From Cyanobium sp. FACHB-13342 (GTDB lineage: Bacteria > Cyanobacteriota > Cyanobacteriia > PCC-6307 > Cyanobiaceae), in assembly GCF_014697415.1 (NCBI RefSeq), contig NZ_JACJRT010000011.1:62001-126000 (forward strand): a stretch of 64,000 bases of DNA, given 5' to 3'. The notes under the pieces are model-generated. The model was not told the DNA's origin, did no database searches, and saw only the letters and a program-made list of their open reading frames with translations. Position numbers and translations under genes: made by a program. The stretch's first letter is position 1; each line of letters starts with the position of its first letter. Of the stretch, positions 1-64,000 are shown piece after piece.

Positions 1-473
1 TGGAGCTGGCCCGGCGCCTGCCAGAGCAGGTGACACGGCTGCTGCTGCTGGCCCCCGCAGGCCTCACGGGCCGGCCCATGCCCCTGCCACCCCTGCTGGA
101 CGGGCTGGGGGTGCGCTTTCTGGCCCTGCCCGGCGTGCGCCGGGGCCTCTGCCGCACCGCCTTCGCCGATCCGGAGGCCTCGGTGGGTGCTGCGGAACTC
201 GAAATCGCCTCGCTGCATCTGCAGAGCCCGGACTGGGGCGAAGCCCTGCGCCGTTTCGCCCGCTCCGGCGGCTTCGCGGGCTGTGGGGCACCCTTGCCCG
301 AGCAGCCGATCCAGGTGCTGTGGGGAGCGGATGACCGGATCCTGCGGGCTCCCCAGAAAAAGGCAGCCCTGGCCCTGTTGGGCGGACGGGTGCGCGAATT
401 GGAGGCCTGCGGCCACCTCCCCCACCTCGACCAGGCCGCTACCGTCGCCGCCACCTGGTTCAGTCCAGTATGA
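1..473 (+). CDS. alpha/beta hydrolase, C-terminal part
   Basis: The reading frame is open from the window edge, so the true start lies upstream. The visible 157 residues match the C-terminal half of an alpha/beta-fold hydrolase. A hydrophobic strand (RLLLLAPAG) comes first. WGADDRIL then carries the usual catalytic Asp position, and CGHLPHLDQ carries the usual catalytic His before the C-terminal helix. The nucleophile Ser elbow must lie outside the window. Substrate cannot be told. The stop overlaps the ATG of the next gene (ATGA), so the two are probably co-transcribed and translationally coupled. Confidence 0.75.
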   Translation, partial: ELARRLPEQVTRLLLLAPAGLTGRPMPLPPLLDGLGVRFLALPGVRRGLCRTAFADPEASVGAAELEIASLHLQSPDWGEALRRFARSGGFAGCGAPLPEQPIQVLWGADDRILRAPQKKAALALLGGRVRELEACGHLPHLDQAATVAATWFSPV

Positions 474-1108
474 GCAGTCCTGAGGAGAAGGCCAATGGAC
501 CGGTGATGCAGCTGCTGGCCAGCGGCCTCCAGCTGTGGGTGCGCCAACAGTGCCAGAGCATCGGCAGCCTCGACATCCAGCTGGAGGGCTCGGCGTTGCA
601 GCTGCTGCGCGGGCGGCTGGCGGGGGTGCAACTGCTGGCCCGGCGGGTGGTGTACCGGGAGCTCCACATCGAACTGGTGGAGCTGCGCAGCGGCCCAATC
701 CAGGTTCACATCGGCAACCTGCTGAAGGGGCAACCGCTGCAGCTGGAACGGGCCTTCCAGATTCAAGGCCAGGTGAGTTTCACCCCCGATGGTCTCACCC
801 GCTCCCTCAGTGCCCCCCCGTGGCGGGCCCTGGGAGACAGCCTTGGCGAGGCCCTGCTGGGCATCGTGCCGCTGGTGGAGCTGCGCATGAGCCGCGACCG
901 GCTGATCTTCGCCGCCCGGGGCCTGGGCCGCCCAGACCTGATCGCACTGGAAACCACCATCGCCGCCGTGGAGGGCAGCGTGGAGATCCGATCCAGCGAC
1001 GGCAGCCTGCGCAGCCGGCTGCCGATGGATCCAGGCATCACGATCAGCGACGCCCGCCTGGAAGCCGGCATGGTGCAGCTTGTGGGCGAAGCCCGCGTGA
1101 GCGTCTAG
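470..1108 (+). CDS. DUF2993 family protein
   Basis: This 212-residue protein resembles the cyanobacterial DUF2993 family, an LmeA-like lipid-binding beta-rich fold. It has alternating hydrophobic beta strands (LDIQLEGSALQLLRG, VQLLARRVVYRELHIELVEL) and a central RAFQIQGQVSFTPDGL segment typical of the family. No signal peptide is obvious. The ATG overlaps the stop of the preceding hydrolase. Biochemical role is unknown; in mycobacteria the related LmeA binds phosphoinositides, which need not apply here. The family call is moderately sure and the function is not. Confidence 0.65.
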   Translation: MSSPEEKANGPVMQLLASGLQLWVRQQCQSIGSLDIQLEGSALQLLRGRLAGVQLLARRVVYRELHIELVELRSGPIQVHIGNLLKGQPLQLERAFQIQGQVSFTPDGLTRSLSAPPWRALGDSLGEALLGIVPLVELRMSRDRLIFAARGLGRPDLIALETTIAAVEGSVEIRSSDGSLRSRLPMDPGITISDARLEAGMVQLVGEARVSV

Positions 1109-1121
1109 TCCACAGCAAGCC

Positions 1122-1967
1122 TTAGCCCTGCACCAGGGGCAACACCAGGGTCACCAGGGAATACACCACCGCCGGCACGAACAGGTAGCTGTCGATGCGA
1201 TCGAGCACCCCGCCGTGGCCCGGAATCGCATCGCCGGAATCCTTCAGGCCCGCATCTCGCTTCATCATCGATTCGGTGAGATCCCCCACCAGGGCAAACA
1301 CCGCCACCACCGCCCCAAGCACCGCACCGATCAGCCAGCCCCAGCTCCAGCCAATCCAGGTGCCCCCCAGGGCCCCCACCGCCATCGAACAGGCCACCCC
1401 ACCGAGGGCCCCCTCCACGGTCTTGCCCGGGGAAATGGGCGAGAGGGGGTGTCGACCAAGCCGGCGGCCGACCACGTAGGAGCCGATGTCGGTGGCCACG
1501 ATCAGGAAACAGGCCAACAGGGTGAGGGCCAGACCAGAGCCCTCCAGGTCCCGCAGACGGATCCAGTAGCTGGGCAAGAACCCCAGATAAAAGAGCCCGA
1601 AGATCGAGGCGGCGATGTCGGCGATGGTGCCGGTGACCGGTTGCAGCAACAGCCAACCGCAGATCACGGCACCGGAGGCGGGCAGCACGGCGGCGGCCAC
1701 ATCACCGGCAAACCAACCGCCCCCACTGGCCAGCTGGGTGGTGACCAGCAGCAGCTGCACCGCCACCAGGGTGGTTTTGGTGGCGGGCCGGATCCCCTTG
1801 AACTGGGCCATCCGGAAAAACTCCAGCAGGCCCAGATGCACGATCAGGCCCACCGCCACGGTGAACCACCAGCCGCCGAGCATCACCACCACGAAGCCGA
1901 AGGCGCCCGCGGCCCAACCGCTCAGCAGCCGGGGCAGGGAGGTGGCGGTGCGGGGGGACGGAATCAA
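1122..1967 (-). CDS. cdsA: phosphatidate cytidylyltransferase (CDP-diglyceride synthase)
   Basis: CdsA makes CDP-diacylglycerol from CTP and phosphatidic acid, feeding phosphatidylglycerol synthesis at the membrane. The 281-residue product has about seven or eight hydrophobic helices and the family signature near its C-terminus: SPGKTVEGALGG, then KRDAGLKDSGDAIPGHGG and LDRIDSYLF, including the metal-binding Asp residues. Length is normal for the family. It ends 14 bases from the convergent DUF2993 gene and lies 10 bases downstream of cbiT, so it is probably the last gene of that minus-strand operon. Confidence 0.93.
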   Translation of the reverse strand: MIPSPRTATSLPRLLSGWAAGAFGFVVVMLGGWWFTVAVGLIVHLGLLEFFRMAQFKGIRPATKTTLVAVQLLLVTTQLASGGGWFAGDVAAAVLPASGAVICGWLLLQPVTGTIADIAASIFGLFYLGFLPSYWIRLRDLEGSGLALTLLACFLIVATDIGSYVVGRRLGRHPLSPISPGKTVEGALGGVACSMAVGALGGTWIGWSWGWLIGAVLGAVVAVFALVGDLTESMMKRDAGLKDSGDAIPGHGGVLDRIDSYLFVPAVVYSLVTLVLPLVQG

Positions 1968-1977
1968 GGCGGGCAGA

Positions 1978-2637
1978 TCAGGCGGGCTCGGGGTGGGGGG
2001 ACCGCTCCGCGGCGATCAGGAACAGGGGCTCCGCCGCCGCCAGCTTGGCCTGGCTGCCCCGCCGCTGCATGCGGTGCACGGTGGCCTGCACCACCTGCAC
2101 ATCCCTGGCCTGCAGATGGCCCAGGGTGTCGGTGGCATCCACCAGCCCCTCCAGGCTGGCGGTGCTGATCACCAGGCGTCCCTGGGGCACCAGGGCCTCC
2201 CACACCGCCAGCAGCACATCGCCCAGGGGACGGCCCACCTCCAGCAGCACCCGATCGGGGTGGGGGGGAAGCTGGGCCAGGTCGGCCGGAGCGGCCCCGG
2301 CATGGATGTGCAGGTTGGAGATGCCGAACCGGCGCCGGTTTTGCTCGAGCAGCTCGATGGCATCGGGATCACGCTCGAGGGTATGCACCGCGCCCCTGGG
2401 CATCAGCCGGGCGATCTCGAGGGCCAGGGCACCCGTGCCCCCACCCACATCCCACACCAGGGAATCGGGCCGGGGGCGCAGATGGGCCAGCAGCATCACC
2501 CGCAGCTCCATCGGGGTGGGGCTGAAACCCGGGGCATCCTCAAAGGCGCTGTCGGGCAGCCCGGGAGTGACGAAATCCCACTGGTAGGGCGCCGGGGGCG
2601 AGGCCTGGTCAGGAGCCACCGATGGCTGGTGATTCAT
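1978..2637 (-). CDS. cbiT: precorrin C15-methyltransferase / decarboxylase, CbiT type
   Basis: CbiT methylates C15 and decarboxylates the corrin precursor (precorrin-6B/-8 step) in cobamide synthesis. The protein has a Rossmann-like SAM-binding motif VWDVGGGTGALALEIARL followed by an acidic LERDPDA strand end. The preceding PGFSPTPMELRVMLLAHL segment resembles the usual CbiT LTKxExR entry motif. CbiE is not fused here, unlike in CobL proteins. I chose the ATG at 2637 (MNHQPS); ATGs at 2676 and 2655 are possible but overlap the upstream gene more. The operon context is decarboxylase, cbiT, cdsA. Confidence 0.82.
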   Translation of the reverse strand: MNHQPSVAPDQASPPAPYQWDFVTPGLPDSAFEDAPGFSPTPMELRVMLLAHLRPRPDSLVWDVGGGTGALALEIARLMPRGAVHTLERDPDAIELLEQNRRRFGISNLHIHAGAAPADLAQLPPHPDRVLLEVGRPLGDVLLAVWEALVPQGRLVISTASLEGLVDATDTLGHLQARDVQVVQATVHRMQRRGSQAKLAAAEPLFLIAAERSPHPEPA

Positions 2638-3985
2638 CGACGCAGGCAGATCCATCGCCCCCCGATCCGGCCACAACCCTCACCGTATCAGCGATCTGGC
2701 CAGGCCAAAGCCGGGCCTGCTCCTGCAGCCAAACGGCCCGGGCCGAATCGATCCGCTCACCTGGCACCAGCAGGGGGATGCCGGGGGGGTAGGGGCAGAG
2801 CGGTTCAGCCGCGATCCGGCCAGCCGCCGCGGCCAGCGGCACCGTTTCGGCAGGAGCCCGCCAGGCCTGGCCGATCGGAAGCTCGGGTTCCGCCACCAGG
2901 GGCAGGGGCGGGGCACTGAAGGGCGGCAGGGGATGGCCCCCCAGGGCACGCCGCAGCCGCTGCAACTGGCGGGGCAGCCGCCACACCACCCCAACCGGCG
3001 GCCCCAGGCCCAGACAAAAGGTGAGCGCCCCCGGCTCGGGCAACTCGGCAATCACGCCCCGCTCCAGCAGCCAGGCATCGGCATCCAGACCATTGATCCC
3101 CAGGGCCGCCGTGTGCAGCACCAGCCGCAGGGGGTCGTCATTGGCCAGCAGGGGCAAGCCCGCCGCCAGACAGCGGCGACGCAGGCGCTCGCCGATCTGC
3201 TCCGCCCGGCGGCGGCGGTGGCGCCCCCCCGGGCTGGTGAGCTCCTGCAGGATCGCCTCGGCCGAGGCCAGCAACAGGGCACTGGGGCTCGAGGTCTGCA
3301 GCCACAGCAGGGCCCGGGCCACGGCAGCAGGATCGACCCGCTGCCCCTGGAGCAACAGGGCCGCGCTCTGGGCCAGGCCACCTCCGGCCTTCTGGCCGGA
3401 GAGCACCACCAGGTCGGCCCCAGCCCCCAGCGCCTCCCCACGGCCATGGGCCTGGTCCACCAGCACCGGCACCCCATGGCCGTGGGCCAGAGCCACTAGC
3501 GCCGGCAGATCGGCCCTTTGGCCCTGATAGCTGGGGGACACCAGCACCAGCGCCGCCACGGGACCGGCCGCCTTGAGGATGGCCGCCAGGTGGGCCGGGC
3601 CGGGCGGTCGCCACAGCCCCGTGGCCGGATCGAAGGGCAGGTCATACAGCAACGGCCGCACCTGGCCGAGCACGCAGGCGTGCAGCAGGGAGCGGTGCAG
3701 GTTGCGGGGCAGGAGCACCCGGCTGCCGGGGGGGGCCAGGGCCAGCAGGCCCGCCTGCAGCAGGCCACTGGCGCCATTGACGCCAAACCACACCGCCCCA
3801 GCACCGAGCTGGTGGGCACAACGCCGCTGGGCCTCGGCCACGGCACCGCTATCGATGAGGGGACCGCCAAACTCCGGCAGTTCCGGCAGGTCCCAGCGGC
3901 CCGGGCGCTGGCGCAGCAGGCGTTGCAGGGCGGGCGACAGCCCCCGTCCGCGGCCATGGGCCGGCAGATGCAGCGGCAGGCCCAT
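2609..3985 (-). CDS. Orn/Lys/Arg decarboxylase-like PLP enzyme
   Basis: This is a fold-type I PLP-dependent enzyme of the Orn/Lys/Arg decarboxylase group in its short cyanobacterial form, about 458 residues. It begins MGLPLHLPAHGRGRG, as these proteins do. VLVDQAHGRGEALGAG carries the cofactor-stacking Asp and His, and VVLSGQKAGGGLAQSAAL contains the Schiff-base Lys. The substrate (lysine, arginine or ornithine) cannot be read from sequence. The frame is open to an ATG at 4045, but that extension lies inside a 42-nt repeat and looks non-coding, so I chose 3985. It overlaps cbiT by about 29 bases. Confidence 0.8.
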   Translation of the reverse strand: MGLPLHLPAHGRGRGLSPALQRLLRQRPGRWDLPELPEFGGPLIDSGAVAEAQRRCAHQLGAGAVWFGVNGASGLLQAGLLALAPPGSRVLLPRNLHRSLLHACVLGQVRPLLYDLPFDPATGLWRPPGPAHLAAILKAAGPVAALVLVSPSYQGQRADLPALVALAHGHGVPVLVDQAHGRGEALGAGADLVVLSGQKAGGGLAQSAALLLQGQRVDPAAVARALLWLQTSSPSALLLASAEAILQELTSPGGRHRRRRAEQIGERLRRRCLAAGLPLLANDDPLRLVLHTAALGINGLDADAWLLERGVIAELPEPGALTFCLGLGPPVGVVWRLPRQLQRLRRALGGHPLPPFSAPPLPLVAEPELPIGQAWRAPAETVPLAAAAGRIAAEPLCPYPPGIPLLVPGERIDSARAVWLQEQARLWPGQIADTVRVVAGSGGDGSACVDESPAIGGS

Positions 3986-4007
3986 GGACGAGCAGATCAC
4001 GTGGCTT

Positions 4008-4049
4008 GAGTCTGCCGATCGACCGGCTGCCGTGCCCAGAACCATCGCC
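4008..4049 (+). repeat. 42-nt direct repeat, copy 1 (left of pLGIC/SBP pair 1)
   Basis: These 42 bases match 6507-6548 at 37 positions by eye, in the same orientation. The core CCGGCTGCCGTGCCC is identical in both. The copy at 6507 spans the probable GTG start of the ABC1 kinase. This copy lies in the gap between the decarboxylase start and the 3' end of the first pLGIC-like gene and leads into no kinase. The two copies bracket pair 1 exactly, as expected if that pair was inserted with a duplication of the decarboxylase-kinase intergenic sequence. Confidence 0.75.
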
Positions 4050-4068
4050 CCAGCGGCACGAAGCCTGG

Positions 4069-5292
4069 TCAGGCCCCGGGCGGAATCGTGAACCAGGCCA
4101 CGGCAATCGCCAGGCTGCTGAAGAGCACCACCACCACGGGCCAGCTGTTATCCAGATGCTCGAGCCGCCCCCTCAACGCGGCTTGGGCCGCGGGATCCTC
4201 CATCGCCTCCATGTCGGCATAGCGACGGCCAATCCAAATCACCAACACAAAAGCCACCAGGGTGACCACATAGGCCACCACATACACCTGATCGAGGAAG
4301 GTGAGGAACGGAAGAACGGGCAGATCACTGCGATAGGTCTGCTGCAGGAAGACCAACGTCAGCAACACCGTGACCGGGATGCTGGCGCGGGCATCCTGTT
4401 CATCCGGGCGCACCTTGAACACCAGCAACACCATCGCCATCAGCACCACCAGGGGCAGCAACAACCGCCACACCGCAGCCCAGGCGGAGGTGCCAAAGGA
4501 CATCTCGTACAACACCAGGCTGTAATCACTTTCACCACCCCCTTGGCCAAAACTGGTGGCGTACTGGTGGCGGTATTCAGCAATCGACCAGCCCTGGTTC
4601 AACCAGCCCAGGATGCGGGCATTGAACCCCATGCCACTGTCACGAATGTCGGGCTCAAGCCGCAGCTGGTTGTAGCTGAGGCTGCCATCCACGTCGTCGG
4701 CCTCGATGAACAACGGGAGACTGATGCTCATAAAGGGGTAATGGCGAAAGCTCGCCTGATCGAGCAGATAGCGGCCGCGGTAGGTGAACAGTTGGTAATA
4801 CCCCCCATCGGCACGCCGCTCGGGGCCTTCACCCACCGGATTGAGCTCGGGTGGGGCGTCGGTGATCAGGGTGTTGAGCAGGGTGAAGCGCTGATCAATC
4901 GCGATACCTGCCGCATCGAGATAGCGCTGAAGGGGCTCATCCCAGATCAACCAGATGTAGCCACTGGAGGCAAAACTGGGAACGCTCAGATCGAGCTCGG
5001 AAGCGGTATTGGCGTAGACCCCAACCTGGGCCCGATAGGGGGCTGTGGCCAACGCCTCCTGATCCACCTTGGCCTCACCGGCATTGAGCAGGTCACCCCG
5101 CAGGGTGGTCCAGCCACTGGCGGGCAAGTGATCCGGATCGATGGTGAGGGATCGAGCTGAGGTGGACAGCCGCAGGGCATCCCGGGTCTGGACCGGTTTG
5201 ATGTCGATGCGCGTGATCGCAATCAAGGCCAGAATCACCGCCAGCAGGAGCGACAATGTGGCGAGCAGATTCCAGCGCCGCTGCTTCCGCAC
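4069..5292 (-). CDS. pentameric ligand-gated ion channel-like protein, copy 1
   Basis: This 407-residue protein has the layout of a prokaryotic pLGIC. An N-terminal hydrophobic anchor (about 9-28) is followed by an extra region and a beta-rich domain (about 95-270). Within it, SFRHYPFMSISLPL at 181-194 resembles the Pro-loop, although the usual Asp after Pro-Phe is Met. Four membrane segments follow at about 275-293, 302-320, 333-355 and 384-403. The M2-M3 stretch ASIPVTVLLTLVFL, then SDLPVLPFLTFLDQVY, recalls the GLIC M2-M3 region with its LPxxPYxTY loop. The start is GTG at 5292, only 16 bases from the divergent binding-protein start. Channel activity and ligand are inferred, not shown. Copy 2 is at 8209-9444. 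Confidence 0.68.
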   Translation of the reverse strand: MRKQRRWNLLATLSLLLAVILALIAITRIDIKPVQTRDALRLSTSARSLTIDPDHLPASGWTTLRGDLLNAGEAKVDQEALATAPYRAQVGVYANTASELDLSVPSFASSGYIWLIWDEPLQRYLDAAGIAIDQRFTLLNTLITDAPPELNPVGEGPERRADGGYYQLFTYRGRYLLDQASFRHYPFMSISLPLFIEADDVDGSLSYNQLRLEPDIRDSGMGFNARILGWLNQGWSIAEYRHQYATSFGQGGGESDYSLVLYEMSFGTSAWAAVWRLLLPLVVLMAMVLLVFKVRPDEQDARASIPVTVLLTLVFLQQTYRSDLPVLPFLTFLDQVYVVAYVVTLVAFVLVIWIGRRYADMEAMEDPAAQAALRGRLEHLDNSWPVVVVLFSSLAIAVAWFTIPPGA

Positions 5293-5308
5293 TGGTTTCA
5301 GGAGGCCG

Positions 5309-6472
5309 GTGATCCCGAGATTACGCGCCAGACGCAGATTTGCCCTGCTACTGCTACCGCTTCTGGCACCGTTGTTGGTGCGATCGGCACCGGCAGCGCG
5401 GCAACCTGCTCAGGCGCCCCAAGAGCTGGTGATCGGCCAGTCGGCCCCGTTCAGCGGGCCCTCCGCCCAAACGGCCAGGGACTACCAGGAAGGCTTGCTC
5501 GCCTGGTTTGCCGACGTGAACCGGCGCGGGGGGATCCACGGCCGGCGGTTGCGCCTGGTGAGCCTGGATGACCGCTACGACCCGAAACTCACCCTGCGCA
5601 ACACACGCCAGCTGGTGGAACAACAGCAGGCCATCGCCCTGATCGGCTACTTCGGCACGGCCAACTCCAAGGCCGTTCTTCCCTTGGTGGAGAGGGTGGG
5701 CATCCCCTACGTGGCGCCGCGCACCGGGGCAAAGGCCGTGCTGAAACCCTTTCGTCCGATGGTGTTCAACCTGCGGGCCAGCTACCAGGCCGAGATCGAT
5801 CGGGTGATCGACCAACTGGTGCGCGATGGCCGCCACCAGGTGGCGGTGGTGCACATCACCGATGCCTACGGAGAAGACGGTCTGCGCTCCAGCCAGGTGG
5901 CCCTGGCCCGCCATGGCCTGCGGCCGGTGGCGATTGCCGGGGTCCAGCGCAACTCGACCAACACGGACGCCGCGGCTCGAAAGGTGCTGGCCGCCCAGGC
6001 CAATGCCGTGCTGGTGATCGCCACCTTCACCACCTCCGCCTCCCTGACGCGCGACCTGTCCCGACTCGGCAGCAGGGCCCAACTGATGAACCTCTCGCCG
6101 GTCGGGATCGAGGGCTTGCAAGATGCCTTGCCCGGGGGCCAGGCCAATGGCATCGGCATCTCCCAGGTGGTTCCCTTCCCCTGGAACCGGAGGGTCCCAC
6201 TGGTGGCCCAGTACCAGCAGCTGATGCAGCGGCAGCAAGGGGAGGCCCGCTACGGCTACACGAGCCTGGAGGGGTTCCTGGCTGCCCGCTGGCTCACCGC
6301 CGCCCTGGACAAAGCTGGACCCGACCCCAGTCGCGCCAAGGTGGTGGGGGCCTTCCGCAGCCTGAAGTCCCTCGACCTGGGCGGCTTCAAGGTGCAGCTC
6401 GGGCCGGGCGACAACCAGGCCAGTGATCTGGTGGAGCTCACCTTTCTCGGTTCCCAACGCTGGGGGCCCTGA
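5309..6472 (+). CDS. periplasmic Leu/Ile/Val-type substrate-binding protein, copy 1
   Basis: The protein is a type I periplasmic-binding fold (Peripla_BP_6/ANF receptor group) of about 387 residues. A basic n-region (IPRLRARRR) and hydrophobic core (FALLLLPLLAPLLV) form a signal peptide. The mature part opens with VIGQSAPFSGPSAQTARDY and contains NRRGGIHGRRLRLVSLDDRY, both typical of LivJ-like proteins. GTG at 5309 is my chosen start because it places the signal peptide at the N-terminus; a purine-rich AGGAGG sits close upstream. No permease or ATPase gene is nearby. That makes it an orphan binding protein, paired divergently with the pLGIC-like gene and possibly acting as its ligand-binding partner. 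Confidence 0.82.
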   Translation: MIPRLRARRRFALLLLPLLAPLLVRSAPAARQPAQAPQELVIGQSAPFSGPSAQTARDYQEGLLAWFADVNRRGGIHGRRLRLVSLDDRYDPKLTLRNTRQLVEQQQAIALIGYFGTANSKAVLPLVERVGIPYVAPRTGAKAVLKPFRPMVFNLRASYQAEIDRVIDQLVRDGRHQVAVVHITDAYGEDGLRSSQVALARHGLRPVAIAGVQRNSTNTDAAARKVLAAQANAVLVIATFTTSASLTRDLSRLGSRAQLMNLSPVGIEGLQDALPGGQANGIGISQVVPFPWNRRVPLVAQYQQLMQRQQGEARYGYTSLEGFLAARWLTAALDKAGPDPSRAKVVGAFRSLKSLDLGGFKVQLGPGDNQASDLVELTFLGSQRWGP

Positions 6473-6506
6473 GTTCCCACCCTTGGGCAGGCGGATCGCG
6501 TTTCTA

Positions 6507-6548
6507 GAGTCTGTCGATCGTCCGGCTGCCGTGCCCGTGACCATCGCC
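6507..6548 (+). repeat. 42-nt direct repeat, copy 2 (overlaps ABC1 kinase start)
   Basis: This is the second copy of the repeat at 4008-4049, with 37 of 42 positions identical by eye. It covers the upstream region and the first codons of the ABC1 kinase (GTG at 6531). This copy therefore looks like the original kinase leader, and the one at 4008 like a left-over duplicate at the far end of the inserted pair. Confidence 0.75.
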
Positions 6549-8204
6549 GATGCCGCCAGCAGGCCGCGCTACGACCCTGGCCGGGATCTGAGCTGGCTGC
6601 TGCTGCGCCCGTGGGTGCTGGTGAGTCGTCTGCTGGTGGTGCTCTGGCAGCTCGGCAGCCTGGCCCTGGTGCTGGTGGTGCAGGGCAACAGCACCAGCAC
6701 CGAGGTGCAGCAACAGCTGGGGCGCCGCATCCTCACCACCCTCACCGCCCTCGGCCCCTGCTTCATCAAGGTGGGCCAGGCCCTCTCCACCCGCCCCGAC
6801 CTGGTGCGGCGCGACTGGCTCGAACAGCTCACCCAGCTGCAGGACAACCTGCCCCCCTTCCCCCACGCCATCGCCCTGGCCACGATCGAGCGGGAGTTGG
6901 GCGCTCCGGCCGATCAGCTCTTCGAGCAGTTCCCCGACTACCCCGTGGCTGCCGCCAGCCTGGGGCAGGTGTACAAGGCCCAGCTCGCCGATGGCCACTG
7001 GGTGGCCGTGAAGGTGCAGCGTCCCAACCTGCCCACGATTCTGCGGCGGGATCTGGTGATCATCCGGCTGCTGGGGGTGCTCACGGCCCCGTTCCTGCCG
7101 CTCAACCTGGGCTTCGGGCTGGGCGACATCATCGATGAATTCGGCTCCACCCTGTTTGAGGAGATCGACTACCGGCTCGAGGCCAACAACGCCGAGCGGT
7201 TCGCCGATCTGTTCGCTGCCCAGCCGGAGGTGACGGTGCCCCGGGTGGAGCGGCTGCTCTCCAGCGAACACGTGCTCACCACCCAGTGGATCAATGGCAC
7301 GAAGCTGCAGGAACGCCAGGCCCTGGAGGCCCGCAACCTGGATCCGGCTGCCCTGATCCGCACTGGGGTGATCGCGGGCCTGCAGCAACTGCTGGAATTT
7401 GGCTACTTCCACGCCGATCCCCACCCCGGCAACCTGTTTGCCCTCTCCGGCAAAACCGGGGCCCTGGGCCACGTGGCCTACGTGGATTTCGGGATGATGG
7501 ATTCGATCAGCGACAGCGATCGCCTCACCCTCACCGGGGCCGTGGTGCACCTGATCAACCGGGATTTCCGCTCCCTCGCCAGGGACTTTGTGACCCTGGG
7601 ATTCCTCAATCCCAAGGCCGATCTGGACCCGATCGTGCCCGCCCTGGAAGAAGTGCTGGGGGGGGCCCTGGGGGACAACGTGGGCTCCTTCAACTTCAAG
7701 GCGATCACCGATCGCTTTTCGGAGTTGATGTATGCCTACCCCTTCCGGGTGCCGGCCCGCTTCGCCCTGATCATCCGGGCCGTGGTGAGCCAGGAGGGCC
7801 TGGCCCTGCGACTGGATCCCAGCTTCAAGATCATCAACGTGGCCTATCCCTACGTGGCCCGCCGGCTGCTGGCCGGGGACACCAGCGAGATGCGCGACAA
7901 GCTGCTCGAGGTGCTGTTCGATCGGGAGGGTCGACTGCGGATCGAACGGCTGGAAAACCTGCTGGCCGTGGTGGAGAACGACAGCACCAGCCCGAACCTG
8001 CTGCCGGTGGCTGGGGCGGGCCTGAAATTGCTGCTGGGGCCAGGGGGCAGCAGCCTGCGGCAGCGGCTGCTGCTCACGCTGGTGCAGGGCGATCGGCTCC
8101 ACACCGACGACCTGCGCGCCCTCCTGAACCTGATGGGTCGCACCTTCAGCCCCCGCAAACTCGTGGGTGGCATGCTCTCCCGGCTGTCGCCACTGGCGGC
8201 CTGA
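6531..8204 (+). CDS. ABC1/AarF/UbiB family atypical kinase
   Basis: ABC1/UbiB proteins are atypical protein-kinase-like ATPases tied to quinone and prenyl-lipid metabolism in bacteria and plastids. The roughly 557-residue product starts with a membrane-near region and the family KxGQ signature (CFIKVGQALSTRPDL). It then has AAASLGQVYKAQLADG, the Ala-rich nucleotide loop, VAVKVQRP with the kinase Lys, HADPHPGNLF and YVDFGMMDSI (catalytic and metal-binding loops). Two C-terminal hydrophobic segments are possible. GTG at 6531 gives a sensible N-terminus; GTG 6537 is an alternative, and the frame upstream to 6423 overlaps the binding-protein gene. Confidence 0.92.
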   Translation: MPVTIADAASRPRYDPGRDLSWLLLRPWVLVSRLLVVLWQLGSLALVLVVQGNSTSTEVQQQLGRRILTTLTALGPCFIKVGQALSTRPDLVRRDWLEQLTQLQDNLPPFPHAIALATIERELGAPADQLFEQFPDYPVAAASLGQVYKAQLADGHWVAVKVQRPNLPTILRRDLVIIRLLGVLTAPFLPLNLGFGLGDIIDEFGSTLFEEIDYRLEANNAERFADLFAAQPEVTVPRVERLLSSEHVLTTQWINGTKLQERQALEARNLDPAALIRTGVIAGLQQLLEFGYFHADPHPGNLFALSGKTGALGHVAYVDFGMMDSISDSDRLTLTGAVVHLINRDFRSLARDFVTLGFLNPKADLDPIVPALEEVLGGALGDNVGSFNFKAITDRFSELMYAYPFRVPARFALIIRAVVSQEGLALRLDPSFKIINVAYPYVARRLLAGDTSEMRDKLLEVLFDREGRLRIERLENLLAVVENDSTSPNLLPVAGAGLKLLLGPGGSSLRQRLLLTLVQGDRLHTDDLRALLNLMGRTFSPRKLVGGMLSRLSPLAA

Positions 8205-8208
8205 GCCT

Positions 8209-9444
8209 TCAAATCACCTGGGGAATCGTGATCCAGCAGAAGGTGATGGCGGCTCCTCCCAGGAGCACCACCACCAAGGGCCAGGTGTCATCGAGGCGAT
8301 GCAGGTGACGCTGGAGGGCCTCCTTGGCAACAGGATCCTCCATCGTTTCCATGACGGCGTAGCGACGGCCAATCCAAAGCACCAACACAAAGGCCGCCAA
8401 GGTGACCACATAGGCCACCACATACACCTGATCCAAAAAGGTGAGGAAGGGCAGATTCGGCAGTTGGTCGCGATAGGTCTGCTGTAGGAAAACCAGGGTC
8501 AACAGCACGGTGACCGGGATACTCGCGCGGGCATCCTGTTCATCTGGACGCACCTTGAACACCAGCAACACCATCGTCATCAGCACGGCCAAGGGCAGCA
8601 GCAGCCGCCAGAAGGACGACCAGGAGGAGGTGCCGTAGGAGATCTCAAATAGAATCTGGCTGTAGTCGTTTTCCTCCCCACCCAGGCCGAAGTTGGTGGC
8701 GTAGTGGTGGCGGTATTCGGCGATCGACCAGCCCGTGTTGAGCCAGCCGATGATGCGGGCATAGAGGCCCATGCCGCTGTTGCGGATTTCGGGAATCAGG
8801 CGGAGATTGCGATAGCCCAGTTGACCATCCACATCATTGGCCTCAATCACCAGCGGCAGGCTGATGGTCATGAAGGGATAGTGACGGAAACTGGCCCGAT
8901 CGACGTAGTAACGGCCGATGTAGGTAAAAAGCTGGTAATAACTGCCATCAGCCAATTTGATCGGGCCCGCGCCCACCGGAGCGAGACTTGAATCCTTATC
9001 TGAAAGCAGCGTGTTCAAGACAATGAAGAAACTGGAGATATCACCCCCACGACTCTCCACATAGCGCTGCATGGGCTCCTCCCAGCGCAGCCACACATAG
9101 CCACTGCTGGAATAGCTGGGCACCGTGAGATCGAGCTCGTAATTGCTGGTGGAGTACACCCCCACCTGCACCTTGTAGGGAGCCTGCTCCAACTCGGCGC
9201 GATCGACCCGCTCCTCCCCAGCGCTGAGTTGATCGCCCCGCATGGCGCTCCAGACGCCGATGGGGGGCTTCTCGCCCAGGGGCAGGGTGGTGAGGGCGCG
9301 CGAGGCCGAAGACAGGCGCAGGGCATCCCGGCTCTGCACCGGACTCACGTCAATGCGGCTGATCCCAAGAATGGCCAGGATGGCAGCCAGAACAACGGCC
9401 ACCATCGCCAAAACGTTCCACGGCCTTTGCCTGCGCTGCCCCAT
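8209..9444 (-). CDS. pentameric ligand-gated ion channel-like protein, copy 2
   Basis: This 411-residue paralogue of the protein at 4069-5292 has the same architecture: N-terminal anchor (VLAMVAVVLAAILAILGI), beta-rich domain with SFRHYPFMTISLPL, and four membrane segments. About 30 residues entering and spanning M2 are the same in both copies, from VFKVRPDEQDARASIPVT to LVFLQQTYR. The N-terminal receptor domain and the M4 end differ more. That pattern fits conserved pore function with diverging ligand recognition, which is inference. The start is ATG at 9444, divergent from the binding protein, and the 3' end abuts the ABC1 kinase stop by 4 bases. Family assignment rests on motif resemblance to GLIC/ELIC-type channels. 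Confidence 0.68.
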   Translation of the reverse strand: MGQRRQRPWNVLAMVAVVLAAILAILGISRIDVSPVQSRDALRLSSASRALTTLPLGEKPPIGVWSAMRGDQLSAGEERVDRAELEQAPYKVQVGVYSTSNYELDLTVPSYSSSGYVWLRWEEPMQRYVESRGGDISSFFIVLNTLLSDKDSSLAPVGAGPIKLADGSYYQLFTYIGRYYVDRASFRHYPFMTISLPLVIEANDVDGQLGYRNLRLIPEIRNSGMGLYARIIGWLNTGWSIAEYRHHYATNFGLGGEENDYSQILFEISYGTSSWSSFWRLLLPLAVLMTMVLLVFKVRPDEQDARASIPVTVLLTLVFLQQTYRDQLPNLPFLTFLDQVYVVAYVVTLAAFVLVLWIGRRYAVMETMEDPVAKEALQRHLHRLDDTWPLVVVLLGGAAITFCWITIPQVI

Positions 9445-9505
9445 GCCAAGCCGCTGCTGTGCCCCGAAGTTAAAGCTGAACAGCGGGCATCAGCCAGGGG
9501 CGGCG

Positions 9506-10651
9506 ATGGGTGTGCTCGGACTCACCCTGGCCCTGGCACTCCCGGCTCTCCCCGCCCTGGGCGCCGCCGATCCCCAACCCCGCCCCAAACCCACGCCGGC
9601 GCCACTGGTGCTGGGCCAGTCAGCCCCCTTCAGCGGCCCCTCCGCCCTGCTCGGGCAGGAATATCGAGACGGGGCCCTGGCCTACTTCGCCGAGGTGAAT
9701 CGCCGGGGCGGCATCCATGGCAAGCGGCTGAAGCTGGTCAGCCTCGACGACCGCTACGAGCCACCCCTGACCCTGCGCAACACCCGGCAGCTGATCGAGC
9801 GCGACAAGGTGTTCGCCCTGTTCGGCTATGTGGGGACCCCCACCGTCAAAGCGGTACTGCCCCTGGTGGAGAGCGCCAAGATCCCGCTGATCGCCCCCCT
9901 CACCGGGGCCCAGCTGCTGCGCCAGCCCCACCGGCCGATGGTGTTCAACCTGCGCGCCAGCTACCACCAGGAAATGGACCGGATGGTGAATGACCTGGTG
10001 CGCAGCGGTCGCCATCGAATCGCCGTGGTTGTTCAAAATGATGCCTTCGGCCAGGACGGGCTCAAAGGCGCCCTCAAGGCCCTGAAGCGTCACGGCCTCA
10101 AGCCGGTGGCCACAGCGAGGGTGGAGCGCAACTCCACCCAGACGGGTGGGGCCGTGCGCACGGTGCAGCAGGCCAATGCCAACGCCGTGTTGATCGTGGC
10201 CGCCTACCCCAGCTCCGCCTCCTTCAGCCGCGACATGCACCGGCAGGGCAGCACCGCCCAGCTGATGAATGTGTCCTTTGTGGGCACGAGCGCCCTGAGG
10301 GCCTCCCTGCAGAGCCACGAAGCCAGCGGCATCGGCGTGGCCCAGGTGGTGCCCTTCCCCTGGAATGAGCGGGTGCCGGTGGTGCGCGAATACCAGCAGC
10401 TGATGCGGCGCCAACAGGCCAAACCGCACTTCGGCTTCTCCAGCCTGGAGGGCTTTCTGGCCGCCAAGATGACGGTGGAGGGCCTGCGCCGGGCGGGGCC
10501 TTCCCCAACCCGCCAGCGGTTTGTGACAGCCCTGGAAACGATGGGCAATGTCGACCTCGGCGGGTACCGGGTGCAACTGGGCCCCAACGACCACAACGGC
10601 AGCCATTACGTGGATCTCACCTTTCTGGGCTCCCAGCGCTGGGAGCCCTGA
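9506..10651 (+). CDS. periplasmic Leu/Ile/Val-type substrate-binding protein, copy 2
   Basis: A paralogue of the binding protein at 5309-6472, with matching blocks along its length: VLGQSAPFSGPSALL, RGGIHGKRLKLVSLDDRY, RPMVFNLRASY and VVPFPWNERVPVV. ATG at 9506 follows AGGGG and gives a short signal peptide (GVLGLTLALALPALPALGAA). ATG at 9443 is an alternative that would add basic residues but would overlap the divergent channel gene start. There are no ABC permease or ATPase genes in the neighbourhood. Both copies keep the same divergent pairing with a pLGIC-like gene, which points to a joint function. Confidence 0.8.
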   Translation: MGVLGLTLALALPALPALGAADPQPRPKPTPAPLVLGQSAPFSGPSALLGQEYRDGALAYFAEVNRRGGIHGKRLKLVSLDDRYEPPLTLRNTRQLIERDKVFALFGYVGTPTVKAVLPLVESAKIPLIAPLTGAQLLRQPHRPMVFNLRASYHQEMDRMVNDLVRSGRHRIAVVVQNDAFGQDGLKGALKALKRHGLKPVATARVERNSTQTGGAVRTVQQANANAVLIVAAYPSSASFSRDMHRQGSTAQLMNVSFVGTSALRASLQSHEASGIGVAQVVPFPWNERVPVVREYQQLMRRQQAKPHFGFSSLEGFLAAKMTVEGLRRAGPSPTRQRFVTALETMGNVDLGGYRVQLGPNDHNGSHYVDLTFLGSQRWEP

Positions 10652-10679
10652 GGGCCTAGGGTCTCGGCCACCCCAACCC

Positions 10680-11150
10680 ATGCTGCCGATGGCCAGCCTG
10701 CCGCCCGATCTGCCACCCGACCTGGCCGAGGGCTGGATGTTTGGCGACCTGGATTCCAGCGACATCCTGCTGGAATACGCCCAAATCATGCAGCCGCCCT
10801 ACCTGGTGGCGGGTGTGGGCTTGGCGATCGGCGTGCTCTGCGGCCTCACCTTCGCCAAGCTGGTGCAGAACCGGCTGGAAGGCTGGAAACAGGATCGCCT
10901 GGCCCTGCTGCCCCTGGGCACCCTGGCCATCACCCTGCCCTACATCGGCGTGGTACTCGGCATCACCCTGTTCATCGGCGGCAGCCTGCAGGTGTTTGGC
11001 TTCTCCGCCGGGGTGGCCTTGCTGGTGTCCTTTGTGCTGTCCATCGCCACGGCCGGAGCCCTGTGGGTTCAGCTGGAGCGACTGATGGGTCAGGTGGAAG
11101 ATGGAACCTTCAGCGCCGTTGATTTCGACAACTTCGACCAGTTCTTCTGA
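10680..11150 (+). CDS. small integral membrane protein, unidentified
   Basis: I do not recognise this 156-residue protein. It has an acidic, proline-rich N-terminus (ASLPPDLPPDLAEG) and three to four hydrophobic stretches: VAGVGLAIGVLCGLTFA, LGTLAITLPYIGVVLGITLF and FSAGVALLVSFVLSIATAGA. The tail is acidic and aromatic, ending FDNFDQFF. The ATG at 10680 is the first sensible start after the binding-protein stop 28 bases upstream. It is followed at 5 and then 5 bases by two further membrane-protein genes, so the three form an apparent operon, possibly read through from the binding-protein gene. Confidence 0.65.
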   Translation: MLPMASLPPDLPPDLAEGWMFGDLDSSDILLEYAQIMQPPYLVAGVGLAIGVLCGLTFAKLVQNRLEGWKQDRLALLPLGTLAITLPYIGVVLGITLFIGGSLQVFGFSAGVALLVSFVLSIATAGALWVQLERLMGQVEDGTFSAVDFDNFDQFF

Positions 11151-11154
11151 ACCC

Positions 11155-11658
11155 ATGCCCAGATTCTTTCGGATCGGCATCTTTACGGGGGTCGTAGGGC
11201 TGGTGGTGGCCACCGGGCTTGTCTTTTCCCTGGCCGCGCTGCGGATGGCCAAGGTGGGGGAAAACATCCTCAGGGGCCAGGCCAGTTTTGCCGAAGAACT
11301 GGAAATGATTGGAACGGTCGACCTCCTATTGCTTGGGATTGGTATTTTGATTATTGCCGCTGGCATGATCAGCCTGACCATGCGAAACATCCCGATGCCT
11401 CGGGGGCTGCGGTTTCACGACCTCCATCAACTCAAGAGCACCTTTTCCAGCTTTTTGATTCTGATCATGGCCATTCTCTACCTGGAGAGCATGGCTTCCC
11501 TCAAGCAGATGGAGTTGAGCACCAAAAGCCAACCGGAAGCCCTGCTCTATGGAGGGCTTGGCTTTCTGGCGGTCACCATTGGCTTGGTGATCTTCCAGCG
11601 GAGCGGCCACCACCGCCCCCCACACGCCCCCCATCCATCCACCCACGAACAGGGCTGA
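11155..11658 (+). CDS. UPF0114/YqhA-like membrane protein
   Basis: The protein has 167 residues and four predicted membrane helices: IGIFTGVVGLVVATGLVF, LLLLGIGILIIAAGMISL, FSSFLILIMAILYLESMA and YGGLGFLAVTIGLVIF. The sequence TVDLLLLGIGILIIAAGM, then HDLHQLKSTFSSFLILIM, resembles the Asp-Leu-Leu-Leu and Leu-Lys-x-Lys helices of the UPF0114 (YqhA) family, whose function is not established. It begins 5 bases after the preceding membrane protein and sits 5 bases before the pore-like gene. The family assignment is by eye. Confidence 0.6.
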   Translation: MPRFFRIGIFTGVVGLVVATGLVFSLAALRMAKVGENILRGQASFAEELEMIGTVDLLLLGIGILIIAAGMISLTMRNIPMPRGLRFHDLHQLKSTFSSFLILIMAILYLESMASLKQMELSTKSQPEALLYGGLGFLAVTIGLVIFQRSGHHRPPHAPHPSTHEQG

Positions 11659-11662
11659 GCCC

Positions 11663-12346
11663 ATGGCCCCATCCACCCCCAAAAACTCCGGCAGCGGACC
11701 CGCCGACCTGCTGCGCGATCGCCTCACCCATGGCAGGGGCCGGCTTGCCGTGATCGCCGCCACCACAGGGGTGTGGATGATGGATTTGCTGTTGGTACAC
11801 CACCTCAAAAACCGGGACGTCATTACCCCCAATCTCGGCACTTTGGTGCACAACATCGATCTCATCGGCACGATTGCGTTCATCGCCGTGACGCTGGGTC
11901 TCACCATTAGCCTGTTTCGCGGCCAAAAGCGCGAGCTGTTTCGCTGGGCCCTGGCCTATCTGCTGTTTTCGATGGTGCAGGTGATCACCAACGTGCTCTC
12001 GATGGTGGCCAGTGCGGGCAGTCAAAGGGGAGGAGGGCTTGGCGGACTCTGGGACGTGGCCGCCGTTTACATGGAAAGCGTGCTGGTGTTCATGTTCGTG
12101 TACATCTTCCTGGATGTGAGCACCCCGGGCGGGGCGTTTGTCTGGCCCAGCCGTGAAGGTGAAGATCCGCCTGAGCCCCACATCATCGACTACCTGTTCA
12201 TTTCACTGAACGTCAACTCCACCTACGGCCCCACCTCCGAAGCGGTGATGTCACGGCGGGCCAAGCTGGTGATGGCGTTGCAGGTGTTATTGGCGATCTT
12301 GATGCTCACCGTGCTGATCGCCCGCTCCGTGAGCTCCACCAGCTGA
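11663..12346 (+). CDS. membrane protein with pore-like C-terminal helix pair
   Basis: This 227-residue protein has about six hydrophobic segments: about 28-45, 65-85, 94-115, 131-152, a re-entrant-looking 174-185 and 201-222. The C-terminal unit IDYLFISLNVNSTYGPT followed by KLVMALQVLLAILMLTVLIAR is laid out like the P-loop and inner helix of two-TM-type potassium channels. The filter, however, would be NSTYGP rather than TVGYG. It is the last gene of the three-gene membrane operon beside the pLGIC pairs. Channel function is inference; it could be an unrelated conserved cyanobacterial membrane protein. Confidence 0.5.
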   Translation: MAPSTPKNSGSGPADLLRDRLTHGRGRLAVIAATTGVWMMDLLLVHHLKNRDVITPNLGTLVHNIDLIGTIAFIAVTLGLTISLFRGQKRELFRWALAYLLFSMVQVITNVLSMVASAGSQRGGGLGGLWDVAAVYMESVLVFMFVYIFLDVSTPGGAFVWPSREGEDPPEPHIIDYLFISLNVNSTYGPTSEAVMSRRAKLVMALQVLLAILMLTVLIARSVSSTS

Positions 12347-12378
12347 GTTCGCCCTTTCACAGGGTCTCAAGTGCAGGC

Positions 12379-13395
12379 TCAGGCCGCCAGATAGCCCTCG
12401 AGCATGGCGGCCTGGGCCCGCACCCCCTCAAGGGCCTTGCGCTCCAGGTTGCGCGTCTTGTCGCGGCTCATGCCCAGGTGCTTGGCAATGGCGCTGAGGC
12501 TCATGGGCTCGGACTCACCGGGGGCCTGCTCGCAGGGGATGCCGTAGCGCATCTTCAGCACCCGACCCTGCAGCTCCGGCAGCTGCTCCAGCAGTGCCCG
12601 CAGGTCGCCCTTCAGGCACTCCCCATCCACCCGCTCCTCCGGCAGCTCCCCATCCCCCGCCAGCAGGTCCAACAGTTCGGTGTCATCCCCATCGCCCACC
12701 TTCGTCTCCAGGCTCACCGGCTGGCGCGCCCGGCACAGCAGGTCCTTCACCTCCTCCTCGGGGAGCTCCACCGCTTCCGCCAGTTCCGTCACCGTGGGCG
12801 TGCGGCCCAGCAGTTGGCTCAGTTCCCGCTGACCCTTCTTGAGCTTGTTCAGCGTTTCGGTGATGTGGATCGGCAGCCGGATCGTGCGGCTCTTCTCCGC
12901 AATCGCCCGCGTGATCCCCTGGCGAATCCACCAGTACGCATAGGTACTGAACTTGTAGCCCCGCGTCGGGTCGAACTTCTCCACCCCCCGCACCAAACCA
13001 ATGGTCCCCTCCTGGATCAGGTCCAGCAGCTCCATGTTCCGCCGCGTGTACTTCTTGGCCACGCTCACCACCAGCCGCAGGTTCGCCGCCACCATCCGCT
13101 CCTTGGCTCGCCGCCCCGCCTGCAGACGCTTTTTCAGCAAGGGCGCGCTCAGGCCCGCCGCCTGGGCCAGTTCCGCCTGGCTCGGCTTGCTCCCCATCCG
13201 GCTCTCCAGCTCTCCCTCGAGCTCTTCGAGCGCCACCAGCTCCTGCACCTGACGCCCCAGCGTGATCTCCTGCTCGTGCGTCAGCAGCGGCACCCGGCCG
13301 ATGTCCCGCAGGTAACTGCGCACCAGGTCGCCGCCACCCTGGGCCGAGGAGCCGTCCGAACCTGAGCTGGAGCCGAGAACGGGCAGGGCAGGCAT
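12379..13395 (-). CDS. group 2 RNA polymerase sigma factor (sigma-70 family)
   Basis: The 338-residue protein is a sigma-70 family factor lacking the long N-terminal region 1.1 of RpoD, as cyanobacterial group 2 sigmas do. [17 protein letters not shown] is region 1.2. [34 protein letters not shown] and the tryptophan-rich [17 protein letters not shown] form regions 2.1-2.4. Region 3 follows, and [22 protein letters not shown] is the region 4.2 helix-turn-helix for -35 recognition. These factors redirect transcription under light, nutrient or stress shifts. Which Sig letter it is cannot be told here. A short inverted repeat lies 15 bases upstream of its ATG. Confidence 0.92.
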
Positions 13396-13409
13396 GGCAG
13401 CCGGAATTA

Positions 13410-13427
13410 CGAAACGCTTTTGTTTCG
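13410..13427. promoter_or_regulatory. short inverted repeat between sigma factor and pseudouridine synthase genes
   Basis: CGAAAC and GTTTCG are perfect 6-bp arms separated by 6 bases, in the 62-bp divergent gap between the sigma factor start (13395) and the pseudouridine synthase start (13458). A regulator-binding site for either gene is possible. No convincing -35/-10 pair was seen. This is a weak call based only on symmetry and position. Confidence 0.3.
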
Positions 13428-13457
13428 CAAACCTACCATCCTTTTCCAGGAGGCAGC

Positions 13458-14192
13458 ATGGGGGACATGGCCCTTGAACGGCTCCAGAAACTGATGGCCG
13501 CCGCCGGGCTGTGCTCCCGACGCCAGGCCGAAACCCTGTTGCGGCAGGGGCTGGTGCAGGTGAACGGCGCCGTCGCCCAGCTGGGGGATCGGGCCGACCC
13601 CGCCCACGACCGGATCAGCGTGCGGGGCCAGCCCCTGGCCAGCCGGCCGGAGCCCCTGCTGCTGCTGCTCAACAAACCGGCTGGGGTGGTCTGCAGCTGC
13701 CATGACCCCGAGGGGCGCCCCACCGTGCTCGACCTGCTGCCGGCCGAGCTGCGCGACGGCTGCGGGCTGCACCCGGTGGGCCGACTGGACGCGGAAAGCC
13801 GCGGCGCCCTGCTGCTCAGCAACCAGGGCGACCTGACCCTGCGGCTCACCCACCCCCGCTACGGCCACCGCAAGACCTACCGGGTATGGGTGCAGGGCCG
13901 GCCCGATGGCCCAACCCTGAGCCGGTGGGCCGCCGGCGTGCCCCTCGACGGCCGGGCCAGCCAACCGGTGGGGCTGCAGGTGCGGCGGCGCACACCCCAA
14001 ACCACGGAACTGGAACTGGAGATGGGGGAGGGACGCAACCGGCAGATCCGGCGCACCGCAGCCCTGCTCGGCCATCCGGTGCGGGATCTGCAGCGGCTGG
14101 CGATCGGCCCCCTGCCGTTGGGGGATCTGCCCGAGGGTCGCTGGCGGCGCCTCGATCGCCAAGAATGGCAAGCACTGACAACCCAGCCCTGA
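13458..14192 (+). CDS. RsuA/RluB-family rRNA pseudouridine synthase
   Basis: This enzyme isomerises uridine to pseudouridine in ribosomal RNA. The 244-residue protein opens with an S4 RNA-binding domain (ERLQKLMAAAGLCSRRQAE through LVQVNGAVA). The catalytic domain then has LLNKPAGVVCS, the active-site Asp in HPVGRLDAESRGALLL, and GRNRQIRRTAALLGHPV near the end. An AGGAGG-type ribosome site lies just before ATG 13458. RluB/RsuA-like activity is likely but the target uridine cannot be assigned. The gene overlaps the next one by 28 bases. Confidence 0.88.
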   Translation: MGDMALERLQKLMAAAGLCSRRQAETLLRQGLVQVNGAVAQLGDRADPAHDRISVRGQPLASRPEPLLLLLNKPAGVVCSCHDPEGRPTVLDLLPAELRDGCGLHPVGRLDAESRGALLLSNQGDLTLRLTHPRYGHRKTYRVWVQGRPDGPTLSRWAAGVPLDGRASQPVGLQVRRRTPQTTELELEMGEGRNRQIRRTAALLGHPVRDLQRLAIGPLPLGDLPEGRWRRLDRQEWQALTTQP

Positions 14193-15091
14193 CCCGCCCC
14201 CCCCAGCTGCCACCCAAGCGCCCCCAGGGCCGGCTCGGCCGCTGGTGGCGCCGGGCCCCCCTGCCGGAGCCCGTGAGCGCCCAGCAGCCGCCTGCCGATC
14301 CCCTGCTGGCGGCGGGGCAACGGCTGCGGCAACGGCGCGAGGAGCGGGGGCTGAGCCTGCGGCAGCTGGCCCTCGACACCCGCATCAGCACGGCGGTGCT
14401 GGAAGCCCTGGAACGGGGCTGGCGCGACCGGCTGCCCGAGGCCACCTATCTGCGCACCATGCTGCCGTTGATCGAGCGGCACCTGGAGCTGCCCTCCGGC
14501 TGCCTCGAGTCGGTGTTGCCCGACAACGACCGGCTGCCCCAGAGCCAACGGCGGGAGCCACTGCTGCGCCGGTTCACACCGGGGTCGATCGATGTGTTCA
14601 CCACCTGGCAGGGCACGTTGCTGTACGGCCTGCTCACCGTGGGGCTGATCTACGCCGTGAATCTGCAGCAGCAACATCTGGCGGCCCAGGGCCTGCTGGC
14701 CCTGCGGCCGATCCCGCCCCTGCCGGCCCAGGAGCAGGCCAAGCCGCCGCGGCCCGAGCAGGCCCTGCTGACCCTCTATCCCGATCTGCGGCCCCTCGAG
14801 CTGGCGGCCCGGGGCCAGGGACTCGGCCAACTGCGGCGGGCACCGGCCGCCCAGCCGCTGCGCTCGGGGGTGCTGGAGCTGCAGCTGGCCCAGCCCAGCC
14901 AGCTCAGCCTCGACAGCGCCAGCGGCGTGCGCACCAACCTGCGTAGCGCCAGCGGCAGCCTCAGCCTGCCCCTCACCGGCCGCTTCCAGCTGGAGGTTGA
15001 GCCCCCTCCCCGCCCCGGCGACCGGGTGAGCTGGAACGGCACGGCCCTGAAGCCCGTCCAGGGCAAGCCCGGCACGTTCAGCCAGCCCTAA
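14165..15091 (+). CDS. RodZ-like helix-turn-helix membrane protein
   Basis: This is a RodZ-type protein of about 308 residues. A cytoplasmic Cro/CI-like HTH occupies about 48-110 (GQRLRQRREERGLSLRQLAL and an STAVLEALE helix). One membrane helix lies at about 150-168 (GTLLYGLLTVGLIYAV), and a C-terminal beta-rich domain like DUF4115 ends FQLEVEPPPRPGDRVSWNG. RodZ links MreB to the rod-shape cell-wall machinery in other bacteria. Whether it does so in small coccoid cyanobacteria is open. ATG 14165 was chosen because it gives a normal N-terminus; the open frame runs further upstream inside the pseudouridine synthase gene. Confidence 0.75.
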   Translation: MASTDNPALTRPPQLPPKRPQGRLGRWWRRAPLPEPVSAQQPPADPLLAAGQRLRQRREERGLSLRQLALDTRISTAVLEALERGWRDRLPEATYLRTMLPLIERHLELPSGCLESVLPDNDRLPQSQRREPLLRRFTPGSIDVFTTWQGTLLYGLLTVGLIYAVNLQQQHLAAQGLLALRPIPPLPAQEQAKPPRPEQALLTLYPDLRPLELAARGQGLGQLRRAPAAQPLRSGVLELQLAQPSQLSLDSASGVRTNLRSASGSLSLPLTGRFQLEVEPPPRPGDRVSWNGTALKPVQGKPGTFSQP

Positions 15092-15100
15092 CGGGCAGCT

Positions 15101-16600
15101 TTAACGAGGAGCCCTGCCGTAGCGGGCAGCCATGGTGCCGTAGCCCTGCAGGGCCCCATCGAGGGCGGCGACGGGCTGGTCGAGGCGCCAGGTCCAGTTG
15201 CCGGAGCTGGTGCCGGGGGTGTTGAAGCGGGCCCGATCATCGAGCTCCAGCAGGTCCTGCAGGGGCACCACCGCCAGGTCGGCGGAACTGGCCAGGGCCA
15301 GCTCCAGCAGCTGCCAGGCCGGGGACGTGATCGGCGCCCCCACCGCCTCCGCCACCCGCCGGCGACCTGCCGCATCGAGGCTCTGCCACCAGCCCACGCT
15401 GGTGGCGTTGTCGTGGGTGCCGGTATACACCACCCAACGGGGGCCGCGGATGTTGGCGGGCAGGTAGGGGTTGGTGGGATCGCCGTCGAAGGCGAACTGG
15501 AGGATCTTCATGCCCGGCAGGCGAAAGCCATCGCGCAGGGCCTCCACCGCGGGGGTGATCACGCCGAGGTCTTCGGCGATCAGGGGCAGCTTCAGCCCCC
15601 GCCGCAGCCACAGCAGGGTGAGCAGGGGCCAGCCCGGAAACCAGCGCCAGCGGCCGTGTTCGGCGGTGGGGGCATCGCCGGGCACGCTCCAGAAGGCCTG
15701 CAGGGCGCGGAAGTGGTCGAGCCGCAGCAGATCGAGCAGGGCAAACTGACGCCCCAGCCGGTTGAGCCACCAGCGGAAGCCGCTGAGCAGGTGCAGGGGC
15801 CAGCGGTAAACAGGCGTGCCCCAGAGCTGGCCGGTGGCCGAGAAGTAGTCGGGCGGCACGCCGCTCTGGGCCGTGAGGCTGCCATCGGCGCGCAGGGAAA
15901 ACAGGGCCCGGTGGGCCCACACATCGGCGCTGTCATGGGCCACATAGAAGGGGAGATCGCCCAGCAGCTGCACACCCACCCGCTGGGCCTGCTGCCGCAG
16001 CTGCTGCCACTGACACTCGAGCTGCCACTGGAGCAGCTCCTCCTGCAACAGCCAGTCGGCCCGCTCGCTGGCCAGGCGGCGCAAGACCGGACGCTGCCGG
16101 CGGGCCAGGGGCGCCGGCCAGAGCCACCAGGGCTGGCCGTCCTGGAGACGGCGGATCACCATGAACAGGGCGTGGTCGGGCAGCCAGCCGCGCTGGCGGC
16201 GGCGCCAGCGGCCAAAGGCACGCTGCTGCTCCTGCGGCTGGGCCGGCCAGCGGCGGGCCAGGGCCTCGCCGAGGGCGCGGCTGCGGGCCGGCATGGCGGC
16301 CAGATCCAGGGGGCCGGAGCGGTCAGCGGCTCCGGGCAGGGCGTCCCGGTCGGAAGCCTGCAGGAAACCCTGCTGCACCAGCAGCTCCGCATCCAGCAGC
16401 CAGGGGTTGAGGGCCGAACCGCTGGGGGAGCTGTAGGGCGATCCGGTGCCGTCGGTGGGGGCCAGGGGCAGCAGCTGCCACACGCCGATGCCATGGCGGC
16501 CGAGCAGCGCCAGCCAGTCGTGGGCGGCCTGGCCGAAGCCGCCGCAGCCGCCAGGGCCCGGCAGCGCGGTGGGGTGGAGCAGGACGCCGGCCCGTCTCAC
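15101..16600 (-). CDS. malQ: 4-alpha-glucanotransferase (amylomaltase)
   Basis: MalQ transfers alpha-1,4-glucan segments between maltodextrins during glycogen breakdown (GH77). The 499-residue length is normal. Signatures are the N-terminal SPYSSPSGSALNPWLLD, the nucleophile region LLRLDHFRALQAFWSVP, the acid/base Glu in LIAEDLGVIT, and VVYTGTHDNATSVGWW with the third catalytic Asp. The GTG start overlaps the stop of bciB (GTGA), so the two are translationally coupled on the minus strand. Confidence 0.95.
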   Translation of the reverse strand: MRRAGVLLHPTALPGPGGCGGFGQAAHDWLALLGRHGIGVWQLLPLAPTDGTGSPYSSPSGSALNPWLLDAELLVQQGFLQASDRDALPGAADRSGPLDLAAMPARSRALGEALARRWPAQPQEQQRAFGRWRRRQRGWLPDHALFMVIRRLQDGQPWWLWPAPLARRQRPVLRRLASERADWLLQEELLQWQLECQWQQLRQQAQRVGVQLLGDLPFYVAHDSADVWAHRALFSLRADGSLTAQSGVPPDYFSATGQLWGTPVYRWPLHLLSGFRWWLNRLGRQFALLDLLRLDHFRALQAFWSVPGDAPTAEHGRWRWFPGWPLLTLLWLRRGLKLPLIAEDLGVITPAVEALRDGFRLPGMKILQFAFDGDPTNPYLPANIRGPRWVVYTGTHDNATSVGWWQSLDAAGRRRVAEAVGAPITSPAWQLLELALASSADLAVVPLQDLLELDDRARFNTPGTSSGNWTWRLDQPVAALDGALQGYGTMAARYGRAPR

Positions 16601-17808
16601 GAGGCGGGCAGCCGGTAACGGCTAATGATCTTCTGGGCAAAGGCGGGGATGTGGGCGTCCACCTTCTCGGGGTGATTCCGCCGAAGCCACAGGGCGTTGC
16701 GGGTGAAGTGGGAATCGATCGAGAAGCGGCCGTATTCCAGACCCTTGGGGCCAAAGCGCCCCACCACGCAGCCAATCAGATTGGCCAGCCACAGGGGCAG
16801 CTTCACCGCCTTGTCGTAGGCCTCAATGCCCTGCTGCACCGCCGCCAGGCGGTTGCCACCGCTGGTGACAGGTGCCACGTCGAGCTCGCTCTCCACCAGG
16901 TCGAGCAGCACCTGACCCTTCGGGTTGCGCACGGTGAGCCACTGGCGCCCGAACGTCGCCCCCATGTAGCCCACCACCAGATCGGCACCGGCATTGGTGT
17001 AGTCGAAGCAGCTCAGACAGCTCGGGGCGAACACGTCCTTGAGCTTCGGGGTGTCGAGCCCGAAGAAGGGCACCGTTTCCTCGCGGCCGTCGCTGTGGCG
17101 GAAGTGGATGCGGAAGTCCTGCATGAACTCGTAGTGCACCACCGTCTCCGGGGAGCTCACCGTGCTCTCCAGGAAGGTCTGCAGACCCTGCCGCGACACG
17201 TTGTCGACGCAGGGCAGCCCCAGGACATACAGCTCCTCGAGGGGCAGGGTGGGCTGCACCGCCCGCAGGGCCTGGATCTGGCAGCCCACACCGATGGCGA
17301 GCAGGCGGCGGATGCCGCTGCCGGGCAACTGCTCGAGCACCTCCAGGTTGGGCGACAGGGTGGGCTTGTTCACCCGGGCGCTGAGCACCTCCTCGGGGGT
17401 GCGGGCCAGCCGCGGCACGGGCGTGAAGCGATCGTCGTCGCTCTGGCCCACGCACAGCACCGCATCCACCAAGCCCGTTTCCAGGGCGCGCACACCGAGG
17501 CGGCTGACGATCCCCGTCCACTGGGCGCCCTCGATCGGCTGGGCCAGGCGGGCGGTGAGCATGCGCTGCTGCACGCCGAAGTAGAGCTCGTCGTCGTTGT
17601 CGAGGTCGCGGCTGCGGCCATGGGCTGCGGTTTCCATCGCCTCAAAGCGCTGGTTCAGGAAGGCGCAGCTGTCCTTGACGTAGGCCACCCAGCGGCTGTC
17701 ACACAGACCGCATTGGCTGCAGAGATCCTTGGCGGGATAGACGCTGCCCTTGGCCAGGGGCCGGGCTTTGTCGTGGGGCGCCTGCCCTTGGGGAGCACTG
17801 GCAGCCAT
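16597..17808 (-). CDS. bciB: 8-vinyl reductase, BciB/Slr1923 type (FrhB-like iron-sulfur flavoprotein)
   Basis: BciB reduces the 8-vinyl group of divinyl chlorophyllide/protochlorophyllide, giving monovinyl chlorophyll, and uses reduced ferredoxin. The 403-residue product has the FrhB-like N-terminal Cys cluster LCSQCGLCDSRWV and the family blocks AHGRSRDLDNDDELYFGV, IEGAQWTGIVSRL, RVNKPTLSPNLEVLEQL and IGVGCQIQALRAV. FAPSCLSCFDYTNAGADLV contributes a second Cys pair. These blocks closely match the Slr1923 protein as I remember it. Plant HCAR is a relative, so 7-hydroxymethyl-chlorophyll a reductase is the main alternative. It lies upstream of malQ with a 4-base overlap. Confidence 0.87.
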   Translation of the reverse strand: MAASAPQGQAPHDKARPLAKGSVYPAKDLCSQCGLCDSRWVAYVKDSCAFLNQRFEAMETAAHGRSRDLDNDDELYFGVQQRMLTARLAQPIEGAQWTGIVSRLGVRALETGLVDAVLCVGQSDDDRFTPVPRLARTPEEVLSARVNKPTLSPNLEVLEQLPGSGIRRLLAIGVGCQIQALRAVQPTLPLEELYVLGLPCVDNVSRQGLQTFLESTVSSPETVVHYEFMQDFRIHFRHSDGREETVPFFGLDTPKLKDVFAPSCLSCFDYTNAGADLVVGYMGATFGRQWLTVRNPKGQVLLDLVESELDVAPVTSGGNRLAAVQQGIEAYDKAVKLPLWLANLIGCVVGRFGPKGLEYGRFSIDSHFTRNALWLRRNHPEKVDAHIPAFAQKIISRYRLPAS

Positions 17809-17899
17809 CTACGGAGTCCCCTCGCCACATCAGCAGGGGCTCAACCTATCGGGTGCCGGCCGCAGGGGTGGGCCAAAGTGGATTGCCGCCCCAGCTCGA

Positions 17900-18850
17900 A
17901 TGGTCCGACGTCCCGCCCCGCCCAAGCTCCGCCGGGGGCCCGCCCTGGTGAGGGCGCTGGCGGCCATCGTGGGCGGGGTGGCCGGTCTGGGGCTGCTGGG
18001 CCTGCTCTGGCCCGAGCCCGACCGCGCCATCCAGCCGGTGCAGCAACTCACCCCGGCCGACCTGGCCAAACCCCCCAGCCGCAGCATCACCCTGCTGGTG
18101 ATCGGCCTGGACAGCGACCGTCCCGGGGATCGGCTGAACAGGGCCGCCCCACCGGGTCCGGCCAACGTCGATGCCCTGCTGCTGGTGCGGGTCAACCCCC
18201 AGGGGCCCCTGCAGGTGCTCACCCTGCCCACCAACCTGGCCGTGCAGTTGCCGGGCCAGACCAAGCCCGTCGGCCTGGGCCGCCTCTACCGGCTGGGCGG
18301 GCCGGCGCTCCTGGCTGATGCGGTGCGCAACCTGCTGGAGCTCGACTCCGGCCAACCGGAGCGCTACCTGGTGATGGGACGATCCACCCTGCGCAGCCTG
18401 GTGGATGGCCTGGGCAGCGTTTCCGCCAACCCCACCTTGGCCCTGCGGTACAACGACCGCAGCCAGTCGTTCTCGATCAACCTGCAGGGCGGCCTGCAAC
18501 GGCTAACGGGCAGCCAGGTGGAACAGCTGGCGCGCTACCGGGACCCCGCCCGGCCGGAGGACAGCCGGCAGGAGAACCAGCAACTGGTGCTGCGCAGCCT
18601 GTTGCGGGAGATGGCCCTGCCGGAGCAACTCGGCCAGCTCTCCGGGCTGGTGAAGTCGCTCAACGCCGGCGTGGTGACCAACCTGAGCCAATCGGAAACC
18701 CTGAGCCTGCTGGCCGCCGGCCTCAGCCACGGCGAAACGGTGCAGTTCAGCCGGGTGCCCCTGGCACCCGCCAGCGCCAACGTGCCCCTGCGCCAGATCG
18801 CCAGCACCGCCCCCGAGCCCCTCTGGCCGGCTCCGCCCACGGCCAACTGA
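17900..18850 (+). CDS. LytR-CpsA-Psr (LCP) family protein
   Basis: LCP proteins attach polysaccharide from a lipid carrier to the cell wall. After a basic start, this 316-residue product has one membrane anchor (ALVRALAAIVGGVAGLGLLGL, about 15-36). The LCP domain then shows SITLLVIGLDSDRP, NVDALLLVRVNPQGPLQVLTLP with the conserved Asp-Ala/Thr and the strand ending in the Arg/Asn position, and late VEQLARYRDPARPEDSRQENQ with the Arg-rich pyrophosphate site. The DxxR-type loop ends LPTNLAV rather than the more usual IPRDT. ATG 17900 is the first codon giving a normal N-terminus. Confidence 0.8.
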   Translation: MVRRPAPPKLRRGPALVRALAAIVGGVAGLGLLGLLWPEPDRAIQPVQQLTPADLAKPPSRSITLLVIGLDSDRPGDRLNRAAPPGPANVDALLLVRVNPQGPLQVLTLPTNLAVQLPGQTKPVGLGRLYRLGGPALLADAVRNLLELDSGQPERYLVMGRSTLRSLVDGLGSVSANPTLALRYNDRSQSFSINLQGGLQRLTGSQVEQLARYRDPARPEDSRQENQQLVLRSLLREMALPEQLGQLSGLVKSLNAGVVTNLSQSETLSLLAAGLSHGETVQFSRVPLAPASANVPLRQIASTAPEPLWPAPPTAN

Positions 18851-18852
18851 AC

Positions 18853-19362
18853 TCAGGCGTCGACGATCTGACGCCAGCGGAGTTCCAGGGCCCGGGCCAA
18901 CTGGCCCCGCTCGGCCCCGTCTAGCTCGGCGCCCTCTGGAGGGAGCCAGCCCAGCCAGGGCAGGCCGTCAGCGCGGCGGGCCTCCCTATCCCAGCTCCCG
19001 CCCCATTGCACCAGCCCCGCCAGGGGCACCTGCCACTGGAGCAGCAGGGCCACCATCGCCGCCGGCAGGCCGCTGTGGAGCTGGTCACCCGCCAGCAGCA
19101 GCAGCACGGGCTGGCGCCAGGCCCCCAGGGCTTCGGCCCAGTGGCCAACCCCGGGCAGGGGCAAGCCCGGATCCAGGGGCAGGGGCACCAGGCCCGGTCC
19201 CTGCTGGGCCAGGGGGGCAAGGGCCAGCTGGGGCACCCGATCAGCCAGGGGCCCACACCAGGGCAGGCCCAGGGCGGACGCCAGTGGCGGCCCGGCCTGC
19301 TGCTGCAGGGCAATCACGGCAGCGGCCGGACCGGCGGCCACCAGCACCAGGGGGCGCGGCAT
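18853..19362 (-). CDS. conserved hypothetical protein
   Basis: I do not recognise this protein of about 169 residues. It is Leu/Pro/Gly/Trp-rich with strand-like hydrophobic runs (PLVLVAAGPAAAVIAL and PVLLLLAGDQLHSGLPAAM) and a Trp-rich segment (LVQWGGSWD, LPWLGWLPPEG), and it ends in a charged helix. It looks soluble and alpha/beta. The start is uncertain: ATG 19362, ATG 19383 and GTG 19395 are all in frame. It is convergent with the LCP gene (2 bases apart) and divergent from prs, with which it shares a short intergenic region. Confidence 0.55.
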   Translation of the reverse strand: MPRPLVLVAAGPAAAVIALQQQAGPPLASALGLPWCGPLADRVPQLALAPLAQQGPGLVPLPLDPGLPLPGVGHWAEALGAWRQPVLLLLAGDQLHSGLPAAMVALLLQWQVPLAGLVQWGGSWDREARRADGLPWLGWLPPEGAELDGAERGQLARALELRWRQIVDA

Positions 19363-19451
19363 TCCAAGCCTGGAAAGCGTCATGGATGTTTGCACTAGGG
19401 GGGCGGGCTCGCTTCTACGATCAGGTTTCAGCCGACGCGTCCGCGCCCGCC

Positions 19452-20462
19452 GTGACCAGTTTCCTGACCGCTGATCGCGTGGCGCCCCAGGGCAGCGCGA
19501 CCCAGTCGACTCACGACACCCGCCGGCTGCGCCTGTTCAGTGGCACCTCGAACCAGGCCCTGGCCAGGGAAATCGGCGCCTACCTGGGGGTGCCCGACGG
19601 CCCGCGGGTGATCAAGCGCTTTGCCGACGGCGAGCTCTACATCCAGATCCAGGAATCGATTCGCGGCTGCGATGTGTTCCTGATCCAGCCCACCTGCGCT
19701 CCGGTGAACGATCACCTGATGGAGCTGCTGATCATGGTGGACGCCTGCAAGCGGGCCTCCGCCCGCCAGATCACCGCCGTGATCCCCTATTACGGCTACG
19801 CCCGCGCCGACCGCAAGACGGCGGGGCGCGAATCGATCACGGCCAAGTTGGTGGCCAACCTGCTGGCCAAGAGCGGGGTGGATCGGGTGCTGGCCATGGA
19901 CCTGCACTCGGCCCAGATCCAGGGCTACTTCGACATCCCCTGCGACCACATCTACGGCTCGCCGGTGCTGGTGGACTACCTGCGCACCCGCGACCTGGGC
20001 GAGGTGGTGGTGGTGTCGCCGGACGTGGGCGGTGTGGCGCGGGCGCGGGCCTTCGCCAAGCAGATGAACGATGCCCCCCTGGCCATCATCGACAAGCGCC
20101 GCTCCGGCCACAACGTGGCCGAAAGCCTCACGGTGATCGGCGATGTGGCCGGCAAGACGGCCATCCTGATCGATGACATGATCGACACCGGCGGCACCAT
20201 CTGCGCCGGGGCCCGCCTGCTGCGCCAGCGCGGCGCCACCCGGGTGCTGGCCTGCGCCACCCACGCGGTGTTTTCTCCGCCGGCGGTTGAGCGGCTGTCG
20301 GAACCGGGCCTGTTTGAGGAGGTGCTCGTCACCAACAGCATTCCCCGCAGCGACGACGGCCGCTTCCCCCAGCTGCAGGTGTTGTCGGTAGCCAACATGC
20401 TCGGCGAAGCCATCTGGCGCATCCACGAGGAGAGCTCGGTGAGCTCGATGTTCCGCCGCTGA
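19452..20462 (+). CDS. prs: ribose-phosphate pyrophosphokinase (PRPP synthase)
   Basis: Prs makes PRPP from ribose 5-phosphate and ATP for nucleotide, His and Trp synthesis. The 336-residue product has LRLFSGTSN at the substrate strand, FADGELYIQIQESIRG, the ATP flexible-loop region IPYYGYARADRKTAGRE, the metal site MDLHSAQIQGYFDIP, SPDVGGVARAR and the PRPP loop ILIDDMIDTGGTI. GTG at 19452 matches the MTSFLTA-type N-terminus I remember from related cyanobacteria. The frame extends further upstream without a better start. Length is normal. Confidence 0.96.
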   Translation: MTSFLTADRVAPQGSATQSTHDTRRLRLFSGTSNQALAREIGAYLGVPDGPRVIKRFADGELYIQIQESIRGCDVFLIQPTCAPVNDHLMELLIMVDACKRASARQITAVIPYYGYARADRKTAGRESITAKLVANLLAKSGVDRVLAMDLHSAQIQGYFDIPCDHIYGSPVLVDYLRTRDLGEVVVVSPDVGGVARARAFAKQMNDAPLAIIDKRRSGHNVAESLTVIGDVAGKTAILIDDMIDTGGTICAGARLLRQRGATRVLACATHAVFSPPAVERLSEPGLFEEVLVTNSIPRSDDGRFPQLQVLSVANMLGEAIWRIHEESSVSSMFRR

Positions 20463-20467
20463 GCCCC

Positions 20468-21706
20468 TTGCGCCGCCCCCCTGCCCGGTTGCGCCGCGGC
20501 GCCCGGCTCAAGGCCTTCCTGCCCGCGGCGGTGAGCCTGCTGGTCACCCTGCCTTGGGCCCTCTCGGCCGCCGCCGCCGGGCCCCTGCCGGGCCAGCCGC
20601 CCCCGCGCCGCATTGGCGTGTGGCTCACCAACAGCCCCAGCCCCCTCTACTACGACCCGGCCCGCATTGACCGGGCCGTGAACGAGCTGGCCGACGCCGG
20701 CTTCAACACCCTCTACCCCAACGTGTGGAGTCGGGGGGCCACCTTCCACCGGTCCCGCCATGCCCCGCTGGAGCCGGCCCTGGAGCAGGCCAACCCCAAC
20801 CTCGATCCGATCTGCCGCTTCACCCAGGCCGCCCACCGGCGCGGGCTGCAGGTGATCCCCTGGTTTGAGTACGGGCTGATGGAGCCCGCGGATGCCGCGG
20901 TGGTGCGGCAGCACCCGGAGTGGGTGCTGCAACGGCGCGATGGCAGCAGCACGATGGCCATGCACGGCAAGCCGATGGTGTGGCTCAACCCGGCCCATCC
21001 CGGCGTGCGGGAGCGGTTCCTGGGGTTGATCAGCGAGATCGTGCAGCGCTGCAGCGTCGACGGCATCCAGCTCGACGACCACTTCGCCTGGCCGGTGGAA
21101 CTGGGCTACGACCCCTTCAGCCGCGCCCGTTACCTCCAGGACACCGGCCGCGAGCCCCCCGAGGACCACACCGACCGGGCCTGGATGCGCTGGCGGCGCC
21201 AGCAGCTCACCGGGCTGCTGCGGGAGCTGCGGGGGCAGCTCAAGCGACTGGATGCCCCGGCGGGGTCGGTGCCGAAGCGCACGGTGATCAGCCTCTCGCC
21301 CGGACCCTTCCGCTTTGCCTACAACCACTGGCTCCAGGACTGGGAGCTCTGGGCCCTGGGCGAGCTGATCGACGACCTGGTGGTGCAGAACTACGCCTAC
21401 TCGGTGCAGGGCTTCGAGAAAGACCTCAACCAGCCCGCCCTGGTGAAGGCGCGCAGCTGGGGCATGCCCGTGGAGATCGGCATCCTGGCGGGCTTCGGCG
21501 GCCGCACGCCCCCCATGGCCACCCTGGCCCAGAAGACCCAGTTGGCGGCCAGCAAGGGCCACGGCGTGATCTATTTCTACTGGGAAGGCCTGTGGGGGCT
21601 GCACGCCGGGCCGGAGGGCGCGGCCTACCGCCAGGCCGCCTTCCGCCAGCTGCACCAGAGCCTGAATGGCCCCCTGCGCCCGCCGCCGCCCCTGCCCCTG
21701 CGCTGA
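20468..21706 (+). CDS. secreted GHL10-type glycoside hydrolase-like protein
   Basis: This 412-residue protein belongs to the DUF187/GHL10 family, which has a glycoside hydrolase-like TIM barrel related to YngK. A basic n-region (RRPPARLRRGARLK) and hydrophobic core (AAVSLLVTLPWALSAAAAG) form a signal peptide. IGVWLTNSPSPLYYD, NTLYPNVWSRGATFH, VIPWFEYGLM, DGIQLDDHFAWP and DDLVVQNYAYS fit the barrel strands; Glu and Asp in these could be catalytic. The substrate is unknown, perhaps cell-wall glycan. The TTG start at 20468 is 5 bases after prs, suggesting an operon. Confidence 0.82.
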   Translation: MRRPPARLRRGARLKAFLPAAVSLLVTLPWALSAAAAGPLPGQPPPRRIGVWLTNSPSPLYYDPARIDRAVNELADAGFNTLYPNVWSRGATFHRSRHAPLEPALEQANPNLDPICRFTQAAHRRGLQVIPWFEYGLMEPADAAVVRQHPEWVLQRRDGSSTMAMHGKPMVWLNPAHPGVRERFLGLISEIVQRCSVDGIQLDDHFAWPVELGYDPFSRARYLQDTGREPPEDHTDRAWMRWRRQQLTGLLRELRGQLKRLDAPAGSVPKRTVISLSPGPFRFAYNHWLQDWELWALGELIDDLVVQNYAYSVQGFEKDLNQPALVKARSWGMPVEIGILAGFGGRTPPMATLAQKTQLAASKGHGVIYFYWEGLWGLHAGPEGAAYRQAAFRQLHQSLNGPLRPPPPLPLR

Positions 21707-21709
21707 GGC

Positions 21710-24394
21710 CTAACCCGCCCCCAGGCACTGGCTCACCACCTCGCCGGTGTTGGGCGAGAGGGGGGCGGCGGCGAGCTGCTCGAGGACTGCACGCATCGCG
21801 GCCGCGCGGCCCGGGCCGTAGCTCTGCCAGCGGCTGAACACCTTGGCCAACCGTGAGGCGGTGATCGGGTTGCGCTGGTCGAGCTCGGCGATGCGCTCCG
21901 CCATGAAGCGGTAGCCGGCGCCATCGGCGGCGTGGAACACCGGCGCATTGCCCGCCAGGCCGCCCAGCACGGCCCGCACGGAATTGGGCGCGGCCGGATC
22001 GAAGCGGGGATGGGCCAGCAGCCGATCCACCCGCTCCAACCCATCGGCGAAGGGGGCCGAGGCCTCAAGGGCAAACCAGGCATCGAGGATCACGGGTTTG
22101 TCCTGCCAGCGCTGGTAGAAGGCCTCCAGCGCCTGCTGCCGCTCGGGAAGCGGGTGGGCTTGCAGGGCCCGCAGGCCGGCGCGGGCCAGGGTCATGGAGG
22201 GGCCCCGCACCGCCGCGGCCGCCGCCGCGCAGACGGCCCCGTCGCCAGCCGCCACCCGCCAGCTCCACACCGTGCCGGTGAGCAGGCGATCGCCATTGCC
22301 CTCGGGCCAGGCCAACCCCCACTGGGGGGTGCAACGCTCCAGGGCCGCCGCCAGGGGCTCGGCCAGGGCGGTGCCAAACCGCTGCTGCAGGGCCATCAGG
22401 GCGGCAAACAGGGCCGGCGGATCGGGTTCCTGGCCGGCGGCCGTGGCGGCATCCTCCAGCTCGGGCATGCCCGGCAGCGCCATCAGCACGCTGCGGCTGG
22501 CCTCCGACAGGGAGGGGTCCGCCAGGATCCGGCCAAAGGCATCGATCAGCTCCTCCTCCAGCAGACCATCGGAACCACCGGCGGCCCGGGCCAGCACGGC
22601 CTGGCGCAACAGCACCTGGCCCGCATCCCAGCGGGCGAAGGGGTCGCTGTCGGCCGCCAGCAGGTGCACCAGCTCGGCGGTGGGCCGCCCCATCTCGAGC
22701 ACCACCGGGGCGGAGAACTGGCGCAGCAGCGAGAGGGCAGGCGGATGGGCCTGGCGCGGCAGCCCCACCAGACGCAGGGTTTGGTCGGGCTGGTCGATCA
22801 CCAGCAGGCGGGTGGCCTGGCCCCAGGAGGGCGGCAGGGGTGCGGCGGCGGCCTCCTCTCCCTCCAGCTGAACGGGCAGGGGATCGCCGGCCTGGTCAAG
22901 CAGCCCCAGGGCCAAGGGAATCACCAGCGCCATCTTGTCGGCCTGGCCGGGGGTGGCGGGGGTGTGCTGCTGCACGTGCAGCTCGAGCACGCCGGCCTCC
23001 CCATCCCAATGGCGCTGGATGTGCAGCCGCGGCGTGCCGGCCTGGTGGTACCAGCGGCGGAACTGGGCAAAGTCAAATGTCGCCTGCCCGGCGGCGGCAT
23101 CCTGCATCGCCTGCACGAAGTCTTCGCAGGTGGCGGCGGTGCCGTCGTGACGGCTCACGTACAGCGCCATCCCCCGCATGAACGTCTCCTCCCCCAGCAG
23201 GGTGTGGAGGCAGCGGATCACCTCGGATCCCTTCTCGTAGATCGTCGTGGTGTAAAAGTTGTCGATCGCCTGGTAGGCATCGGGTTGCACCGGATGGGCC
23301 GTGGGGCCGGCATCCTCCCGGAACTGGGTGTTGCGCAGCATCGCCACGTTCTCGATGCGGTTGAGCGCCGCACCGTGCAGATCGGCCGTGAAGCTCTGAT
23401 CCCGGAACACGGTGAGGCCCTCCTTCAGCGACAGCTGGAACCAGTCGCGGCAGGTGATGCGGTTGCCGGTCCAGTTGTGGAAATACTCATGGGCTATCAC
23501 GCTCTCGATCCGCTCGAGCTCGCCGTCGGTGGCGGTTTCGGCATCGGCAAGCACCAGCTTGGAGTTGAAGATGTTGAGGCTCTTGTTCTCCATCGCGCCC
23601 ATGTTGAAGTGGCGCACCGCCACGATGTTGAACTCATCGAGGTCGTATTCGAGGCCGTAGCGCTGCTCATCCCAGGCCATCGAGCGCTGCAGGGAGGCCA
23701 TGGCGTGGGCGGTGTAGGGCGCATCGCCCGGCTCCACGTGGATGCGCAGGGCCACCGACCGGCCGCTGGCGGTGGTGAAGCTGCCGCGCACCTCCTCGAG
23801 TCGGCCGGCCACCAGGGCGAACAGATAGGAGGGCTTGGGGAAGGGATCGTCCCAGATGGCGTAGTGGCGGCCGCCCTCCAACCCACCGGTTTCGACGCAG
23901 TTGCCGTTGGAGAGCAGCACCGGGCAGCTGGCGACATCGGCTTCGATCCGCACCCGGAAGCGGCTGAGCAGGTCGGGACGGTCGGGGTGGAAGGTGATGT
24001 GGCGGAACCCCTCCGCCTCGCACTGGGTGGTGAACAGCCCGCCGCTCACGTACAGCCCTTCGAGACTGGTGTTGGTTTCCGGGTGGATCCGCACCCGGCT
24101 CTCCAGCTGGAAGGGGCCCGCGGGGGGCGCGGGAATCAGCAGCTGGTCGTTGCCGAGCTGATAGGCCGCCGGCTCCAGCAACCGGCCATCGAGCCGCAGC
24201 TCGATCAGCTCCAGATCCACCCCTTGGAGCACCAGGGGCTCAGGCAACTCCCCAGCGGACCCAGCGGCGGGATTGGGGCGGAAGGCCAGCTGGGCCACCA
24301 CTTCGGTGTGGTCGGGGTGCAGCTGCACCGTCAGGTCGGTGCGGTCGAGCAGATAGGGCGCCGGACGGTAGTCGGCGAGGCGCACCAGGGCCAT
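21710..24394 (-). CDS. pepN: aminopeptidase N (M1 family zinc metallopeptidase)
   Basis: PepN removes N-terminal residues from peptides in the cytoplasm. The 894-residue protein has the M1 domains in order: an N-terminal beta saddle, the exopeptidase motif GAMENKSLNIFN, and the zinc site HEYFHNWTGNRITCRDWF. The third zinc ligand Glu sits in SLKEGLTVFRDQ. A beta-sandwich and the long C-terminal alpha superhelix (DUF3458-type) complete it. Length agrees with E. coli PepN (about 870). It is convergent with the GHL10 gene, 3 bases apart, and follows a small secreted-protein gene. Confidence 0.96.
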   Translation of the reverse strand: MALVRLADYRPAPYLLDRTDLTVQLHPDHTEVVAQLAFRPNPAAGSAGELPEPLVLQGVDLELIELRLDGRLLEPAAYQLGNDQLLIPAPPAGPFQLESRVRIHPETNTSLEGLYVSGGLFTTQCEAEGFRHITFHPDRPDLLSRFRVRIEADVASCPVLLSNGNCVETGGLEGGRHYAIWDDPFPKPSYLFALVAGRLEEVRGSFTTASGRSVALRIHVEPGDAPYTAHAMASLQRSMAWDEQRYGLEYDLDEFNIVAVRHFNMGAMENKSLNIFNSKLVLADAETATDGELERIESVIAHEYFHNWTGNRITCRDWFQLSLKEGLTVFRDQSFTADLHGAALNRIENVAMLRNTQFREDAGPTAHPVQPDAYQAIDNFYTTTIYEKGSEVIRCLHTLLGEETFMRGMALYVSRHDGTAATCEDFVQAMQDAAAGQATFDFAQFRRWYHQAGTPRLHIQRHWDGEAGVLELHVQQHTPATPGQADKMALVIPLALGLLDQAGDPLPVQLEGEEAAAAPLPPSWGQATRLLVIDQPDQTLRLVGLPRQAHPPALSLLRQFSAPVVLEMGRPTAELVHLLAADSDPFARWDAGQVLLRQAVLARAAGGSDGLLEEELIDAFGRILADPSLSEASRSVLMALPGMPELEDAATAAGQEPDPPALFAALMALQQRFGTALAEPLAAALERCTPQWGLAWPEGNGDRLLTGTVWSWRVAAGDGAVCAAAAAAVRGPSMTLARAGLRALQAHPLPERQQALEAFYQRWQDKPVILDAWFALEASAPFADGLERVDRLLAHPRFDPAAPNSVRAVLGGLAGNAPVFHAADGAGYRFMAERIAELDQRNPITASRLAKVFSRWQSYGPGRAAAMRAVLEQLAAAPLSPNTGEVVSQCLGAG

Positions 24395-24400
24395 GGGGAC

Positions 24401-24862
24401 TTACTTGCTGGGGGAGGCGGGCTTGGGGGTGGGTTGGGTCGCGGGCTTCGCGACGGGCTTGGGGGCCGGTTGCTTGAGGGCGTCCTGCACCTTGGCCATC
24501 ACGTCGGCGGGCACCTCCTTGGGGCAGATCTCGGCGGCGCCAAGCACGGCGGAGTTGATCGAGCCCTTGCGCAGGTCATCGAGGCTGAGGGGCTTGGGCC
24601 CCACCTGGGTGATCACGCCGTCGTGCTGGCCCTGGATCAACTGGGCGACCGTCTCGCCGGCGATGCCCACAGCCTTGTCGAAGGGCACCCCGGCGCCCCG
24701 GGCGATGCAGACATTCACCGCCGCAATCCGGGTGTAGAGGTTCATCTCTGCCTCGGTGGCCGGAGCCGCCAGGGCTGTGGCCGGGGCCAGCACGAGCGGC
24801 AGCACCAGCAGGGGGGCCACCAACAGGGGGGCGGCAAGCGACAACGCGGAGCGGGGCATCAT
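24401..24862 (-). CDS. small secreted protein, unidentified
   Basis: The product of about 153 residues starts with a signal peptide (SALSLAAPLLVAPLLVLPLVLAP, cleavage likely near ATALA-AP). A compact helical domain follows with MNLYTRIAAVNVCIARGAG, FDKAVGIAGETVAQLIQ and GSINSAVLGAAEICPKEVP; the two Cys could form a disulfide. The tail is Pro/Lys-rich (KPVAKPATQPTPKP). I recall similar short proteins in picocyanobacteria, sometimes labelled cAMP phosphodiesterase, but nothing in the sequence supports that activity. ATG 24862 or 24859 is preferred over 24895. Confidence 0.68.
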   Translation of the reverse strand: MMPRSALSLAAPLLVAPLLVLPLVLAPATALAAPATEAEMNLYTRIAAVNVCIARGAGVPFDKAVGIAGETVAQLIQGQHDGVITQVGPKPLSLDDLRKGSINSAVLGAAEICPKEVPADVMAKVQDALKQPAPKPVAKPATQPTPKPASPSK

Positions 24863-24919
24863 GAAAGCCGAAGGCGGGACATCAGATGCAGCCATGCTGC
24901 TGCATCGGGGCTGGCCCCA

Positions 24920-25525
24920 TCAGGGCTCGGACGCGGGGCCCGAGGCCAGGGCCGCGCCGGCCTCCTCCACCCGGATTTCGTGGTGGGTTTCCGCCAGCTC
25001 CAACACCCCGTCCTTCCAGGAATAGATCGAGCGGGAGCGGTAGCGGTCCTGGTCCACCAAACGAATGTGCTCAAGGATGTCCCACTCCTGATAGTGCGAC
25101 TCGAAGATCAGCTCGTGCTCATCCACCTGGCGGATCTGGCTCTTGGTGGGGGTGCCACAGAGGTAGCCGCGGCTGCGCCGCAGCTGGTGGCCGCAGAGGT
25201 AGGCCTCCATGGTGCCCGTGGGCACATAGCGGGGTTTCTTGTCGAAAAACTCGTACTCCTGCTCGGGCCACCAGGTGAACCGGTAGGCCGCATCGCCCTG
25301 CACCGGTTCGCTGAAGGTCTCCACCCGCAGCATCATGTCGACGCGCAGGGCCTCGCCATCCGCAAAGAAATACAACCGGCGCGAGCGCCACAGGCCGAGA
25401 TTGCGGGCAAACCAACGCCGCAGATTGCTGTCGAGCTGGATGCGGGGTCGCGGCAGGGCCGCACTGGCAGACCCATCGGCCGGCAACGGATGCCTGGCGG
25501 GGCTGAGGTCCGAAAGCATGCTCAT
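24920..25525 (-). CDS. CpcS/CpeS-like phycobiliprotein lyase family protein
   Basis: This 201-residue protein appears to have the lipocalin-like fold of CpcS/CpeS lyases, which attach bilins to Cys residues of phycobiliproteins. The supporting pattern is an early helix with WFARNLGLWRSRRLYFF, a central GTMEAYL strand, RSRGYLCGTPTKSQ, then LIFESHYQEWDILEHIRL, DQDRYRSRSIYSW and a final ETHHEIRV strand. These correspond in order to the RDRGY, EERIW/EEIRL, RxR and CSEIR blocks of CpcS/CpeS as I remember them. The bilin and target are unknown. It could also be a non-lyase paralogue. Confidence 0.58.
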   Translation of the reverse strand: MSMLSDLSPARHPLPADGSASAALPRPRIQLDSNLRRWFARNLGLWRSRRLYFFADGEALRVDMMLRVETFSEPVQGDAAYRFTWWPEQEYEFFDKKPRYVPTGTMEAYLCGHQLRRSRGYLCGTPTKSQIRQVDEHELIFESHYQEWDILEHIRLVDQDRYRSRSIYSWKDGVLELAETHHEIRVEEAGAALASGPASEP

Positions 25526-25605
25526 GACATCCCGGCCCTTGGGCGCACGGCATTGAATGAACTAGTCATAGCGAGGATGGGCCGCACTGGCTCAATCCCC
25601 ATAGG

Positions 25606-26820
25606 GTGAGCAACGTGACTGCTGATCACCCCCCCACAGCTGACCAGGCCAACCCTGCGGGCCCTGCTGAGGGGCAGGAGCTGAAGCTGCTGCTTGTGGC
25701 CGCCAACCACCATCTGGCCAGCCTGGATCTGCGCAACCTGCTCCAGTTCCTCAAAAGCGAGGAATGCGGCTTCACGGTGGGCCTGGAGATCGCCGATCCC
25801 GCCCGCCAGCCGGAATTGCTGGAGCTGCACCGGCTGGTGGCCACCCCGGCCCTGGTGAAGCTCCATCCCCTGCCCAAGCAGGTGTTCGCCGGCAACGGCA
25901 TCACCCAGAAGCTGCGCAGCTGGCTGCCGCGCTGGCAGCAGATGGAGGTGGTCACCAGCCTGGGCATGAGCCTGCGGCCCGCCGAGAGCGATGGCAGTCG
26001 CACCCAGCGCGAACTGCAGCTGGAGGACCAGGTGCTGGTGCTGCGCCAGGAGAACGAAACCCTGATCGAGCGGCTGGGGGTGCAGGAGCGCCTGCTGCGG
26101 ATGGTGGCCCACGAGCTGCGCACCCCCCTGACGGCGGCCAAGCTCGCCCTGCAGAGCCACACCCTCGGCCAGATCGACGAGCCCCGCTTCCGCGATGTGC
26201 TCACCCGCCGCCTCGACGACATCCAGGAGCTCTCCAAGGACCTGCTGGAGGTGGGCACCACCCGCTGGGAAGCCCTGTTCAACCCCCAGCGCCTGGATCT
26301 GGGCAAGGTGGCCGCCGAGGCGATCCTGGAACTGGAAAAACTGTGGATCGGCCGCGACCTGGAGCTGATCACCGACATCCCGGCCGACCTGCCGGATGTG
26401 TTCGCCGACCAGCGCCGCATGCGCCAGGTGCTGCTCAACCTGTTGGAAAACGCCCTCAAATTCACCCCCGACCGGGGGCGGGTGCACCTGACCCTGCTGC
26501 ACCGCACCGACCAGTGGGTGCAGGTGAGCGTCTGTGACAGCGGGCCCGGCATCCCCAAGGCCGAGCAACAGCGGATCTTTCTGGATCGGGTGCGGCTGCC
26601 CCAAACCTCCAGCACCACCTCCGGCTACGGCGTGGGGCTATCGGTGTGCCGGCGCATCGCCGAGGTGCATGGCGGCCGCATCTGGGTGGTGTCCGAACCG
26701 GGCGAGGGAGCCTGCTTCCACGTCTCCGTGCCGGTGTGGAGCGGCCAGGTGCAACCCGCCTTCACCCCGAGGGGACCAGACCGACGCAGCTCCTTGACGA
26801 AGGGTCCCACCGACCCGTAG
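25606..26820 (+). CDS. sasA: adaptive-response sensory histidine kinase SasA
   Basis: SasA reads the KaiABC clock and phosphorylates RpaA to set circadian transcription. The 404-residue protein has an N-terminal thioredoxin/KaiB-like domain (about 24-110: [20 protein letters not shown] and [14 protein letters not shown]). The phospho-acceptor helix is [15 protein letters not shown], and the ATPase domain has [13 protein letters not shown] (N box), [11 protein letters not shown] (G1) and [11 protein letters not shown] (G2). The GTG at 25606 is used; GTG 25615 is also possible. It ends just before a small hairpin and tRNA-Glu. Confidence 0.95.
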
Positions 26821-26832
26821 CTTCCAACACAT

Positions 26833-26850
26833 CAACGCCGACCGGCGTTG
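26833..26850 (+). terminator. hairpin between sasA and tRNA-Glu, possible weak terminator
   Basis: Perfect 7-bp arms CAACGCC and GGCGTTG enclose a GACC loop, 12 bases after the sasA stop and 7 bases before the tRNA. There is no T-run after it, so it does not meet the usual intrinsic-terminator pattern. It may protect the sasA mRNA end or be a processing structure ahead of the tRNA. Confidence 0.35.
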
Positions 26851-26857
26851 TGGCCTC

Positions 26858-26930
26858 GCCCCCATCGTCTAGAGGCCTAGGACACCTCCCTTTCACGGAG
26901 GCGACAGGGGTTCGAATCCCCTTGGGGGTA
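26858..26930 (+). tRNA. tRNA-Glu (anticodon TTC)
   Basis: The 73-base gene folds as a full cloverleaf. The acceptor arm is GCCCCCA with TGGGGGT (first pair G-T). The anticodon stem CCTCC/GGAGG holds loop CTTTCAC with TTC at 26892-26894, and the T-arm contains GGTTCGAATC. The discriminator base is A and no CCA is encoded. In cyanobacteria charged tRNA-Glu also supplies glutamate for 5-aminolevulinate, hence chlorophyll, haem and bilins. Confidence 0.96.
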
Positions 26931-26942
26931 TTGCGATTCAGA

Positions 26943-27518
26943 TCAGCCCAGGGCGGCGCGCCGTTCGGCTTCCCGCTGGACCCCGCGCAGGTTGTTGGCT
27001 AGGTCTTCCCGCAGGCGTTGCTCGATCAGACCGATCGGCATGCCTGGACGGCCCTGCACCGTGAGCTCATAGAAGAGATGGGTCACCCCGCCGGAGCGGC
27101 CGATCTGCCAGATGCCCTCGAAGCGCCGGAAATCGCCGCGGCACATGGAGAACCGCAACTCGCCAGCCTCGGGATCTTCCTCCAGCTCAAGCTCCACCCG
27201 GGCACTGAAGCGCAGCCCGCAGAACTGCTGGGTGCCCACCTGTTCCAGGCCCACCTTGTTGCCCCGACGCCAGAGCTCCCGTGAGGAGGCCAGGTTGGGG
27301 ATGTAGAGGTTGAGATTGGCGTAATCGGTGAGCACGGCCCAGAGCCACTCGGGGTCGAGGGGCAGTCGTAGCTGCACCGCCAAACGCCGGGCTCCATGGG
27401 GCAACCGCTCCATCACCTGCTGGATGGTGTCGAGGCTGCAGGCGTCAGTCACGACGGCCGAACACGGGTCGCTGAAAGACGGGTCGAAAGGGCGGGCCTG
27501 GGCGAGGAGCTGGGCCAA
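26943..27518 (-). CDS. SRPBCC (START-like) family protein
   Basis: The 191-residue protein looks like a cyclase/dehydrase-type SRPBCC domain, a hydrophobic-pocket fold. RLPHGARRLAVQLRLPLDPEWLWAVLTDYANLNLYIPNL is the usual entry strand, helix and helix. A string of beta strands follows (VGTQQFCGLRFSARVELELE, THLFYELTVQGRP), then the long C-terminal helix (LIEQRLREDLANNLRGVQREAE). The ligand is unknown. It is divergent from petH and convergent with tRNA-Glu. About 40 N-terminal residues precede the domain. Confidence 0.72.
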   Translation of the reverse strand: MAQLLAQARPFDPSFSDPCSAVVTDACSLDTIQQVMERLPHGARRLAVQLRLPLDPEWLWAVLTDYANLNLYIPNLASSRELWRRGNKVGLEQVGTQQFCGLRFSARVELELEEDPEAGELRFSMCRGDFRRFEGIWQIGRSGGVTHLFYELTVQGRPGMPIGLIEQRLREDLANNLRGVQREAERRAALG

Positions 27519-27620
27519 GGGAGCACGGTCAAGGTGTGCTGGCGCACAAACTTAGCGGTGTCTTCTGGAAAACCGCTGCGGAAAGGTTCCGTATGATCAG
27601 CGCGCTTTTCAGGGGGCTGA

Positions 27621-28799
<1,179 letters not shown>

Positions 28800-28827
28800 G
28801 CCCGGGCCCAGCCCGCTGCTGTCTGCC

Positions 28828-28855
28828 AGCCCGCCGCCCAGGCGGGCTTTTTTTT
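28828..28855 (+). terminator. intrinsic terminator of petH
   Basis: Eight-bp perfect GC-rich arms (AGCCCGCC / GGCGGGCT) with a 5-base loop are followed directly by an 8-T run, 29 bases after the petH stop. This is the clearest intrinsic terminator in the window. Confidence 0.92.
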
Positions 28856-28946
28856 GGCGAATCCCACACAGAAACCATCACAAAGTGGGCCAAGCGGTGG
28901 GCGGGGCCGCCAGGCCCGTTAAACCATGGTCACCGCGAAGGCATCC

Positions 28947-30470
28947 ATGGGCGCCGTGCTCACCAATCCACTGCGGGTCGGCCTCCGGCAGGAGCGGGTG
29001 ATCCCGCCCCAATGCCTGGTGATCTTCGGGGCCAGTGGCGACCTCACCCACCGCAAGCTGATTCCGGCGCTGTTCGAGCTGTTCCGCCAGCGACGGCTGC
29101 CCAGCGAATTTGCAGTGCTGGGTTGCGCCCGCCGCCCCTGGAGCGATGAGGAATTCCGCCAGCGCATGGCGGAGGCGATGGCCAGCGAGGTGACCGAGCA
29201 CCGCATGGCCTGGGAGCAATTTGCGGCGGGGCTCTTCTACGAGCCGGTGGACCTGCAGGATCCGCCCACGGTGGTGCAGCTGGGCCAGCGGCTCGAGGCG
29301 ATCGACCGGCAGCGGGCCACCCGCGGCAACCGCACCTTCTACCTGTCGGTATCTCCGAATTTCTACGGCAGTGGCTGCCGGGCCCTGGCCGCCGCCGGCC
29401 TGCTGAGCGATCCGGCCCGCAGCCGGGTGGTGATCGAAAAGCCCTTCGGCCGCGACTACGGCAGCGCCCAGGAGCTGAACCGGGTGGTGCGGGCCAGTGC
29501 CCAGGAAAACCAGATCTTCCGGATCGACCACTACCTGGGCAAGGAGACGGTCCAGAACATCCTGGTGCTGCGCTTCGCCAACACGATCTTCGAGCCGATC
29601 TGGAACCGCAACTACATCGCCAGCGTGCAGATCACCGCTGCCGAGACGGTGGGGGTGGAGGAGCGGGCCGGCTACTACGAGAGCTCGGGAGCCCTGCGGG
29701 ACATGGTGCAAAACCACCTCACCCAGATGCTCGCCCTCACCGCGATGGAGGCGCCGGGCCGCTTCGATCCCGAATCGATGCGCAACGAAAAGGCCAAGGT
29801 GATCCAGGCCGCGCGGCTGGCCAACGAAGACGAACCGTGGAAGTGCTGTGTGCGGGGCCAGTACGGCCCCGGCGGCTCCAGCACCCGGCCGATCGCCGGC
29901 TACCGCCAGGAGCCAGGGGTGAACCCCGAGAGCACCACGGAGACCTACGTGGCGATGAAGCTGTTCATCAACAACTGGCGCTGGCAGGGGGTGCCCTTCT
30001 ACCTGCGCACCGGCAAACGACTGCCCAAGCGGCTCTCCGAGGTGGTGCTCACCTTCCGGGAAGCCCCGGTGCACCTGTTCGATGCCGCCGGTGGCGCCCC
30101 CACCCCCAACCAGCTGATCCTGCGCATCCAGCCGGACGAAGGGGCCGAGTTCAAGTTTGAGGTGAAGGCCCCCGGCTCCGGCATGCGCAGCCGGCCGGTG
30201 GACATGGCCTTCTCCTACGACGACAGCTTCGGCGAACCCAGCGATGAGGGCTACGTGCGCCTGCTGGCCGACGCCATGCTGGGCGACCCCACCCTCTACA
30301 CCCGCAGCGACGAAGTGGAGGCCGCCTGGCGGCTCTACACCCCCCTGCTGGAGCTGATCGAAGACGCCCCGCACCAGCTACCGGTGTACCCCTACGAGGC
30401 CCGCACCTGGGGCCCTGGCGCCGCCGACAACCTGCTGGCCGAGGACGGCCTGGCCTGGCGACGCCCTTAG
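28947..30470 (+). CDS. zwf: glucose-6-phosphate 1-dehydrogenase
   Basis: Zwf oxidises glucose 6-phosphate to 6-phosphogluconolactone with NADP+, opening the oxidative pentose phosphate pathway used in the dark. The protein of about 507 residues shows the coenzyme motif LVIFGASGDLTHRKL, EKPFGRDYGSA and the catalytic RIDHYLGKETVQN, and it ends with KxxN-like late blocks. ATG 28947 (GAVLTNPLRVG) fits the N-terminus known from relatives better than ATG 28926. opcA follows at 19 bases and needs zwf for function. Confidence 0.96.
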   Translation: MGAVLTNPLRVGLRQERVIPPQCLVIFGASGDLTHRKLIPALFELFRQRRLPSEFAVLGCARRPWSDEEFRQRMAEAMASEVTEHRMAWEQFAAGLFYEPVDLQDPPTVVQLGQRLEAIDRQRATRGNRTFYLSVSPNFYGSGCRALAAAGLLSDPARSRVVIEKPFGRDYGSAQELNRVVRASAQENQIFRIDHYLGKETVQNILVLRFANTIFEPIWNRNYIASVQITAAETVGVEERAGYYESSGALRDMVQNHLTQMLALTAMEAPGRFDPESMRNEKAKVIQAARLANEDEPWKCCVRGQYGPGGSSTRPIAGYRQEPGVNPESTTETYVAMKLFINNWRWQGVPFYLRTGKRLPKRLSEVVLTFREAPVHLFDAAGGAPTPNQLILRIQPDEGAEFKFEVKAPGSGMRSRPVDMAFSYDDSFGEPSDEGYVRLLADAMLGDPTLYTRSDEVEAAWRLYTPLLELIEDAPHQLPVYPYEARTWGPGAADNLLAEDGLAWRRP

Positions 30471-30489
30471 TTTTCCCGCCCGTACCCCC

Positions 30490-31773
30490 ATGTCGACCCA
30501 ACTCACCCTCCAGGCCCCACTGGCGTTGCCCCCCTCCGAGGTGCCCAGCTACCTGGAGCGCCTCTGGAGCCAGGAGCTGGGCAGCTCCCACGGAGCCGCC
30601 ACCTTCACCCTGGTGGTGTGGGAGGGCTCCTGGCTGGAGCAGCAGCTGGTGCGCTGCGGCCGGCTGGATGGACCGATCACCGGCCTGCTCAACGAGACGG
30701 TGCTGGAGGCGGCCCGGGCGGCGGCCAGCAGTTGCGGCCTGCCGCTGAGCACCGCGCCAATGGATCCCAAGCTGGCCTGGGCGATCGGCCAACTGGGCGG
30801 CAACCACGAGGCCGACGACCTGCGGGGGCAGTTTGTGGAAGGGGCGATCAGCGCCCACATGCCCCGGCGGCTGATCACCCTGGCCCCCACCCTCGATGGC
30901 GGCCAGCCCTTGGAAACCCTCGTGGCCGCCTACTGCCCCCTGCCGGAGGAGGGCTCGGGCGGGTCGGCCTGCGGCGATGTGGTGGTGCTGCGCGGCGGCA
31001 CCGGTGCCCTGCGCCAGAGCCTGGAGCTGGTGCAGCCGCTGATCGCCCCCGACCTGCCCTGCTGGGTGTGGTGGAACAGCAGCCTCGATGAGGCCCCCGA
31101 ACTGATGACGGCCCTGGCCAGCGGCCAGCGGCGCCTGGTGGTGGATTCGTCGTTGGGGGATCCGCGCCGCTGCCTCGACCTGCTGGTGGATCGCATCGAT
31201 GCGGGCCAACCGATCAACGACCTCAACTGGCTGCGCCTGCGCAGCTGGCGCGAATCCCTGGCGATGGTGTTCGACCCACCGTCGCGGCGGGACGCGCTCA
31301 ACCATGTGGTGCAGCTCGACCTCGATGTGGAGGGCAGCAACCCGGTGAAGGGCCTGCTGCTGGCCGCCTGGCTGGCCGACCGGCTGGGCTGGCACCTGAT
31401 CTCCACCTACCCGGTGGACGGCGAAGGCATCGGCGCCGAATTCGAGCGTACCGATGGCGAAACCGTGCGGTTCCGCCAGATGCCCGTGCCGGTGGGCGTG
31501 CCCAAGACCCACCCCGGGGCGATGGTGGGCTTGCGGCTGATCTGCCAGAGCAGCCAAGGGTCGCCCCTATGCGTGATCCTCTGCTCGGAGTCGGGCGGCT
31601 GCATGCGGCTCGAATCCGGCGGCATGGCGAGCATGGAACTGGCCGAGGAGGTGGTGCCCCTGCCGATGGAAAGCGAGGAGATGGAAATGGCGCGGCTGCT
31701 CTCGGGCGGCCACGACTCCACCAACCCCCTGCTGGCCGCCGCCGCCCCCCTCGCGGCCAAACTGCTGCCCTAG
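30490..31773 (+). CDS. opcA: glucose-6-phosphate dehydrogenase assembly protein OpcA
   Basis: OpcA promotes assembly and redox control of the Zwf oligomer in cyanobacteria. The 427-residue protein has the expected blocks: TFTLVVWEGSWLEQQLVRCG, HMPRRLITLAPTLDGG, LPCWVWWNSSLDEAP, VVDSSLGDPRRCLDLLVD and DLNWLRLRSWRESLAMVFDP. It lies in the usual zwf-opcA order. Its stop is immediately followed by the cobB ATG, with no bases between. Confidence 0.95.
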   Translation: MSTQLTLQAPLALPPSEVPSYLERLWSQELGSSHGAATFTLVVWEGSWLEQQLVRCGRLDGPITGLLNETVLEAARAAASSCGLPLSTAPMDPKLAWAIGQLGGNHEADDLRGQFVEGAISAHMPRRLITLAPTLDGGQPLETLVAAYCPLPEEGSGGSACGDVVVLRGGTGALRQSLELVQPLIAPDLPCWVWWNSSLDEAPELMTALASGQRRLVVDSSLGDPRRCLDLLVDRIDAGQPINDLNWLRLRSWRESLAMVFDPPSRRDALNHVVQLDLDVEGSNPVKGLLLAAWLADRLGWHLISTYPVDGEGIGAEFERTDGETVRFRQMPVPVGVPKTHPGAMVGLRLICQSSQGSPLCVILCSESGGCMRLESGGMASMELAEEVVPLPMESEEMEMARLLSGGHDSTNPLLAAAAPLAAKLLP

Positions 31774-33222
31774 ATGGCGTGTCTGATCGCCGCGCCCAGC
31801 AGCGGCAGCGGCAAGACCCTGCTGTCCCTGTGCCTGGCGGCCTGGGCCCGGCGCCAGGGCCGGCGCCTGCAGCCCTTCAAGGTGGGGCCCGACTACCTCG
31901 ACCCCCAGCTGCTCAGCCGGGTGAGCGGCCTCACCTGCCGCAACCTCGATCCCCTGCTGTGCGGGCCGGAGTGGCTGGCGCGCTGCTTCGCCTGGCACGG
32001 CAGCCGGGCCGACCTGGCCCTGGTGGAGGGGGTGATGGGCCTGTTCGACGGCCGCGGCCCCAGCAGTGAGGGCAGTTCGGCGGCGGTGGCGGCCCAGCTG
32101 GAGCTGCCGGTGGTGCTGGTGGTGGAGGCCTCCCGCCAGGCGGGCTCCCTGGCGGCCCTGGTGCGGGGCTTCCGCGACCATGGCCCGCCACCGGTGCGGC
32201 TGGCCGGCGTGGTGCTCAACCGGGTGGGCAGCGCGCGGCACCACGCCCTGCTGGCGGAAGCGCTCGAGAGTATCGCCGTGCCGCTGCTGGGGGTGCTGCC
32301 GCACCACCCCAGCCTGGAGCTGCCCTCCCGCCATCTAGGGCTGCTGCCGCCGGGGGAACTGCACGACCTCGAGCAACGCCAGCACCAATGGGCCGACCTG
32401 GCCGCCCGCCACCTCAACCTCGAGCAGCTCGAGCCATTGCTGGCACCCCCCGCCCGCCAGGCCGGCGCCGAGGATCCGATCCGCTGGTGCCTGCGGGACC
32501 ACGCTGTAGCCCTGGAGCAGCCGGAGCCGCCCAGGGTGGCCATCGCCAGCGACGCGGCCTTCCACTTCCGCTACCCGGAGGCCGGCGAGCTGCTGGAGGC
32601 GGTGGGGCTCGAGCCGGTGCCCTGGAGCCCCCTGGCCGATGAGCCCCTGCCGCCGGGCTGCAGGGCCGTGCTGCTGCCGGGGGGCTATCCCGAACTCCAT
32701 GCCGCCCAGCTGGCCGCCAGCCGGCGCAGCCTGGACGCCCTGGCCCGGGCGGCGGCGGCGGGCCTACCCGTGGTGGCCGAGTGCGGTGGGCTGCTGCTGC
32801 TGGGCTCAACCCTCAGCGACGCCGAGGGCCGCCCGCACCGGATGGCGGGGGTGCTGCCCTTCTCTGCCCAACAAGGGGCCCTGAGCCTGGGCTACCGCCA
32901 GGCCACGGCCACCGCCCACGGGCTGCTGGTGCGGCCGGGTGAAACCCTTTGGGGCCATGAATTCCACCGCTGGCAGCTCGAACCTGTGGCCACAAACGGC
33001 GGGCTGTGGCAGCTTGAAGGGTGGGGCACTCCACAGCGAAGCGAAGGATGGACAGCGCCGAACGTGCACGCCAGCTGGCTGCATCTCCACTGGGCTGGAT
33101 GCCCGGCGATTCCCTCGCGCCTGGCCGCCGCAGCCGGGCGCGCCGCGCCGCTGCCGACGAGCGCCGCTTCATCCAGCCCCATGAGCCCAAGCCCCAGATC
33201 CAGCAGGAGCGCTGGCGGCTGA
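31774..33222 (+). CDS. cobB: cobyrinate a,c-diamide synthase (CobB/CbiA)
   Basis: This enzyme amidates the a and c side chains of cobyrinate with glutamine and ATP during cobamide synthesis. The 482-residue protein has a P-loop (APSSGSGKTLLSLCL), KVGPDYLDPQLLSR, VEGVMGLFDGRG, and a class I glutamine amidotransferase domain with the Cys nucleophile in VVAECGGLLLLG and the His in WGHEFHRW. The family-like part ends near NVHASWLHLHWAG; the last 40 or so residues are low-complexity Ser/Pro/Ala and overlap the acylphosphatase gene. The tail could be read-through of a lost stop. Confidence 0.93.
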   Translation: MACLIAAPSSGSGKTLLSLCLAAWARRQGRRLQPFKVGPDYLDPQLLSRVSGLTCRNLDPLLCGPEWLARCFAWHGSRADLALVEGVMGLFDGRGPSSEGSSAAVAAQLELPVVLVVEASRQAGSLAALVRGFRDHGPPPVRLAGVVLNRVGSARHHALLAEALESIAVPLLGVLPHHPSLELPSRHLGLLPPGELHDLEQRQHQWADLAARHLNLEQLEPLLAPPARQAGAEDPIRWCLRDHAVALEQPEPPRVAIASDAAFHFRYPEAGELLEAVGLEPVPWSPLADEPLPPGCRAVLLPGGYPELHAAQLAASRRSLDALARAAAAGLPVVAECGGLLLLGSTLSDAEGRPHRMAGVLPFSAQQGALSLGYRQATATAHGLLVRPGETLWGHEFHRWQLEPVATNGGLWQLEGWGTPQRSEGWTAPNVHASWLHLHWAGCPAIPSRLAAAAGRAAPLPTSAASSSPMSPSPRSSRSAGG

Positions 33223-33473
33223 TGGTGCGGGGCCAGGTGCAGGGAGTGGGCTACCGGGCCGCCTGCTGCTCCCGGGCCCAGGACCTCGGCCTCAGCGGCT
33301 GGGTGCGCAACCGCGCCGATGGCTCGGTGGAAATCGAGGCCGAGGGCTCCCCCCTCGAACTCACCGAACTGCGCCTCTGGTGCGAGAAGGGTCCGGCGGA
33401 GGCGGTGGTGAACAGCGTGGCCAGCAGCCAGGTGGCCGCCACGGGCGCCGACTGGTTTGAGGTGCGGGGCTGA
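33099..33473 (+). CDS. acylphosphatase
   Basis: Acylphosphatases hydrolyse carboxyl-phosphate bonds. The domain is clear: RWRLMVRGQVQGVGYR contains the phosphate-binding Arg in the VQGVGYR loop, and GWVRNRADGSVEIEAEG contains the catalytic Asn. The first beta strand (RWRLMV) would be lost with ATG 33222, so translation probably begins further up. ATG 33099 is in frame but gives an extra 40-residue basic N-terminus and overlaps cobB by 124 bases. The true start remains uncertain. Confidence 0.72.
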   Translation: MPGDSLAPGRRSRARRAAADERRFIQPHEPKPQIQQERWRLMVRGQVQGVGYRAACCSRAQDLGLSGWVRNRADGSVEIEAEGSPLELTELRLWCEKGPAEAVVNSVASSQVAATGADWFEVRG

Positions 33474-33481
33474 CTGGGGTG

Positions 33482-34099
33482 ATGGCGACAGAGTCCACGC
33501 CCGCAGCGAAGCTCGAGCTGTGGCTGTTGCGCCACGGGGCCACCGAATGGGCCCAAAACGGGCGCCACACCGGCAGCACCGACCTGCCGTTGCTGCCGGA
33601 GGGGGAGGCGGAAGCCCGGGCCCTGGCGCCGGTACTGGCCCGGCAGCCCTTCGCCGCCGTGCTGGTGAGCCCGCTGCAGCGGGCTCGGCGCACCGCCGAG
33701 TTGGCGGGGCTGGGGGCCGACGCCCAGATCTGCCCCGACCTGCGGGAATGGGACTACGGCCGCTACGAGGGAATCACCACCGCCGAGATCCGCCAACAGG
33801 TGCCGGGCTGGACCGTGTGGAGCCACGGCTGCCCCGAGGGCGAGAGCAGCCCCCAGGTGGAGGCGCGCTGCCAGCGGGTGATCGCCCTGGCGGAATCGCT
33901 GGTGCAATCGCAGGGTGGCGCCGTGGCGCTGGTGGCCCACGGCCATATCCTGCGCAGCCTGGCGGGCACCTGGCTGGGCCTGGGGCCGGCCGGTGGGGCG
34001 CTGCTGAATCTCAACACGGCCACCCTCTCGGTGCTCGGCCATGAGCGGGAGCGGCGCACGGTGGTGCGTTGGAATGCCCCCGTGGTGCCGCCAGCGTGA
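33482..34099 (+). CDS. histidine phosphatase family protein (phosphoglycerate mutase-like)
   Basis: The 205-residue protein belongs to the branch with the phospho-His motif LLRHGATEWAQNGRHTGSTD. SPLQRARRTAELAG supplies the second Arg, LREWDYGRYEGIT the acid/base Glu region, and LVAHGHILRSLAG the second His. It could be a broad phosphatase or an alpha-ribazole-like phosphatase; the neighbouring cobB makes the latter worth considering, but nothing in the sequence settles it. ATG 33482 is preferred over GTG 33479. It is the fifth gene in the run from zwf. Confidence 0.88.
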   Translation: MATESTPAAKLELWLLRHGATEWAQNGRHTGSTDLPLLPEGEAEARALAPVLARQPFAAVLVSPLQRARRTAELAGLGADAQICPDLREWDYGRYEGITTAEIRQQVPGWTVWSHGCPEGESSPQVEARCQRVIALAESLVQSQGGAVALVAHGHILRSLAGTWLGLGPAGGALLNLNTATLSVLGHERERRTVVRWNAPVVPPA

Positions 34100-34114
34100 T
34101 CGCTGTCCTCGTGA

Positions 34115-34828
34115 ATGACTGATCTCCAGAGCACGGGCCAGGGGCTGGCCGCCCTGCTGGGGGAGCTGGCCGCCTATGGCCTGGCGATCGGCTTCTCGCC
34201 CCTGCACATCGGCCTGCTGCTGCTGCTGCTGCTAGGCCCCAAACCCGTGCAGCGGGGGGGCTGGTTTGTGGTGGGCTGGCTGGCCACGGCGGCCCTGGCG
34301 GTGACCCTTCTGCTCACGGTGGGCCATGGCCTGCTGCTCACCATGGACAAGGGCAGCAGCCACCGCACCGGCCTCGACCTGCTGGCGGCCGGAGCCCTGC
34401 TGGGGCTGGGGCTCAAGGAGCTGTTGAGCAAGGAGGAGGACGGGGCCGAGCCACCGGCCTGGACCCGCAAGCTGGACCAGTTCTGTGCCATGCCCCTGCC
34501 CCTGCTGGTGGGGATCAGCGCCGCCCTGGAGGTGGCCAGCCCCGACGATCTGTTCCTGTTTGCCAAGACGGCCGGCAGCCTGCTGGCGGCGGGCCTGGGC
34601 CGAAGCAGCGAGGTGCTGGCCACCGGCGTGTTCAGCCTGGTGAGCGCCAGCCTGCTGCTGACGCCCCTGCTGGCCTTGGTGCTGGCCGGCCCCGAACGGG
34701 TGCTGCCCATGCTGGAGCGGGGCAAGCAGTGGCTGTTCGCCAAGGGCGACCTACTGGTGGGCCTGGTGAGCGTGGCCCTGGCGGTGTACCTGGGCTGGCA
34801 AGGCATCCAGGGCCTGCAGCTGGCGTGA
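34115..34828 (+). CDS. GAP family (LysE-like superfamily) membrane protein
   Basis: The 237-residue protein has six hydrophobic segments. The first, AYGLAIGFSPLHIGLLLLLLLGP, contains the Ser-Pro pair typical of LysE/GAP-type exporters. GGWFVVGWLATAALAVTLLL, LDLLAAGALLGLGLKEL, PLPLLVGISAALEVASPDDLF, VFSLVSASLLLTPLLALV and LVGLVSVALAVYLGWQGI follow. Mycobacterial GAP takes part in lipid export; substrate here is unknown. It ends the zwf-opcA-cobB run. Confidence 0.72.
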   Translation: MTDLQSTGQGLAALLGELAAYGLAIGFSPLHIGLLLLLLLGPKPVQRGGWFVVGWLATAALAVTLLLTVGHGLLLTMDKGSSHRTGLDLLAAGALLGLGLKELLSKEEDGAEPPAWTRKLDQFCAMPLPLLVGISAALEVASPDDLFLFAKTAGSLLAAGLGRSSEVLATGVFSLVSASLLLTPLLALVLAGPERVLPMLERGKQWLFAKGDLLVGLVSVALAVYLGWQGIQGLQLA

Positions 34829-34853
34829 ACGGGGGGCTCGGGCCGTTATGGAT

Positions 34854-34884
34854 TCGGGCTGGCCTTGACTCGGGCTGGCCTTGA
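34854..34884 (+). repeat. two-unit 16-nt tandem repeat
   Basis: TCGGGCTGGCCTTGA occurs twice with a single C between, 25 bases after the GAP-family stop. It is too short and only two units, so it is not a CRISPR or VNTR of note. It may be a local slippage duplication. Confidence 0.6.
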
Positions 34885-34938
34885 TTCCGTATCTACCCAG
34901 TTCTGTCTCTGCTCAGCGCCCTCTCTGCGCCGTTCTCG

Positions 34939-34975
34939 CTCCTTGGTTCTGTACAGGTTGTACAGAACTCAGGAG
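34939..34975. repeat. palindromic intergenic element, copy 1
   Basis: The core is a perfect palindrome at 34946-34968, GTTCTGTACA-N3-TGTACAGAAC. Outer arms CTCCT/AGGAG extend it to a 37-base imperfect hairpin. The 3' flank (CAGGAGAGGCTCAACG) is also shared with copy 2. It sits between the convergent GAP-family and RecD-like genes. A bidirectional terminator-like structure, a protein-binding site or a REP/MITE-like element are all possible. No T-run follows. Confidence 0.8.
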
Positions 34976-35055
34976 AGGCTCAACGAGAAGGAGTCCCCCT
35001 CCTCACCAGCCCCTGCGGGCCATCCCATCCCTTTGCAGCCCCCCACGAACCTCGA

Positions 35056-36502
35056 TCACCCGTCTGCCTGCAGCCAGGTGCTCCAGAGTTGCTGATCGGT
35101 GAGGGCACTGGGGCCGGCAGCCGGCGCGCCGGCCTGGAGGGTCACCGCTTGGCTGGCCCGGCTCACGGCCACGTACACCAGCTGGCGGCGCAGCACCGGG
35201 TCGCTGGGCCAGAACACATCGGCATCGACGAACACCTCCGCAAAGGTGCTGCCCTGGCTGCGGTGCACGGTCAGAACAGCAGCCGGACCAAGGGAAGCAA
35301 AGGCGTCCCGCACCAGGAAAAAGCGGCGCCACAGGCCCTTGCCGTCCTGCTTGCCAGCGTCCCTGGCCCCTTGACGCAGGCGGGCCAACGCCGCCTCGAG
35401 GGCACTCCGGGCCGCCGTGCCCAGGGGTGGCAGCAGCCGCAGGCTGAGCTGGTTGTCGCCGGCCTCCACCTTGGCCATGAGCGTGTCGATCACCGGCGCG
35501 TCAGCTACGCCGAAATCGGCCAGGTCGCAGCGCTCGGGGGTCACATCGCGCACCACCAGCTCCCGGTTGGAGCCCAGCAGCATGTCGGGCTCCTCGGCGG
35601 CGTCCTCGCCCTCGCGGCAGGCGGGCGCCATCACGGCGGCGCGGGTGATCAGCACCTCGCCGGGCAACACCGGCAGCTGGTCGGCCATCTCGCCGTGCAG
35701 GGCGCGGCGGGCGATCGGCACCAGCTGCTCGAGGGAGCGGTTGGTGTAGCAGAGGATGCGGGCGAGGTCGGGGTTGTCGGTTTCGGCGCTGCGGCGCAGG
35801 GCGGCCTGGGCCGCCTCGAGCCAGGCGCCCCGCTCCAGCACCGCCACCTGGCCGGTGGCGGTGCGAATCGGCGGCAGGGCCGGCGGGCGACGGCAGGGCA
35901 GGGCGCCCTGGCGCAGGCCCGAGGCCAGGCGCAGCACCGGCCCCTGGTGGCGCACCACCTGGCGCAACTCGGCCCGGCAGGCCCGGCCCAGGCTGAACAC
36001 GGGACTCCCGGGCTCACCCACCGGCGGCAACTGGGCCGGATCGCCCACAAACACCAACCGGGTGCGGAAGGGGTGGGCGCAGCGCAGGCTGATCTCCAGC
36101 AGGGTGGAATCCACCATCGAGGCCTCGTCGATCAGCACCAGGCCCAGGTGCTCGAGGGCCACGGCGGTCTGCTCGGTCTCCTCACAGCGCTCGGTGTCGC
36201 GCTGGCGCTTGAGCTTGAGGCGCAGCAGCCGGTGAATGGTGGAGGGAAACCAGGTGGGCGACAGGCCCGCCAGGGCCAGGTGGGAGCGCAGCACGCCCAC
36301 GGCTTTGTGGGTGGGGGCCACCACGGTCCAGCACAGGCCGGTGGCCTCCACCTGGGCCAACAAACGCATCGAGAGGAAGGTTTTGCCCGTGCCGGCGTAG
36401 CCGCTCAGCACAAACGGCGTGCCATCCCCCGGCGTGGCCAACCAATCGGCAAAGGCGGCGGCGGCGGCCTGCTGGTCGGCGGTGAGGCCGGGAGCTTCGG
36501 CG

Positions 36503-36510
<8 letters not shown>
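35056..36510 (-). CDS. RecD/Dda-like superfamily 1 DNA helicase
   Basis: The 484-residue protein is an SF1B-type 5'-3' helicase like Dda or the RecD core. It has Walker A GYAGTGKTFLSMRLL, APTHKAVGVLR (motif Ia), VLIDEASMVDSTLL (Walker B), VGDPAQLPPVG (motif III), LTVHRSQGSTFAEV (motif V) and YVAVSRASQAV (motif VI). It lacks the long N-terminal domain of full RecD, and no recB or recC is adjacent, so a stand-alone repair or replication helper is likely. It overlaps the PAP2 gene by 8 bases. Confidence 0.86.
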
Positions 36511-37983
<1,473 letters not shown>

Positions 37984-38078
37984 TTAGCAAAGCAGTGCGT
38001 CACTGGGTTCGTCGCCCCTGCAGGTTCGCTACAAACACCTGACAGGCCGGATCGCGCTGCACAGCCTGGGTGGGTGTG

Positions 38079-38094
38079 ATGGTTTCTGAACCAT
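38079..38094 (+). promoter_or_regulatory. hairpin covering the start of the TM-helix channel gene
   Basis: ATGGTT and AACCAT form a 6-bp perfect stem with a TCTG loop, and the 3' arm includes the first two bases of the ATG at 38093. No good ribosome-binding site is visible. The structure could limit translation. The symmetry may be chance. Confidence 0.3.
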
Positions 38095-39700
38095 GGCCCC
38101 AACATCCTTGCCGGCAGCGCCTCCGGTCGCTCCCGGCCCCCTTGCTTCACCGGTCCCGGTCATGCCCCCGGCAGCCGCCCCGGACAACTGGCTGGCCTTC
38201 CTGCAGACCCAGGTGCTGCCCATCGTGATCAACCTGATCGGCGCCCTGGCGATTCTGCTGGTGGGCTGGCTGGTTGCCGGCGTGGTGGCCAGCACCTGCC
38301 GGCGACTGCTGCGCCGCACCCGCCTCGATCGGCTCGTGGCCGGTGGGCCGGAATCCAGCAGCCCCGGCTTCTCCCTGGAGCGCTGGATCGCCACCCTGAT
38401 TTTCTGGGTGATCCTGGTGCTGGCCGTGGTGGCGGCACTGAATGTGCTCAACCTGGCCACGGTTTCAGAACCGCTCAACCAGTTCCTCAACCAGATTTTT
38501 GCCTTCCTGCCCAAACTCGGCGCCGCGGCGGTGCTGGCAGCCGTGGGCTGGCTGGTGGCCAGCTTGGGCCGCTCGGCGGTGCGCCGCAGCAACAAACTGC
38601 TGCGCTTCGAAGAGCGCTTCATCGATGCGGACGACAGCGGTCAACACCTGCTGGTGAGCGAAACGCTCGCCAACCTCCTCTATTGGCTGGTGCTGCTGTT
38701 CTTCCTGCCGCTGGTGCTCAACGCCCTCAACCTGGGCAGCCAGCTGGCGCCGTTGGCCAACCTGCTCAGCGACCTGCTCGCCGCCCTGCCGCGGCTGATC
38801 AAGGCGGCCGCCATTGCGGCCGTGGGCTGGTTCATCGCCCGCAGCGTGGGGCGGATCGTGCGCCAACTGGTGACCTCCGCCGGCGGGGATCGCCTCGGCG
38901 AAAGCTTTGGGCTCAGGGCTGAAAACGGCCAGGGGCTCTCCTGGCTCCTGGGCACGATCACCTACGTGCTGCTGCTGATCCCCACGGCTACGGCGGCCCT
39001 GGAGGCCCTGGCGATCTCGGCCATCTCCCAGCCAGCCACCGCCATGCTCAACCAGGTGATGGGCAGCTTGCCGCAGCTGTTCACCGCCGTGGTGATCCTG
39101 GTGGCAGCGGTGGCGATCGGCCGCTTCGTGGGCCAGCTGGTGGCCCAGATCCTCGAGGGCTTTGGCTTCGACCGGGTGTTCGCCTGGCTGGGCTTTGAAA
39201 GCCGCGGCACCAGCCTCAGCGACGGCGACGCGGGTGCCTTCAGCGCGCCGGGCCGACGCCGACCGTCAGAGCTGGTGGGCGTGGTGGTGATGGTGGGCAT
39301 CCTGCTGTTCGCCCTGGTGGCAGCCACCGACGTGCTCGGCCTGCCGGCCCTGACCGGCGTGGTCACGGGGCTGCTCTCCCTGTCCGGCCAGGTGCTGGCG
39401 GGGCTGTTGGTGTTCGGCGTGGGGCTCTACCTGGCCAACCTGGCGGCTGGGCTGCTGCGCAGCTCCGGCAGCCAGCAGGGAGCCCTGCTGGCCCAGATCT
39501 CGCGGGTGGCGATCGTCACCTTCAGCGGCGCCATGGCCCTGCGCCAGATCGGCGTCGCCCCCGACATCGTCAACCTGGCCTTCGGCCTGCTGCTCGGCGC
39601 CATCGCCGTGGCCGCTGCCCTGGCCTTCGGTCTGGGAGGCCGGGATGTGGCCGCTGAGCAGTGGCGCTCCTGGATGGAGGACTTCCGCCAGCGGCGCTGA
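38093..39700 (+). CDS. conserved TM-helix repeat protein (mechanosensitive channel-related)
   Basis: The 535-residue membrane protein has at least ten hydrophobic helices in repeated units. Each unit has a helix of the type LPKLGAAAVLAAVGWLVASL, LPRLIKAAAIAAVGWFIARS or LPQLFTAVVILVAAVAIGRF, followed by a short amphipathic segment. This is the TM_helix (PF05552-like) pattern found with MscS-type channels. The MscS beta domain itself is absent, so gating by tension is uncertain. The N-terminus is Pro/Ala-rich. It is divergent from crtE across 178 bases. Confidence 0.75.
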   Translation: MAPTSLPAAPPVAPGPLASPVPVMPPAAAPDNWLAFLQTQVLPIVINLIGALAILLVGWLVAGVVASTCRRLLRRTRLDRLVAGGPESSSPGFSLERWIATLIFWVILVLAVVAALNVLNLATVSEPLNQFLNQIFAFLPKLGAAAVLAAVGWLVASLGRSAVRRSNKLLRFEERFIDADDSGQHLLVSETLANLLYWLVLLFFLPLVLNALNLGSQLAPLANLLSDLLAALPRLIKAAAIAAVGWFIARSVGRIVRQLVTSAGGDRLGESFGLRAENGQGLSWLLGTITYVLLLIPTATAALEALAISAISQPATAMLNQVMGSLPQLFTAVVILVAAVAIGRFVGQLVAQILEGFGFDRVFAWLGFESRGTSLSDGDAGAFSAPGRRRPSELVGVVVMVGILLFALVAATDVLGLPALTGVVTGLLSLSGQVLAGLLVFGVGLYLANLAAGLLRSSGSQQGALLAQISRVAIVTFSGAMALRQIGVAPDIVNLAFGLLLGAIAVAAALAFGLGGRDVAAEQWRSWMEDFRQRR

Positions 39701-39730
39701 CGGGTCCCCACCCCACTACTTGCAGGACTT

Positions 39731-39767
39731 CTCCTGAATTCTGTACAACCTGTACGGAATCCAGGAG
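39731..39767. repeat. palindromic intergenic element, copy 2
   Basis: The inner arms ATTCTGTACA and TGTACGGAAT (one T-G wobble) enclose ACC, and outer arms CTCCTG and CAGGAG extend the stem to 17 positions over 37 bases. The following GGGGCCTCAACG matches the flank of copy 1. It lies between the convergent TM-helix and folD genes, the same kind of site as copy 1. Confidence 0.8.
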
Positions 39768-39828
39768 GGGCCTCAACGGGGCTCCACGGTCTCTCCAGGC
39801 CGACCCAGGCACCCCCAGCCCCGACTGC

Positions 39829-40707
39829 TCAGGGCACCAGATCGCCCAGGCCGTGGTCCACACCGGCGCGGCGACACCAGGCCACCACCGTGTTCACCAG
39901 CAGCAGGGTGACGGTCATGGGGCCGACGCCACCGGGCACCGGGCTGATGGCGCTGGCGATCGGCTCCACCTCCTCAAAGCGCACGTCGCCGCAGAGGCCG
40001 CTCTCGGTGCGGTGGATGCCCACATCCACCACCACGGCACCGGGCTTCACGTGCTCGGCGCCGATCATGCGGGGCCGACCGGCGGCCACCACCAGCACAT
40101 CGGCCTGGCGGGTGAGGGCGGCCAGGTCGGCGGTGCGGGAGTGGGCCACGCTCACGGTGGCATCAGCGGCCTGGAGCATCAGGGCCATGGGCTGGCCCAC
40201 CAGGATGCTGCGGCCCACCACCGCGGCCCGCTTACCGGCCAGCTCCACCCCATGGCGGGCCAGCAGGGCCATCACGCCGGCGGGGGTGCAGCTGCGGGGG
40301 CCGGGTTCCCCCTTGAGCAGCCGGCCGAGGTTGAGGGTGTGCAGGCCGTCGGCGTCCTTATCGGGATCGATCGCCAGCAGCAGCGGGCCCTCGTCGAGGC
40401 CGGCCGGCAGGGGCAGCTGCAGCAGGATGCCGTCGCAGGCGGGGTCTGCATTGAGGCGCTGCACCGCGGCCAGCACTTCGGCCGGGGTGGCCGTGGCACT
40501 CAGGTGGGCCCCGAGGCTGGTGATACCCACCCGGGCACAGGCCTTCTCCTTATTGGCCACGTACACGCCGCTGGCCGGGTCATCGCCCACCCGCAGCACC
40601 GCCAGGCCGGGGGGCCGCCCCACCGCCGAGAGACGCTCGGCGATCACCGCCTGCAGCCGGGCTTCGATCTCAGCGGCCAGCTGGCGGCCGTCCAGACGGG
40701 TGGCCAT
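39829..40707 (-). CDS. folD: bifunctional methylenetetrahydrofolate dehydrogenase/cyclohydrolase
   Basis: FolD interconverts 5,10-methylene-, methenyl- and 10-formyl-tetrahydrofolate with NADP+. The 292-residue product has [14 protein letters not shown] (catalytic Lys), [29 protein letters not shown], the NADP loop [16 protein letters not shown] and [18 protein letters not shown]. The open frame continues upstream into the opposite strand of the HD gene, but ATG 40707 gives the normal MATRLDG N-terminus. It is divergent from the HD-domain gene. Confidence 0.95.
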
Positions 40708-40785
40708 GGGGCAAACAACGACGGCGCCCCTCCAGCTTGCAATCCCAGGGGCTGGGCCGCCCACCGGCAGGGTTAGCGTTTGCCC

Positions 40786-42843
40786 ATGGTGTGGCGGTGG
40801 CTGCGATCCCTCTGGCGTCAGCTGCTGCGGCTGGAGCGTCCGCGCCAGTCGCCGGGAATCTGGCGCGCCCGGGACACGGCCTCGGTGCTGCTGGTGTGTG
40901 CCCTCGTGGCCCTGGTGGCCAGCTGGCCCTGGCTGGTGGAGCCGAGCCTGCGGCCCGGCATGGCGGCCCCCTTCACGGCCCGGGCCCCGAAGGCCGCCCG
41001 GGTGGTGGACAGCACGGCCCTGGAGCAACGGCGCCAGGAAATGGTGCCCCGCACCACCGTGCAGGTGGTGGACGAGCAGGCCAACCGCCAACTGGGCCAG
41101 GAACTGGAGAAGGGTCTGCGGGCGGTGGAACTGCAGGCCAACAGCGACCAGCCCCGGGTGGAGCCGGTGACGATCACCGCCGAGGAGCGGGCCTGGCTGC
41201 GGACCGTGGGAGCAACCCAGCTGGCGGCCTGGGGCCGGGAGGTGCGCCAGGCCCAGCTGCGCATGCTGAGCCAGGGGCTGGCCCCGGGGGTGGCCGAGGG
41301 CCAGCTGCTGGAGGCGGCCACGCTGCAGCTCGAACCCCTGGCGCCAGTGCCGCGGGGTCTGGGGGCCCGGCTGCTGGCCCGCTCCCTGCAGGGCCACTCC
41401 AACCTGCGCAGTGATCCGGGCCTGAGCCAGCGGCGCATCGAGGCCCTGATCACCCAGCAGGGGATTCCCACCATCACGGTGCAGCAGGGCGACCTGATCA
41501 CCCGCCAGGGGGAAACGATCAGCCCCCAGGCCTTCGACGTGCTCGATTACTTCGGCCTGGTGAACCGGCGGCCTCGGCCGCTCACCTGGCTGGGCCATTT
41601 TCTCGAGGCCCTGGCGGTGGCGGGGGTGCTGGTGCTGGTGCTGCGCCGCTGGCGCGCCTGTCTGGAGCCGCGTCAGGCCCTGCTGGCCCTCGGCGCCCTG
41701 CTGGTGATGCAGGGCTTCTCGCTGTGGCTAGGGCCACTGGCGAGTCCGCTGGTGCTGCTGGTGCCGCCCACCCTGCTGCTGGCCCAGGGGCTCGGCACCC
41801 CCTGCGGCCTGGCCTGGCTGGCGGCCGGCAGCCTGCTCTGGCCCGTGCCGTTCACGGCCCTCGCCGGGGTGCGCCTGCTGGTGGCGGCGGCGGTGGGCAC
41901 GGTGGCGGCGGTGGCAGCCGGCCGGCAGCGCAGCCGGGCCGAACTGCTGCAACTGGCGGTGCTGCTGCCGGGCGCCGGCCTCGCGGTGCAGTGGCTGCTG
42001 TTGCAATCGCTGCTGCGGCCCAGCCAGGTGGACCTGCTCAGCGAGGCGCTGCTGCTGGGCGGCCTGCTGATGGCGGGCCTGCTGCTGGCGCCGCTGATGG
42101 AGACCTTCTTCGGGCTGGTGACCCGGGCGCGGCTGATGGAGCTGGCCGACCTGCAGCGGCCCCTGCTGCGGCGGCTCTCGGTGGAGGCCCCCGGCACCTT
42201 TGAGCACACCCTGATGATCGCCGGCCTGGCGGAGGAGGGAGCCCGGGCCATCCAGGCCGACATCGACCTGGTGCGCACCGGGGCGCTGTATCACGACGTG
42301 GGCAAGCTGCACGGCCCGGAGTGGTTCATCGAAAACCAGGGCGAGGGCACCAACCCCCACGACACGCTCAACGACCCGCTCGCCAGCGCCGCCATCCTCC
42401 AGGCCCATGTGGATGAGGGCCTGAAGCTGGCCCGCCGCTACCGCCTGCCCCGGCCCCTGGCCAACTTCATTCCGGAGCACCAGGGCACCTTGAAGATGGG
42501 CTACTTCCTGCACCAGGCCCGGGAGCGGGATCCGGCCATGGCCGAGGAGCGCTTCCGCTACCGGGGGCCCACGCCCCGCAGCCGGGAGACGGCGATCCTG
42601 ATGCTGGCCGACGGATGCGAGGCGGCCCTGCGCTCCCTGCCCCCAGGCACCAGCGAAACCGAGGCGCGGGCGATGGTGCGGCGGATCATCGAGGCCCGCC
42701 AGAGCGACGGCCAACTGGCCGAAAGTGGCATCAGCCGGGCCGAGCTGGAACTGCTGATCCGGGCCTTCGTGAGGGTGTGGAAGCGCATGCGCCACCGCCG
42801 CATCCCCTATCCGATCCCGGCCCGCAAGGGCTACAGCGCCTAG
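40786..42843 (+). CDS. 7TM-type membrane protein with HD hydrolase domain (PgpH-like)
   Basis: This protein of about 685 residues matches the 7TMR-HD architecture of PgpH, a c-di-AMP phosphodiesterase. An N-terminal anchor is followed by a large outside domain (about 55-255), about seven membrane helices (about 275-440) and an intracellular HD domain. That domain has [17 protein letters not shown], the HD pair in [38 protein letters not shown] and [15 protein letters not shown]. c-di-AMP turnover for potassium and osmotic control is the likely role. ATG 40786 is preferred over TTG 40780. Confidence 0.87.
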
Positions 42844-43400
42844 GACCCGTCCGGGTGCTCGAACTGCTGCCAGGCCTCAAGCAGGGTGTAGGCGGCCAGT
42901 TTGCGGCTCCAGAGCTCTGGGCTGCCGCCCTGGTCGGGGTGCCAGCGGGAGAGATGGCGGCGCCAGGTGGCGCGCACCACGGGCCAGGGGCTGCCGGGCT
43001 CCACCCCCAGCTCGGCGCAGGCCCGGATGTAGGCATCGGGGGGGACCGGAGCCGGCGGTGGCGCTGGCGGCGCGTCACGCGACAGAACCACGGGCCGGGG
43101 CCGCCACACCCGGCGAACGGCCCGCACCGGCCGCACCCTGGTTCGCCTCGGCAGCACCAGCCAGAGACTGCGCACCAGCCCATTGGCGATCAGCAGGGCG
43201 CCCACCCCGGCAAACACCGCCGGCGACCAGAGCATGTGCAGGCTGTCAGCGGCGAGCTGGGGGTTGCCGTGACGGCCGTGCTGGGTGGCCGTCGCCAGGA
43301 TGAAGCCCGCCAGCACCAGGGCGATGCCCAGGCTGATCAGTCCGTGCAGCAGGGACTCCAGGGCTGCAGCCATGGGCGAGGGTGGCGGTGGGGCCAGCAT
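42840..43400 (-). CDS. membrane-anchored J-domain protein
   Basis: The protein has two hydrophobic segments (LISLGIALVLAGFILAT and WSPAVFAGVGALLIANGLV), a basic Arg/Pro linker, and a C-terminal DnaJ-like domain. That domain includes VRATWRRHLSRWHPDQGG with the HPD tripeptide and LWSRKLAAYTLLEAWQQ. It would recruit an Hsp70 (DnaK) to the membrane. The J-domain is at the C-terminus, unlike classical DnaJ. The start is unsure (ATG 43400 or 43373, GTG 43424). The stop overlaps the end of the convergent HD gene by 4 bases. Confidence 0.75.
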   Translation of the reverse strand: MLAPPPPSPMAAALESLLHGLISLGIALVLAGFILATATQHGRHGNPQLAADSLHMLWSPAVFAGVGALLIANGLVRSLWLVLPRRTRVRPVRAVRRVWRPRPVVLSRDAPPAPPPAPVPPDAYIRACAELGVEPGSPWPVVRATWRRHLSRWHPDQGGSPELWSRKLAAYTLLEAWQQFEHPDGS

Positions 43401-43432
43401 GGTGGACACGCCGAGATCCTGCACCTGACGCC

Positions 43433-44944
43433 ATGACGTTGCTCAGCTTCCACGAGCTCCAGGCCCAGCTGCAGCCGGAGTGGGGCCTGGCCACCAACGC
43501 CCAGGGCCCGGATGTGGATGTGCTGATGGTGCCGTCGCTGTCGATGGACCAGAACCAGATCGACCTGGTGACCGGCGCCCACCACTACGAGGAGCGCCAG
43601 CTGTTTTCACTGATCCGGCTGCGGGATCCGGGGGTGAGGATGGTGTATGCCACCAGCAAACCCCTGGCGGAGCTGGTGGTGGATGCGGTGCTGGAGCTGC
43701 TGCCGGGGGTGCCCACCTCCCACGCCCGGCGGCGGCTGCACCTGGTCGACACCGACGACGCCTCCAACCGGCCCCTCACCGCCAAGCTGCTGGAGCGGCC
43801 GGCCCTGCTGGCGCGGATCGCCGAGCTGCTGCGGCCGGGGCGCAGCTTCATCAACTGCTTCGTGGTGAGCGACCTGGAACGCCAGCTCTCGGAGCGGCTG
43901 CAGGTGCCCCTGCTGGGCACCGATCCGGCCCTGGGCACCTGGGGCAGCAAGGCCGGCAGCCGGGAGCTGTTTGCCCGCTGCGGCGTGCCCCATCCCCCCG
44001 GTTCGGCCCTCACCCACAACCTCGACGACCTCACCGAAGCGGCAGCCGAGCTGTGGGAGGCCCACCCCGAGTTGCGCCAGTGCGTGGTGAAGCTCAATGA
44101 GGGCTTCAGCGGCGAGGGCAATGCCCCCCTGCCGCTGGAGCCCCTGCAGCTGGCGGAGCTCAGCGGGGCGGAGCGGCGGCAGCGGTTGCGCCAGGCCCTG
44201 GAGGCCCTGCCGATGCCCTCCCCCAGCTGGAAGGAGCAGCTGGCGGTGCAGGGGGCCCTGGTGGAGGCCTGGCTGGAAGGGGGCGACGACCTGCGCTCCC
44301 CCAGCGTGCAGGGCACCATCCATCCCGGGACCGGCGGCCAGCCCGGGGCGGTGGAGGTGCTCTCCAGCCATGAGCAGGTGCTGGGCGGCGCCAGCGGCCA
44401 GACCTACCTGGGCTGCAGCTTCCCGGCGGCCGGGGAGTACCGGGCCGCGCTGATGGGCCATGGCCAGGCGGTGGGGGAGGCGCTGGCGGCGGAGGGGGCG
44501 CTGGAGCGCTACGCGGTGGATTTCATCGCCCGGCGCTTTGGAGACCGCTGGGACCTACAAGCGATCGAGGTGAACCTGCGCCAGGGGGGCACCACCCACC
44601 CCTACATGGCCCTCAGTGCGATCACCGGCGGCCGGCTGGATCCGGCCAGCGGGCTGTACCACGCCCCCAGCGGCCAGGCCCTGCACTACAAGGCCACCGA
44701 CAACCTCACCGCCCCCCACCTGCGCGGGCTGCTGCCGGTGGACCTGATCGACATCGTGGCGGAGGCGGGGCTGCACTTCGACCCGGCCCAGCTGCACGGC
44801 AGCGTGTTTCACCTGCTGGGCTGCCTGTCGGAATACGGCAAGCTCGGCATGACCTGCATCGGCCGCAGCGCGGAAGAGGCCGAGGCGGTGTACGCCGCCA
44901 CCGAAGCCGAGCTGCTGCGGGCGGCCCAGCAGCTCAGGGCCTAG
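43433..44944 (+). CDS. PGM1-like ATP-grasp ligase
   Basis: This protein of about 503 residues resembles the PGM1 peptide ligase group (ATP-grasp), whose founding member builds pheganomycin peptides. The N-terminal domain has VLMVPSLSMDQNQIDLVTGAHHYEER. The ATP-grasp part has GSKAGSRELFARCGVPHPPG, CVVKLNEGFSGEGNA, and the metal site AIEVNLRQGGTTHPYMAL. No peptide-precursor gene is evident beside it, so substrates are unknown. It is divergent from the J-domain gene; copy 3 of the palindromic element follows its stop. Confidence 0.78.
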   Translation: MTLLSFHELQAQLQPEWGLATNAQGPDVDVLMVPSLSMDQNQIDLVTGAHHYEERQLFSLIRLRDPGVRMVYATSKPLAELVVDAVLELLPGVPTSHARRRLHLVDTDDASNRPLTAKLLERPALLARIAELLRPGRSFINCFVVSDLERQLSERLQVPLLGTDPALGTWGSKAGSRELFARCGVPHPPGSALTHNLDDLTEAAAELWEAHPELRQCVVKLNEGFSGEGNAPLPLEPLQLAELSGAERRQRLRQALEALPMPSPSWKEQLAVQGALVEAWLEGGDDLRSPSVQGTIHPGTGGQPGAVEVLSSHEQVLGGASGQTYLGCSFPAAGEYRAALMGHGQAVGEALAAEGALERYAVDFIARRFGDRWDLQAIEVNLRQGGTTHPYMALSAITGGRLDPASGLYHAPSGQALHYKATDNLTAPHLRGLLPVDLIDIVAEAGLHFDPAQLHGSVFHLLGCLSEYGKLGMTCIGRSAEEAEAVYAATEAELLRAAQQLRA

Positions 44945-44972
44945 GGCAGAAGCCACAGCAGGTGTGTGCTGA

Positions 44973-44995
44973 ATTCTGTACAGGCTGTACGGAAT
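44973..44995. repeat. palindromic intergenic element, copy 3
   Basis: ATTCTGTACA and TGTACGGAAT around GGC make the same core as copy 2, 28 bases after the ATP-grasp stop. The outer arms of copies 1 and 2 are mostly lost here, leaving only a couple of pairs, so this copy is shorter or decayed. Confidence 0.75.
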
Positions 44996-45135
44996 CCAAA
45001 AGGCGAGTACGGAAAGCCATCACGGACCCTTGTTCAGCCCACGGCCAGGCGAGCCCCCGCGGGATTCTCAGCCGGCTCTCATCCGCCGGGGTGGGCACCG
45101 GCGTTAGAGCAGGGGTAATCGCCCAGGAGCACGCC

Positions 45136-45342
45136 ATGACCCACCCCACTCGAGGCAGCACCCAGGGCTTTGAACTGCCGGGGCTCACGGGCTTCACCTT
45201 CCAACTGGCCCTGCACGGCTCGCGGATGCAGCTGGAGGCCCGCCACGGCGGGGAGGTGTGGAGCACCTGGATGGAGCCCACCCAAGACCGGCAGCACGTG
45301 GCCGATCAACTGTGCCGCCAGCCCTGCTGCTGCCTGGGCTGA
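45136..45342 (+). CDS. small cysteine-tailed protein, unidentified
   Basis: This 68-residue protein is preceded by a good AGGAG site 6 bases before ATG 45136. GFELPGLTGFTFQLALHGSRMQLEARHGGEVWSTWMEP looks like a small beta sheet, and the end CRQPCCCLG holds four Cys in eight residues. These could bind metal or be lipid- or disulfide-modified, which is speculation. I do not recognise a family. The frame is open upstream, but that part runs through the palindromic element and is not coding. Confidence 0.65.
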   Translation: MTHPTRGSTQGFELPGLTGFTFQLALHGSRMQLEARHGGEVWSTWMEPTQDRQHVADQLCRQPCCCLG

Positions 45343-45410
45343 GTGGCTTGACCGTGTGTCTTGACAGGGGCAGTTCGATCCGGTTGGTTGGAGGCAGTTC
45401 CAGAGCACCC

Positions 45411-45599
45411 ATGCAGCGGACGGAGGCCCTCTCCATCCTTCGCCTCAAGGCCCTGCCCAGCACGCGGCAGGAGTTGTACCAGGCGATCCAGAGCACCAAT
45501 CCCCAGCTCGACGGCTGGGGCGATCTGGAGCTGGAGGCCTACCGGCGGCTCTGGCAGTTCCTGCCGCCAGCGGATGCGCCCCGCCGCCAGGCCGCCTGA
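45411..45599 (+). CDS. small hypothetical protein
   Basis: This 62-residue product is predicted helical and soluble (TEALSILRLKALPSTRQELYQAIQ and DLELEAYRRLWQFLPPA). No family is recognised. It lies between two other small genes on the same strand (68 bases after one, 10 before the next) and uses codons like its GC-rich neighbours. A GGAGG lies about 17 bases upstream of the ATG, further than usual. Confidence 0.55.
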   Translation: MQRTEALSILRLKALPSTRQELYQAIQSTNPQLDGWGDLELEAYRRLWQFLPPADAPRRQAA

Positions 45600-45609
45600 G
45601 GCTCCCGCC

Positions 45610-46158
45610 ATGCGCCACCAGCGCTCCTCCCACCCCCTGCTGTTGACCGCCCTGCTGGCGGTGCTGCTGGTGGGCTGCAACGGCGCCGAGCGACAACGGC
45701 GGGAGCAGGCGGAGCGCGACCAAGCCGCCGCCGCCCAACGGCAACGGCAGCTGGATGGCCTGGTGAGCCGCTGCCGCCAGCAGCAACCGGCGGTGCAAAA
45801 GCTCGTGCAGGAGCAGAACCGCAGCAGCGCCGCGCTCAGCCAGCTGAGCCAGCAGCGCTACCTGCCCCTGCCCCGGCCGGCGGCGCCCGATCCGGCGGTG
45901 CTCGACCGCTTCACCCGCGAAGACCAGGAGCTGGAGCAGGAGCGCTATGCCCAGGCCCTGACCCGCTGGCGGGAGGCCGATGGGGCCGAGCGGCGGCGCT
46001 GGGAAGCCGGGCAGGAGGCGCGGCGCCTGGAGCTCACGGCCCGTCAGAGCGAAGCGCGCCAGGCCCTCACCAAACTCGGTGTGGCGGCCACGCCGGCGGC
46101 CCAAAGCGCCTGGAGCCGTTGCGAGCCGCGGGATCTCGCCGCGGCAGCGTTACGTTGA
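45610..46158 (+). CDS. putative lipoprotein with coiled-coil body
   Basis: A signal peptide (LLLTALLAVLLVGC) ends in a lipobox-type Cys near residue 23. The remaining 160 residues are highly charged and rich in Gln, Arg, Glu and Ala (REQAERDQAAAAQRQRQ and EDQELEQERYAQALTRWREA), consistent with a long coiled coil. No catalytic motif is seen. A role in the cell envelope is likely but undefined. The 3' end abuts the deletion relic at 46146-46317. Confidence 0.68.
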   Translation: MRHQRSSHPLLLTALLAVLLVGCNGAERQRREQAERDQAAAAQRQRQLDGLVSRCRQQQPAVQKLVQEQNRSSAALSQLSQQRYLPLPRPAAPDPAVLDRFTREDQELEQERYAQALTRWREADGAERRRWEAGQEARRLELTARQSEARQALTKLGVAATPAAQSAWSRCEPRDLAAAALR

Positions 46159-46317
46159 ATTCAGCCAAAGCTCTCCCTTGAGCGACACCTCCCGCCGGCC
46201 CCAACGGGCAGAAGTACTTCCTGCACCTGCTGACACTGGTGCCAGGTGATCAAGCCCAACCGGGTGGAGCACACGGTGCGCTGGGCGCCGCAAGCGGGTG
46301 TTTGACCCGGGCGAGGT
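46146..46317 (+). pseudogene. internally deleted relic of the zinc-ribbon gene at 48433
   Basis: Four blocks match the intact gene region in order: about 46149-46206 with 48403-48470 (with a further 9-base gap); 46202-46236 with 48516-48550 (35 identical bases); 46237-46290 with 48679-48732 (two mismatches in 54 bases); and 46291-46311 with 48843-48863. Three stretches of the intact copy are missing between the blocks. CAACG flanks the first junction on both sides, as in slippage or microhomology deletion. No open product remains. Confidence 0.82.
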
Positions 46318-46333
46318 GCTGAGTCGCGCCAGG

Positions 46334-46362
46334 GTCAGACGCTCAAGGCTTCAGCCGAGCCA
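46334..46362. repeat. 29-nt repeat at the 3' end of the PIN gene (second copy 47051-47079)
   Basis: The 29 bases match 47051-47079 at 27 positions. Here they span the stop codon of the minus-strand PIN toxin. At 47051 they span the stop of a left-over MNT gene end. Shared flanks downstream of different toxin-type genes point to recombination between modules. Confidence 0.7.
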
Positions 46363-46740
46363 CACCTGAGGGAGATCGGCGATGGCACGAAACTCGGGAT
46401 CTTTGTGGAGAAGGGCAGCGCCAACCTGTTGCGCGGCCGCAGCGATCCAGGCATCTGCCAGCGACAAGGAATGGCGAGCCTTGATGCTGGCTGCTTGCTC
46501 CAGCAGTGGTTCGGAAGGCTCCACCCAGTTCAGGGGCAGGGCTTTGAGTTGCTCATAGGCCAGCCGACCAGCGCGCTCATTTTCGTCTTTCCAAACGCGG
46601 TAGAGCACCTCCATGCGGGTGAGAAAGCAGGCATAACAGCGCTGGGATTGCTCCAATGCTTGTTCGACCTGCTCAGCCCCCGGTTCGTCGTCGCGCAGGG
46701 TGAGCAGCGCGGAGGTGTCGAGCAGGAGCAGCGATGCCAT
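46351..46740 (-). CDS. PIN-domain toxin (VapC-like)
   Basis: The 129-residue protein has the PIN nuclease layout. LLLLDTSALLTL carries the first Asp, CFLTRMEVLYRVW the Glu, and SLADAWIAAAAQQ the second acidic cluster. A last acidic position lies near LLHKDPEF. VapC-like toxins cut tRNA or other RNA when freed from their antitoxin. The ATG shares one base with the stop of the AbrB-type antitoxin gene upstream, the usual antitoxin-toxin order. Confidence 0.85.
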   Translation of the reverse strand: MASLLLLDTSALLTLRDDEPGAEQVEQALEQSQRCYACFLTRMEVLYRVWKDENERAGRLAYEQLKALPLNWVEPSEPLLEQAASIKARHSLSLADAWIAAAAQQVGAALLHKDPEFRAIADLPQVWLG

Positions 46741-46985
46741 CAGCGTTTTGCCCCAGGCTCGGCCTGCCGCTCAGCTTCGCGATCAGCCAGCAGGCGCTGG
46801 GTGGAGCCGCCCCGGCTTCCCATGCCGCGAAAGGCTTTCACTGGTGAGGGGTCTACGGGCACGACCCGGATGCAGCCATCGTCCTCGACGATCCATTCGA
46901 GGCGCTGGGATGGGCCGAGGGCAAAGCGGGCCCGAATGGGAGCCGGGATCACGGTTTGCCCGCGGGCGGTGATGGTGCTGCGCAC
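46740..46985 (-). CDS. AbrB/MazE-type antitoxin
   Basis: RSTITARGQTVIPAPIRARFAL is the swapped-hairpin DNA-binding fold typical of SpoVT/AbrB antitoxins (residue count kept short here). LEWIVEDDGCIRVVPVD and a basic C-terminal tail that would wrap the toxin follow. The start may be GTG 46985, TTG 46991 or TTG 47000. It should repress its own promoter together with the PIN partner at 46351-46740. The pairing is inferred from overlap and order. Confidence 0.78.
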   Translation of the reverse strand: MRSTITARGQTVIPAPIRARFALGPSQRLEWIVEDDGCIRVVPVDPSPVKAFRGMGSRGGSTQRLLADREAERQAEPGAKR

Positions 46986-47050
46986 AAGCAAGACCCGCAA
47001 GGGTGAATTACCAAATCCTAATCAAGAACATTCACAGGGTTGGCGGCCAT

Positions 47051-47102
47051 GTCAGACGCTCAAGGCATCAGTCGAGCCAGCGCAGATCGCGCTGCAGTTC
47101 CT
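47051..47102. repeat. mosaic of two duplicated fragments, including an MNT gene tail
   Basis: 47051-47079 repeats 46334-46362 (27 of 29). 47071-47102 repeats 47916-47947 exactly over 32 bases, which is the 3' coding end of the minus-strand MNT gene (RDLRWLD). This is therefore the stub of a lost second MNT gene, now lying between the AbrB antitoxin and the Phd promoter. Confidence 0.78.
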
Positions 47103-47145
47103 CCAGCACCGGTGAAGGGCGAGCTCCGTGCAGGCAAAACCTACT

Positions 47146-47171
47146 CCTGACTAGTCTGATAACCAGTCAGG
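47146..47171. promoter_or_regulatory. inverted repeat upstream of the Phd-type antitoxin, probable operator
   Basis: CCTGACT and AGTCAGG are perfect 7-bp arms with a 12-base spacer, ending 11 bases before ATG 47183 and overlapping the AGGAGG ribosome site. Phd-family antitoxins repress their own operon through such palindromes, so this is the natural operator candidate. Confidence 0.5.
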
Positions 47172-47182
47172 AGGTGGATCCA

Positions 47183-47437
47183 ATGGCGGTCTGGCCTGTG
47201 CAGCACGCCAAGGCGCGCTTCAGTGAATTGCTCGACACCTGCCAGCGGGAAGGCCCCCAGGTGGTGTCACGGCGCGGCACCGATGCCGCGGTGCTGGTGC
47301 CCATCGAGCAATGGAACCGTCTGCAGGCTGCCGCCAGGCCCAGCCTCAAGCAACTGCTTCTGGCCCCGGATGCCCGCACGGAGGAGCTAGTGCCAGCCCG
47401 TGGTGGTGCCCGCCGCCGGCCTGTGGTGGAGCTGTAG
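47183..47437 (+). CDS. Phd/YefM-type antitoxin
   Basis: The 84-residue protein begins VWPVQHAKARFSELLDTCQREGPQ and continues VVSRRGTDAAVLVPIEQW, the Phd/YefM DNA-binding fold. Its basic C-terminus (RGGARRRPVVEL) would neutralise the toxin. An AGGAGG site precedes ATG 47183 by 8 bases. The PIN toxin gene starts 3 bases after its stop, forming a two-gene operon. Confidence 0.88.
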   Translation: MAVWPVQHAKARFSELLDTCQREGPQVVSRRGTDAAVLVPIEQWNRLQAAARPSLKQLLLAPDARTEELVPARGGARRRPVVEL

Positions 47438-47440
47438 GGC

Positions 47441-47869
47441 ATGGCTTTTTTGCTCGACACCAATGTGGTGTCCGAACTGCGCAGGCCACGCCCCCATGGC
47501 GGGGTGGTCGCCTGGATTCAGAGCGTTGACGACGCCGATCTCTATCTCGCCAGCGTGACCATCGGCGAGATCCAGGCCGGGATCGAACGCATCCGCGAAC
47601 AGGACTCAACAAAAGCCGATGCGATCGAGCGCTGGCTCGATCAGGTGTGCACCACCTTCAACATCCTCAGCATGGATGGCCCTGCATTCCGCCGCTGGGC
47701 TCAGCTGATGCACCGCCAGTCAGACACCCTCTACGAAGACGCGATGATCGCCGCCATCGCCAAGGGGCATCAACTCACCGTGGTCACCCGCAACGTGGTC
47801 GACTTCAGCCACTTTGACGTTCCCCTGCTGAACCCATTCACGGGCCGCGATCAGGGCGGCGGGGGCTGA
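47441..47869 (+). CDS. PIN-domain toxin (VapC/FitB-like)
   Basis: The 142-residue PIN nuclease shows FLLDTNVVSELRRP (first Asp), ASVTIGEIQAGIERIRE (Glu), TLYEDAMIAAIAKGHQL (second Asp) and VVTRNVVDFSHF near the end. These residues form the magnesium site. Partnered with a Phd-type rather than a VapB-type antitoxin, as is common for FitB-like toxins. The final Gly-rich residues may be read-through. Confidence 0.9.
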   Translation: MAFLLDTNVVSELRRPRPHGGVVAWIQSVDDADLYLASVTIGEIQAGIERIREQDSTKADAIERWLDQVCTTFNILSMDGPAFRRWAQLMHRQSDTLYEDAMIAAIAKGHQLTVVTRNVVDFSHFDVPLLNPFTGRDQGGGG

Positions 47870-47891
47870 TCCCCTGCCTATGGGGCCTTCA

Positions 47892-48269
47892 TCAACAACA
47901 GCCATCTTCTGTGGAGTCGAGCCAGCGCAGATCGCGCTGCAGTTCCTGGCCCATGCGGCTGCCACCTGAGAGCAACGCCTGCAGTTCGGCGGGGGTGAGC
48001 ACCAGGGCATCACAGCTGAGCGGCAGACGCTCCAGCGGCCAGGAGCAGAGGCGCTGGTGCTGGGGACCATCGGCGGCTTCATCGATCAGCAGCAGATCCA
48101 GATCACTGCCCACCGAGGCGGTGCCCCGGCCATAGCTGCCGAACACACCAATCCGCCGCAGGCTCGGCCGCAGACGGCGCTGCTCATCGGCCCAGGCGCG
48201 CACCTCCAGCAACACTTGCTCAGGCTGGGGCCAACGCAGCACAGATTGCGTCAACGAGCGCACGGGCAT
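47892..48269 (-). CDS. MNT-type nucleotidyltransferase
   Basis: The protein begins PVRSLTQSVLRWPQPEQV, typical of cyanobacterial minimal nucleotidyltransferases, and has GVFGSYGRGTASVGSDLDLLLI with the GSxxRG and DxD residues. Such proteins are the antitoxin-like half of HEPN-MNT modules and can AMPylate the HEPN toxin. ATG 48269 is chosen; the frame continues upstream into a HEPN remnant. A copy of its 3' end lies at 47071-47102. Confidence 0.82.
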   Translation of the reverse strand: MPVRSLTQSVLRWPQPEQVLLEVRAWADEQRRLRPSLRRIGVFGSYGRGTASVGSDLDLLLIDEAADGPQHQRLCSWPLERLPLSCDALVLTPAELQALLSGGSRMGQELQRDLRWLDSTEDGCC

Positions 48270-48368
48270 GGCTGAGGGCGTCTTGGCTTTGCAGCCGGGG
48301 CTATCGGGGTAGCGGGTGGGGATGTACAGGGCATCGAGCACCCGAAGGCGATCCTCCAGGTCTGACAC
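48270..48368 (-). pseudogene. HEPN gene remnant fused in frame to MNT
   Basis: The reading frame upstream of the MNT start encodes SDLEDRLRVLDALYIPTRYPDSPG, which matches the late helix and IPTRYPD motif of HEPN toxins. The rest of the HEPN domain is missing on both sides. A GTG at 48368 could in principle start a fusion. It is more likely the stub of the lost partner gene. Confidence 0.6.
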
Positions 48369-48432
48369 CTCGGCCGAGCTCCTGCCCGCATGCGCCGAAC
48401 GGCGCTACGTTGAAGTCAGCCAATGCTGTGCT

Positions 48433-48867
48433 TTGAGCGACACCCCCCGCCGCTCCCGCCGGCCCCAACGCCGTCTGCTGTGTTGCCCCGCCCATCCTGA
48501 GCAGCGGATCGAGGGCAACGGGCAGAAGTACTTCCTGCACCTGCTGACACCGGAGCAGCTCAAGGCCCGGGGCATGCCCGACAAAACCGCCAAGCTGGTG
48601 ATCCAGGCCTTCCCGGTGCTGGTGCTCAGCAACGAGTGGCTGGAGGAGCTGTTCTGCCCGGCCTGCGGCACCAGCCGCTGGTGCCATGTGATCAAGCACA
48701 ACCGGGTGGAGCACACGGTGCGCTGGGCGCCGCGGGATCTCTGGGAGCAGGTGGCCCATGTGGATCCGGTGGGGGCGAACCCCACGGTGAGCGAATACAC
48801 CCGCCGCGAAGCCCGGCGCCACAACCACAAACGGGCCGACGGCAAACGGGTATTTGACCCGGGATAG
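48433..48867 (+). CDS. zinc-ribbon-like conserved protein, unidentified
   Basis: The 144-residue protein (TTG start 48433, SDTPRRSRRPQRR) has CCPAHPEQRIEGNGQKYFLHLL near the N-terminus and ELFCPACGTSRWCHVIKH in the middle. The CPxCG...WCH arrangement suggests a structural zinc site. The ends are basic (RREARRHNHKRADG), so nucleic-acid binding is possible. Function is not known to me. A broken copy lies at 46146-46317. A GTG or ATG start further upstream is open but overlaps the HEPN remnant. Confidence 0.62.
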   Translation: MSDTPRRSRRPQRRLLCCPAHPEQRIEGNGQKYFLHLLTPEQLKARGMPDKTAKLVIQAFPVLVLSNEWLEELFCPACGTSRWCHVIKHNRVEHTVRWAPRDLWEQVAHVDPVGANPTVSEYTRREARRHNHKRADGKRVFDPG

Positions 48868-48961
48868 GTGTGCGGAGCCCGCCAGCGGCATTGCAGGATG
48901 GGGCACAAGGGTGCCGGGTTCACATTCACACCCGCCCTCACCAAACGCCCAGACCGCAGCC

Positions 48962-49387
48962 ATGGCTGATGCAGATGTGCGCTGGTTGCAGCGGCTCGAC
49001 AATTACGGCCGCGCCCTCGGCGCTCTGCAGCGGGCTGTGGCCACGGCCCGGGAGCGCCCCCTCAGTGAACTGGAGGAGCAGGGTCTGATCCAGGCCTTTG
49101 AATTCAGCCACGAACTCAGCTGGCTGCTGCTGAAGGACTTCCTCGCCGATCAAGGGGTAAGCGGCGTGAGTGGCTCCCGCGACGCCGTGCGTGAAGCGGT
49201 GGTGCGGGAGCTGCTGAGCCCGGGCAGCGAAGCCACATGGATGGCGATGATCCGCAGCCGCAACCTCACCAGCCACACCTACAACCCAGCTCTCGCCAAG
49301 GAAATTGCTGAGTTGATCGTGGAGCGCTACGCACCAGCGCTGCTGGAGCTGCAGATCAGCATGGAAAGGCGCGCGACGCAGCGATGA
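48962..49387 (+). CDS. HEPN-type protein, HI0074 nucleotidyltransferase-substrate-binding family
   Basis: The 141-residue all-alpha protein matches the HI0074 family: WLQRLDNYGRALGALQRAV, LIQAFEFSHELSWLLLKDFL, SGSRDAVREAVVREL, and MIRSRNLTSHTYNPALA with the HEPN Arg and His. It pairs with the MNT gene whose ATG overlaps its stop by 4 bases. In related modules the HEPN protein is the RNase toxin. Confidence 0.9.
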   Translation: MADADVRWLQRLDNYGRALGALQRAVATARERPLSELEEQGLIQAFEFSHELSWLLLKDFLADQGVSGVSGSRDAVREAVVRELLSPGSEATWMAMIRSRNLTSHTYNPALAKEIAELIVERYAPALLELQISMERRATQR

Positions 49388-49755
49388 CCATCCCAGGCCT
49401 GCCGAATGAAGCCAGCGAGCAGCTGCTGATGGCCATCAGCGCCCATCCCCTGGTGGAGCGGGTGGTGCTCTACGGATCGCGCGCGCTGAGTCGTCAGCGC
49501 AGTGGCTCGGATGTGGATCTCTGCATCCTCGCGCCGGAGATGGGCTTGGCTGAGCTGCTGGAGCTGGGGGCCCAGCTGGATGATCTGCTGCTGCCCTGGC
49601 GGATCGATCTGCAACTGGATCACCTGATCACCCACGAAGGCCTGAGGGACCACATCCAACGCGCAGGCCTGGTTGTGTGGAATCGGGTGCCGTTGCCGTC
49701 ACAGCCGAACAACACAACAAGCCGGGCACGTTGGCAAACACCTGATCGTGAGTGA
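49384..49755 (+). CDS. MNT nucleotidyltransferase, HI0073-like
   Basis: RVVLYGSRALSRQRSGSDVDLCIL carries the GS motif and the DxD metal site of minimal nucleotidyltransferases, and the [20 protein letters not shown] segment is the usual end. The last 20 or so residues after that are unlike the family and run antisense to the convergent PIN gene for 128 bases. The normal end has probably been replaced by junction sequence. Confidence 0.85.
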   Translation: MTIPGLPNEASEQLLMAISAHPLVERVVLYGSRALSRQRSGSDVDLCILAPEMGLAELLELGAQLDDLLLPWRIDLQLDHLITHEGLRDHIQRAGLVVWNRVPLPSQPNNTTSRARWQTPDRE

Positions 49756-50089
49756 CCAGGGTGCGCTCCAGGGCCAGGGCATGGGCCGCGTTTAGCAGAT
49801 CCATCGCCGCCAAGGTGATGCCAAGGCGCTGGAGATCTGGCCGCAACTGGCCAACAATTTTGGCCACCTGCTCATCAAAGGCCTCTACGGGGAGCACCTC
49901 AAGCAGATCACAAACCAGCGCAGCACGGGCTTCGGGCAACCTGCGACGCGCCAGGCCAAAGCGGATCTCGGCCGCAACGATGGCCGAGAGGCTGCAGCGT
50001 TCCTCTGCAAACCATTGATCTAGCTGGAGGGAGCGGCGCTCCAGCAACAGGCGCACAGCGTTGGTGTCGAGCATGAAGCGTTGCTTCAT
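49628..50089 (-). CDS. PIN-domain toxin (VapC)
   Basis: The protein has [16 protein letters not shown] (first Asp), [16 protein letters not shown] (Glu) and [32 protein letters not shown] (acidic cluster and closing strand, shown here as the main C-terminal motif block at about residues 92-123). The last 30 residues look like read-through and overlap the MNT gene end on the other strand. Its ATG overlaps the stop of the VapB gene upstream (ATGA). Confidence 0.85.
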
Positions 50090-50349
50090 GGCCAGTCACG
50101 CCCCTGGGCAGGCTCTGGGGTGCCATCACGCTCCATCAGGGCGGTGAAGCCCTCTGCAGCCTGGGGATCCTGATCAAGCAGGACAGCCCGCTGCCGCAAC
50201 CAGTCCAACGGGCTGGAGCGGAGTGGACGCAGGGTGACGATGCCCGTCTCGGGATCACGCTCGACATCGACCTCCGTGCCCTCAAACCGGCAACTGGCCG
50301 GCAGACGCACCGCCTGGCTGCGTCCATTGCGGAACAATTTGGCGCGCAT
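50086..50349 (-). CDS. VapB-type antitoxin
   Basis: [19 protein letters not shown] is the AbrB-like swapped hairpin of VapB proteins, followed by [16 protein letters not shown] and a C-terminal helix rich in acidic and Trp residues ([13 protein letters not shown]) that would bind VapC. ATG 50349 is preferred; 50355 is also in frame. A 10-bp palindrome (AGTCTAGACT) at 50376-50385 is a possible autoregulatory site. Confidence 0.86.
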
Positions 50350-50355
50350 CCCCAC

Positions 50356-50655
50356 CTATATCGATGGTCGCGATCAGTCTAGACTTGGGCGACAACTTTC
50401 CTGAGGGCGGGGGGGGGGAGCGGCGCCCGGGGCCGGCGCCAACCGTAGCAGCAGAGATTCGGGCGCAGCCAACAACCAGGTGCCAATTTAAGCAAATGAC
50501 TTGACAAGTCAATCACCGGGATTCTTCGTTAATGAATGAGGCGCATATCTGCCTCAGGATGACAGACCGTTATTCGCCTCTGCTCGTCTTCGAATCAGGA
50601 AAATCGGACCTAAGTTTTACAACTCGCAAAGTGACACTGCCGCGAGAAACGATGC
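50356..50655. other. gene-free boundary between toxin-antitoxin region and AT-rich glycan cluster
   Basis: No gene is supported here. The left part is GC-rich with a run of ten G (50409-50418) and short palindromes. AGTCTAGACT at 50376-50385 may serve vapB. A TGACTT-GAC-AAGTCA palindrome lies at 50497-50511. From about 50490 the base composition turns AT-rich, marking the edge of the next region. Confidence 0.6.
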
Positions 50656-51522
50656 CTAGCACTCGCGTTCCAGCCAAGCGACAAGCTCAGGGTAAGCAGT
50701 TGCAGCGATCGACGTTCGCCAAGGCAAAAAGTCTTGAAAAGCTTGCAAGGGGCGAGGCAGCAAGCGGGACATGCAACGAATGATATAAACAGGAATAAGG
50801 AATGAAGGCAAAAGACCAGACTTGAGGCATCGCAAATAGAATCTGCATTCACACAGAGCATATGGAAGCCCACAACGCCTGCCAAGAACAGAGGACCTAC
50901 GGATAAAAACCTGGGGTGATTCTAGATTTCGAAAGACAAGGCCAGCCTTTCTAGCGACCAGCCATAAGTAGTAGTCCTCAAAGAATGGCTGATGGGAATA
51001 ACCACCGACACTTTCCAAAGAAGCCCTGCGGATAGCAACAGAAGGATGATTCAGAGGGTTGACAAATGGCATACTCAGCGAGACTGCTCGATGGCTGCGA
51101 GCAACTCGCTTAAGCTTGATAAAATTTCCCCTACCGGCGAAAGGAGAGAACTCGACAACAGCGGAGCCAAGAATATCAAGCGACGGGTCAGACGCAAACT
51201 CTGACTTTATCGAAGAGATTCGGGTAGAGAAACTGATGTCATCCGTGTCAAATCGACATATTAGATCAGCAACACATGCATCCAATCCAGCATTAAGCGC
51301 TTTCGCGAGACCAAGATTATGAGGCAGGTCAACGACCCGGACTGAGCCAGATTCTTTGTAGGCATCTATAACCGAAGCCAAGTCGGAAGATATAGGGCCA
51401 TCAACAACGACGACAATTTGATCAGGCAGACAGCTGCCACGAAGAAGTGAATCTACGGAAGAACGGAACTCACAGACCAGAGTTCCGGAGTAGACTGAGC
51501 CAAGACAGGAGACAGTGGTCAT
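50656..51522 (-). CDS. family 2 glycosyltransferase
   Basis: The 288-residue protein is a GT-A fold GT2 enzyme. VSCLGSVYSGTLVCEFRSSV replaces the usual first strand, then QIVVVVDGP, VRVVDLPHNLGLAKALNAGL and LICRFDTDDISFSTRI with the DxD metal site. LNHPSVAIRRASLESVGGY and FEDYYLWLVARKAGL follow. It transfers a sugar from a nucleotide donor to a growing surface glycan. It has lower GC than the backbone. It is probably the last gene of the minus-strand cluster. Confidence 0.88.
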   Translation of the reverse strand: MTTVSCLGSVYSGTLVCEFRSSVDSLLRGSCLPDQIVVVVDGPISSDLASVIDAYKESGSVRVVDLPHNLGLAKALNAGLDACVADLICRFDTDDISFSTRISSIKSEFASDPSLDILGSAVVEFSPFAGRGNFIKLKRVARSHRAVSLSMPFVNPLNHPSVAIRRASLESVGGYSHQPFFEDYYLWLVARKAGLVFRNLESPQVFIRRSSVLGRRCGLPYALCECRFYLRCLKSGLLPSFLIPVYIIRCMSRLLPRPLQAFQDFLPWRTSIAATAYPELVAWLEREC

Positions 51523-51620
51523 CTAGCGCCTAAGCTCAAATACACTCAGCCAAGCCAAAGAAAGCGAGGAAAGAAACAATTGCCATAAACAACTCGATGC
51601 GGGGGCCGACAATTAGCATG

Positions 51621-52481
51621 CTAGACTTGAATCCATTCAGGCTTCCTAAGGTCGCCATTGGGAAAATCACGGGAATCAATGAACCAGCGAGCAGGCGCGA
51701 CAACCCGGCGAAGCGACTTACGAATAGAGGCTAAATGCGCAGCTACACAAGAGAAGGTACTATTACTAAGAATAAGCTGGGAGCAATGAGATAGACGCCA
51801 CAAGTCGTATTCCGCAGAAACAGAAGTAACAACTTTACATGCAGCTCCAAGCGCTGGGATGAAATTAGCAGACACTGTCTCTGGAGAGTCGGTAAAGACT
51901 AGCCATGGAGAACTCTGCGACTCGCAGCCCACAAGCACCGACAAGGCACGAAGATAATAATTCAGGCTCAATGGATACAAACCTGATCCCAGCTGAGTTT
52001 TGGGGTTCAGGAAATCACCTTGGCGTACGTGCATCGCAAAAGAAGCAGAGACAGGAGCAACGACACCAAATCGTAGATCAAGCTCATCAATTACTGCACT
52101 CCAAAACGGCTCGTATGATTCAGAAAAGACAGCACTTGTGACACCGTGACCCTTGTAGTAGTTGCAACCTCCAAGCTCGACTCGATCAAGAGTATTACTA
52201 CAAGACAGGCTAGAGAACAAACCCAGGCGAAAGCATGCTCGCAATACCAAGAGCCGGTGCCAAGGCAAAGAGTTCAGCAAAGAATCGAACAAAGGGGAAA
52301 CATCACGGCGGGTAACAGACCGTAGAGAACGGAGCCTTGAGCCAAAGAGGGAATCTGTTACCACAAGATCTTTTAACCCGACATGCTCTTCATAGGAAAC
52401 CAATGCGGCTTGACACAGCTGATTGGCTAATCCGCCCTGCAACAGAAGACAATGTGAGGATGACATCAGAATAACGCTCAT
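51621..52481 (-). CDS. GT11-like alpha-1,2-fucosyltransferase family protein
   Basis: LLLQGGLANQLCQAALV matches the GT11 N-terminal GxxGNQL motif with the first Gly region slightly changed. FAMHVRQGDFLNP is the HxRxGD donor-binding motif, WLVFTDSPETV follows, and LSHCSQLILSNSTFSCVAAHL is the closing block. The enzyme would add a fucose-like sugar in alpha-1,2 linkage. Length (286) fits. The ATG overlaps the stop of the upstream GT2 gene (ATGA). Confidence 0.78.
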   Translation of the reverse strand: MSVILMSSSHCLLLQGGLANQLCQAALVSYEEHVGLKDLVVTDSLFGSRLRSLRSVTRRDVSPLFDSLLNSLPWHRLLVLRACFRLGLFSSLSCSNTLDRVELGGCNYYKGHGVTSAVFSESYEPFWSAVIDELDLRFGVVAPVSASFAMHVRQGDFLNPKTQLGSGLYPLSLNYYLRALSVLVGCESQSSPWLVFTDSPETVSANFIPALGAACKVVTSVSAEYDLWRLSHCSQLILSNSTFSCVAAHLASIRKSLRRVVAPARWFIDSRDFPNGDLRKPEWIQV

Positions 52482-53332
52482 CGACGCACAATTGAAAACT
52501 GGATAAGTGTTGAGACGTGAAGGAAGACACGCACAAAGCCAGCGCAGACAGTAGTTAACAACCGGAAATGCATGGGTCTATCCGGTAATATGCGGGAAAG
52601 CTCATGAGCTTTAGTCTGCGCAAGGGCTGGGCGCAACGATTCTGTAATAGTTTCGCCATAAGACTGATCAGATACAATGCCGAACAAGCTAGGCAAAGTG
52701 ACAACATTTTTGGAATTATGTATGAGAAGTCTGCGATAGAACTCGACATCAACAAGCCACTTGAGGCTCTGATCGTACAGACAAGACAGGGCGGATCGGT
52801 GGATTACAGCGGATGGCGGGCCTACTGGGTTTACGCGAATAAATAGCGAAGGATAGCGCAAGATCCATAAGACGAGAATAGGGCATGGTGTATGCCTTTG
52901 AAGAAGCCAATAACGTCCATGACGCCAGGCTTTGAACAAAGGCAAAATATAGATATCACCTTTACCTGCTTGCAGCTCATGCAGAAGCAACGGCAAAGAT
53001 GATTGCACATTTAACAGATGCTCGTCATGATGGCAAAGCCAAGAATAACGGCCTTTGGCAAGGAGCAGCAAATGATTCCAGTTATGCACAGCTCCCAAAG
53101 AAGGTCGGTTATGGAGATAGACAAAACGATGTACGTATCGCCGATATGACCGAACCTCGTCTGCAGAGAGAAGCGGCGTATCACTATCGTCTCCAACAAT
53201 AACTTCGACAAGGTGCTTTAAGCTTTCATCGAGAAATAGTATTGGCTCCAAGGCAAGCCGCAGCCCATCCCTATAGCCGTACGACGGTATCAGAAGCGAT
53301 AAGACTGTGGTTTCTTCGGGAGAGTTTGTCAA
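52478..53332 (-). CDS. family 2-like glycosyltransferase
   Basis: The 284-residue protein has VLSLLIPSYGYRDGLRLAL, VEVIVGDDSDTPLL, RFVYLHNRPSLGAVHNWNHL and RYSWLCHHDEHLLN. The last takes the place of the DxD site as DEH. VGPPSAVIHRSALSC and LVDVEFYRRLL follow. This is a GT-A fold with a less typical metal motif. The start is TTG, overlapping the stop of the ORF upstream as TTGA, which argues for translational coupling. Confidence 0.8.
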   Translation of the reverse strand: MTNSPEETTVLSLLIPSYGYRDGLRLALEPILFLDESLKHLVEVIVGDDSDTPLLSADEVRSYRRYVHRFVYLHNRPSLGAVHNWNHLLLLAKGRYSWLCHHDEHLLNVQSSLPLLLHELQAGKGDIYILPLFKAWRHGRYWLLQRHTPCPILVLWILRYPSLFIRVNPVGPPSAVIHRSALSCLYDQSLKWLVDVEFYRRLLIHNSKNVVTLPSLFGIVSDQSYGETITESLRPALAQTKAHELSRILPDRPMHFRLLTTVCAGFVRVFLHVSTLIQFSIVRR

Positions 53333-53619
53333 GTCACAAGATGGTCGAAGGTGGTCAGAAGGGCTGCAAGAAAAAGGTAAAGTCGGGTTCCATCCGTCTT
53401 TGTGGTGGTCGCCACGGAAGCGGATAGGCAGTTAAGGAGCGCCTGAAGAATTCGATTGACCGAGTCGAGATTTCGGAATGAGAGTAGCAACGAATGACCA
53501 TCTCCCTCGTGTTGGGTTTTGCAAATTCCGAGCAGAACCACGCCAAGAATATAACGCGGCGGCAGATCTTCCTTGAGCAGATAGAGGTAACGCAGCCGTG
53601 AGACCTTTTTCTCCCTGAT
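53329..53619 (-). pseudogene. 5'-truncated ORF upstream of the GT2 gene
   Basis: A frame of about 96 codons is open from a stop at 53620-53622 to its own stop at 53329-53331, which overlaps the TTG of the next gene (TTGA). Its sequence reads like protein (SRLRYLYLLKEDLPPRYILG, LSFRNLDSVNRILQALLNCL). The only standard in-frame start seen is GTG 53541, which would drop the first block. It may be the C-terminal stub of a gene cut off by the transposon relic to its right. The family is not recognised. Confidence 0.4.
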
Positions 53620-53797
53620 TCATCCCGTCTGCCACCAGCCCTCTGCCAAGGGAGAAAGGCCTCAGTTTCCTTTGGAGGTGATGCTTCGCTGACTGACGGA
53701 CACAAGTGCGAGACCCCTTACACCGGAATGGGGCTGAAGACATTGGGTGGGCAGGGAGCCATGAGAGGTTCGGGTTACGACACCAAACCAATCACTC

Positions 53798-54118
53798 GTG
53801 GATTCCCACGCCCGGCTCCATGCTGAGCTGACCGGCTTCCTCCGTCAACACTGCCCCGTCTGCGACGAGCGTCACCTGGCGATGCTGGGCTGGATGGTGG
53901 CTGGACTGCTGCTCAGTCAGACCGTCTGTTTTGGCCACTGGCAGCGGGCCTTGCCGATGCAGCATTGCCTGGCCGCCAGCTGGCAGCGTCGCTGCAGGCG
54001 TTGGCTGGGAAACGATCGGATCGATGCGGGAGCGATCTACGGCCCGCTGGTGGTCTGGGCGATCCAGCACGGCCACGTCCCTTTGCGAGGTGTAAATTCC
54101 GAGGCCCAATTAGCCTGA
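53798..54118 (+). mobile_element. IS4-like transposase fragment
   Basis: The 106-residue frame (GTG 53798) resembles the N-terminal part of IS4-type cyanobacterial transposases as I remember them: LTGFLRQHCPVCDERHLAMLG, VAGLLLSQTVCFGHWQRAL, and WQRRCRRWLGNDRIDAGAIYGPLVVWAIQHG. The DDE catalytic core that should follow is absent; the frame ends soon after in unrelated residues. It is therefore a dead remnant. No terminal inverted repeats or target duplications could be fixed by eye. Confidence 0.65.
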
Positions 54119-54422
54119 TCGGAGAGTGAACAGGGGTGAATGACGGGCTGTTATTTGCGAGGAGATGCGTGCTTCGCTCATTCACGATGAACCCGGACGA
54201 TTGAATTTCAAGTCGTTCGCCTGGCTTGGTGCTCGGTTGGTGGCTACGCCTGAATCCCTGCTGCTCCAGTTAGCTCCGGCCCCCGGGCGCTACGGCACCG
54301 CTCACCTGGGGCAGGTACGACTGACCTAACCGATCGACCGCCAGAAGGCTTTGCAGATCCTGGATGAGGGCATGGCAAACGGCGCCAGAGCCATCACGAG
54401 AATGATGACACATTTACACCTG
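54119..54422. other. gene-free stretch right of the transposase fragment
   Basis: No complete gene is supported. A short plus-strand frame near 54207-54329 (SFAWLGARLVATPESLLLQL) might be scrambled transposon or host sequence. It lacks a start and a recognisable family. Confidence 0.5.
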
Positions 54423-55559
54423 TTAAGAACCATCAGGCAACCCTGGGGTTGAATGCTCCCTCAGAGGCACATAACGATTCACATCATACATAGACAAGAC
54501 GATGGACAGGAAAGCTCCCATAAATAGCGAAGCTATAACAGAATGCGAGAAAGAAGTTCCCCATGTATATTCAGATAGCGAATAGCAAAATAGGGTAGCG
54601 GAAGAGCATGCGACCTTGGAGTCGATCCCACAACGCAACGCCAGCAAGGATTGCCTCAATCCAAATATATAGAATAAATAACTCAATAGCATTATAAATA
54701 GACCAAAATGCGCCAAATCGCCTAACGCGCCGGATTCGCAAATGCCAGCATCGGCCATTGACTCGGCAGAGTTCTGAATAAAAGAGGAAGACTCAAATGA
54801 GTTTCCGAGGATTAGACTACCACTCACCTTTCCCAAGCAGGAATACCAGAGAGATGCTCTTAAGAGATTTCCCGGCGAATCACTATTCAAAGCGAGGGAG
54901 AAGACAAGACATGAAAAGAGAAAAGCAAGAATTATAGCAGCAAAAAAGCTGTACGTACGGCGAATCAGAAGTGACGCAGAGATCAAGAATAGAAGGCTCG
55001 TGAGTGCACGCTGAGCACCATTAAATAGGAGCAGAATAAAGGAGATCGCACGAAGAGCCCTAGGCCACAGAAACGGCGAAGCACAGAAACCCAAAACAGA
55101 GACATTGATTAGACCATAATATGATTGATAAATACCAGTAAAGCGGCTAAACAGATCTTGGCTCCTAATCAGTGTTGAACCATTAAGTGCAAGATTTATC
55201 CCGGTAAGCGCCTCGTAAATAACAAGGGGAACGGACAGAAAAAGAGAAAGGGCGAGAAGCAATGAGATTGATCTAACAAATGAATAAGTAACATTTTTAA
55301 CCAAGAGAACTATCAGGATTAGATCGGGAGTGGCAAGCTCAAGCAAGTTATAAGGCTGCATGCCTCTCGATATGCTTATCGCAAGTAATAACACCAACTT
55401 CACAAAGAGGAGTGACACCGCATACATGCGAGCCAGACTTAATGATTTCCTGGCGGGCAAAAGAGCGCCGCCAAGAAAAGAACTAACAGCAAGCAATCCA
55501 GCGTTGAACTGAAAGCAAAAGAGTGCCGACGCAAACTTTAGATCGTTGCGTTTAACCAT
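54423..55559 (-). CDS. Wzy-like O-antigen/polysaccharide polymerase
   Basis: The 378-residue protein has about ten membrane helices with a long loop between (about 225-275: SDSPGNLLRASLWYSCLGK and ESSSFIQNSAESMADAGICESG), as in Wzy polymerases. Wzy proteins share little sequence, so the call rests on topology and on lying between glycosyltransferases and a Wzx flippase. It would join lipid-linked repeat units on the outer side of the inner membrane. It is AT-rich compared with the backbone. Confidence 0.7.
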   Translation of the reverse strand: MVKRNDLKFASALFCFQFNAGLLAVSSFLGGALLPARKSLSLARMYAVSLLFVKLVLLLAISISRGMQPYNLLELATPDLILIVLLVKNVTYSFVRSISLLLALSLFLSVPLVIYEALTGINLALNGSTLIRSQDLFSRFTGIYQSYYGLINVSVLGFCASPFLWPRALRAISFILLLFNGAQRALTSLLFLISASLLIRRTYSFFAAIILAFLFSCLVFSLALNSDSPGNLLRASLWYSCLGKVSGSLILGNSFESSSFIQNSAESMADAGICESGALGDLAHFGLFIMLLSYLFYIFGLRQSLLALRCGIDSKVACSSATLFCYSLSEYTWGTSFSHSVIASLFMGAFLSIVLSMYDVNRYVPLREHSTPGLPDGS

Positions 55560-55945
55560 GTGTAACTCCGGCCTGATTCAAGAGGAGCTATTAGGTGAGG
55601 AAACTTGGAGTGATCTGTTCTTCAGAGAAGAGGAGTTGCAACAGACTCTTTGGCGCTGAGAACAATTTGTTCATACTAAGAATTACCAGATTTGACATCG
55701 GCATACAGCATAGCCTTGGCATAATAGACTATGCAATCGCAGATTGCTCATAGAACACCAATATTTATAAATAATTGGCGAATATCCACTAGACATTTGA
55801 ATCCTAAGGCCAAGAAGTCTATGGACAGAATAAAAGGCACGCAAGCCGACAAGGTCACTATAATTCCAGGCACGTTATTATTAATATTCGAATTAGCAGC
55901 AAATTGCATGCTGCGACGAAAGAGCAGGGGTTGAAGATCCAAGGA
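55560..55945. other. gap in the polysaccharide cluster without a supported gene
   Basis: This 386-base AT-rich stretch contains only a 64-codon minus-strand frame (55748-55942) with hydrophobic but unconvincing sequence. It may hold a promoter for the polymerase gene or the residue of a lost gene. Nothing specific was recognised. Confidence 0.5.
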
Positions 55946-56947
55946 TTAGCCGAAAAGACGAGGAAAGAGATAAGCCAATAGACGCTTGATAAACTTGCGA
56001 TGCGCCGCACTAAGAAAGCTTAGATGAGGGGGCGGCTGCAAGAAGCTAGCAGGCGACAATATCGTACAAGTGTCCTGATAATAGGAATACGTAGAAATTG
56101 CATGACTTTCACAGTCATCAAATGAATAAAGACAGCCATTATAATCCTGCCAGAACCAATGTCTGTAGATGTTTGCTGGGCTAGCCCACCTGGAGTATTG
56201 ATTTGCAAATCTAGACCAGAACATGGGAGCTATAACGAATGGGAGATCTGCCCGCGTTTTAATTGGAAAGTAGGAGAAGGATGAATTGGATACAACAATC
56301 GAGGCTGCAACGTGCAGAGCTGCATAGCACTCAGCAATTCCACCTCGAAGAATCGGAATCCCAGGAAGAAAAGAGGAAGCATACCGGGGATCATCTGTGA
56401 CGATAACGAACCTATCGATTCCAACGTTCTTACGAATATTCGCAATAGCATCAATCCAGTATTTTTTGGGAAGAATGAGGTTCTTATGCCTTTTATACTC
56501 GCCTCCTCGAAGGTTTAGGACACAGACATCTCGAAAGGATTCAACTGCTGACAAAGACTTCGGATCGAGAACAATCCAGTCTCTAAGGTCCGCAGCAAAG
56601 TTGTAGAGATATTTTTCACTCTGGAAGAGGCCGGAGAGCTCGACATCACAGTCGATTTGCTCTACTCTGGAATCATAGGAAGAGGCAAAGTAATTTAGTT
56701 CCGGATCATAATAAAGTGATTCATGGAAGATTCTAGCCTGGTATAATCGGGAATGGCCATCAGAATATTGGCATAGCTCATCTGATCCAAATTGAATATC
56801 GAGAAAACCACTCCCTTTGAAGTTTTGTGTTTGATTTATTAAGTAAGGTACGTTATGCGATTTAGCAATTGCCCTGCATGCAGCGTAAACCCATAGCTGA
56901 TTACCAAGCCCTTGTCCAGGCAAGAAGGTAGTACTAATCATTAGCAC
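55946..56947 (-). CDS. GT11-like glycosyltransferase
   Basis: The 333-residue protein opens STTFLPGQGLGNQLWVYAAC, the GxGLGNQL start of the GT11 fucosyltransferase group. It has VCVLNLRGGEYKRHK at the place of the HxRxGD motif, RFVIVTDDPRYASSFLP, and HVAASIVVSNSSFSYFPIK as the closing block. The donor motif lacks His, so the sugar may not be GDP-fucose. Overlaps the flippase gene by 7 bases. Confidence 0.7.
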   Translation of the reverse strand: MLMISTTFLPGQGLGNQLWVYAACRAIAKSHNVPYLINQTQNFKGSGFLDIQFGSDELCQYSDGHSRLYQARIFHESLYYDPELNYFASSYDSRVEQIDCDVELSGLFQSEKYLYNFAADLRDWIVLDPKSLSAVESFRDVCVLNLRGGEYKRHKNLILPKKYWIDAIANIRKNVGIDRFVIVTDDPRYASSFLPGIPILRGGIAECYAALHVAASIVVSNSSFSYFPIKTRADLPFVIAPMFWSRFANQYSRWASPANIYRHWFWQDYNGCLYSFDDCESHAISTYSYYQDTCTILSPASFLQPPPHLSFLSAAHRKFIKRLLAYLFPRLFG

Positions 56948-58206
56948 GCAGACGAAGAACTAAAAATTTTACGAACACAGAATACCGAATAGAGCGCTGT
57001 AATCACCTCAGTTAAAAGCACAGACAAAGACGCTCCTGGCAGTGCATACAAGGGAACCAAGACAAATAATAGGGCCGGGAGTATTGTAGTCTGCAAAATA
57101 CAGATGTTAAGGTATTGACGGTGACGGCCAGATGGGATGAGAACTTGGTGAGTGATAAAAGCGAGTAAGATCGTAAATACAGGAGCGAAGCAGATGATTC
57201 TAAAAGGCTCCAAAGAACTTGGCAGAAAATCAGATGGAGCAAATAATAGGATGACATCGGAAGAGAATACAAACAAGAATGACGAAATAAATGATGCCGC
57301 TATCATTAAAGCAATGAAAGGCTTAAATAAAACTATTCGCAGATCACACGGGCTTCCTTGAGATGCTATTGCACACATACGCGGAAAGAGAGCGGCTGTG
57401 ACAGGCTGTGTGATAGTAACTTGATAGCCTCTGATTTTATCGACCAAAGCAAAATAACCCAAGGAAGAAATGGGAAGAAATAGTGGTAGGATCCAAAAGA
57501 CGGATCCTGAGCTTAGACTTGCAATGATTGATGAACTAAAAGATGGGAAGCCATTTTTTAGTGTATTTATAGTGGAAAGGCAAAATCCCTCCTGGGGTCG
57601 TCGTTCATAGGTTTCGAATAGGAAAGGGCGAAGAGACCACAGCAACAGAACAGCCGAAACAATTGCAGATAGAGACAAGATGAGAAGATAGGAGCGCAAA
57701 TCACTTTTGCTGTTAACGAAAAGATACATCAAGGGCAATGACAGGGCTTTAGGCAAAATATTGATCAATGCAAATATGCCAAATTTCTCAAGGCCATTAA
57801 CAAACCATAAGGGTGTAATAGCCGTAGCCAGGACAAGACCGATTCCACAGAAGTAGAGGTCGTAATACTGATGCAATGAGCTGAATAGGCTAAATATTAG
57901 AAAGGTAAACGTACTGACTGCTATGAATAAAGTAACTTGAGTGATTATGCCGACGCGTAAGATATGGCCGAGTGAGCTACGACACTGCCTAGATGCAGCA
58001 ACTCTTTGAGTTCCCTCTAGATAAAATCCCCAGTTACAAATCCAAGATGCATAGTTTGATATTAGTAGAACAAACGCTAGCAAACCCCAGCCACTTGGGC
58101 CCAAGGCATGGGTTAAATGTGGTATCGCCAGCGCTTGGATAGATATGGATGCAAGCTGAGAGCCCCCTAAATAAGTACTCCCTAGAAGAGTTCGCTTAAA
58201 GGGCAT
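56941..58206 (-). CDS. Wzx-type polysaccharide flippase
   Basis: The 421-residue protein has about twelve membrane helices and the MATE/Wzx-like start TLLGSTYLGGSQLASISIQA followed by LGPSGWGLLAFVLLISNYAS. It flips undecaprenyl-linked sugar units across the inner membrane to be polymerised by Wzy. A close link to both GT11-like genes and the polymerase supports the role. It is AT-rich. Confidence 0.85.
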   Translation of the reverse strand: MPFKRTLLGSTYLGGSQLASISIQALAIPHLTHALGPSGWGLLAFVLLISNYASWICNWGFYLEGTQRVAASRQCRSSLGHILRVGIITQVTLFIAVSTFTFLIFSLFSSLHQYYDLYFCGIGLVLATAITPLWFVNGLEKFGIFALINILPKALSLPLMYLFVNSKSDLRSYLLILSLSAIVSAVLLLWSLRPFLFETYERRPQEGFCLSTINTLKNGFPSFSSSIIASLSSGSVFWILPLFLPISSLGYFALVDKIRGYQVTITQPVTAALFPRMCAIASQGSPCDLRIVLFKPFIALMIAASFISSFLFVFSSDVILLFAPSDFLPSSLEPFRIICFAPVFTILLAFITHQVLIPSGRHRQYLNICILQTTILPALLFVLVPLYALPGASLSVLLTEVITALYSVFCVRKIFSSSSAC

Positions 58207-58271
58207 TAGTCGTAGCGGATTGCAGCACGATTAATCTACAAGGAGATTAGTAGACAGATATCTAGAGCGCT

Positions 58272-59699
58272 CTAAGGCCTCAGAAGCATTCTTGTCATCA
58301 AAAAAACTCTGACACCAAGAAACGCCTTAGCAACTAACCAGTGGAAACCAAATATAAACATAAAATACAAATTTCGAATTGAGGCGATGATGTTATTGGT
58401 AGAGAGTCGAAAGTGAAAGATATACTCAGTTTGACATCTGTGCTTAATGGGTAGAGACAAGATATTAGAAACAACTAATTTAGGGCCATATTTCGAATGG
58501 CAAAGCAGTTTAAGGATCTGGAATGGATTACCCAATACATCAAACACCAAAATATGTGAGTTAGGATTAAGAGCTCTAGTGGCTATAGACCGGATAATTG
58601 CAGCTTCATTTTGCAAGTGATATCCTTCATAGATATATAGGTCGAATTTGTCGTCGCCAGATAAATGATATGGAATTTCTGATATAGGCATCTGCAGAAA
58701 ACGTACTTGATTCGCATTACATGCTGGCTGGCTGAATCCAAAGAGTTCGAGTATACTGGTTATACACAAGCCAGAATTCGGCAGACTCTGCCATCGATTA
58801 GCTTCGCTCCAAGAATGGCATCCTGTGACTAGGATTCGTGGTGGAAGCTTACGCGAAGAAGCTGCTGAAAGAATTTTGACAATATAATTAAGAACGGAGC
58901 TAGAGAGTGGGGCCAAAGGTTGTCGAGGAGGGTGACAACCGGTGATTTTTGACAGCGCATGTTGCGTATACTTTTTGGAATCTACGTTTGCGTAGAGCTC
59001 TTTGCGAAATTCCTCCTTACTAGCTAAGTAGCTACGAGGCAAGTCGATTGATGAGTAGATAATATGACTAAGGCGTTCAACTTGATGGGCTTCACTTGGA
59101 AATGGATTAACAGGGTCTGAATATGTAATGATTGAATTAATATTGAGAAAGAATTCTTTCGCGTACTTTTGAATTTGCTGCCTATGCACTACATAGCAGG
59201 CTCCTGGTGAATAGAGCACAAATGGATCAACTAGCTGCTTTCCATAGATAAAATAATAAAGCTCATGAATTGACTGAAAAAACCAATGAGGATGATTCTT
59301 GATATACCAGTTGTTTTCATATTCATAATACTGATTTCCTTGAAATATGCCCGCTTGAGGATAGCGCGGATTTTTTTGCTGCTCAAACAAGAACGTGTAG
59401 GCTTTTTGCGTGTAAGCTTTTCTAAAGAACGACTCCGAAAGATGCCTGGGAAAAATGTTTCCCTTAATGAGACCAATAAAGTCTGGCAGTGAAGAGTGGT
59501 TTTCATAAAAGTAGGAATAGTAATCGGAAATATTGTGACCAGTATGTACTGAGTCAACAAAATTATGATTACTGATATGATCAATATAACTCTTGTCGAT
59601 AGACTGGTCACATACAATATAATCACAATCAGACAGTAAAGCTAGGAGCGGCGAGCAGTCATAGTTATAATTTGAAATGACATAGAAAATGTTATTCAT
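58272..59699 (-). CDS. two-domain protein: DUF3431-like N-terminus and methyltransferase-like C-terminus
   Basis: The 475-residue protein appears to have two parts. The N-terminal 250 residues (FYVISNYNYDCSPLLALL, LPDFIGLIKGNIFPRHLSES, YSPGACYVVHRQQIQKYAKE) resemble DUF3431/DUF4422-type glycan-modifying proteins. After a linker, PPRILVTGCHSWSEANRW and KFDLYIYEGYHLQNEAAIIR look like a Rossmann domain of the SAM-methyltransferase type, with RALNPNSHILVFDV as the late strand. It ends in hydrophobic segments that may anchor it. Neither activity is established. It is strongly AT-rich. Confidence 0.45.
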   Translation of the reverse strand: MNNIFYVISNYNYDCSPLLALLSDCDYIVCDQSIDKSYIDHISNHNFVDSVHTGHNISDYYSYFYENHSSLPDFIGLIKGNIFPRHLSESFFRKAYTQKAYTFLFEQQKNPRYPQAGIFQGNQYYEYENNWYIKNHPHWFFQSIHELYYFIYGKQLVDPFVLYSPGACYVVHRQQIQKYAKEFFLNINSIITYSDPVNPFPSEAHQVERLSHIIYSSIDLPRSYLASKEEFRKELYANVDSKKYTQHALSKITGCHPPRQPLAPLSSSVLNYIVKILSAASSRKLPPRILVTGCHSWSEANRWQSLPNSGLCITSILELFGFSQPACNANQVRFLQMPISEIPYHLSGDDKFDLYIYEGYHLQNEAAIIRSIATRALNPNSHILVFDVLGNPFQILKLLCHSKYGPKLVVSNILSLPIKHRCQTEYIFHFRLSTNNIIASIRNLYFMFIFGFHWLVAKAFLGVRVFLMTRMLLRP

Positions 59700-59711
59700 C
59701 TCTAAGTTGCG

Positions 59712-60719
59712 TTAGTGAATTCGCTTTGGAAGCTTGGCATAGGCTTTTTGGGCTAACTTAGCCATATAAAAGATAAGTTTTTGCACTTTGGTTGGACTGA
59801 CGCTATCCAGATCATGGAATGTCAATAGCCTCGGATAGTCAGATAGTATGAGTTTGATATGATTGTCGTACAACTCTGTTGAATCAACGCAAACGACTTG
59901 GAATATTGTACCTAGTGATCGCCCAAATGGGTCTTGCCCTGTTCTCATATTATGCTCTAGATTGATGTTATTTCGTTTTGTGTTGAACTCGGGATGGGCC
60001 CATGCTGATAACTTCTCTTTGATTTGAGTTATACTACCGCATGTGGTAAAATGGTATCCTCCATTTGAAAGTAACTCTTTGGACACTATATGTCTTAGTT
60101 TTTTTGAATCAATCCTGAGCTCGTTAAAAGATTGGGCTTGTATTAAGCTATAAGGAGCAATTACGCTGCCGATCCAATCAGAGTTTTTGTAGTAGTTAAG
60201 ATAAAAGCTAAATTCATGCTGTTTAAATGCCGAGATGCTCCTAGTATCACCCTTTAGATAGAGGTGTATTGCAGCACGAGATGGAATCTCGTCCAAGTCT
60301 GAGATTATGACGATATCGTCTTCTTTTGCGGTATGAGCTAGTGGCAGATGGATTGATTCTCTGTGGTATGTATCCAATACGTAGTACAGTTTTTTCTTGT
60401 CGTAATGTGAATGTTTCTCAAGCATGGTCGCGATCTTTTTAAAGGTGATTGAGTTGTTGCCATGATTTTGCTCAAGGTAGTTCTTGACTGATTCGAGCGA
60501 CAAGTGGAATCCTTCAACTTTATAGTATGTGATTTTTGGAAGATACTGCTTGTAGCGATGTTTTTGATCTTCGAAGTTAAATGGCTTGTATTCACCCATG
60601 AAAGTTTGGGCTGCTTCTACAATAATAAATTCATCAACAATGTCGTATAGGTATTTTAGCCTGATCTCTAAGAGATCATACTCGTTGAAAAACATGAAGC
60701 AATCAATTAGTCTAGGCAT
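59712..60719 (-). CDS. GT17-family glycosyltransferase
   Basis: DCFMFFNEYDLLEIRLKYL, then VDEFIIVEAAQTFMGEYKP and DIVIISDLDEIPSR (DxD metal site), are hallmarks of GT17, the family of eukaryotic bisecting GlcNAc transferase (MGAT3) with many bacterial members in surface-glycan clusters. The 335-residue length fits. It would add an N-acetylglucosamine-like sugar, which is inference. It is among the most AT-rich genes in the window, pointing to a different origin from the backbone. Confidence 0.88.
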   Translation of the reverse strand: MPRLIDCFMFFNEYDLLEIRLKYLYDIVDEFIIVEAAQTFMGEYKPFNFEDQKHRYKQYLPKITYYKVEGFHLSLESVKNYLEQNHGNNSITFKKIATMLEKHSHYDKKKLYYVLDTYHRESIHLPLAHTAKEDDIVIISDLDEIPSRAAIHLYLKGDTRSISAFKQHEFSFYLNYYKNSDWIGSVIAPYSLIQAQSFNELRIDSKKLRHIVSKELLSNGGYHFTTCGSITQIKEKLSAWAHPEFNTKRNNINLEHNMRTGQDPFGRSLGTIFQVVCVDSTELYDNHIKLILSDYPRLLTFHDLDSVSPTKVQKLIFYMAKLAQKAYAKLPKRIH

Positions 60720-60734
60720 GATCGTATCTAGTGG

Positions 60735-61475
60735 TCACAGTTGCTTCAAGCGCGCTACAAATCTCAGGAGACGCTTATGTATTGGAAGCGGTTTTCTAAA
60801 ATCTGGATATTTTCTGTTTTTTCCTCTCCACTTATGAAATGCAAAGGGTTCAATATCTCGGTTTTCTGTGAGTGTAGCCTCTCTTGAGAATCTGCAAGCA
60901 ACTGATAAGGGTGCAAACTTGACTCCATGTGCTTGTAGAATATGCCGACTTTGAACGCACAAGAATCCATCTTCGTGAAAGAATCCGTGGTCAGCACTCT
61001 CCCAATCAAGATCAAGGGATGATGGTAGTTGGAGTAACTTTAAGCTGCGTAGGGATACACTGTTGCCAACCCTGATTATGTTACCTAGATTATCGCGATA
61101 CGAGAAGCTGTCTTTAGGTAAAGGCCATGGCGCGCCAATATAGTCGTATTGCTTAAAATCTTCAGACCATTTATCTGGATTTACAATAAATCCATCAGCA
61201 TGAATCAAGATTATATAATCAGTATCTATGTATTTATGCAAATCAAATACGATAAACTTTCCCCATTCTCCGACGTTTTTGAAGGGCTCTATTTTATGAT
61301 AGCGATATGCGGAAATGCCTGGCTTCGGATTATAATTAGAAATGAGCAGGACTTTATCAAAAGAAATATGCTTCATGCTATGCATTAATGCCTCAACTGA
61401 TGCCTCCACTTCTGTTGTGGCGACAGCAACTAGAGTAACATTAGAAATTCGTGTGCGAGAGATGATCTCATCCAT
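60735..61475 (-). CDS. DUF5672 family protein
   Basis: The 246-residue protein has VTLVAVATTEVEASVEALMHS, the strand and acidic site DYIILIHADGFIVNP, DYIGAPWPLP, RVGNSVSLRSLKLL, and ESADHGFFHEDGFLC. These blocks are typical of DUF5672, a glycosyltransferase-like family seen in capsule and LPS clusters. HADG probably plays the DxD-like role. Function is predicted, not shown. It is AT-rich and lies 15 bases upstream of the GT17 gene. Confidence 0.78.
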   Translation of the reverse strand: MDEIISRTRISNVTLVAVATTEVEASVEALMHSMKHISFDKVLLISNYNPKPGISAYRYHKIEPFKNVGEWGKFIVFDLHKYIDTDYIILIHADGFIVNPDKWSEDFKQYDYIGAPWPLPKDSFSYRDNLGNIIRVGNSVSLRSLKLLQLPSSLDLDWESADHGFFHEDGFLCVQSRHILQAHGVKFAPLSVACRFSREATLTENRDIEPFAFHKWRGKNRKYPDFRKPLPIHKRLLRFVARLKQL

Positions 61476-61543
61476 ATAGAGAGAATTTCAGGAAGAAGTT
61501 TTTTGAAGACTTATGATTATCCAAGGCGAATAATCTGACGCAA

Positions 61544-62401
61544 CTAATCGTCTACAGGTGAAAGGATGTTGGGTCCAGGGATATACTGCATTACCTCGCC
61601 ATCACGGTATGGGAGTTGGCCAACTAATAATTCTCCTTTTGCATTCCACTGATTCCACCAGGTTCGTGAAAAATCAAGTATCGACTGAGGCCTGCCACTG
61701 CTCATATTGAATATGAGCTGGTGCCTGTCATCTTGAAGCTGCAGGGTGGTTCGTCGGAGAAATATGGATGCGCATTGTCTGACGTCTATAAAGTCTCTGA
61801 CTTGTTCGCCCTTGGTCATGGCAAAGTCGCGCCCTGAAAGCGCAGCACTTTTGAGAGATGGCCACAGACGAGTACTGAGCTCGCCGTCGCCATAAACATG
61901 GAAGACGCGAATGATCTCAAGATTCAGTTTATACTCCTTGGCCCACTGCATTAAAGCAATGGATGCCGCCGATTTTGACGCTGAGTAGCTATTTGTTGGC
62001 TCAAGTGGAGCATCTGTAGGAATCTGATCATATCTTGCTCCGCTCGCTCCATATTCAAAACAACTGCCAGCTACAATATATCTCTTGATTCCTGCAAGCC
62101 TTGCCTCTTCAAAGAGTGATATAGCCGCGGAAACATTCCAGTAAAAGCAATTAGCGAGACTATCATATGGAACATTGCCTGTATGAGTTGCAAGATGCAC
62201 AAGTACATCGCAACCATTTAAGTCTTCTCTTGCCACTTGATTGATTTGGCGATCAAACCAATCAGGCTGCTGAGTAATCGGTATTCGGCACTTGCTTTCT
62301 GGGCTCCGCCTAAAAGCTCTCACTAAATGTCCGTCGGCGAGGGCCCGATTGAGGTAGTGAGATCCGATAAATCCGGTTCCCCCGGTTAGCGCAATCTTCA
62401 T
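61544..62401 (-). CDS. NAD(P)-dependent sugar epimerase/dehydratase or reductase (extended SDR)
   Basis: The 285-residue SDR has KIALTGGTGFIGSHYLNRAL (dinucleotide-binding Gly motif), VLVHLATHTGN, VAGSCFEYGASG and the catalytic YSASKSAASIALM (Tyr, Lys). RfbH- and RfbC-type neighbours make a 4-keto reductase finishing a CDP-3,6-dideoxyhexose (like abequose, paratose or ascarylose synthases) the best guess. Its ATG overlaps the stop of the epimerase gene by 4 bases. Confidence 0.78.
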   Translation of the reverse strand: MKIALTGGTGFIGSHYLNRALADGHLVRAFRRSPESKCRIPITQQPDWFDRQINQVAREDLNGCDVLVHLATHTGNVPYDSLANCFYWNVSAAISLFEEARLAGIKRYIVAGSCFEYGASGARYDQIPTDAPLEPTNSYSASKSAASIALMQWAKEYKLNLEIIRVFHVYGDGELSTRLWPSLKSAALSGRDFAMTKGEQVRDFIDVRQCASIFLRRTTLQLQDDRHQLIFNMSSGRPQSILDFSRTWWNQWNAKGELLVGQLPYRDGEVMQYIPGPNILSPVDD

Positions 62402-62934
62402 CGCAATGAATTAATATCTGGATGCTGTTTATCGCGTTCAGAGATTATAGGGTCATGACATGGCCAGTCTATCGCTAGCGAACTCCAAAGCACGCCGCGA
62501 TCTAGGGCTGGGCAGTGAATAGTAGAAGTATAATAAGTCATCCAATTATCTTCAGACATGGCCAGGAATCCGTGGGCATAGCCTTTTCCGATAAGAACTG
62601 CGGTATGCCCACTTTCGGAGAGGTCGATAGAGTACGGCTTGTTAAAGTGTGGGCTATCAGGCCTAACATCGACGATGACATCTAGAACATGCCCCTTGAT
62701 GCACGACACAAGTTTGTCATGTGCAGCTGTATCAACTTGAAAATGCATGCCACGTAGCACCCCTCTTTTAGAGCGTGTGAGAAATGATTCTGCCGGTGTA
62801 AAGGCAATGCCCTGGGCTAAGAGGGTTTCCCCGTGAAACAGCTTGGTGAAATCGCCGCGACGATCTACGAAATGCGGGCAATCCAGAACAAATACACCTG
62901 GGAGAGGTTGGTCGCGTATCAGCAGATCAGCCAT
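62398..62934 (-). CDS. RfbC-like dTDP/CDP-4-keto-sugar 3,5-epimerase
   Basis: The cupin-fold protein of about 178 residues shows FVDRRGDFTKLFH, TRSKRGVLRGMHFQ with the catalytic His, KLVSCIKGHVLDVIVDVR and GKGYAHGFLAMSEDNWMTYY. These fit the RmlC family; next to rfbH it may instead be the CDP-sugar epimerase like AscE. ATG 62934 (ADLLIRDQPLPG) is preferred to 62952. It overlaps the rfbH stop by 8 bases. Confidence 0.83.
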   Translation of the reverse strand: MADLLIRDQPLPGVFVLDCPHFVDRRGDFTKLFHGETLLAQGIAFTPAESFLTRSKRGVLRGMHFQVDTAAHDKLVSCIKGHVLDVIVDVRPDSPHFNKPYSIDLSESGHTAVLIGKGYAHGFLAMSEDNWMTYYTSTIHCPALDRGVLWSSLAIDWPCHDPIISERDKQHPDINSLR

Positions 62935-64000
62935 GGAACGGACCCCCCACAAAAGCCTGAATCACGGCAATCTCCTGATCCAGCATCTGCCGCGTCAACC
63001 CCGGATAGGTGCCCAAAAACAACGTGCTGCCCATAATCTCATCAGAGCCACTCATCTCGCCAACCACCCGCAGCGCCGCCGGCCTGTCCTGACGCAGCTG
63101 CACAAAAGCCGGTTGACGCAGCAGGTTGCCACCGAACAACATGCGATTGCCGACCTGGTGGCGATCCAGCTCCTGTGCCAGCTCCGTCCGGCTGAAGGGA
63201 GCCCCACCTTTGACCGCGATCTTGAAGCCAAACCAGGAACAATCCGTGCGGCAACCGCTCTCGTCCCAGCTGAAGCCCCTCTTCGCATCCCAGCCTGTGG
63301 CATGGGTGGGCAGGGCAAACTCCAACACAGCCTCGTGACTTGCCAAGCCGCGGCGCAGGATCTCCCAGTTCTGCTTGCGGGCCTCGATGAACTCAGGCAA
63401 TCGCCGCAGCTGCACCCGGCCGATGGCCGCCTGTGGATCGAGCGGCTTGAGGTTGAAGCCCAAGTGGCTGTAGGTGTACTTGTGGTCGTACCCCTCCGGC
63501 AGCTCTCCCAGCTGCCAGCCAAAGCGCTTGTTGCAGGTGTTGTCGATGCCACTGGGGCACCAGCAGTCGCGGCCCCAGTCGCGGAAGCTCTCGGCGATCA
63601 CCTTGAGCTTCTGGTCGCGCACGATGTTCACCGCACCACCCTCGCCCATGGTGAGGTGATGGGGCGGGTAGAAGCTCTGGGTGCTGATGTCACCCCAGGT
63701 GCCGGTCCAGCGGATCACCCGATCAGGGCCCTCATCCAGGCCAGGGCTGTTTTCGCTGAAGCCCAGGCTCTCGGCCAGCTCCCGTGGCATCGAGTAGCTG
63801 CAGCCCAGAGCATCGCAGTTGTCCTCCACCAACCAGAGGTCGTACTTCTGGCAGAAGGCCAGGGTGGCCGCCAGATCGAAGGGATTGCCCAGGGCGTGGG
63901 CCATCATCACGGCCTTGGTTTTGCCCGCGCTGTAGGCCGCTTCCAGCTGATCGCAGCGGGCGTTGCCCGTGATCGGATCGGCATCGATGAACACCGGCAC
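62927..64000 (-). CDS. rfbH: CDP-4-keto-6-deoxyglucose-3-dehydrase (RfbH/E1 type), C-terminal part
   Basis: This PMP- and [2Fe-2S]-dependent enzyme removes the 3-hydroxyl of CDP-4-keto-6-deoxyglucose, making 3,6-dideoxyhexoses. The visible 357 residues contain LVEDNCDALGCSY and STQSFYPPHHLTMGEGGAV, where His replaces the usual PLP Lys as in E1. DWGRDCWCPSGIDNTCNKRF carries the iron-sulfur Cys residues, and YDHKYTYSHLGFNLKPLD completes the signature. The gene continues past the window edge. Its GC is backbone-like, unlike the genes after it. Confidence 0.93.
   Translation of the reverse strand: MPVFIDADPITGNARCDQLEAAYSAGKTKAVMMAHALGNPFDLAATLAFCQKYDLWLVEDNCDALGCSYSMPRELAESLGFSENSPGLDEGPDRVIRWTGTWGDISTQSFYPPHHLTMGEGGAVNIVRDQKLKVIAESFRDWGRDCWCPSGIDNTCNKRFGWQLGELPEGYDHKYTYSHLGFNLKPLDPQAAIGRVQLRRLPEFIEARKQNWEILRRGLASHEAVLEFALPTHATGWDAKRGFSWDESGCRTDCSWFGFKIAVKGGAPFSRTELAQELDRHQVGNRMLFGGNLLRQPAFVQLRQDRPAALRVVGEMSGSDEIMGSTLFLGTYPGLTRQMLDQEIAVIQAFVGGPFHG

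Follow-up and report, generated by a model that had tools for sequence, protein, structure and literature searches.

The window, the whole 64,000-nucleotide stretch of Cyanobium sp. FACHB-13342 DNA that was analysed, contains two divergent gene pairs, each composed of a channel gene (CH1 or CH2) and a gene for a periplasmic binding protein (PBP1 or PBP2). Reading of the open reading frames in the window confirms the four genes at the positions given in the original prediction (Table 1). CH1 and CH2 are 66% identical over 405 columns, and PBP1 and PBP2 are 59% identical over 356 columns. In pair 1 the ORF starts of CH1 and PBP1 are separated by 16 bases.

Table 1. Positions of the two gene pairs and of associated features in the window.
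Feature	Position	Strand	Details
pLGIC channel 1 (CH1)	4069..5292	-	407 aa; basis: ORF, profile matches, alignment to CH2
LivJ/HAAT-type periplasmic binding protein 1 (PBP1)	5309..6472	+	divergent from CH1; Peripla_BP_6 match
pLGIC channel 2 (CH2)	8209..9444	-	411 aa; basis: profile, AF2 model, Foldseek, VIA-align
LivJ/HAAT-type periplasmic binding protein 2 (PBP2)	9506..10651	+	divergent from CH2; Peripla_BP_6, fold
CH1 partner-tracking linker, N-terminal helix to receptor domain	5050..5208	-	RDALRLST motif; basis: alignment to CH2 linker
CH2 linker, residues 31-85	9190..9354	-	conserved in paired channels: R39 D40 L42 R43 L44 R49 L51 R69 G70 L73 E77 D81
CH2 pore helix M2, residues about 302-327	8464..8541	-	D304 and R306 at inner end
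ABC1/UbiB-like atypical kinase ORF	6423..8204	+	neighbourhood gene, outside conserved unit
69-nt copy of 6480-6548	3981..4049	+	79.7% identical; source stretch near kinase 5' end
Small membrane protein M6	10689..11150	+	adjoins binding protein only in kinase/M6 neighbourhood

The identification of both channels as pLGICs holds, with homology over the receptor and membrane domains and a predicted fold that matches GLIC and ELIC. CH2 retrieves ELIC with an E-value of 8.4e-8 (phmmer), and a profile built from 22 relatives retrieves ELIC at 2.8e-14, over query positions 81-358, and GLIC at 1.7e-10. Library models give matches to NCBIfam LIC (2.1e-7 and 6.5e-7) and Pfam Neur_chan_memb (21.1 and 21.0 bits) that are significant by E-value, although all lie below the curated cut-offs, and the Pfam profile search lists no match to Neur_chan_LBD for CH1 or CH2. 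The single-chain AF2 model of CH2 (mean pLDDT 70) consists of strands followed by helices at residues 274-297, 303-327, 336-366 and 371-405; it matches GLIC/ELIC with an E-value of 5e-18 in Foldseek, and GLIC and GluCl with a Z-score of 21 in VIA-align. CH2 shares with GLIC and ELIC the fold, the Pro-loop, helices M1-M4 and the LPxxPxT loop, but differs in carrying a helix and a linker ahead of the receptor domain, and the identity in structural matches is 15-20%. The Pro-loop and M2-M3 loop are borne out by residues P190, L331, P332, T335 and F336, invariant in 22 rows, and L328, nearly so. Alignment and profile place D304 and R306 near the inner mouth of the pore, which from knowledge of the family we take as a cation signature; the pore of CH1 and CH2 is probably cation-selective. 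The receptor domains do differ more than the pore (64% versus 87%), but this does not by itself prove the two ligands that had been suggested. The residues aligned to ELIC E131 and F133, presumably the amine site, differ in the CH2 profile, so that amine gating cannot be transferred and a ligand prediction on this basis was rejected.

PBP1 and PBP2 belong to Peripla_BP_6 (176.5 and 211.2 bits, cut-off 31.7). The type I fold matches 3lop and 4kv7 (Foldseek), the closest solved relatives within the LivJ/LivK family at 34-35% identity in the structural match. The N-termini of PBP1 and PBP2 are hydrophobic by eye, and both proteins may be exported. Unlike the genes of that family, they have no permease gene on the window's contig: a profile search finds no PF02653 permease there, and the cognate permease that would mark a substrate-binding subunit is not found beside either gene.

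The association of channel and binding protein extends well beyond this genome. Of 58 channel matches with at least 48% identity in 400 genomes sampled from the family, 52 have a divergent partner, at a gap of 22-391 bases between the two matches; the 58 take in partial matches and one with an internal stop (G672). The six exceptions comprise two channels cut by contig ends and four that are not, whose genomes contain no match to the partner at E 1e-20 genome-wide. In an overlapping set of 299 genomes from the order, 39 of 44 channels are paired, with two short fragments (G282:C285 and G296:C65:22252) left out. The locus L026, the channel of which is split over two frames, is counted as paired. 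Some loci come from one organism, so that locus counts are not organism counts. In a related clade with 39-42% identity the partner is convergent, tail to tail (5/5), and in a more distant clade (10 rows, 9 loci) the channel is co-directional with a different binding protein, which in the one tested, L089, belongs to Peripla_BP_5 (416.7 bits). The partner is absent from a sister channel clade beside a decarboxylase and from all 10 loci read outside the family, and no binding-protein gene lies in the 3.9 kb around a third channel of the same genome, 31% identical. Neighbourhoods were read for 46 rows, a subset of the matches. The pair is kept in six or more different neighbourhoods; in six, each flank is either identified or has a counterpart at another locus. 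An apparent fusion of the two genes, suspected from frames of about 800-900 codons, was rejected, as L062, the single long frame read through, appears to be an ordinary channel frame extended at its 5' end. The claim that selection holds the two parts together is supported by the divergent pairs, the several neighbourhoods, the two orientations and the linker described below, but the partner is not obligatory: the channel without a binding protein, named beforehand as evidence against the claim, does occur in the four clade members not cut by contig ends, the sister clade and the 10 outside loci. The pairing is lineage-specific.

The presence of the partner is tracked by a linker that joins the N-terminal helix to the receptor domain and has twelve positions conserved in paired channels. 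Across 41 paired rows scored by the same scheme as the partner-less ones, 0-2 of 11-13 linker positions are lost per row. A later reading of nine more paired channels, closely related to rows of the first set, gives 0/12 lost in eight cases and one position lost in the other. The partner-less channels G051, G121 and G042 have in common the loss of 5/12 linker positions, set against 1/60 in the receptor domain and 0/66 in M1-M3. An independent partner loss, G046, repeats this pattern (5/12, 2/53 and 0/60), and one unpaired channel among the further rows has lost six linker positions. The signal comes from two clear partner losses, one of which is shared by three channels that form a clade. In the convergent clade, where the partner is present, 3/12 positions are lost and 9/12 kept, including R39, R43 and G70. 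Five positions are lost in partner-less L073 and in the decarboxylase clade, but these channels have diverged throughout, and channels with a Peripla_BP_5 partner are too distant for confident alignment of the linker. The AF2 model defines the linker poorly (residues 29-71). Decay of the linker after partner loss suggests that channel and binding protein form one sensor, although a shift in how the channel is used, rather than the loss of a contact, could also account for it.

We consider it reasonably probable that the channel and binding protein of each pair make up a two-part receptor, with the loaded binding protein acting on the channel to gate its pore. The binding protein would be exported and would capture a small solute in the periplasm; once loaded, it would dock on a homopentameric pLGIC from the periplasmic side. 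The linker R39-D-x-L-R43-L ... R69-G70-x-x-L73 would belong to the contact itself or to the region of the channel that relays it, and engagement would open or close a probably cation-selective pore. On a broader reading, picocyanobacteria have a modular receptor channel in which an exchangeable, freely diffusing binding protein, of the LivJ type here and of the Peripla_BP_5 type in a different clade, acts as the sensing subunit and docks outside the receptor domain of the pLGIC, so that a protein-borne ligand can gate bacterial pLGICs besides an orthosteric solute; this we put forward tentatively, at somewhat less than an even chance.

Four other explanations have to be weighed against the two-part receptor. 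The binding protein might buffer free ligand or deliver it to the orthosteric site with no contact to the channel, the "preliminary concentration" that Tasneem et al. (2004; PMC549065) put forward for other bacteria. Such a role accounts both for the varied orientations of the pairs and for their use of different families of binding protein, but it does not predict a linker that decays after partner loss while the receptor domain is conserved, and we think it unlikely.

The binding proteins might also be extra subunits of an ABC importer encoded elsewhere, the channel being merely co-regulated. The original prediction that no permease or ATPase accompanies the pairs is correct for their surroundings, where no ATPase genes were seen among the neighbouring ORFs read by eye, but the same genome encodes a Liv-type ABC transporter on contig C7 that PBP1 or PBP2 could feed. 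Among 39 pair-bearing genomes, a LivH relative is present in 22 (61-100% identity), weak matches only are found in 15 and none in two. PF02653 permeases occur in seven of nine further pair-bearing genomes, these seven being the ones tested among the 15 with weak LivH matches and having two or three matches each. Against this, the Liv-type transporter already comes with two binding proteins, and the closed genomes G065 and G095 keep their pairs with no PF02653 match in a search that was positive for 12 of 14 known genomes. In both closed genomes the two high-scoring Peripla_BP_6 (LivJ-type) proteins adjoin pLGIC genes, which supports the conclusion that in at least two genomes the binding protein does not serve as a subunit in any PF02653-type importer. 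Extra importer subunits would not predict the linker pattern either, and we regard this explanation as quite improbable.

It is very doubtful that the partner serves the channel in structure or assembly and binds no ligand itself: no ligand is known for it, but it keeps a type I binding-protein fold that matches ligand-bound structures, and the use of different binding-protein families by different channel clades fits ligand recognition better. A DNA-level origin of the linker conservation, through a binding-protein promoter inside the 5' end of the channel gene that is freed by gene loss, is scarcely credible: the closely spaced starts in pair 1 could allow promoter elements to overlap the channel start, but the clade with its partner at the other end keeps most of the linker, and the linker residues are encoded by freely varying codons (five for R39; mean codon entropy of 1.23 at nine linker positions, 1.07 at 34 receptor positions and 1.03 at 43 positions in M1-M3), which largely refutes such an origin and places the constraint at the protein level.

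The kinase, given weight in the original prediction as the centre of the arrangement, does not belong to the conserved unit; it accompanies the pair in a single neighbourhood, with none found in the remaining ones. Its true start may lie further in than the ORF start, because the relatives' alignment begins at residue 32-50 in 8/13 loci. Nor are the two pairs closest paralogues, as they are not each other's nearest relatives in either gene tree. The channel tree was made after exact duplicates and matches under 800 bases were dropped, and the binding-protein tree leaves out partners under 250 aa. Three rows kept in the channel tree and in its 'none' count, L086_3819, L087_3813 and L089_14718 (branch length 8.2), are probably not pLGICs but the result of profile drift. 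Clades common to the channel and binding-protein trees contain 8 and 8, 5 and 5, and 14 and 13 rows, the odd row being cut by a contig end. Because pair 1 groups with pairs of other genera in both trees, a simple local tandem duplication, considered from the repeats, was rejected, and the trees call for an old duplication followed by losses or for two versions of the locus having merged. The 69-nt stretch occurs once in one-pair relatives, at the decarboxylase-kinase junction, and twice in the two-pair relative L022, and for this reason its copy at 3981..4049 is probably the relic of a lost first kinase. By alignment the relic stretch is found in 5/64 of the relatives' loci, and an exact 30-base pattern finds own-genome loci only. 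No other neighbourhood of the pair was found to contain the Orn/Lys/Arg decarboxylase that adjoins CH1, and amine sensing, considered from the decarboxylase genes, was on this ground not adopted for this pair.

Signalling by a loaded periplasmic binding protein through a membrane receptor rather than a transporter is established in systems of the LuxP-LuxQ and TorT-TorS type; there the receptor is a kinase, whereas the receptor proposed here is an ion channel. DeCLIC, a pLGIC with an N-terminal accessory domain, resembles the proposed system in having an extra periplasmic module that regulates the channel, but according to its descriptions (PMC12664993, PMC9897478) that module is covalent and calcium-sensitive, while here it would be a separate protein. 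Links between pLGICs and binding proteins were, as the original prediction noted in general terms, reported before, in 2004. According to that survey (Tasneem et al.; PMC549065), bacterial ART-LGICs carry a fused PBP-I domain (in alpha-proteobacteria) or have PBP-II/Cache neighbours, with a proposed role in concentrating or sensing small solutes, and the cyanobacterial members are described as being of simple architecture. The pairs described here share the link to a periplasmic binding protein, but their genes are separate and divergent, with no PBP-I fused to the N-terminus. They also differ from the case of a free PBP-II neighbour in having a free type I partner, divergent or convergent, a pairing conserved across the family and a partner-tracking linker. 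The literature searched, where coverage of subscription papers was thin, showed no account of this pairing for picocyanobacteria, which may nevertheless have been published.

Bacterial pLGICs are related to human neurotransmitter receptors, and what they do and which natural agonists act on them is a question of long standing. Protein-borne gating, if true, could explain why these agonists have been elusive. A practical starting point is the binding protein, whose ligand could be sought first and gating of the channel by the loaded protein examined next, and the linker motif names the residues to change. If the two-part receptor is correct, it would be a case of a receptor channel supplied with its ligand by a separate carrier protein.

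The two minus-strand channel genes of the window, CH1 and CH2, encode pLGICs, as the original prediction had it and as both profile and structure comparisons bear out. A profile built from 22 sequences matches ELIC (E 2.8e-14) and GLIC (1.7e-10), and an AF2 model of CH2 (mean pLDDT 70) compares with GLIC and GluCl at Z 21; generic family models match both channels only below their own curated cut-offs. CH2 has its closest named relative in Cyanobium sp. T1B-Tous (98%). Each channel gene diverges, again as predicted, from a plus-strand gene for a LivJ/HAAT-type (Peripla_BP_6) binding protein, PBP1 or PBP2, with 3lop and 4kv7 as nearest solved structures, and an ABC1/UbiB-like kinase gene lies between the pairs. 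Downstream of PBP2 a membrane protein matches UPF0114 (33.4 bits, cut-off 23.1), and elsewhere in the window the GC content drops from about 0.65-0.74 to 0.40-0.53, resembling a genomic island.

Positions of features in the window and at compared loci (L numbers)
Feature	Position	Strand
Both gene pairs with kinase gene	4069-10651	
CH1, channel	4069-5292	-
PBP1, binding protein	5309-6472	+
CH2, channel	8209-9444	-
PBP2, binding protein	9506-10651	+
Repeated stretch, first copy	3981-4049	
Repeated stretch, copy near kinase start	6480-6548	
UPF0114 membrane protein	11101-11658	
GC drop	50000-62000	
Exchanger-cluster gene	L085:11742-12884	
Sister-clade run	L010:9888-15503	same strand
Binding-protein fragment	L073:4996-5121	
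Degraded channel-binding protein pair	L027:2139-2889	
UrtA-like binding protein, own genome	L187:5182-6453 (G000:C6)	
UrtA-like relative and third-type channel, G043	L139:4063-6523	tail to tail

Channel matches occur in 88 of 299 genomes sampled from the order, and 39 of the 44 hits with at least 48% identity, two short fragments aside, have a divergent binding protein. In an overlapping sample of 400 genomes from the family a partner adjoins 52 of 58 channel hits, divergently in all 52. Two of the six exceptions in the family sample end at a contig edge (G282, G581). Genuinely partner-less channels are found in G046, G121, G051 and G042, and no partner match at E 1e-20 was found anywhere in these four genomes; the pairing is not obligatory. 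In G046 (L097) the binding protein alone is missing; the kinase and the small membrane protein gene M6 are still in place. A related clade (39-42% channel identity) carries the partner convergently at the channel 3' end (5/5), and in a more distant one (10 rows, 9 loci) the channel is co-directional with another kind of binding protein, identified as Peripla_BP_5 in the single case tested. The profile used detected no binding-protein neighbor at 10 loci from 10 of the 12 sampled genomes outside the family with a pLGIC match, nor at 8 more loci with distant channels inside it. The channel and binding-protein trees have the relevant clades in common, and their distances correlate (r = 0.84 for 39 pairs, a value reached in none of 2000 permutations), which shared genome history alone could explain. 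Probable remnants are a binding-protein fragment adjoining the L073 channel (E 5e-5) and a degraded pair at L027.

The pair stays joined while the flanking genes change. Among the 46 rows read, flanks comprise the kinase with M6/sigma factor; c22 (tyrosyl-tRNA synthetase-like by eye) with DUF1825; class V aminotransferase with CAX exchanger; M20 peptidase with SpoIIE-type phosphatase; UPF0047 with cluster c128; and Mg-protoporphyrin methyltransferase with pseudouridine synthase. The kinase, around which the duplicated arrangement was thought to matter, belongs to one of these settings. At five loci of genus g5 (L085-L089) the gene after the binding protein belongs to a Ca2+/H+ exchanger cluster; that of L085, the one tested, matches TIGR00378 (326.5 bits, cut-off 211). 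A sister pLGIC clade has a run of PLP decarboxylase, membrane protein (without a Pfam match, and resembling a sensor by eye), MFS transporter and channel at L010, and also at L027, L074, L075, L076, L081, L092 and L115, some from the same organism. The L010 decarboxylase, the one tested, matches the NCBIfam histidine decarboxylase (369.7 bits, cut-off 305), which suggests histamine as a signal. Binding proteins from this LivJ subfamily are also encoded at L102-L109, adjoining, in place of a pLGIC, a membrane protein of one cluster, Bestrophin-like in the one tested (L104; PF14023, 59.3 bits, cut-off 32); might this be a second channel-like partner of the family?

The original prediction also held that no ABC permease accompanies the binding proteins. 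None of the three PF02653 permease matches in the genome lies on the window's contig, but two belong to a Liv-type operon on contig C7, with two binding proteins and, by eye, two ATPase-like ORFs. A LivH relative (61-100% identity) is present in 22 of 39 pair-bearing genomes; 15 have weak hits only and 2 none. Seven tested genomes of the 15 have two or three PF02653 matches each, probably from a urea-type transporter. PF02653 has no match in the pair-bearing G065 and G095, two single-contig genomes of genus g5 (probably marine Synechococcus) with a listed completeness of 99%; control detection succeeded in 12 of 14 genomes. Each of the two has two high-scoring Peripla_BP_6 proteins, both adjoining a pLGIC gene; a third match in G095 is barely above cut-off (32.8 vs 31.7 bits). 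In G065 and G095, then, no known importer of this kind is there for the paired binding proteins to serve. The window's genome also has the gene for an UrtA-like binding protein, on a contig with no channel match; in G043 a relative of that protein (82% identity) is encoded tail to tail with the third-type channel of G043.

The two copies of a stretch flanking the first pair are 79.7% identical. The stretch was found at 5 of 64 loci searched: one-pair loci (L008 and L101, one contig; L023; L100) have a single copy, close to where kinase and decarboxylase genes meet, and the two-pair relative L022 has two copies. Together with the 4140-4179 base spacing of the channel and binding-protein repeats, this fits a kinase-channel-binding protein repeat that has since lost its first kinase. 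At this locus relatives have the CH1 type only, the CH2 type only or both, and CH1/PBP1 cluster with pairs from other genera (SH-aLRT 99 and 97 in the channel and binding-protein trees), so old duplication with losses and merger of two locus versions are both possible. Between copies, identity is 64% in receptor domains, 87% in M1-M3, 92% in M2 and 59% in mature binding proteins; the receptors do differ more than the pore, but two ligands, as suggested, are not thereby shown. The dN/dS of about 0.26 for channels and 0.34 for binding proteins (dS about 1) shows purifying selection on both.

Partner-less channels have a near-normal receptor domain and pore and a decayed linker, the segment between N-terminal helix and receptor domain (residues 31-85, CH2 numbering). 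G051, G121 and G042, one clade in the channel tree, have 5 of 12 conserved linker positions lost in common (R39, R43, L51, G70, L73), against a single shared loss among 60 receptor-domain positions and none among 66 in M1-M3. Counted one by one, they have lost 6, 6 and 6 linker, 3, 1 and 4 receptor and 1, 0 and 3 M1-M3 positions. In G046, an independent loss, the figures are 5/12 (L44P, R49E, R69Q, G70K, D81Q), 2/53 and 0/60. Scored alike, 41 paired rows have 0-2 linker losses of 11-13 each, including L072 and L093, whose nearest background rows are only 55% and 63% identical; nine more, close kin of rows already used, have none in eight cases and one in the other. The Fisher value of 8e-6 assumes independent positions and serves only as a guide. 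Channels diverged throughout, paired or not, are less telling: linker, receptor and M1-M3 losses are 3/12, 15/60 and 24/66 in the convergent clade (partner present), 5, 10/60 and 20/66 in the decarboxylase clade, and 5, 9/60 and 22/66 in L073. One more convergent-pair channel has 3 linker losses, and one more unpaired channel of the decarboxylase clade has 6. The clade with the Peripla_BP_5 partner is left out of this comparison. A promoter within the channel coding region is unlikely to cause the linker conservation, because linker codons vary freely and the convergent clade, with its partner at the opposite end, retains R39, R43 and G70. Residues 29-71 fall under pLDDT 50 in the single-chain model and might become ordered only upon meeting a partner. 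That channel and binding protein may be in contact through the linker is, on these sequence comparisons, a well-founded proposal.

Tasneem et al. 2004 (PMC549065) described bacterial pLGICs with a PBP-I domain fused to them, and others with a free PBP-II or Cache protein as neighbor, and suggested that such partners concentrate ligand; here, in contrast, the type I partner is free. The word "periplasmic" is absent from the available text of Jaiteh et al. 2016 (PMC4795631). Primary amines are reported to activate ELIC (PMC3119659). The gene pairing is solid, and channel and binding protein likely function jointly. What sets the present case apart from those earlier ones is a free type I partner, kept across a family, with a channel segment that tracks the partner.
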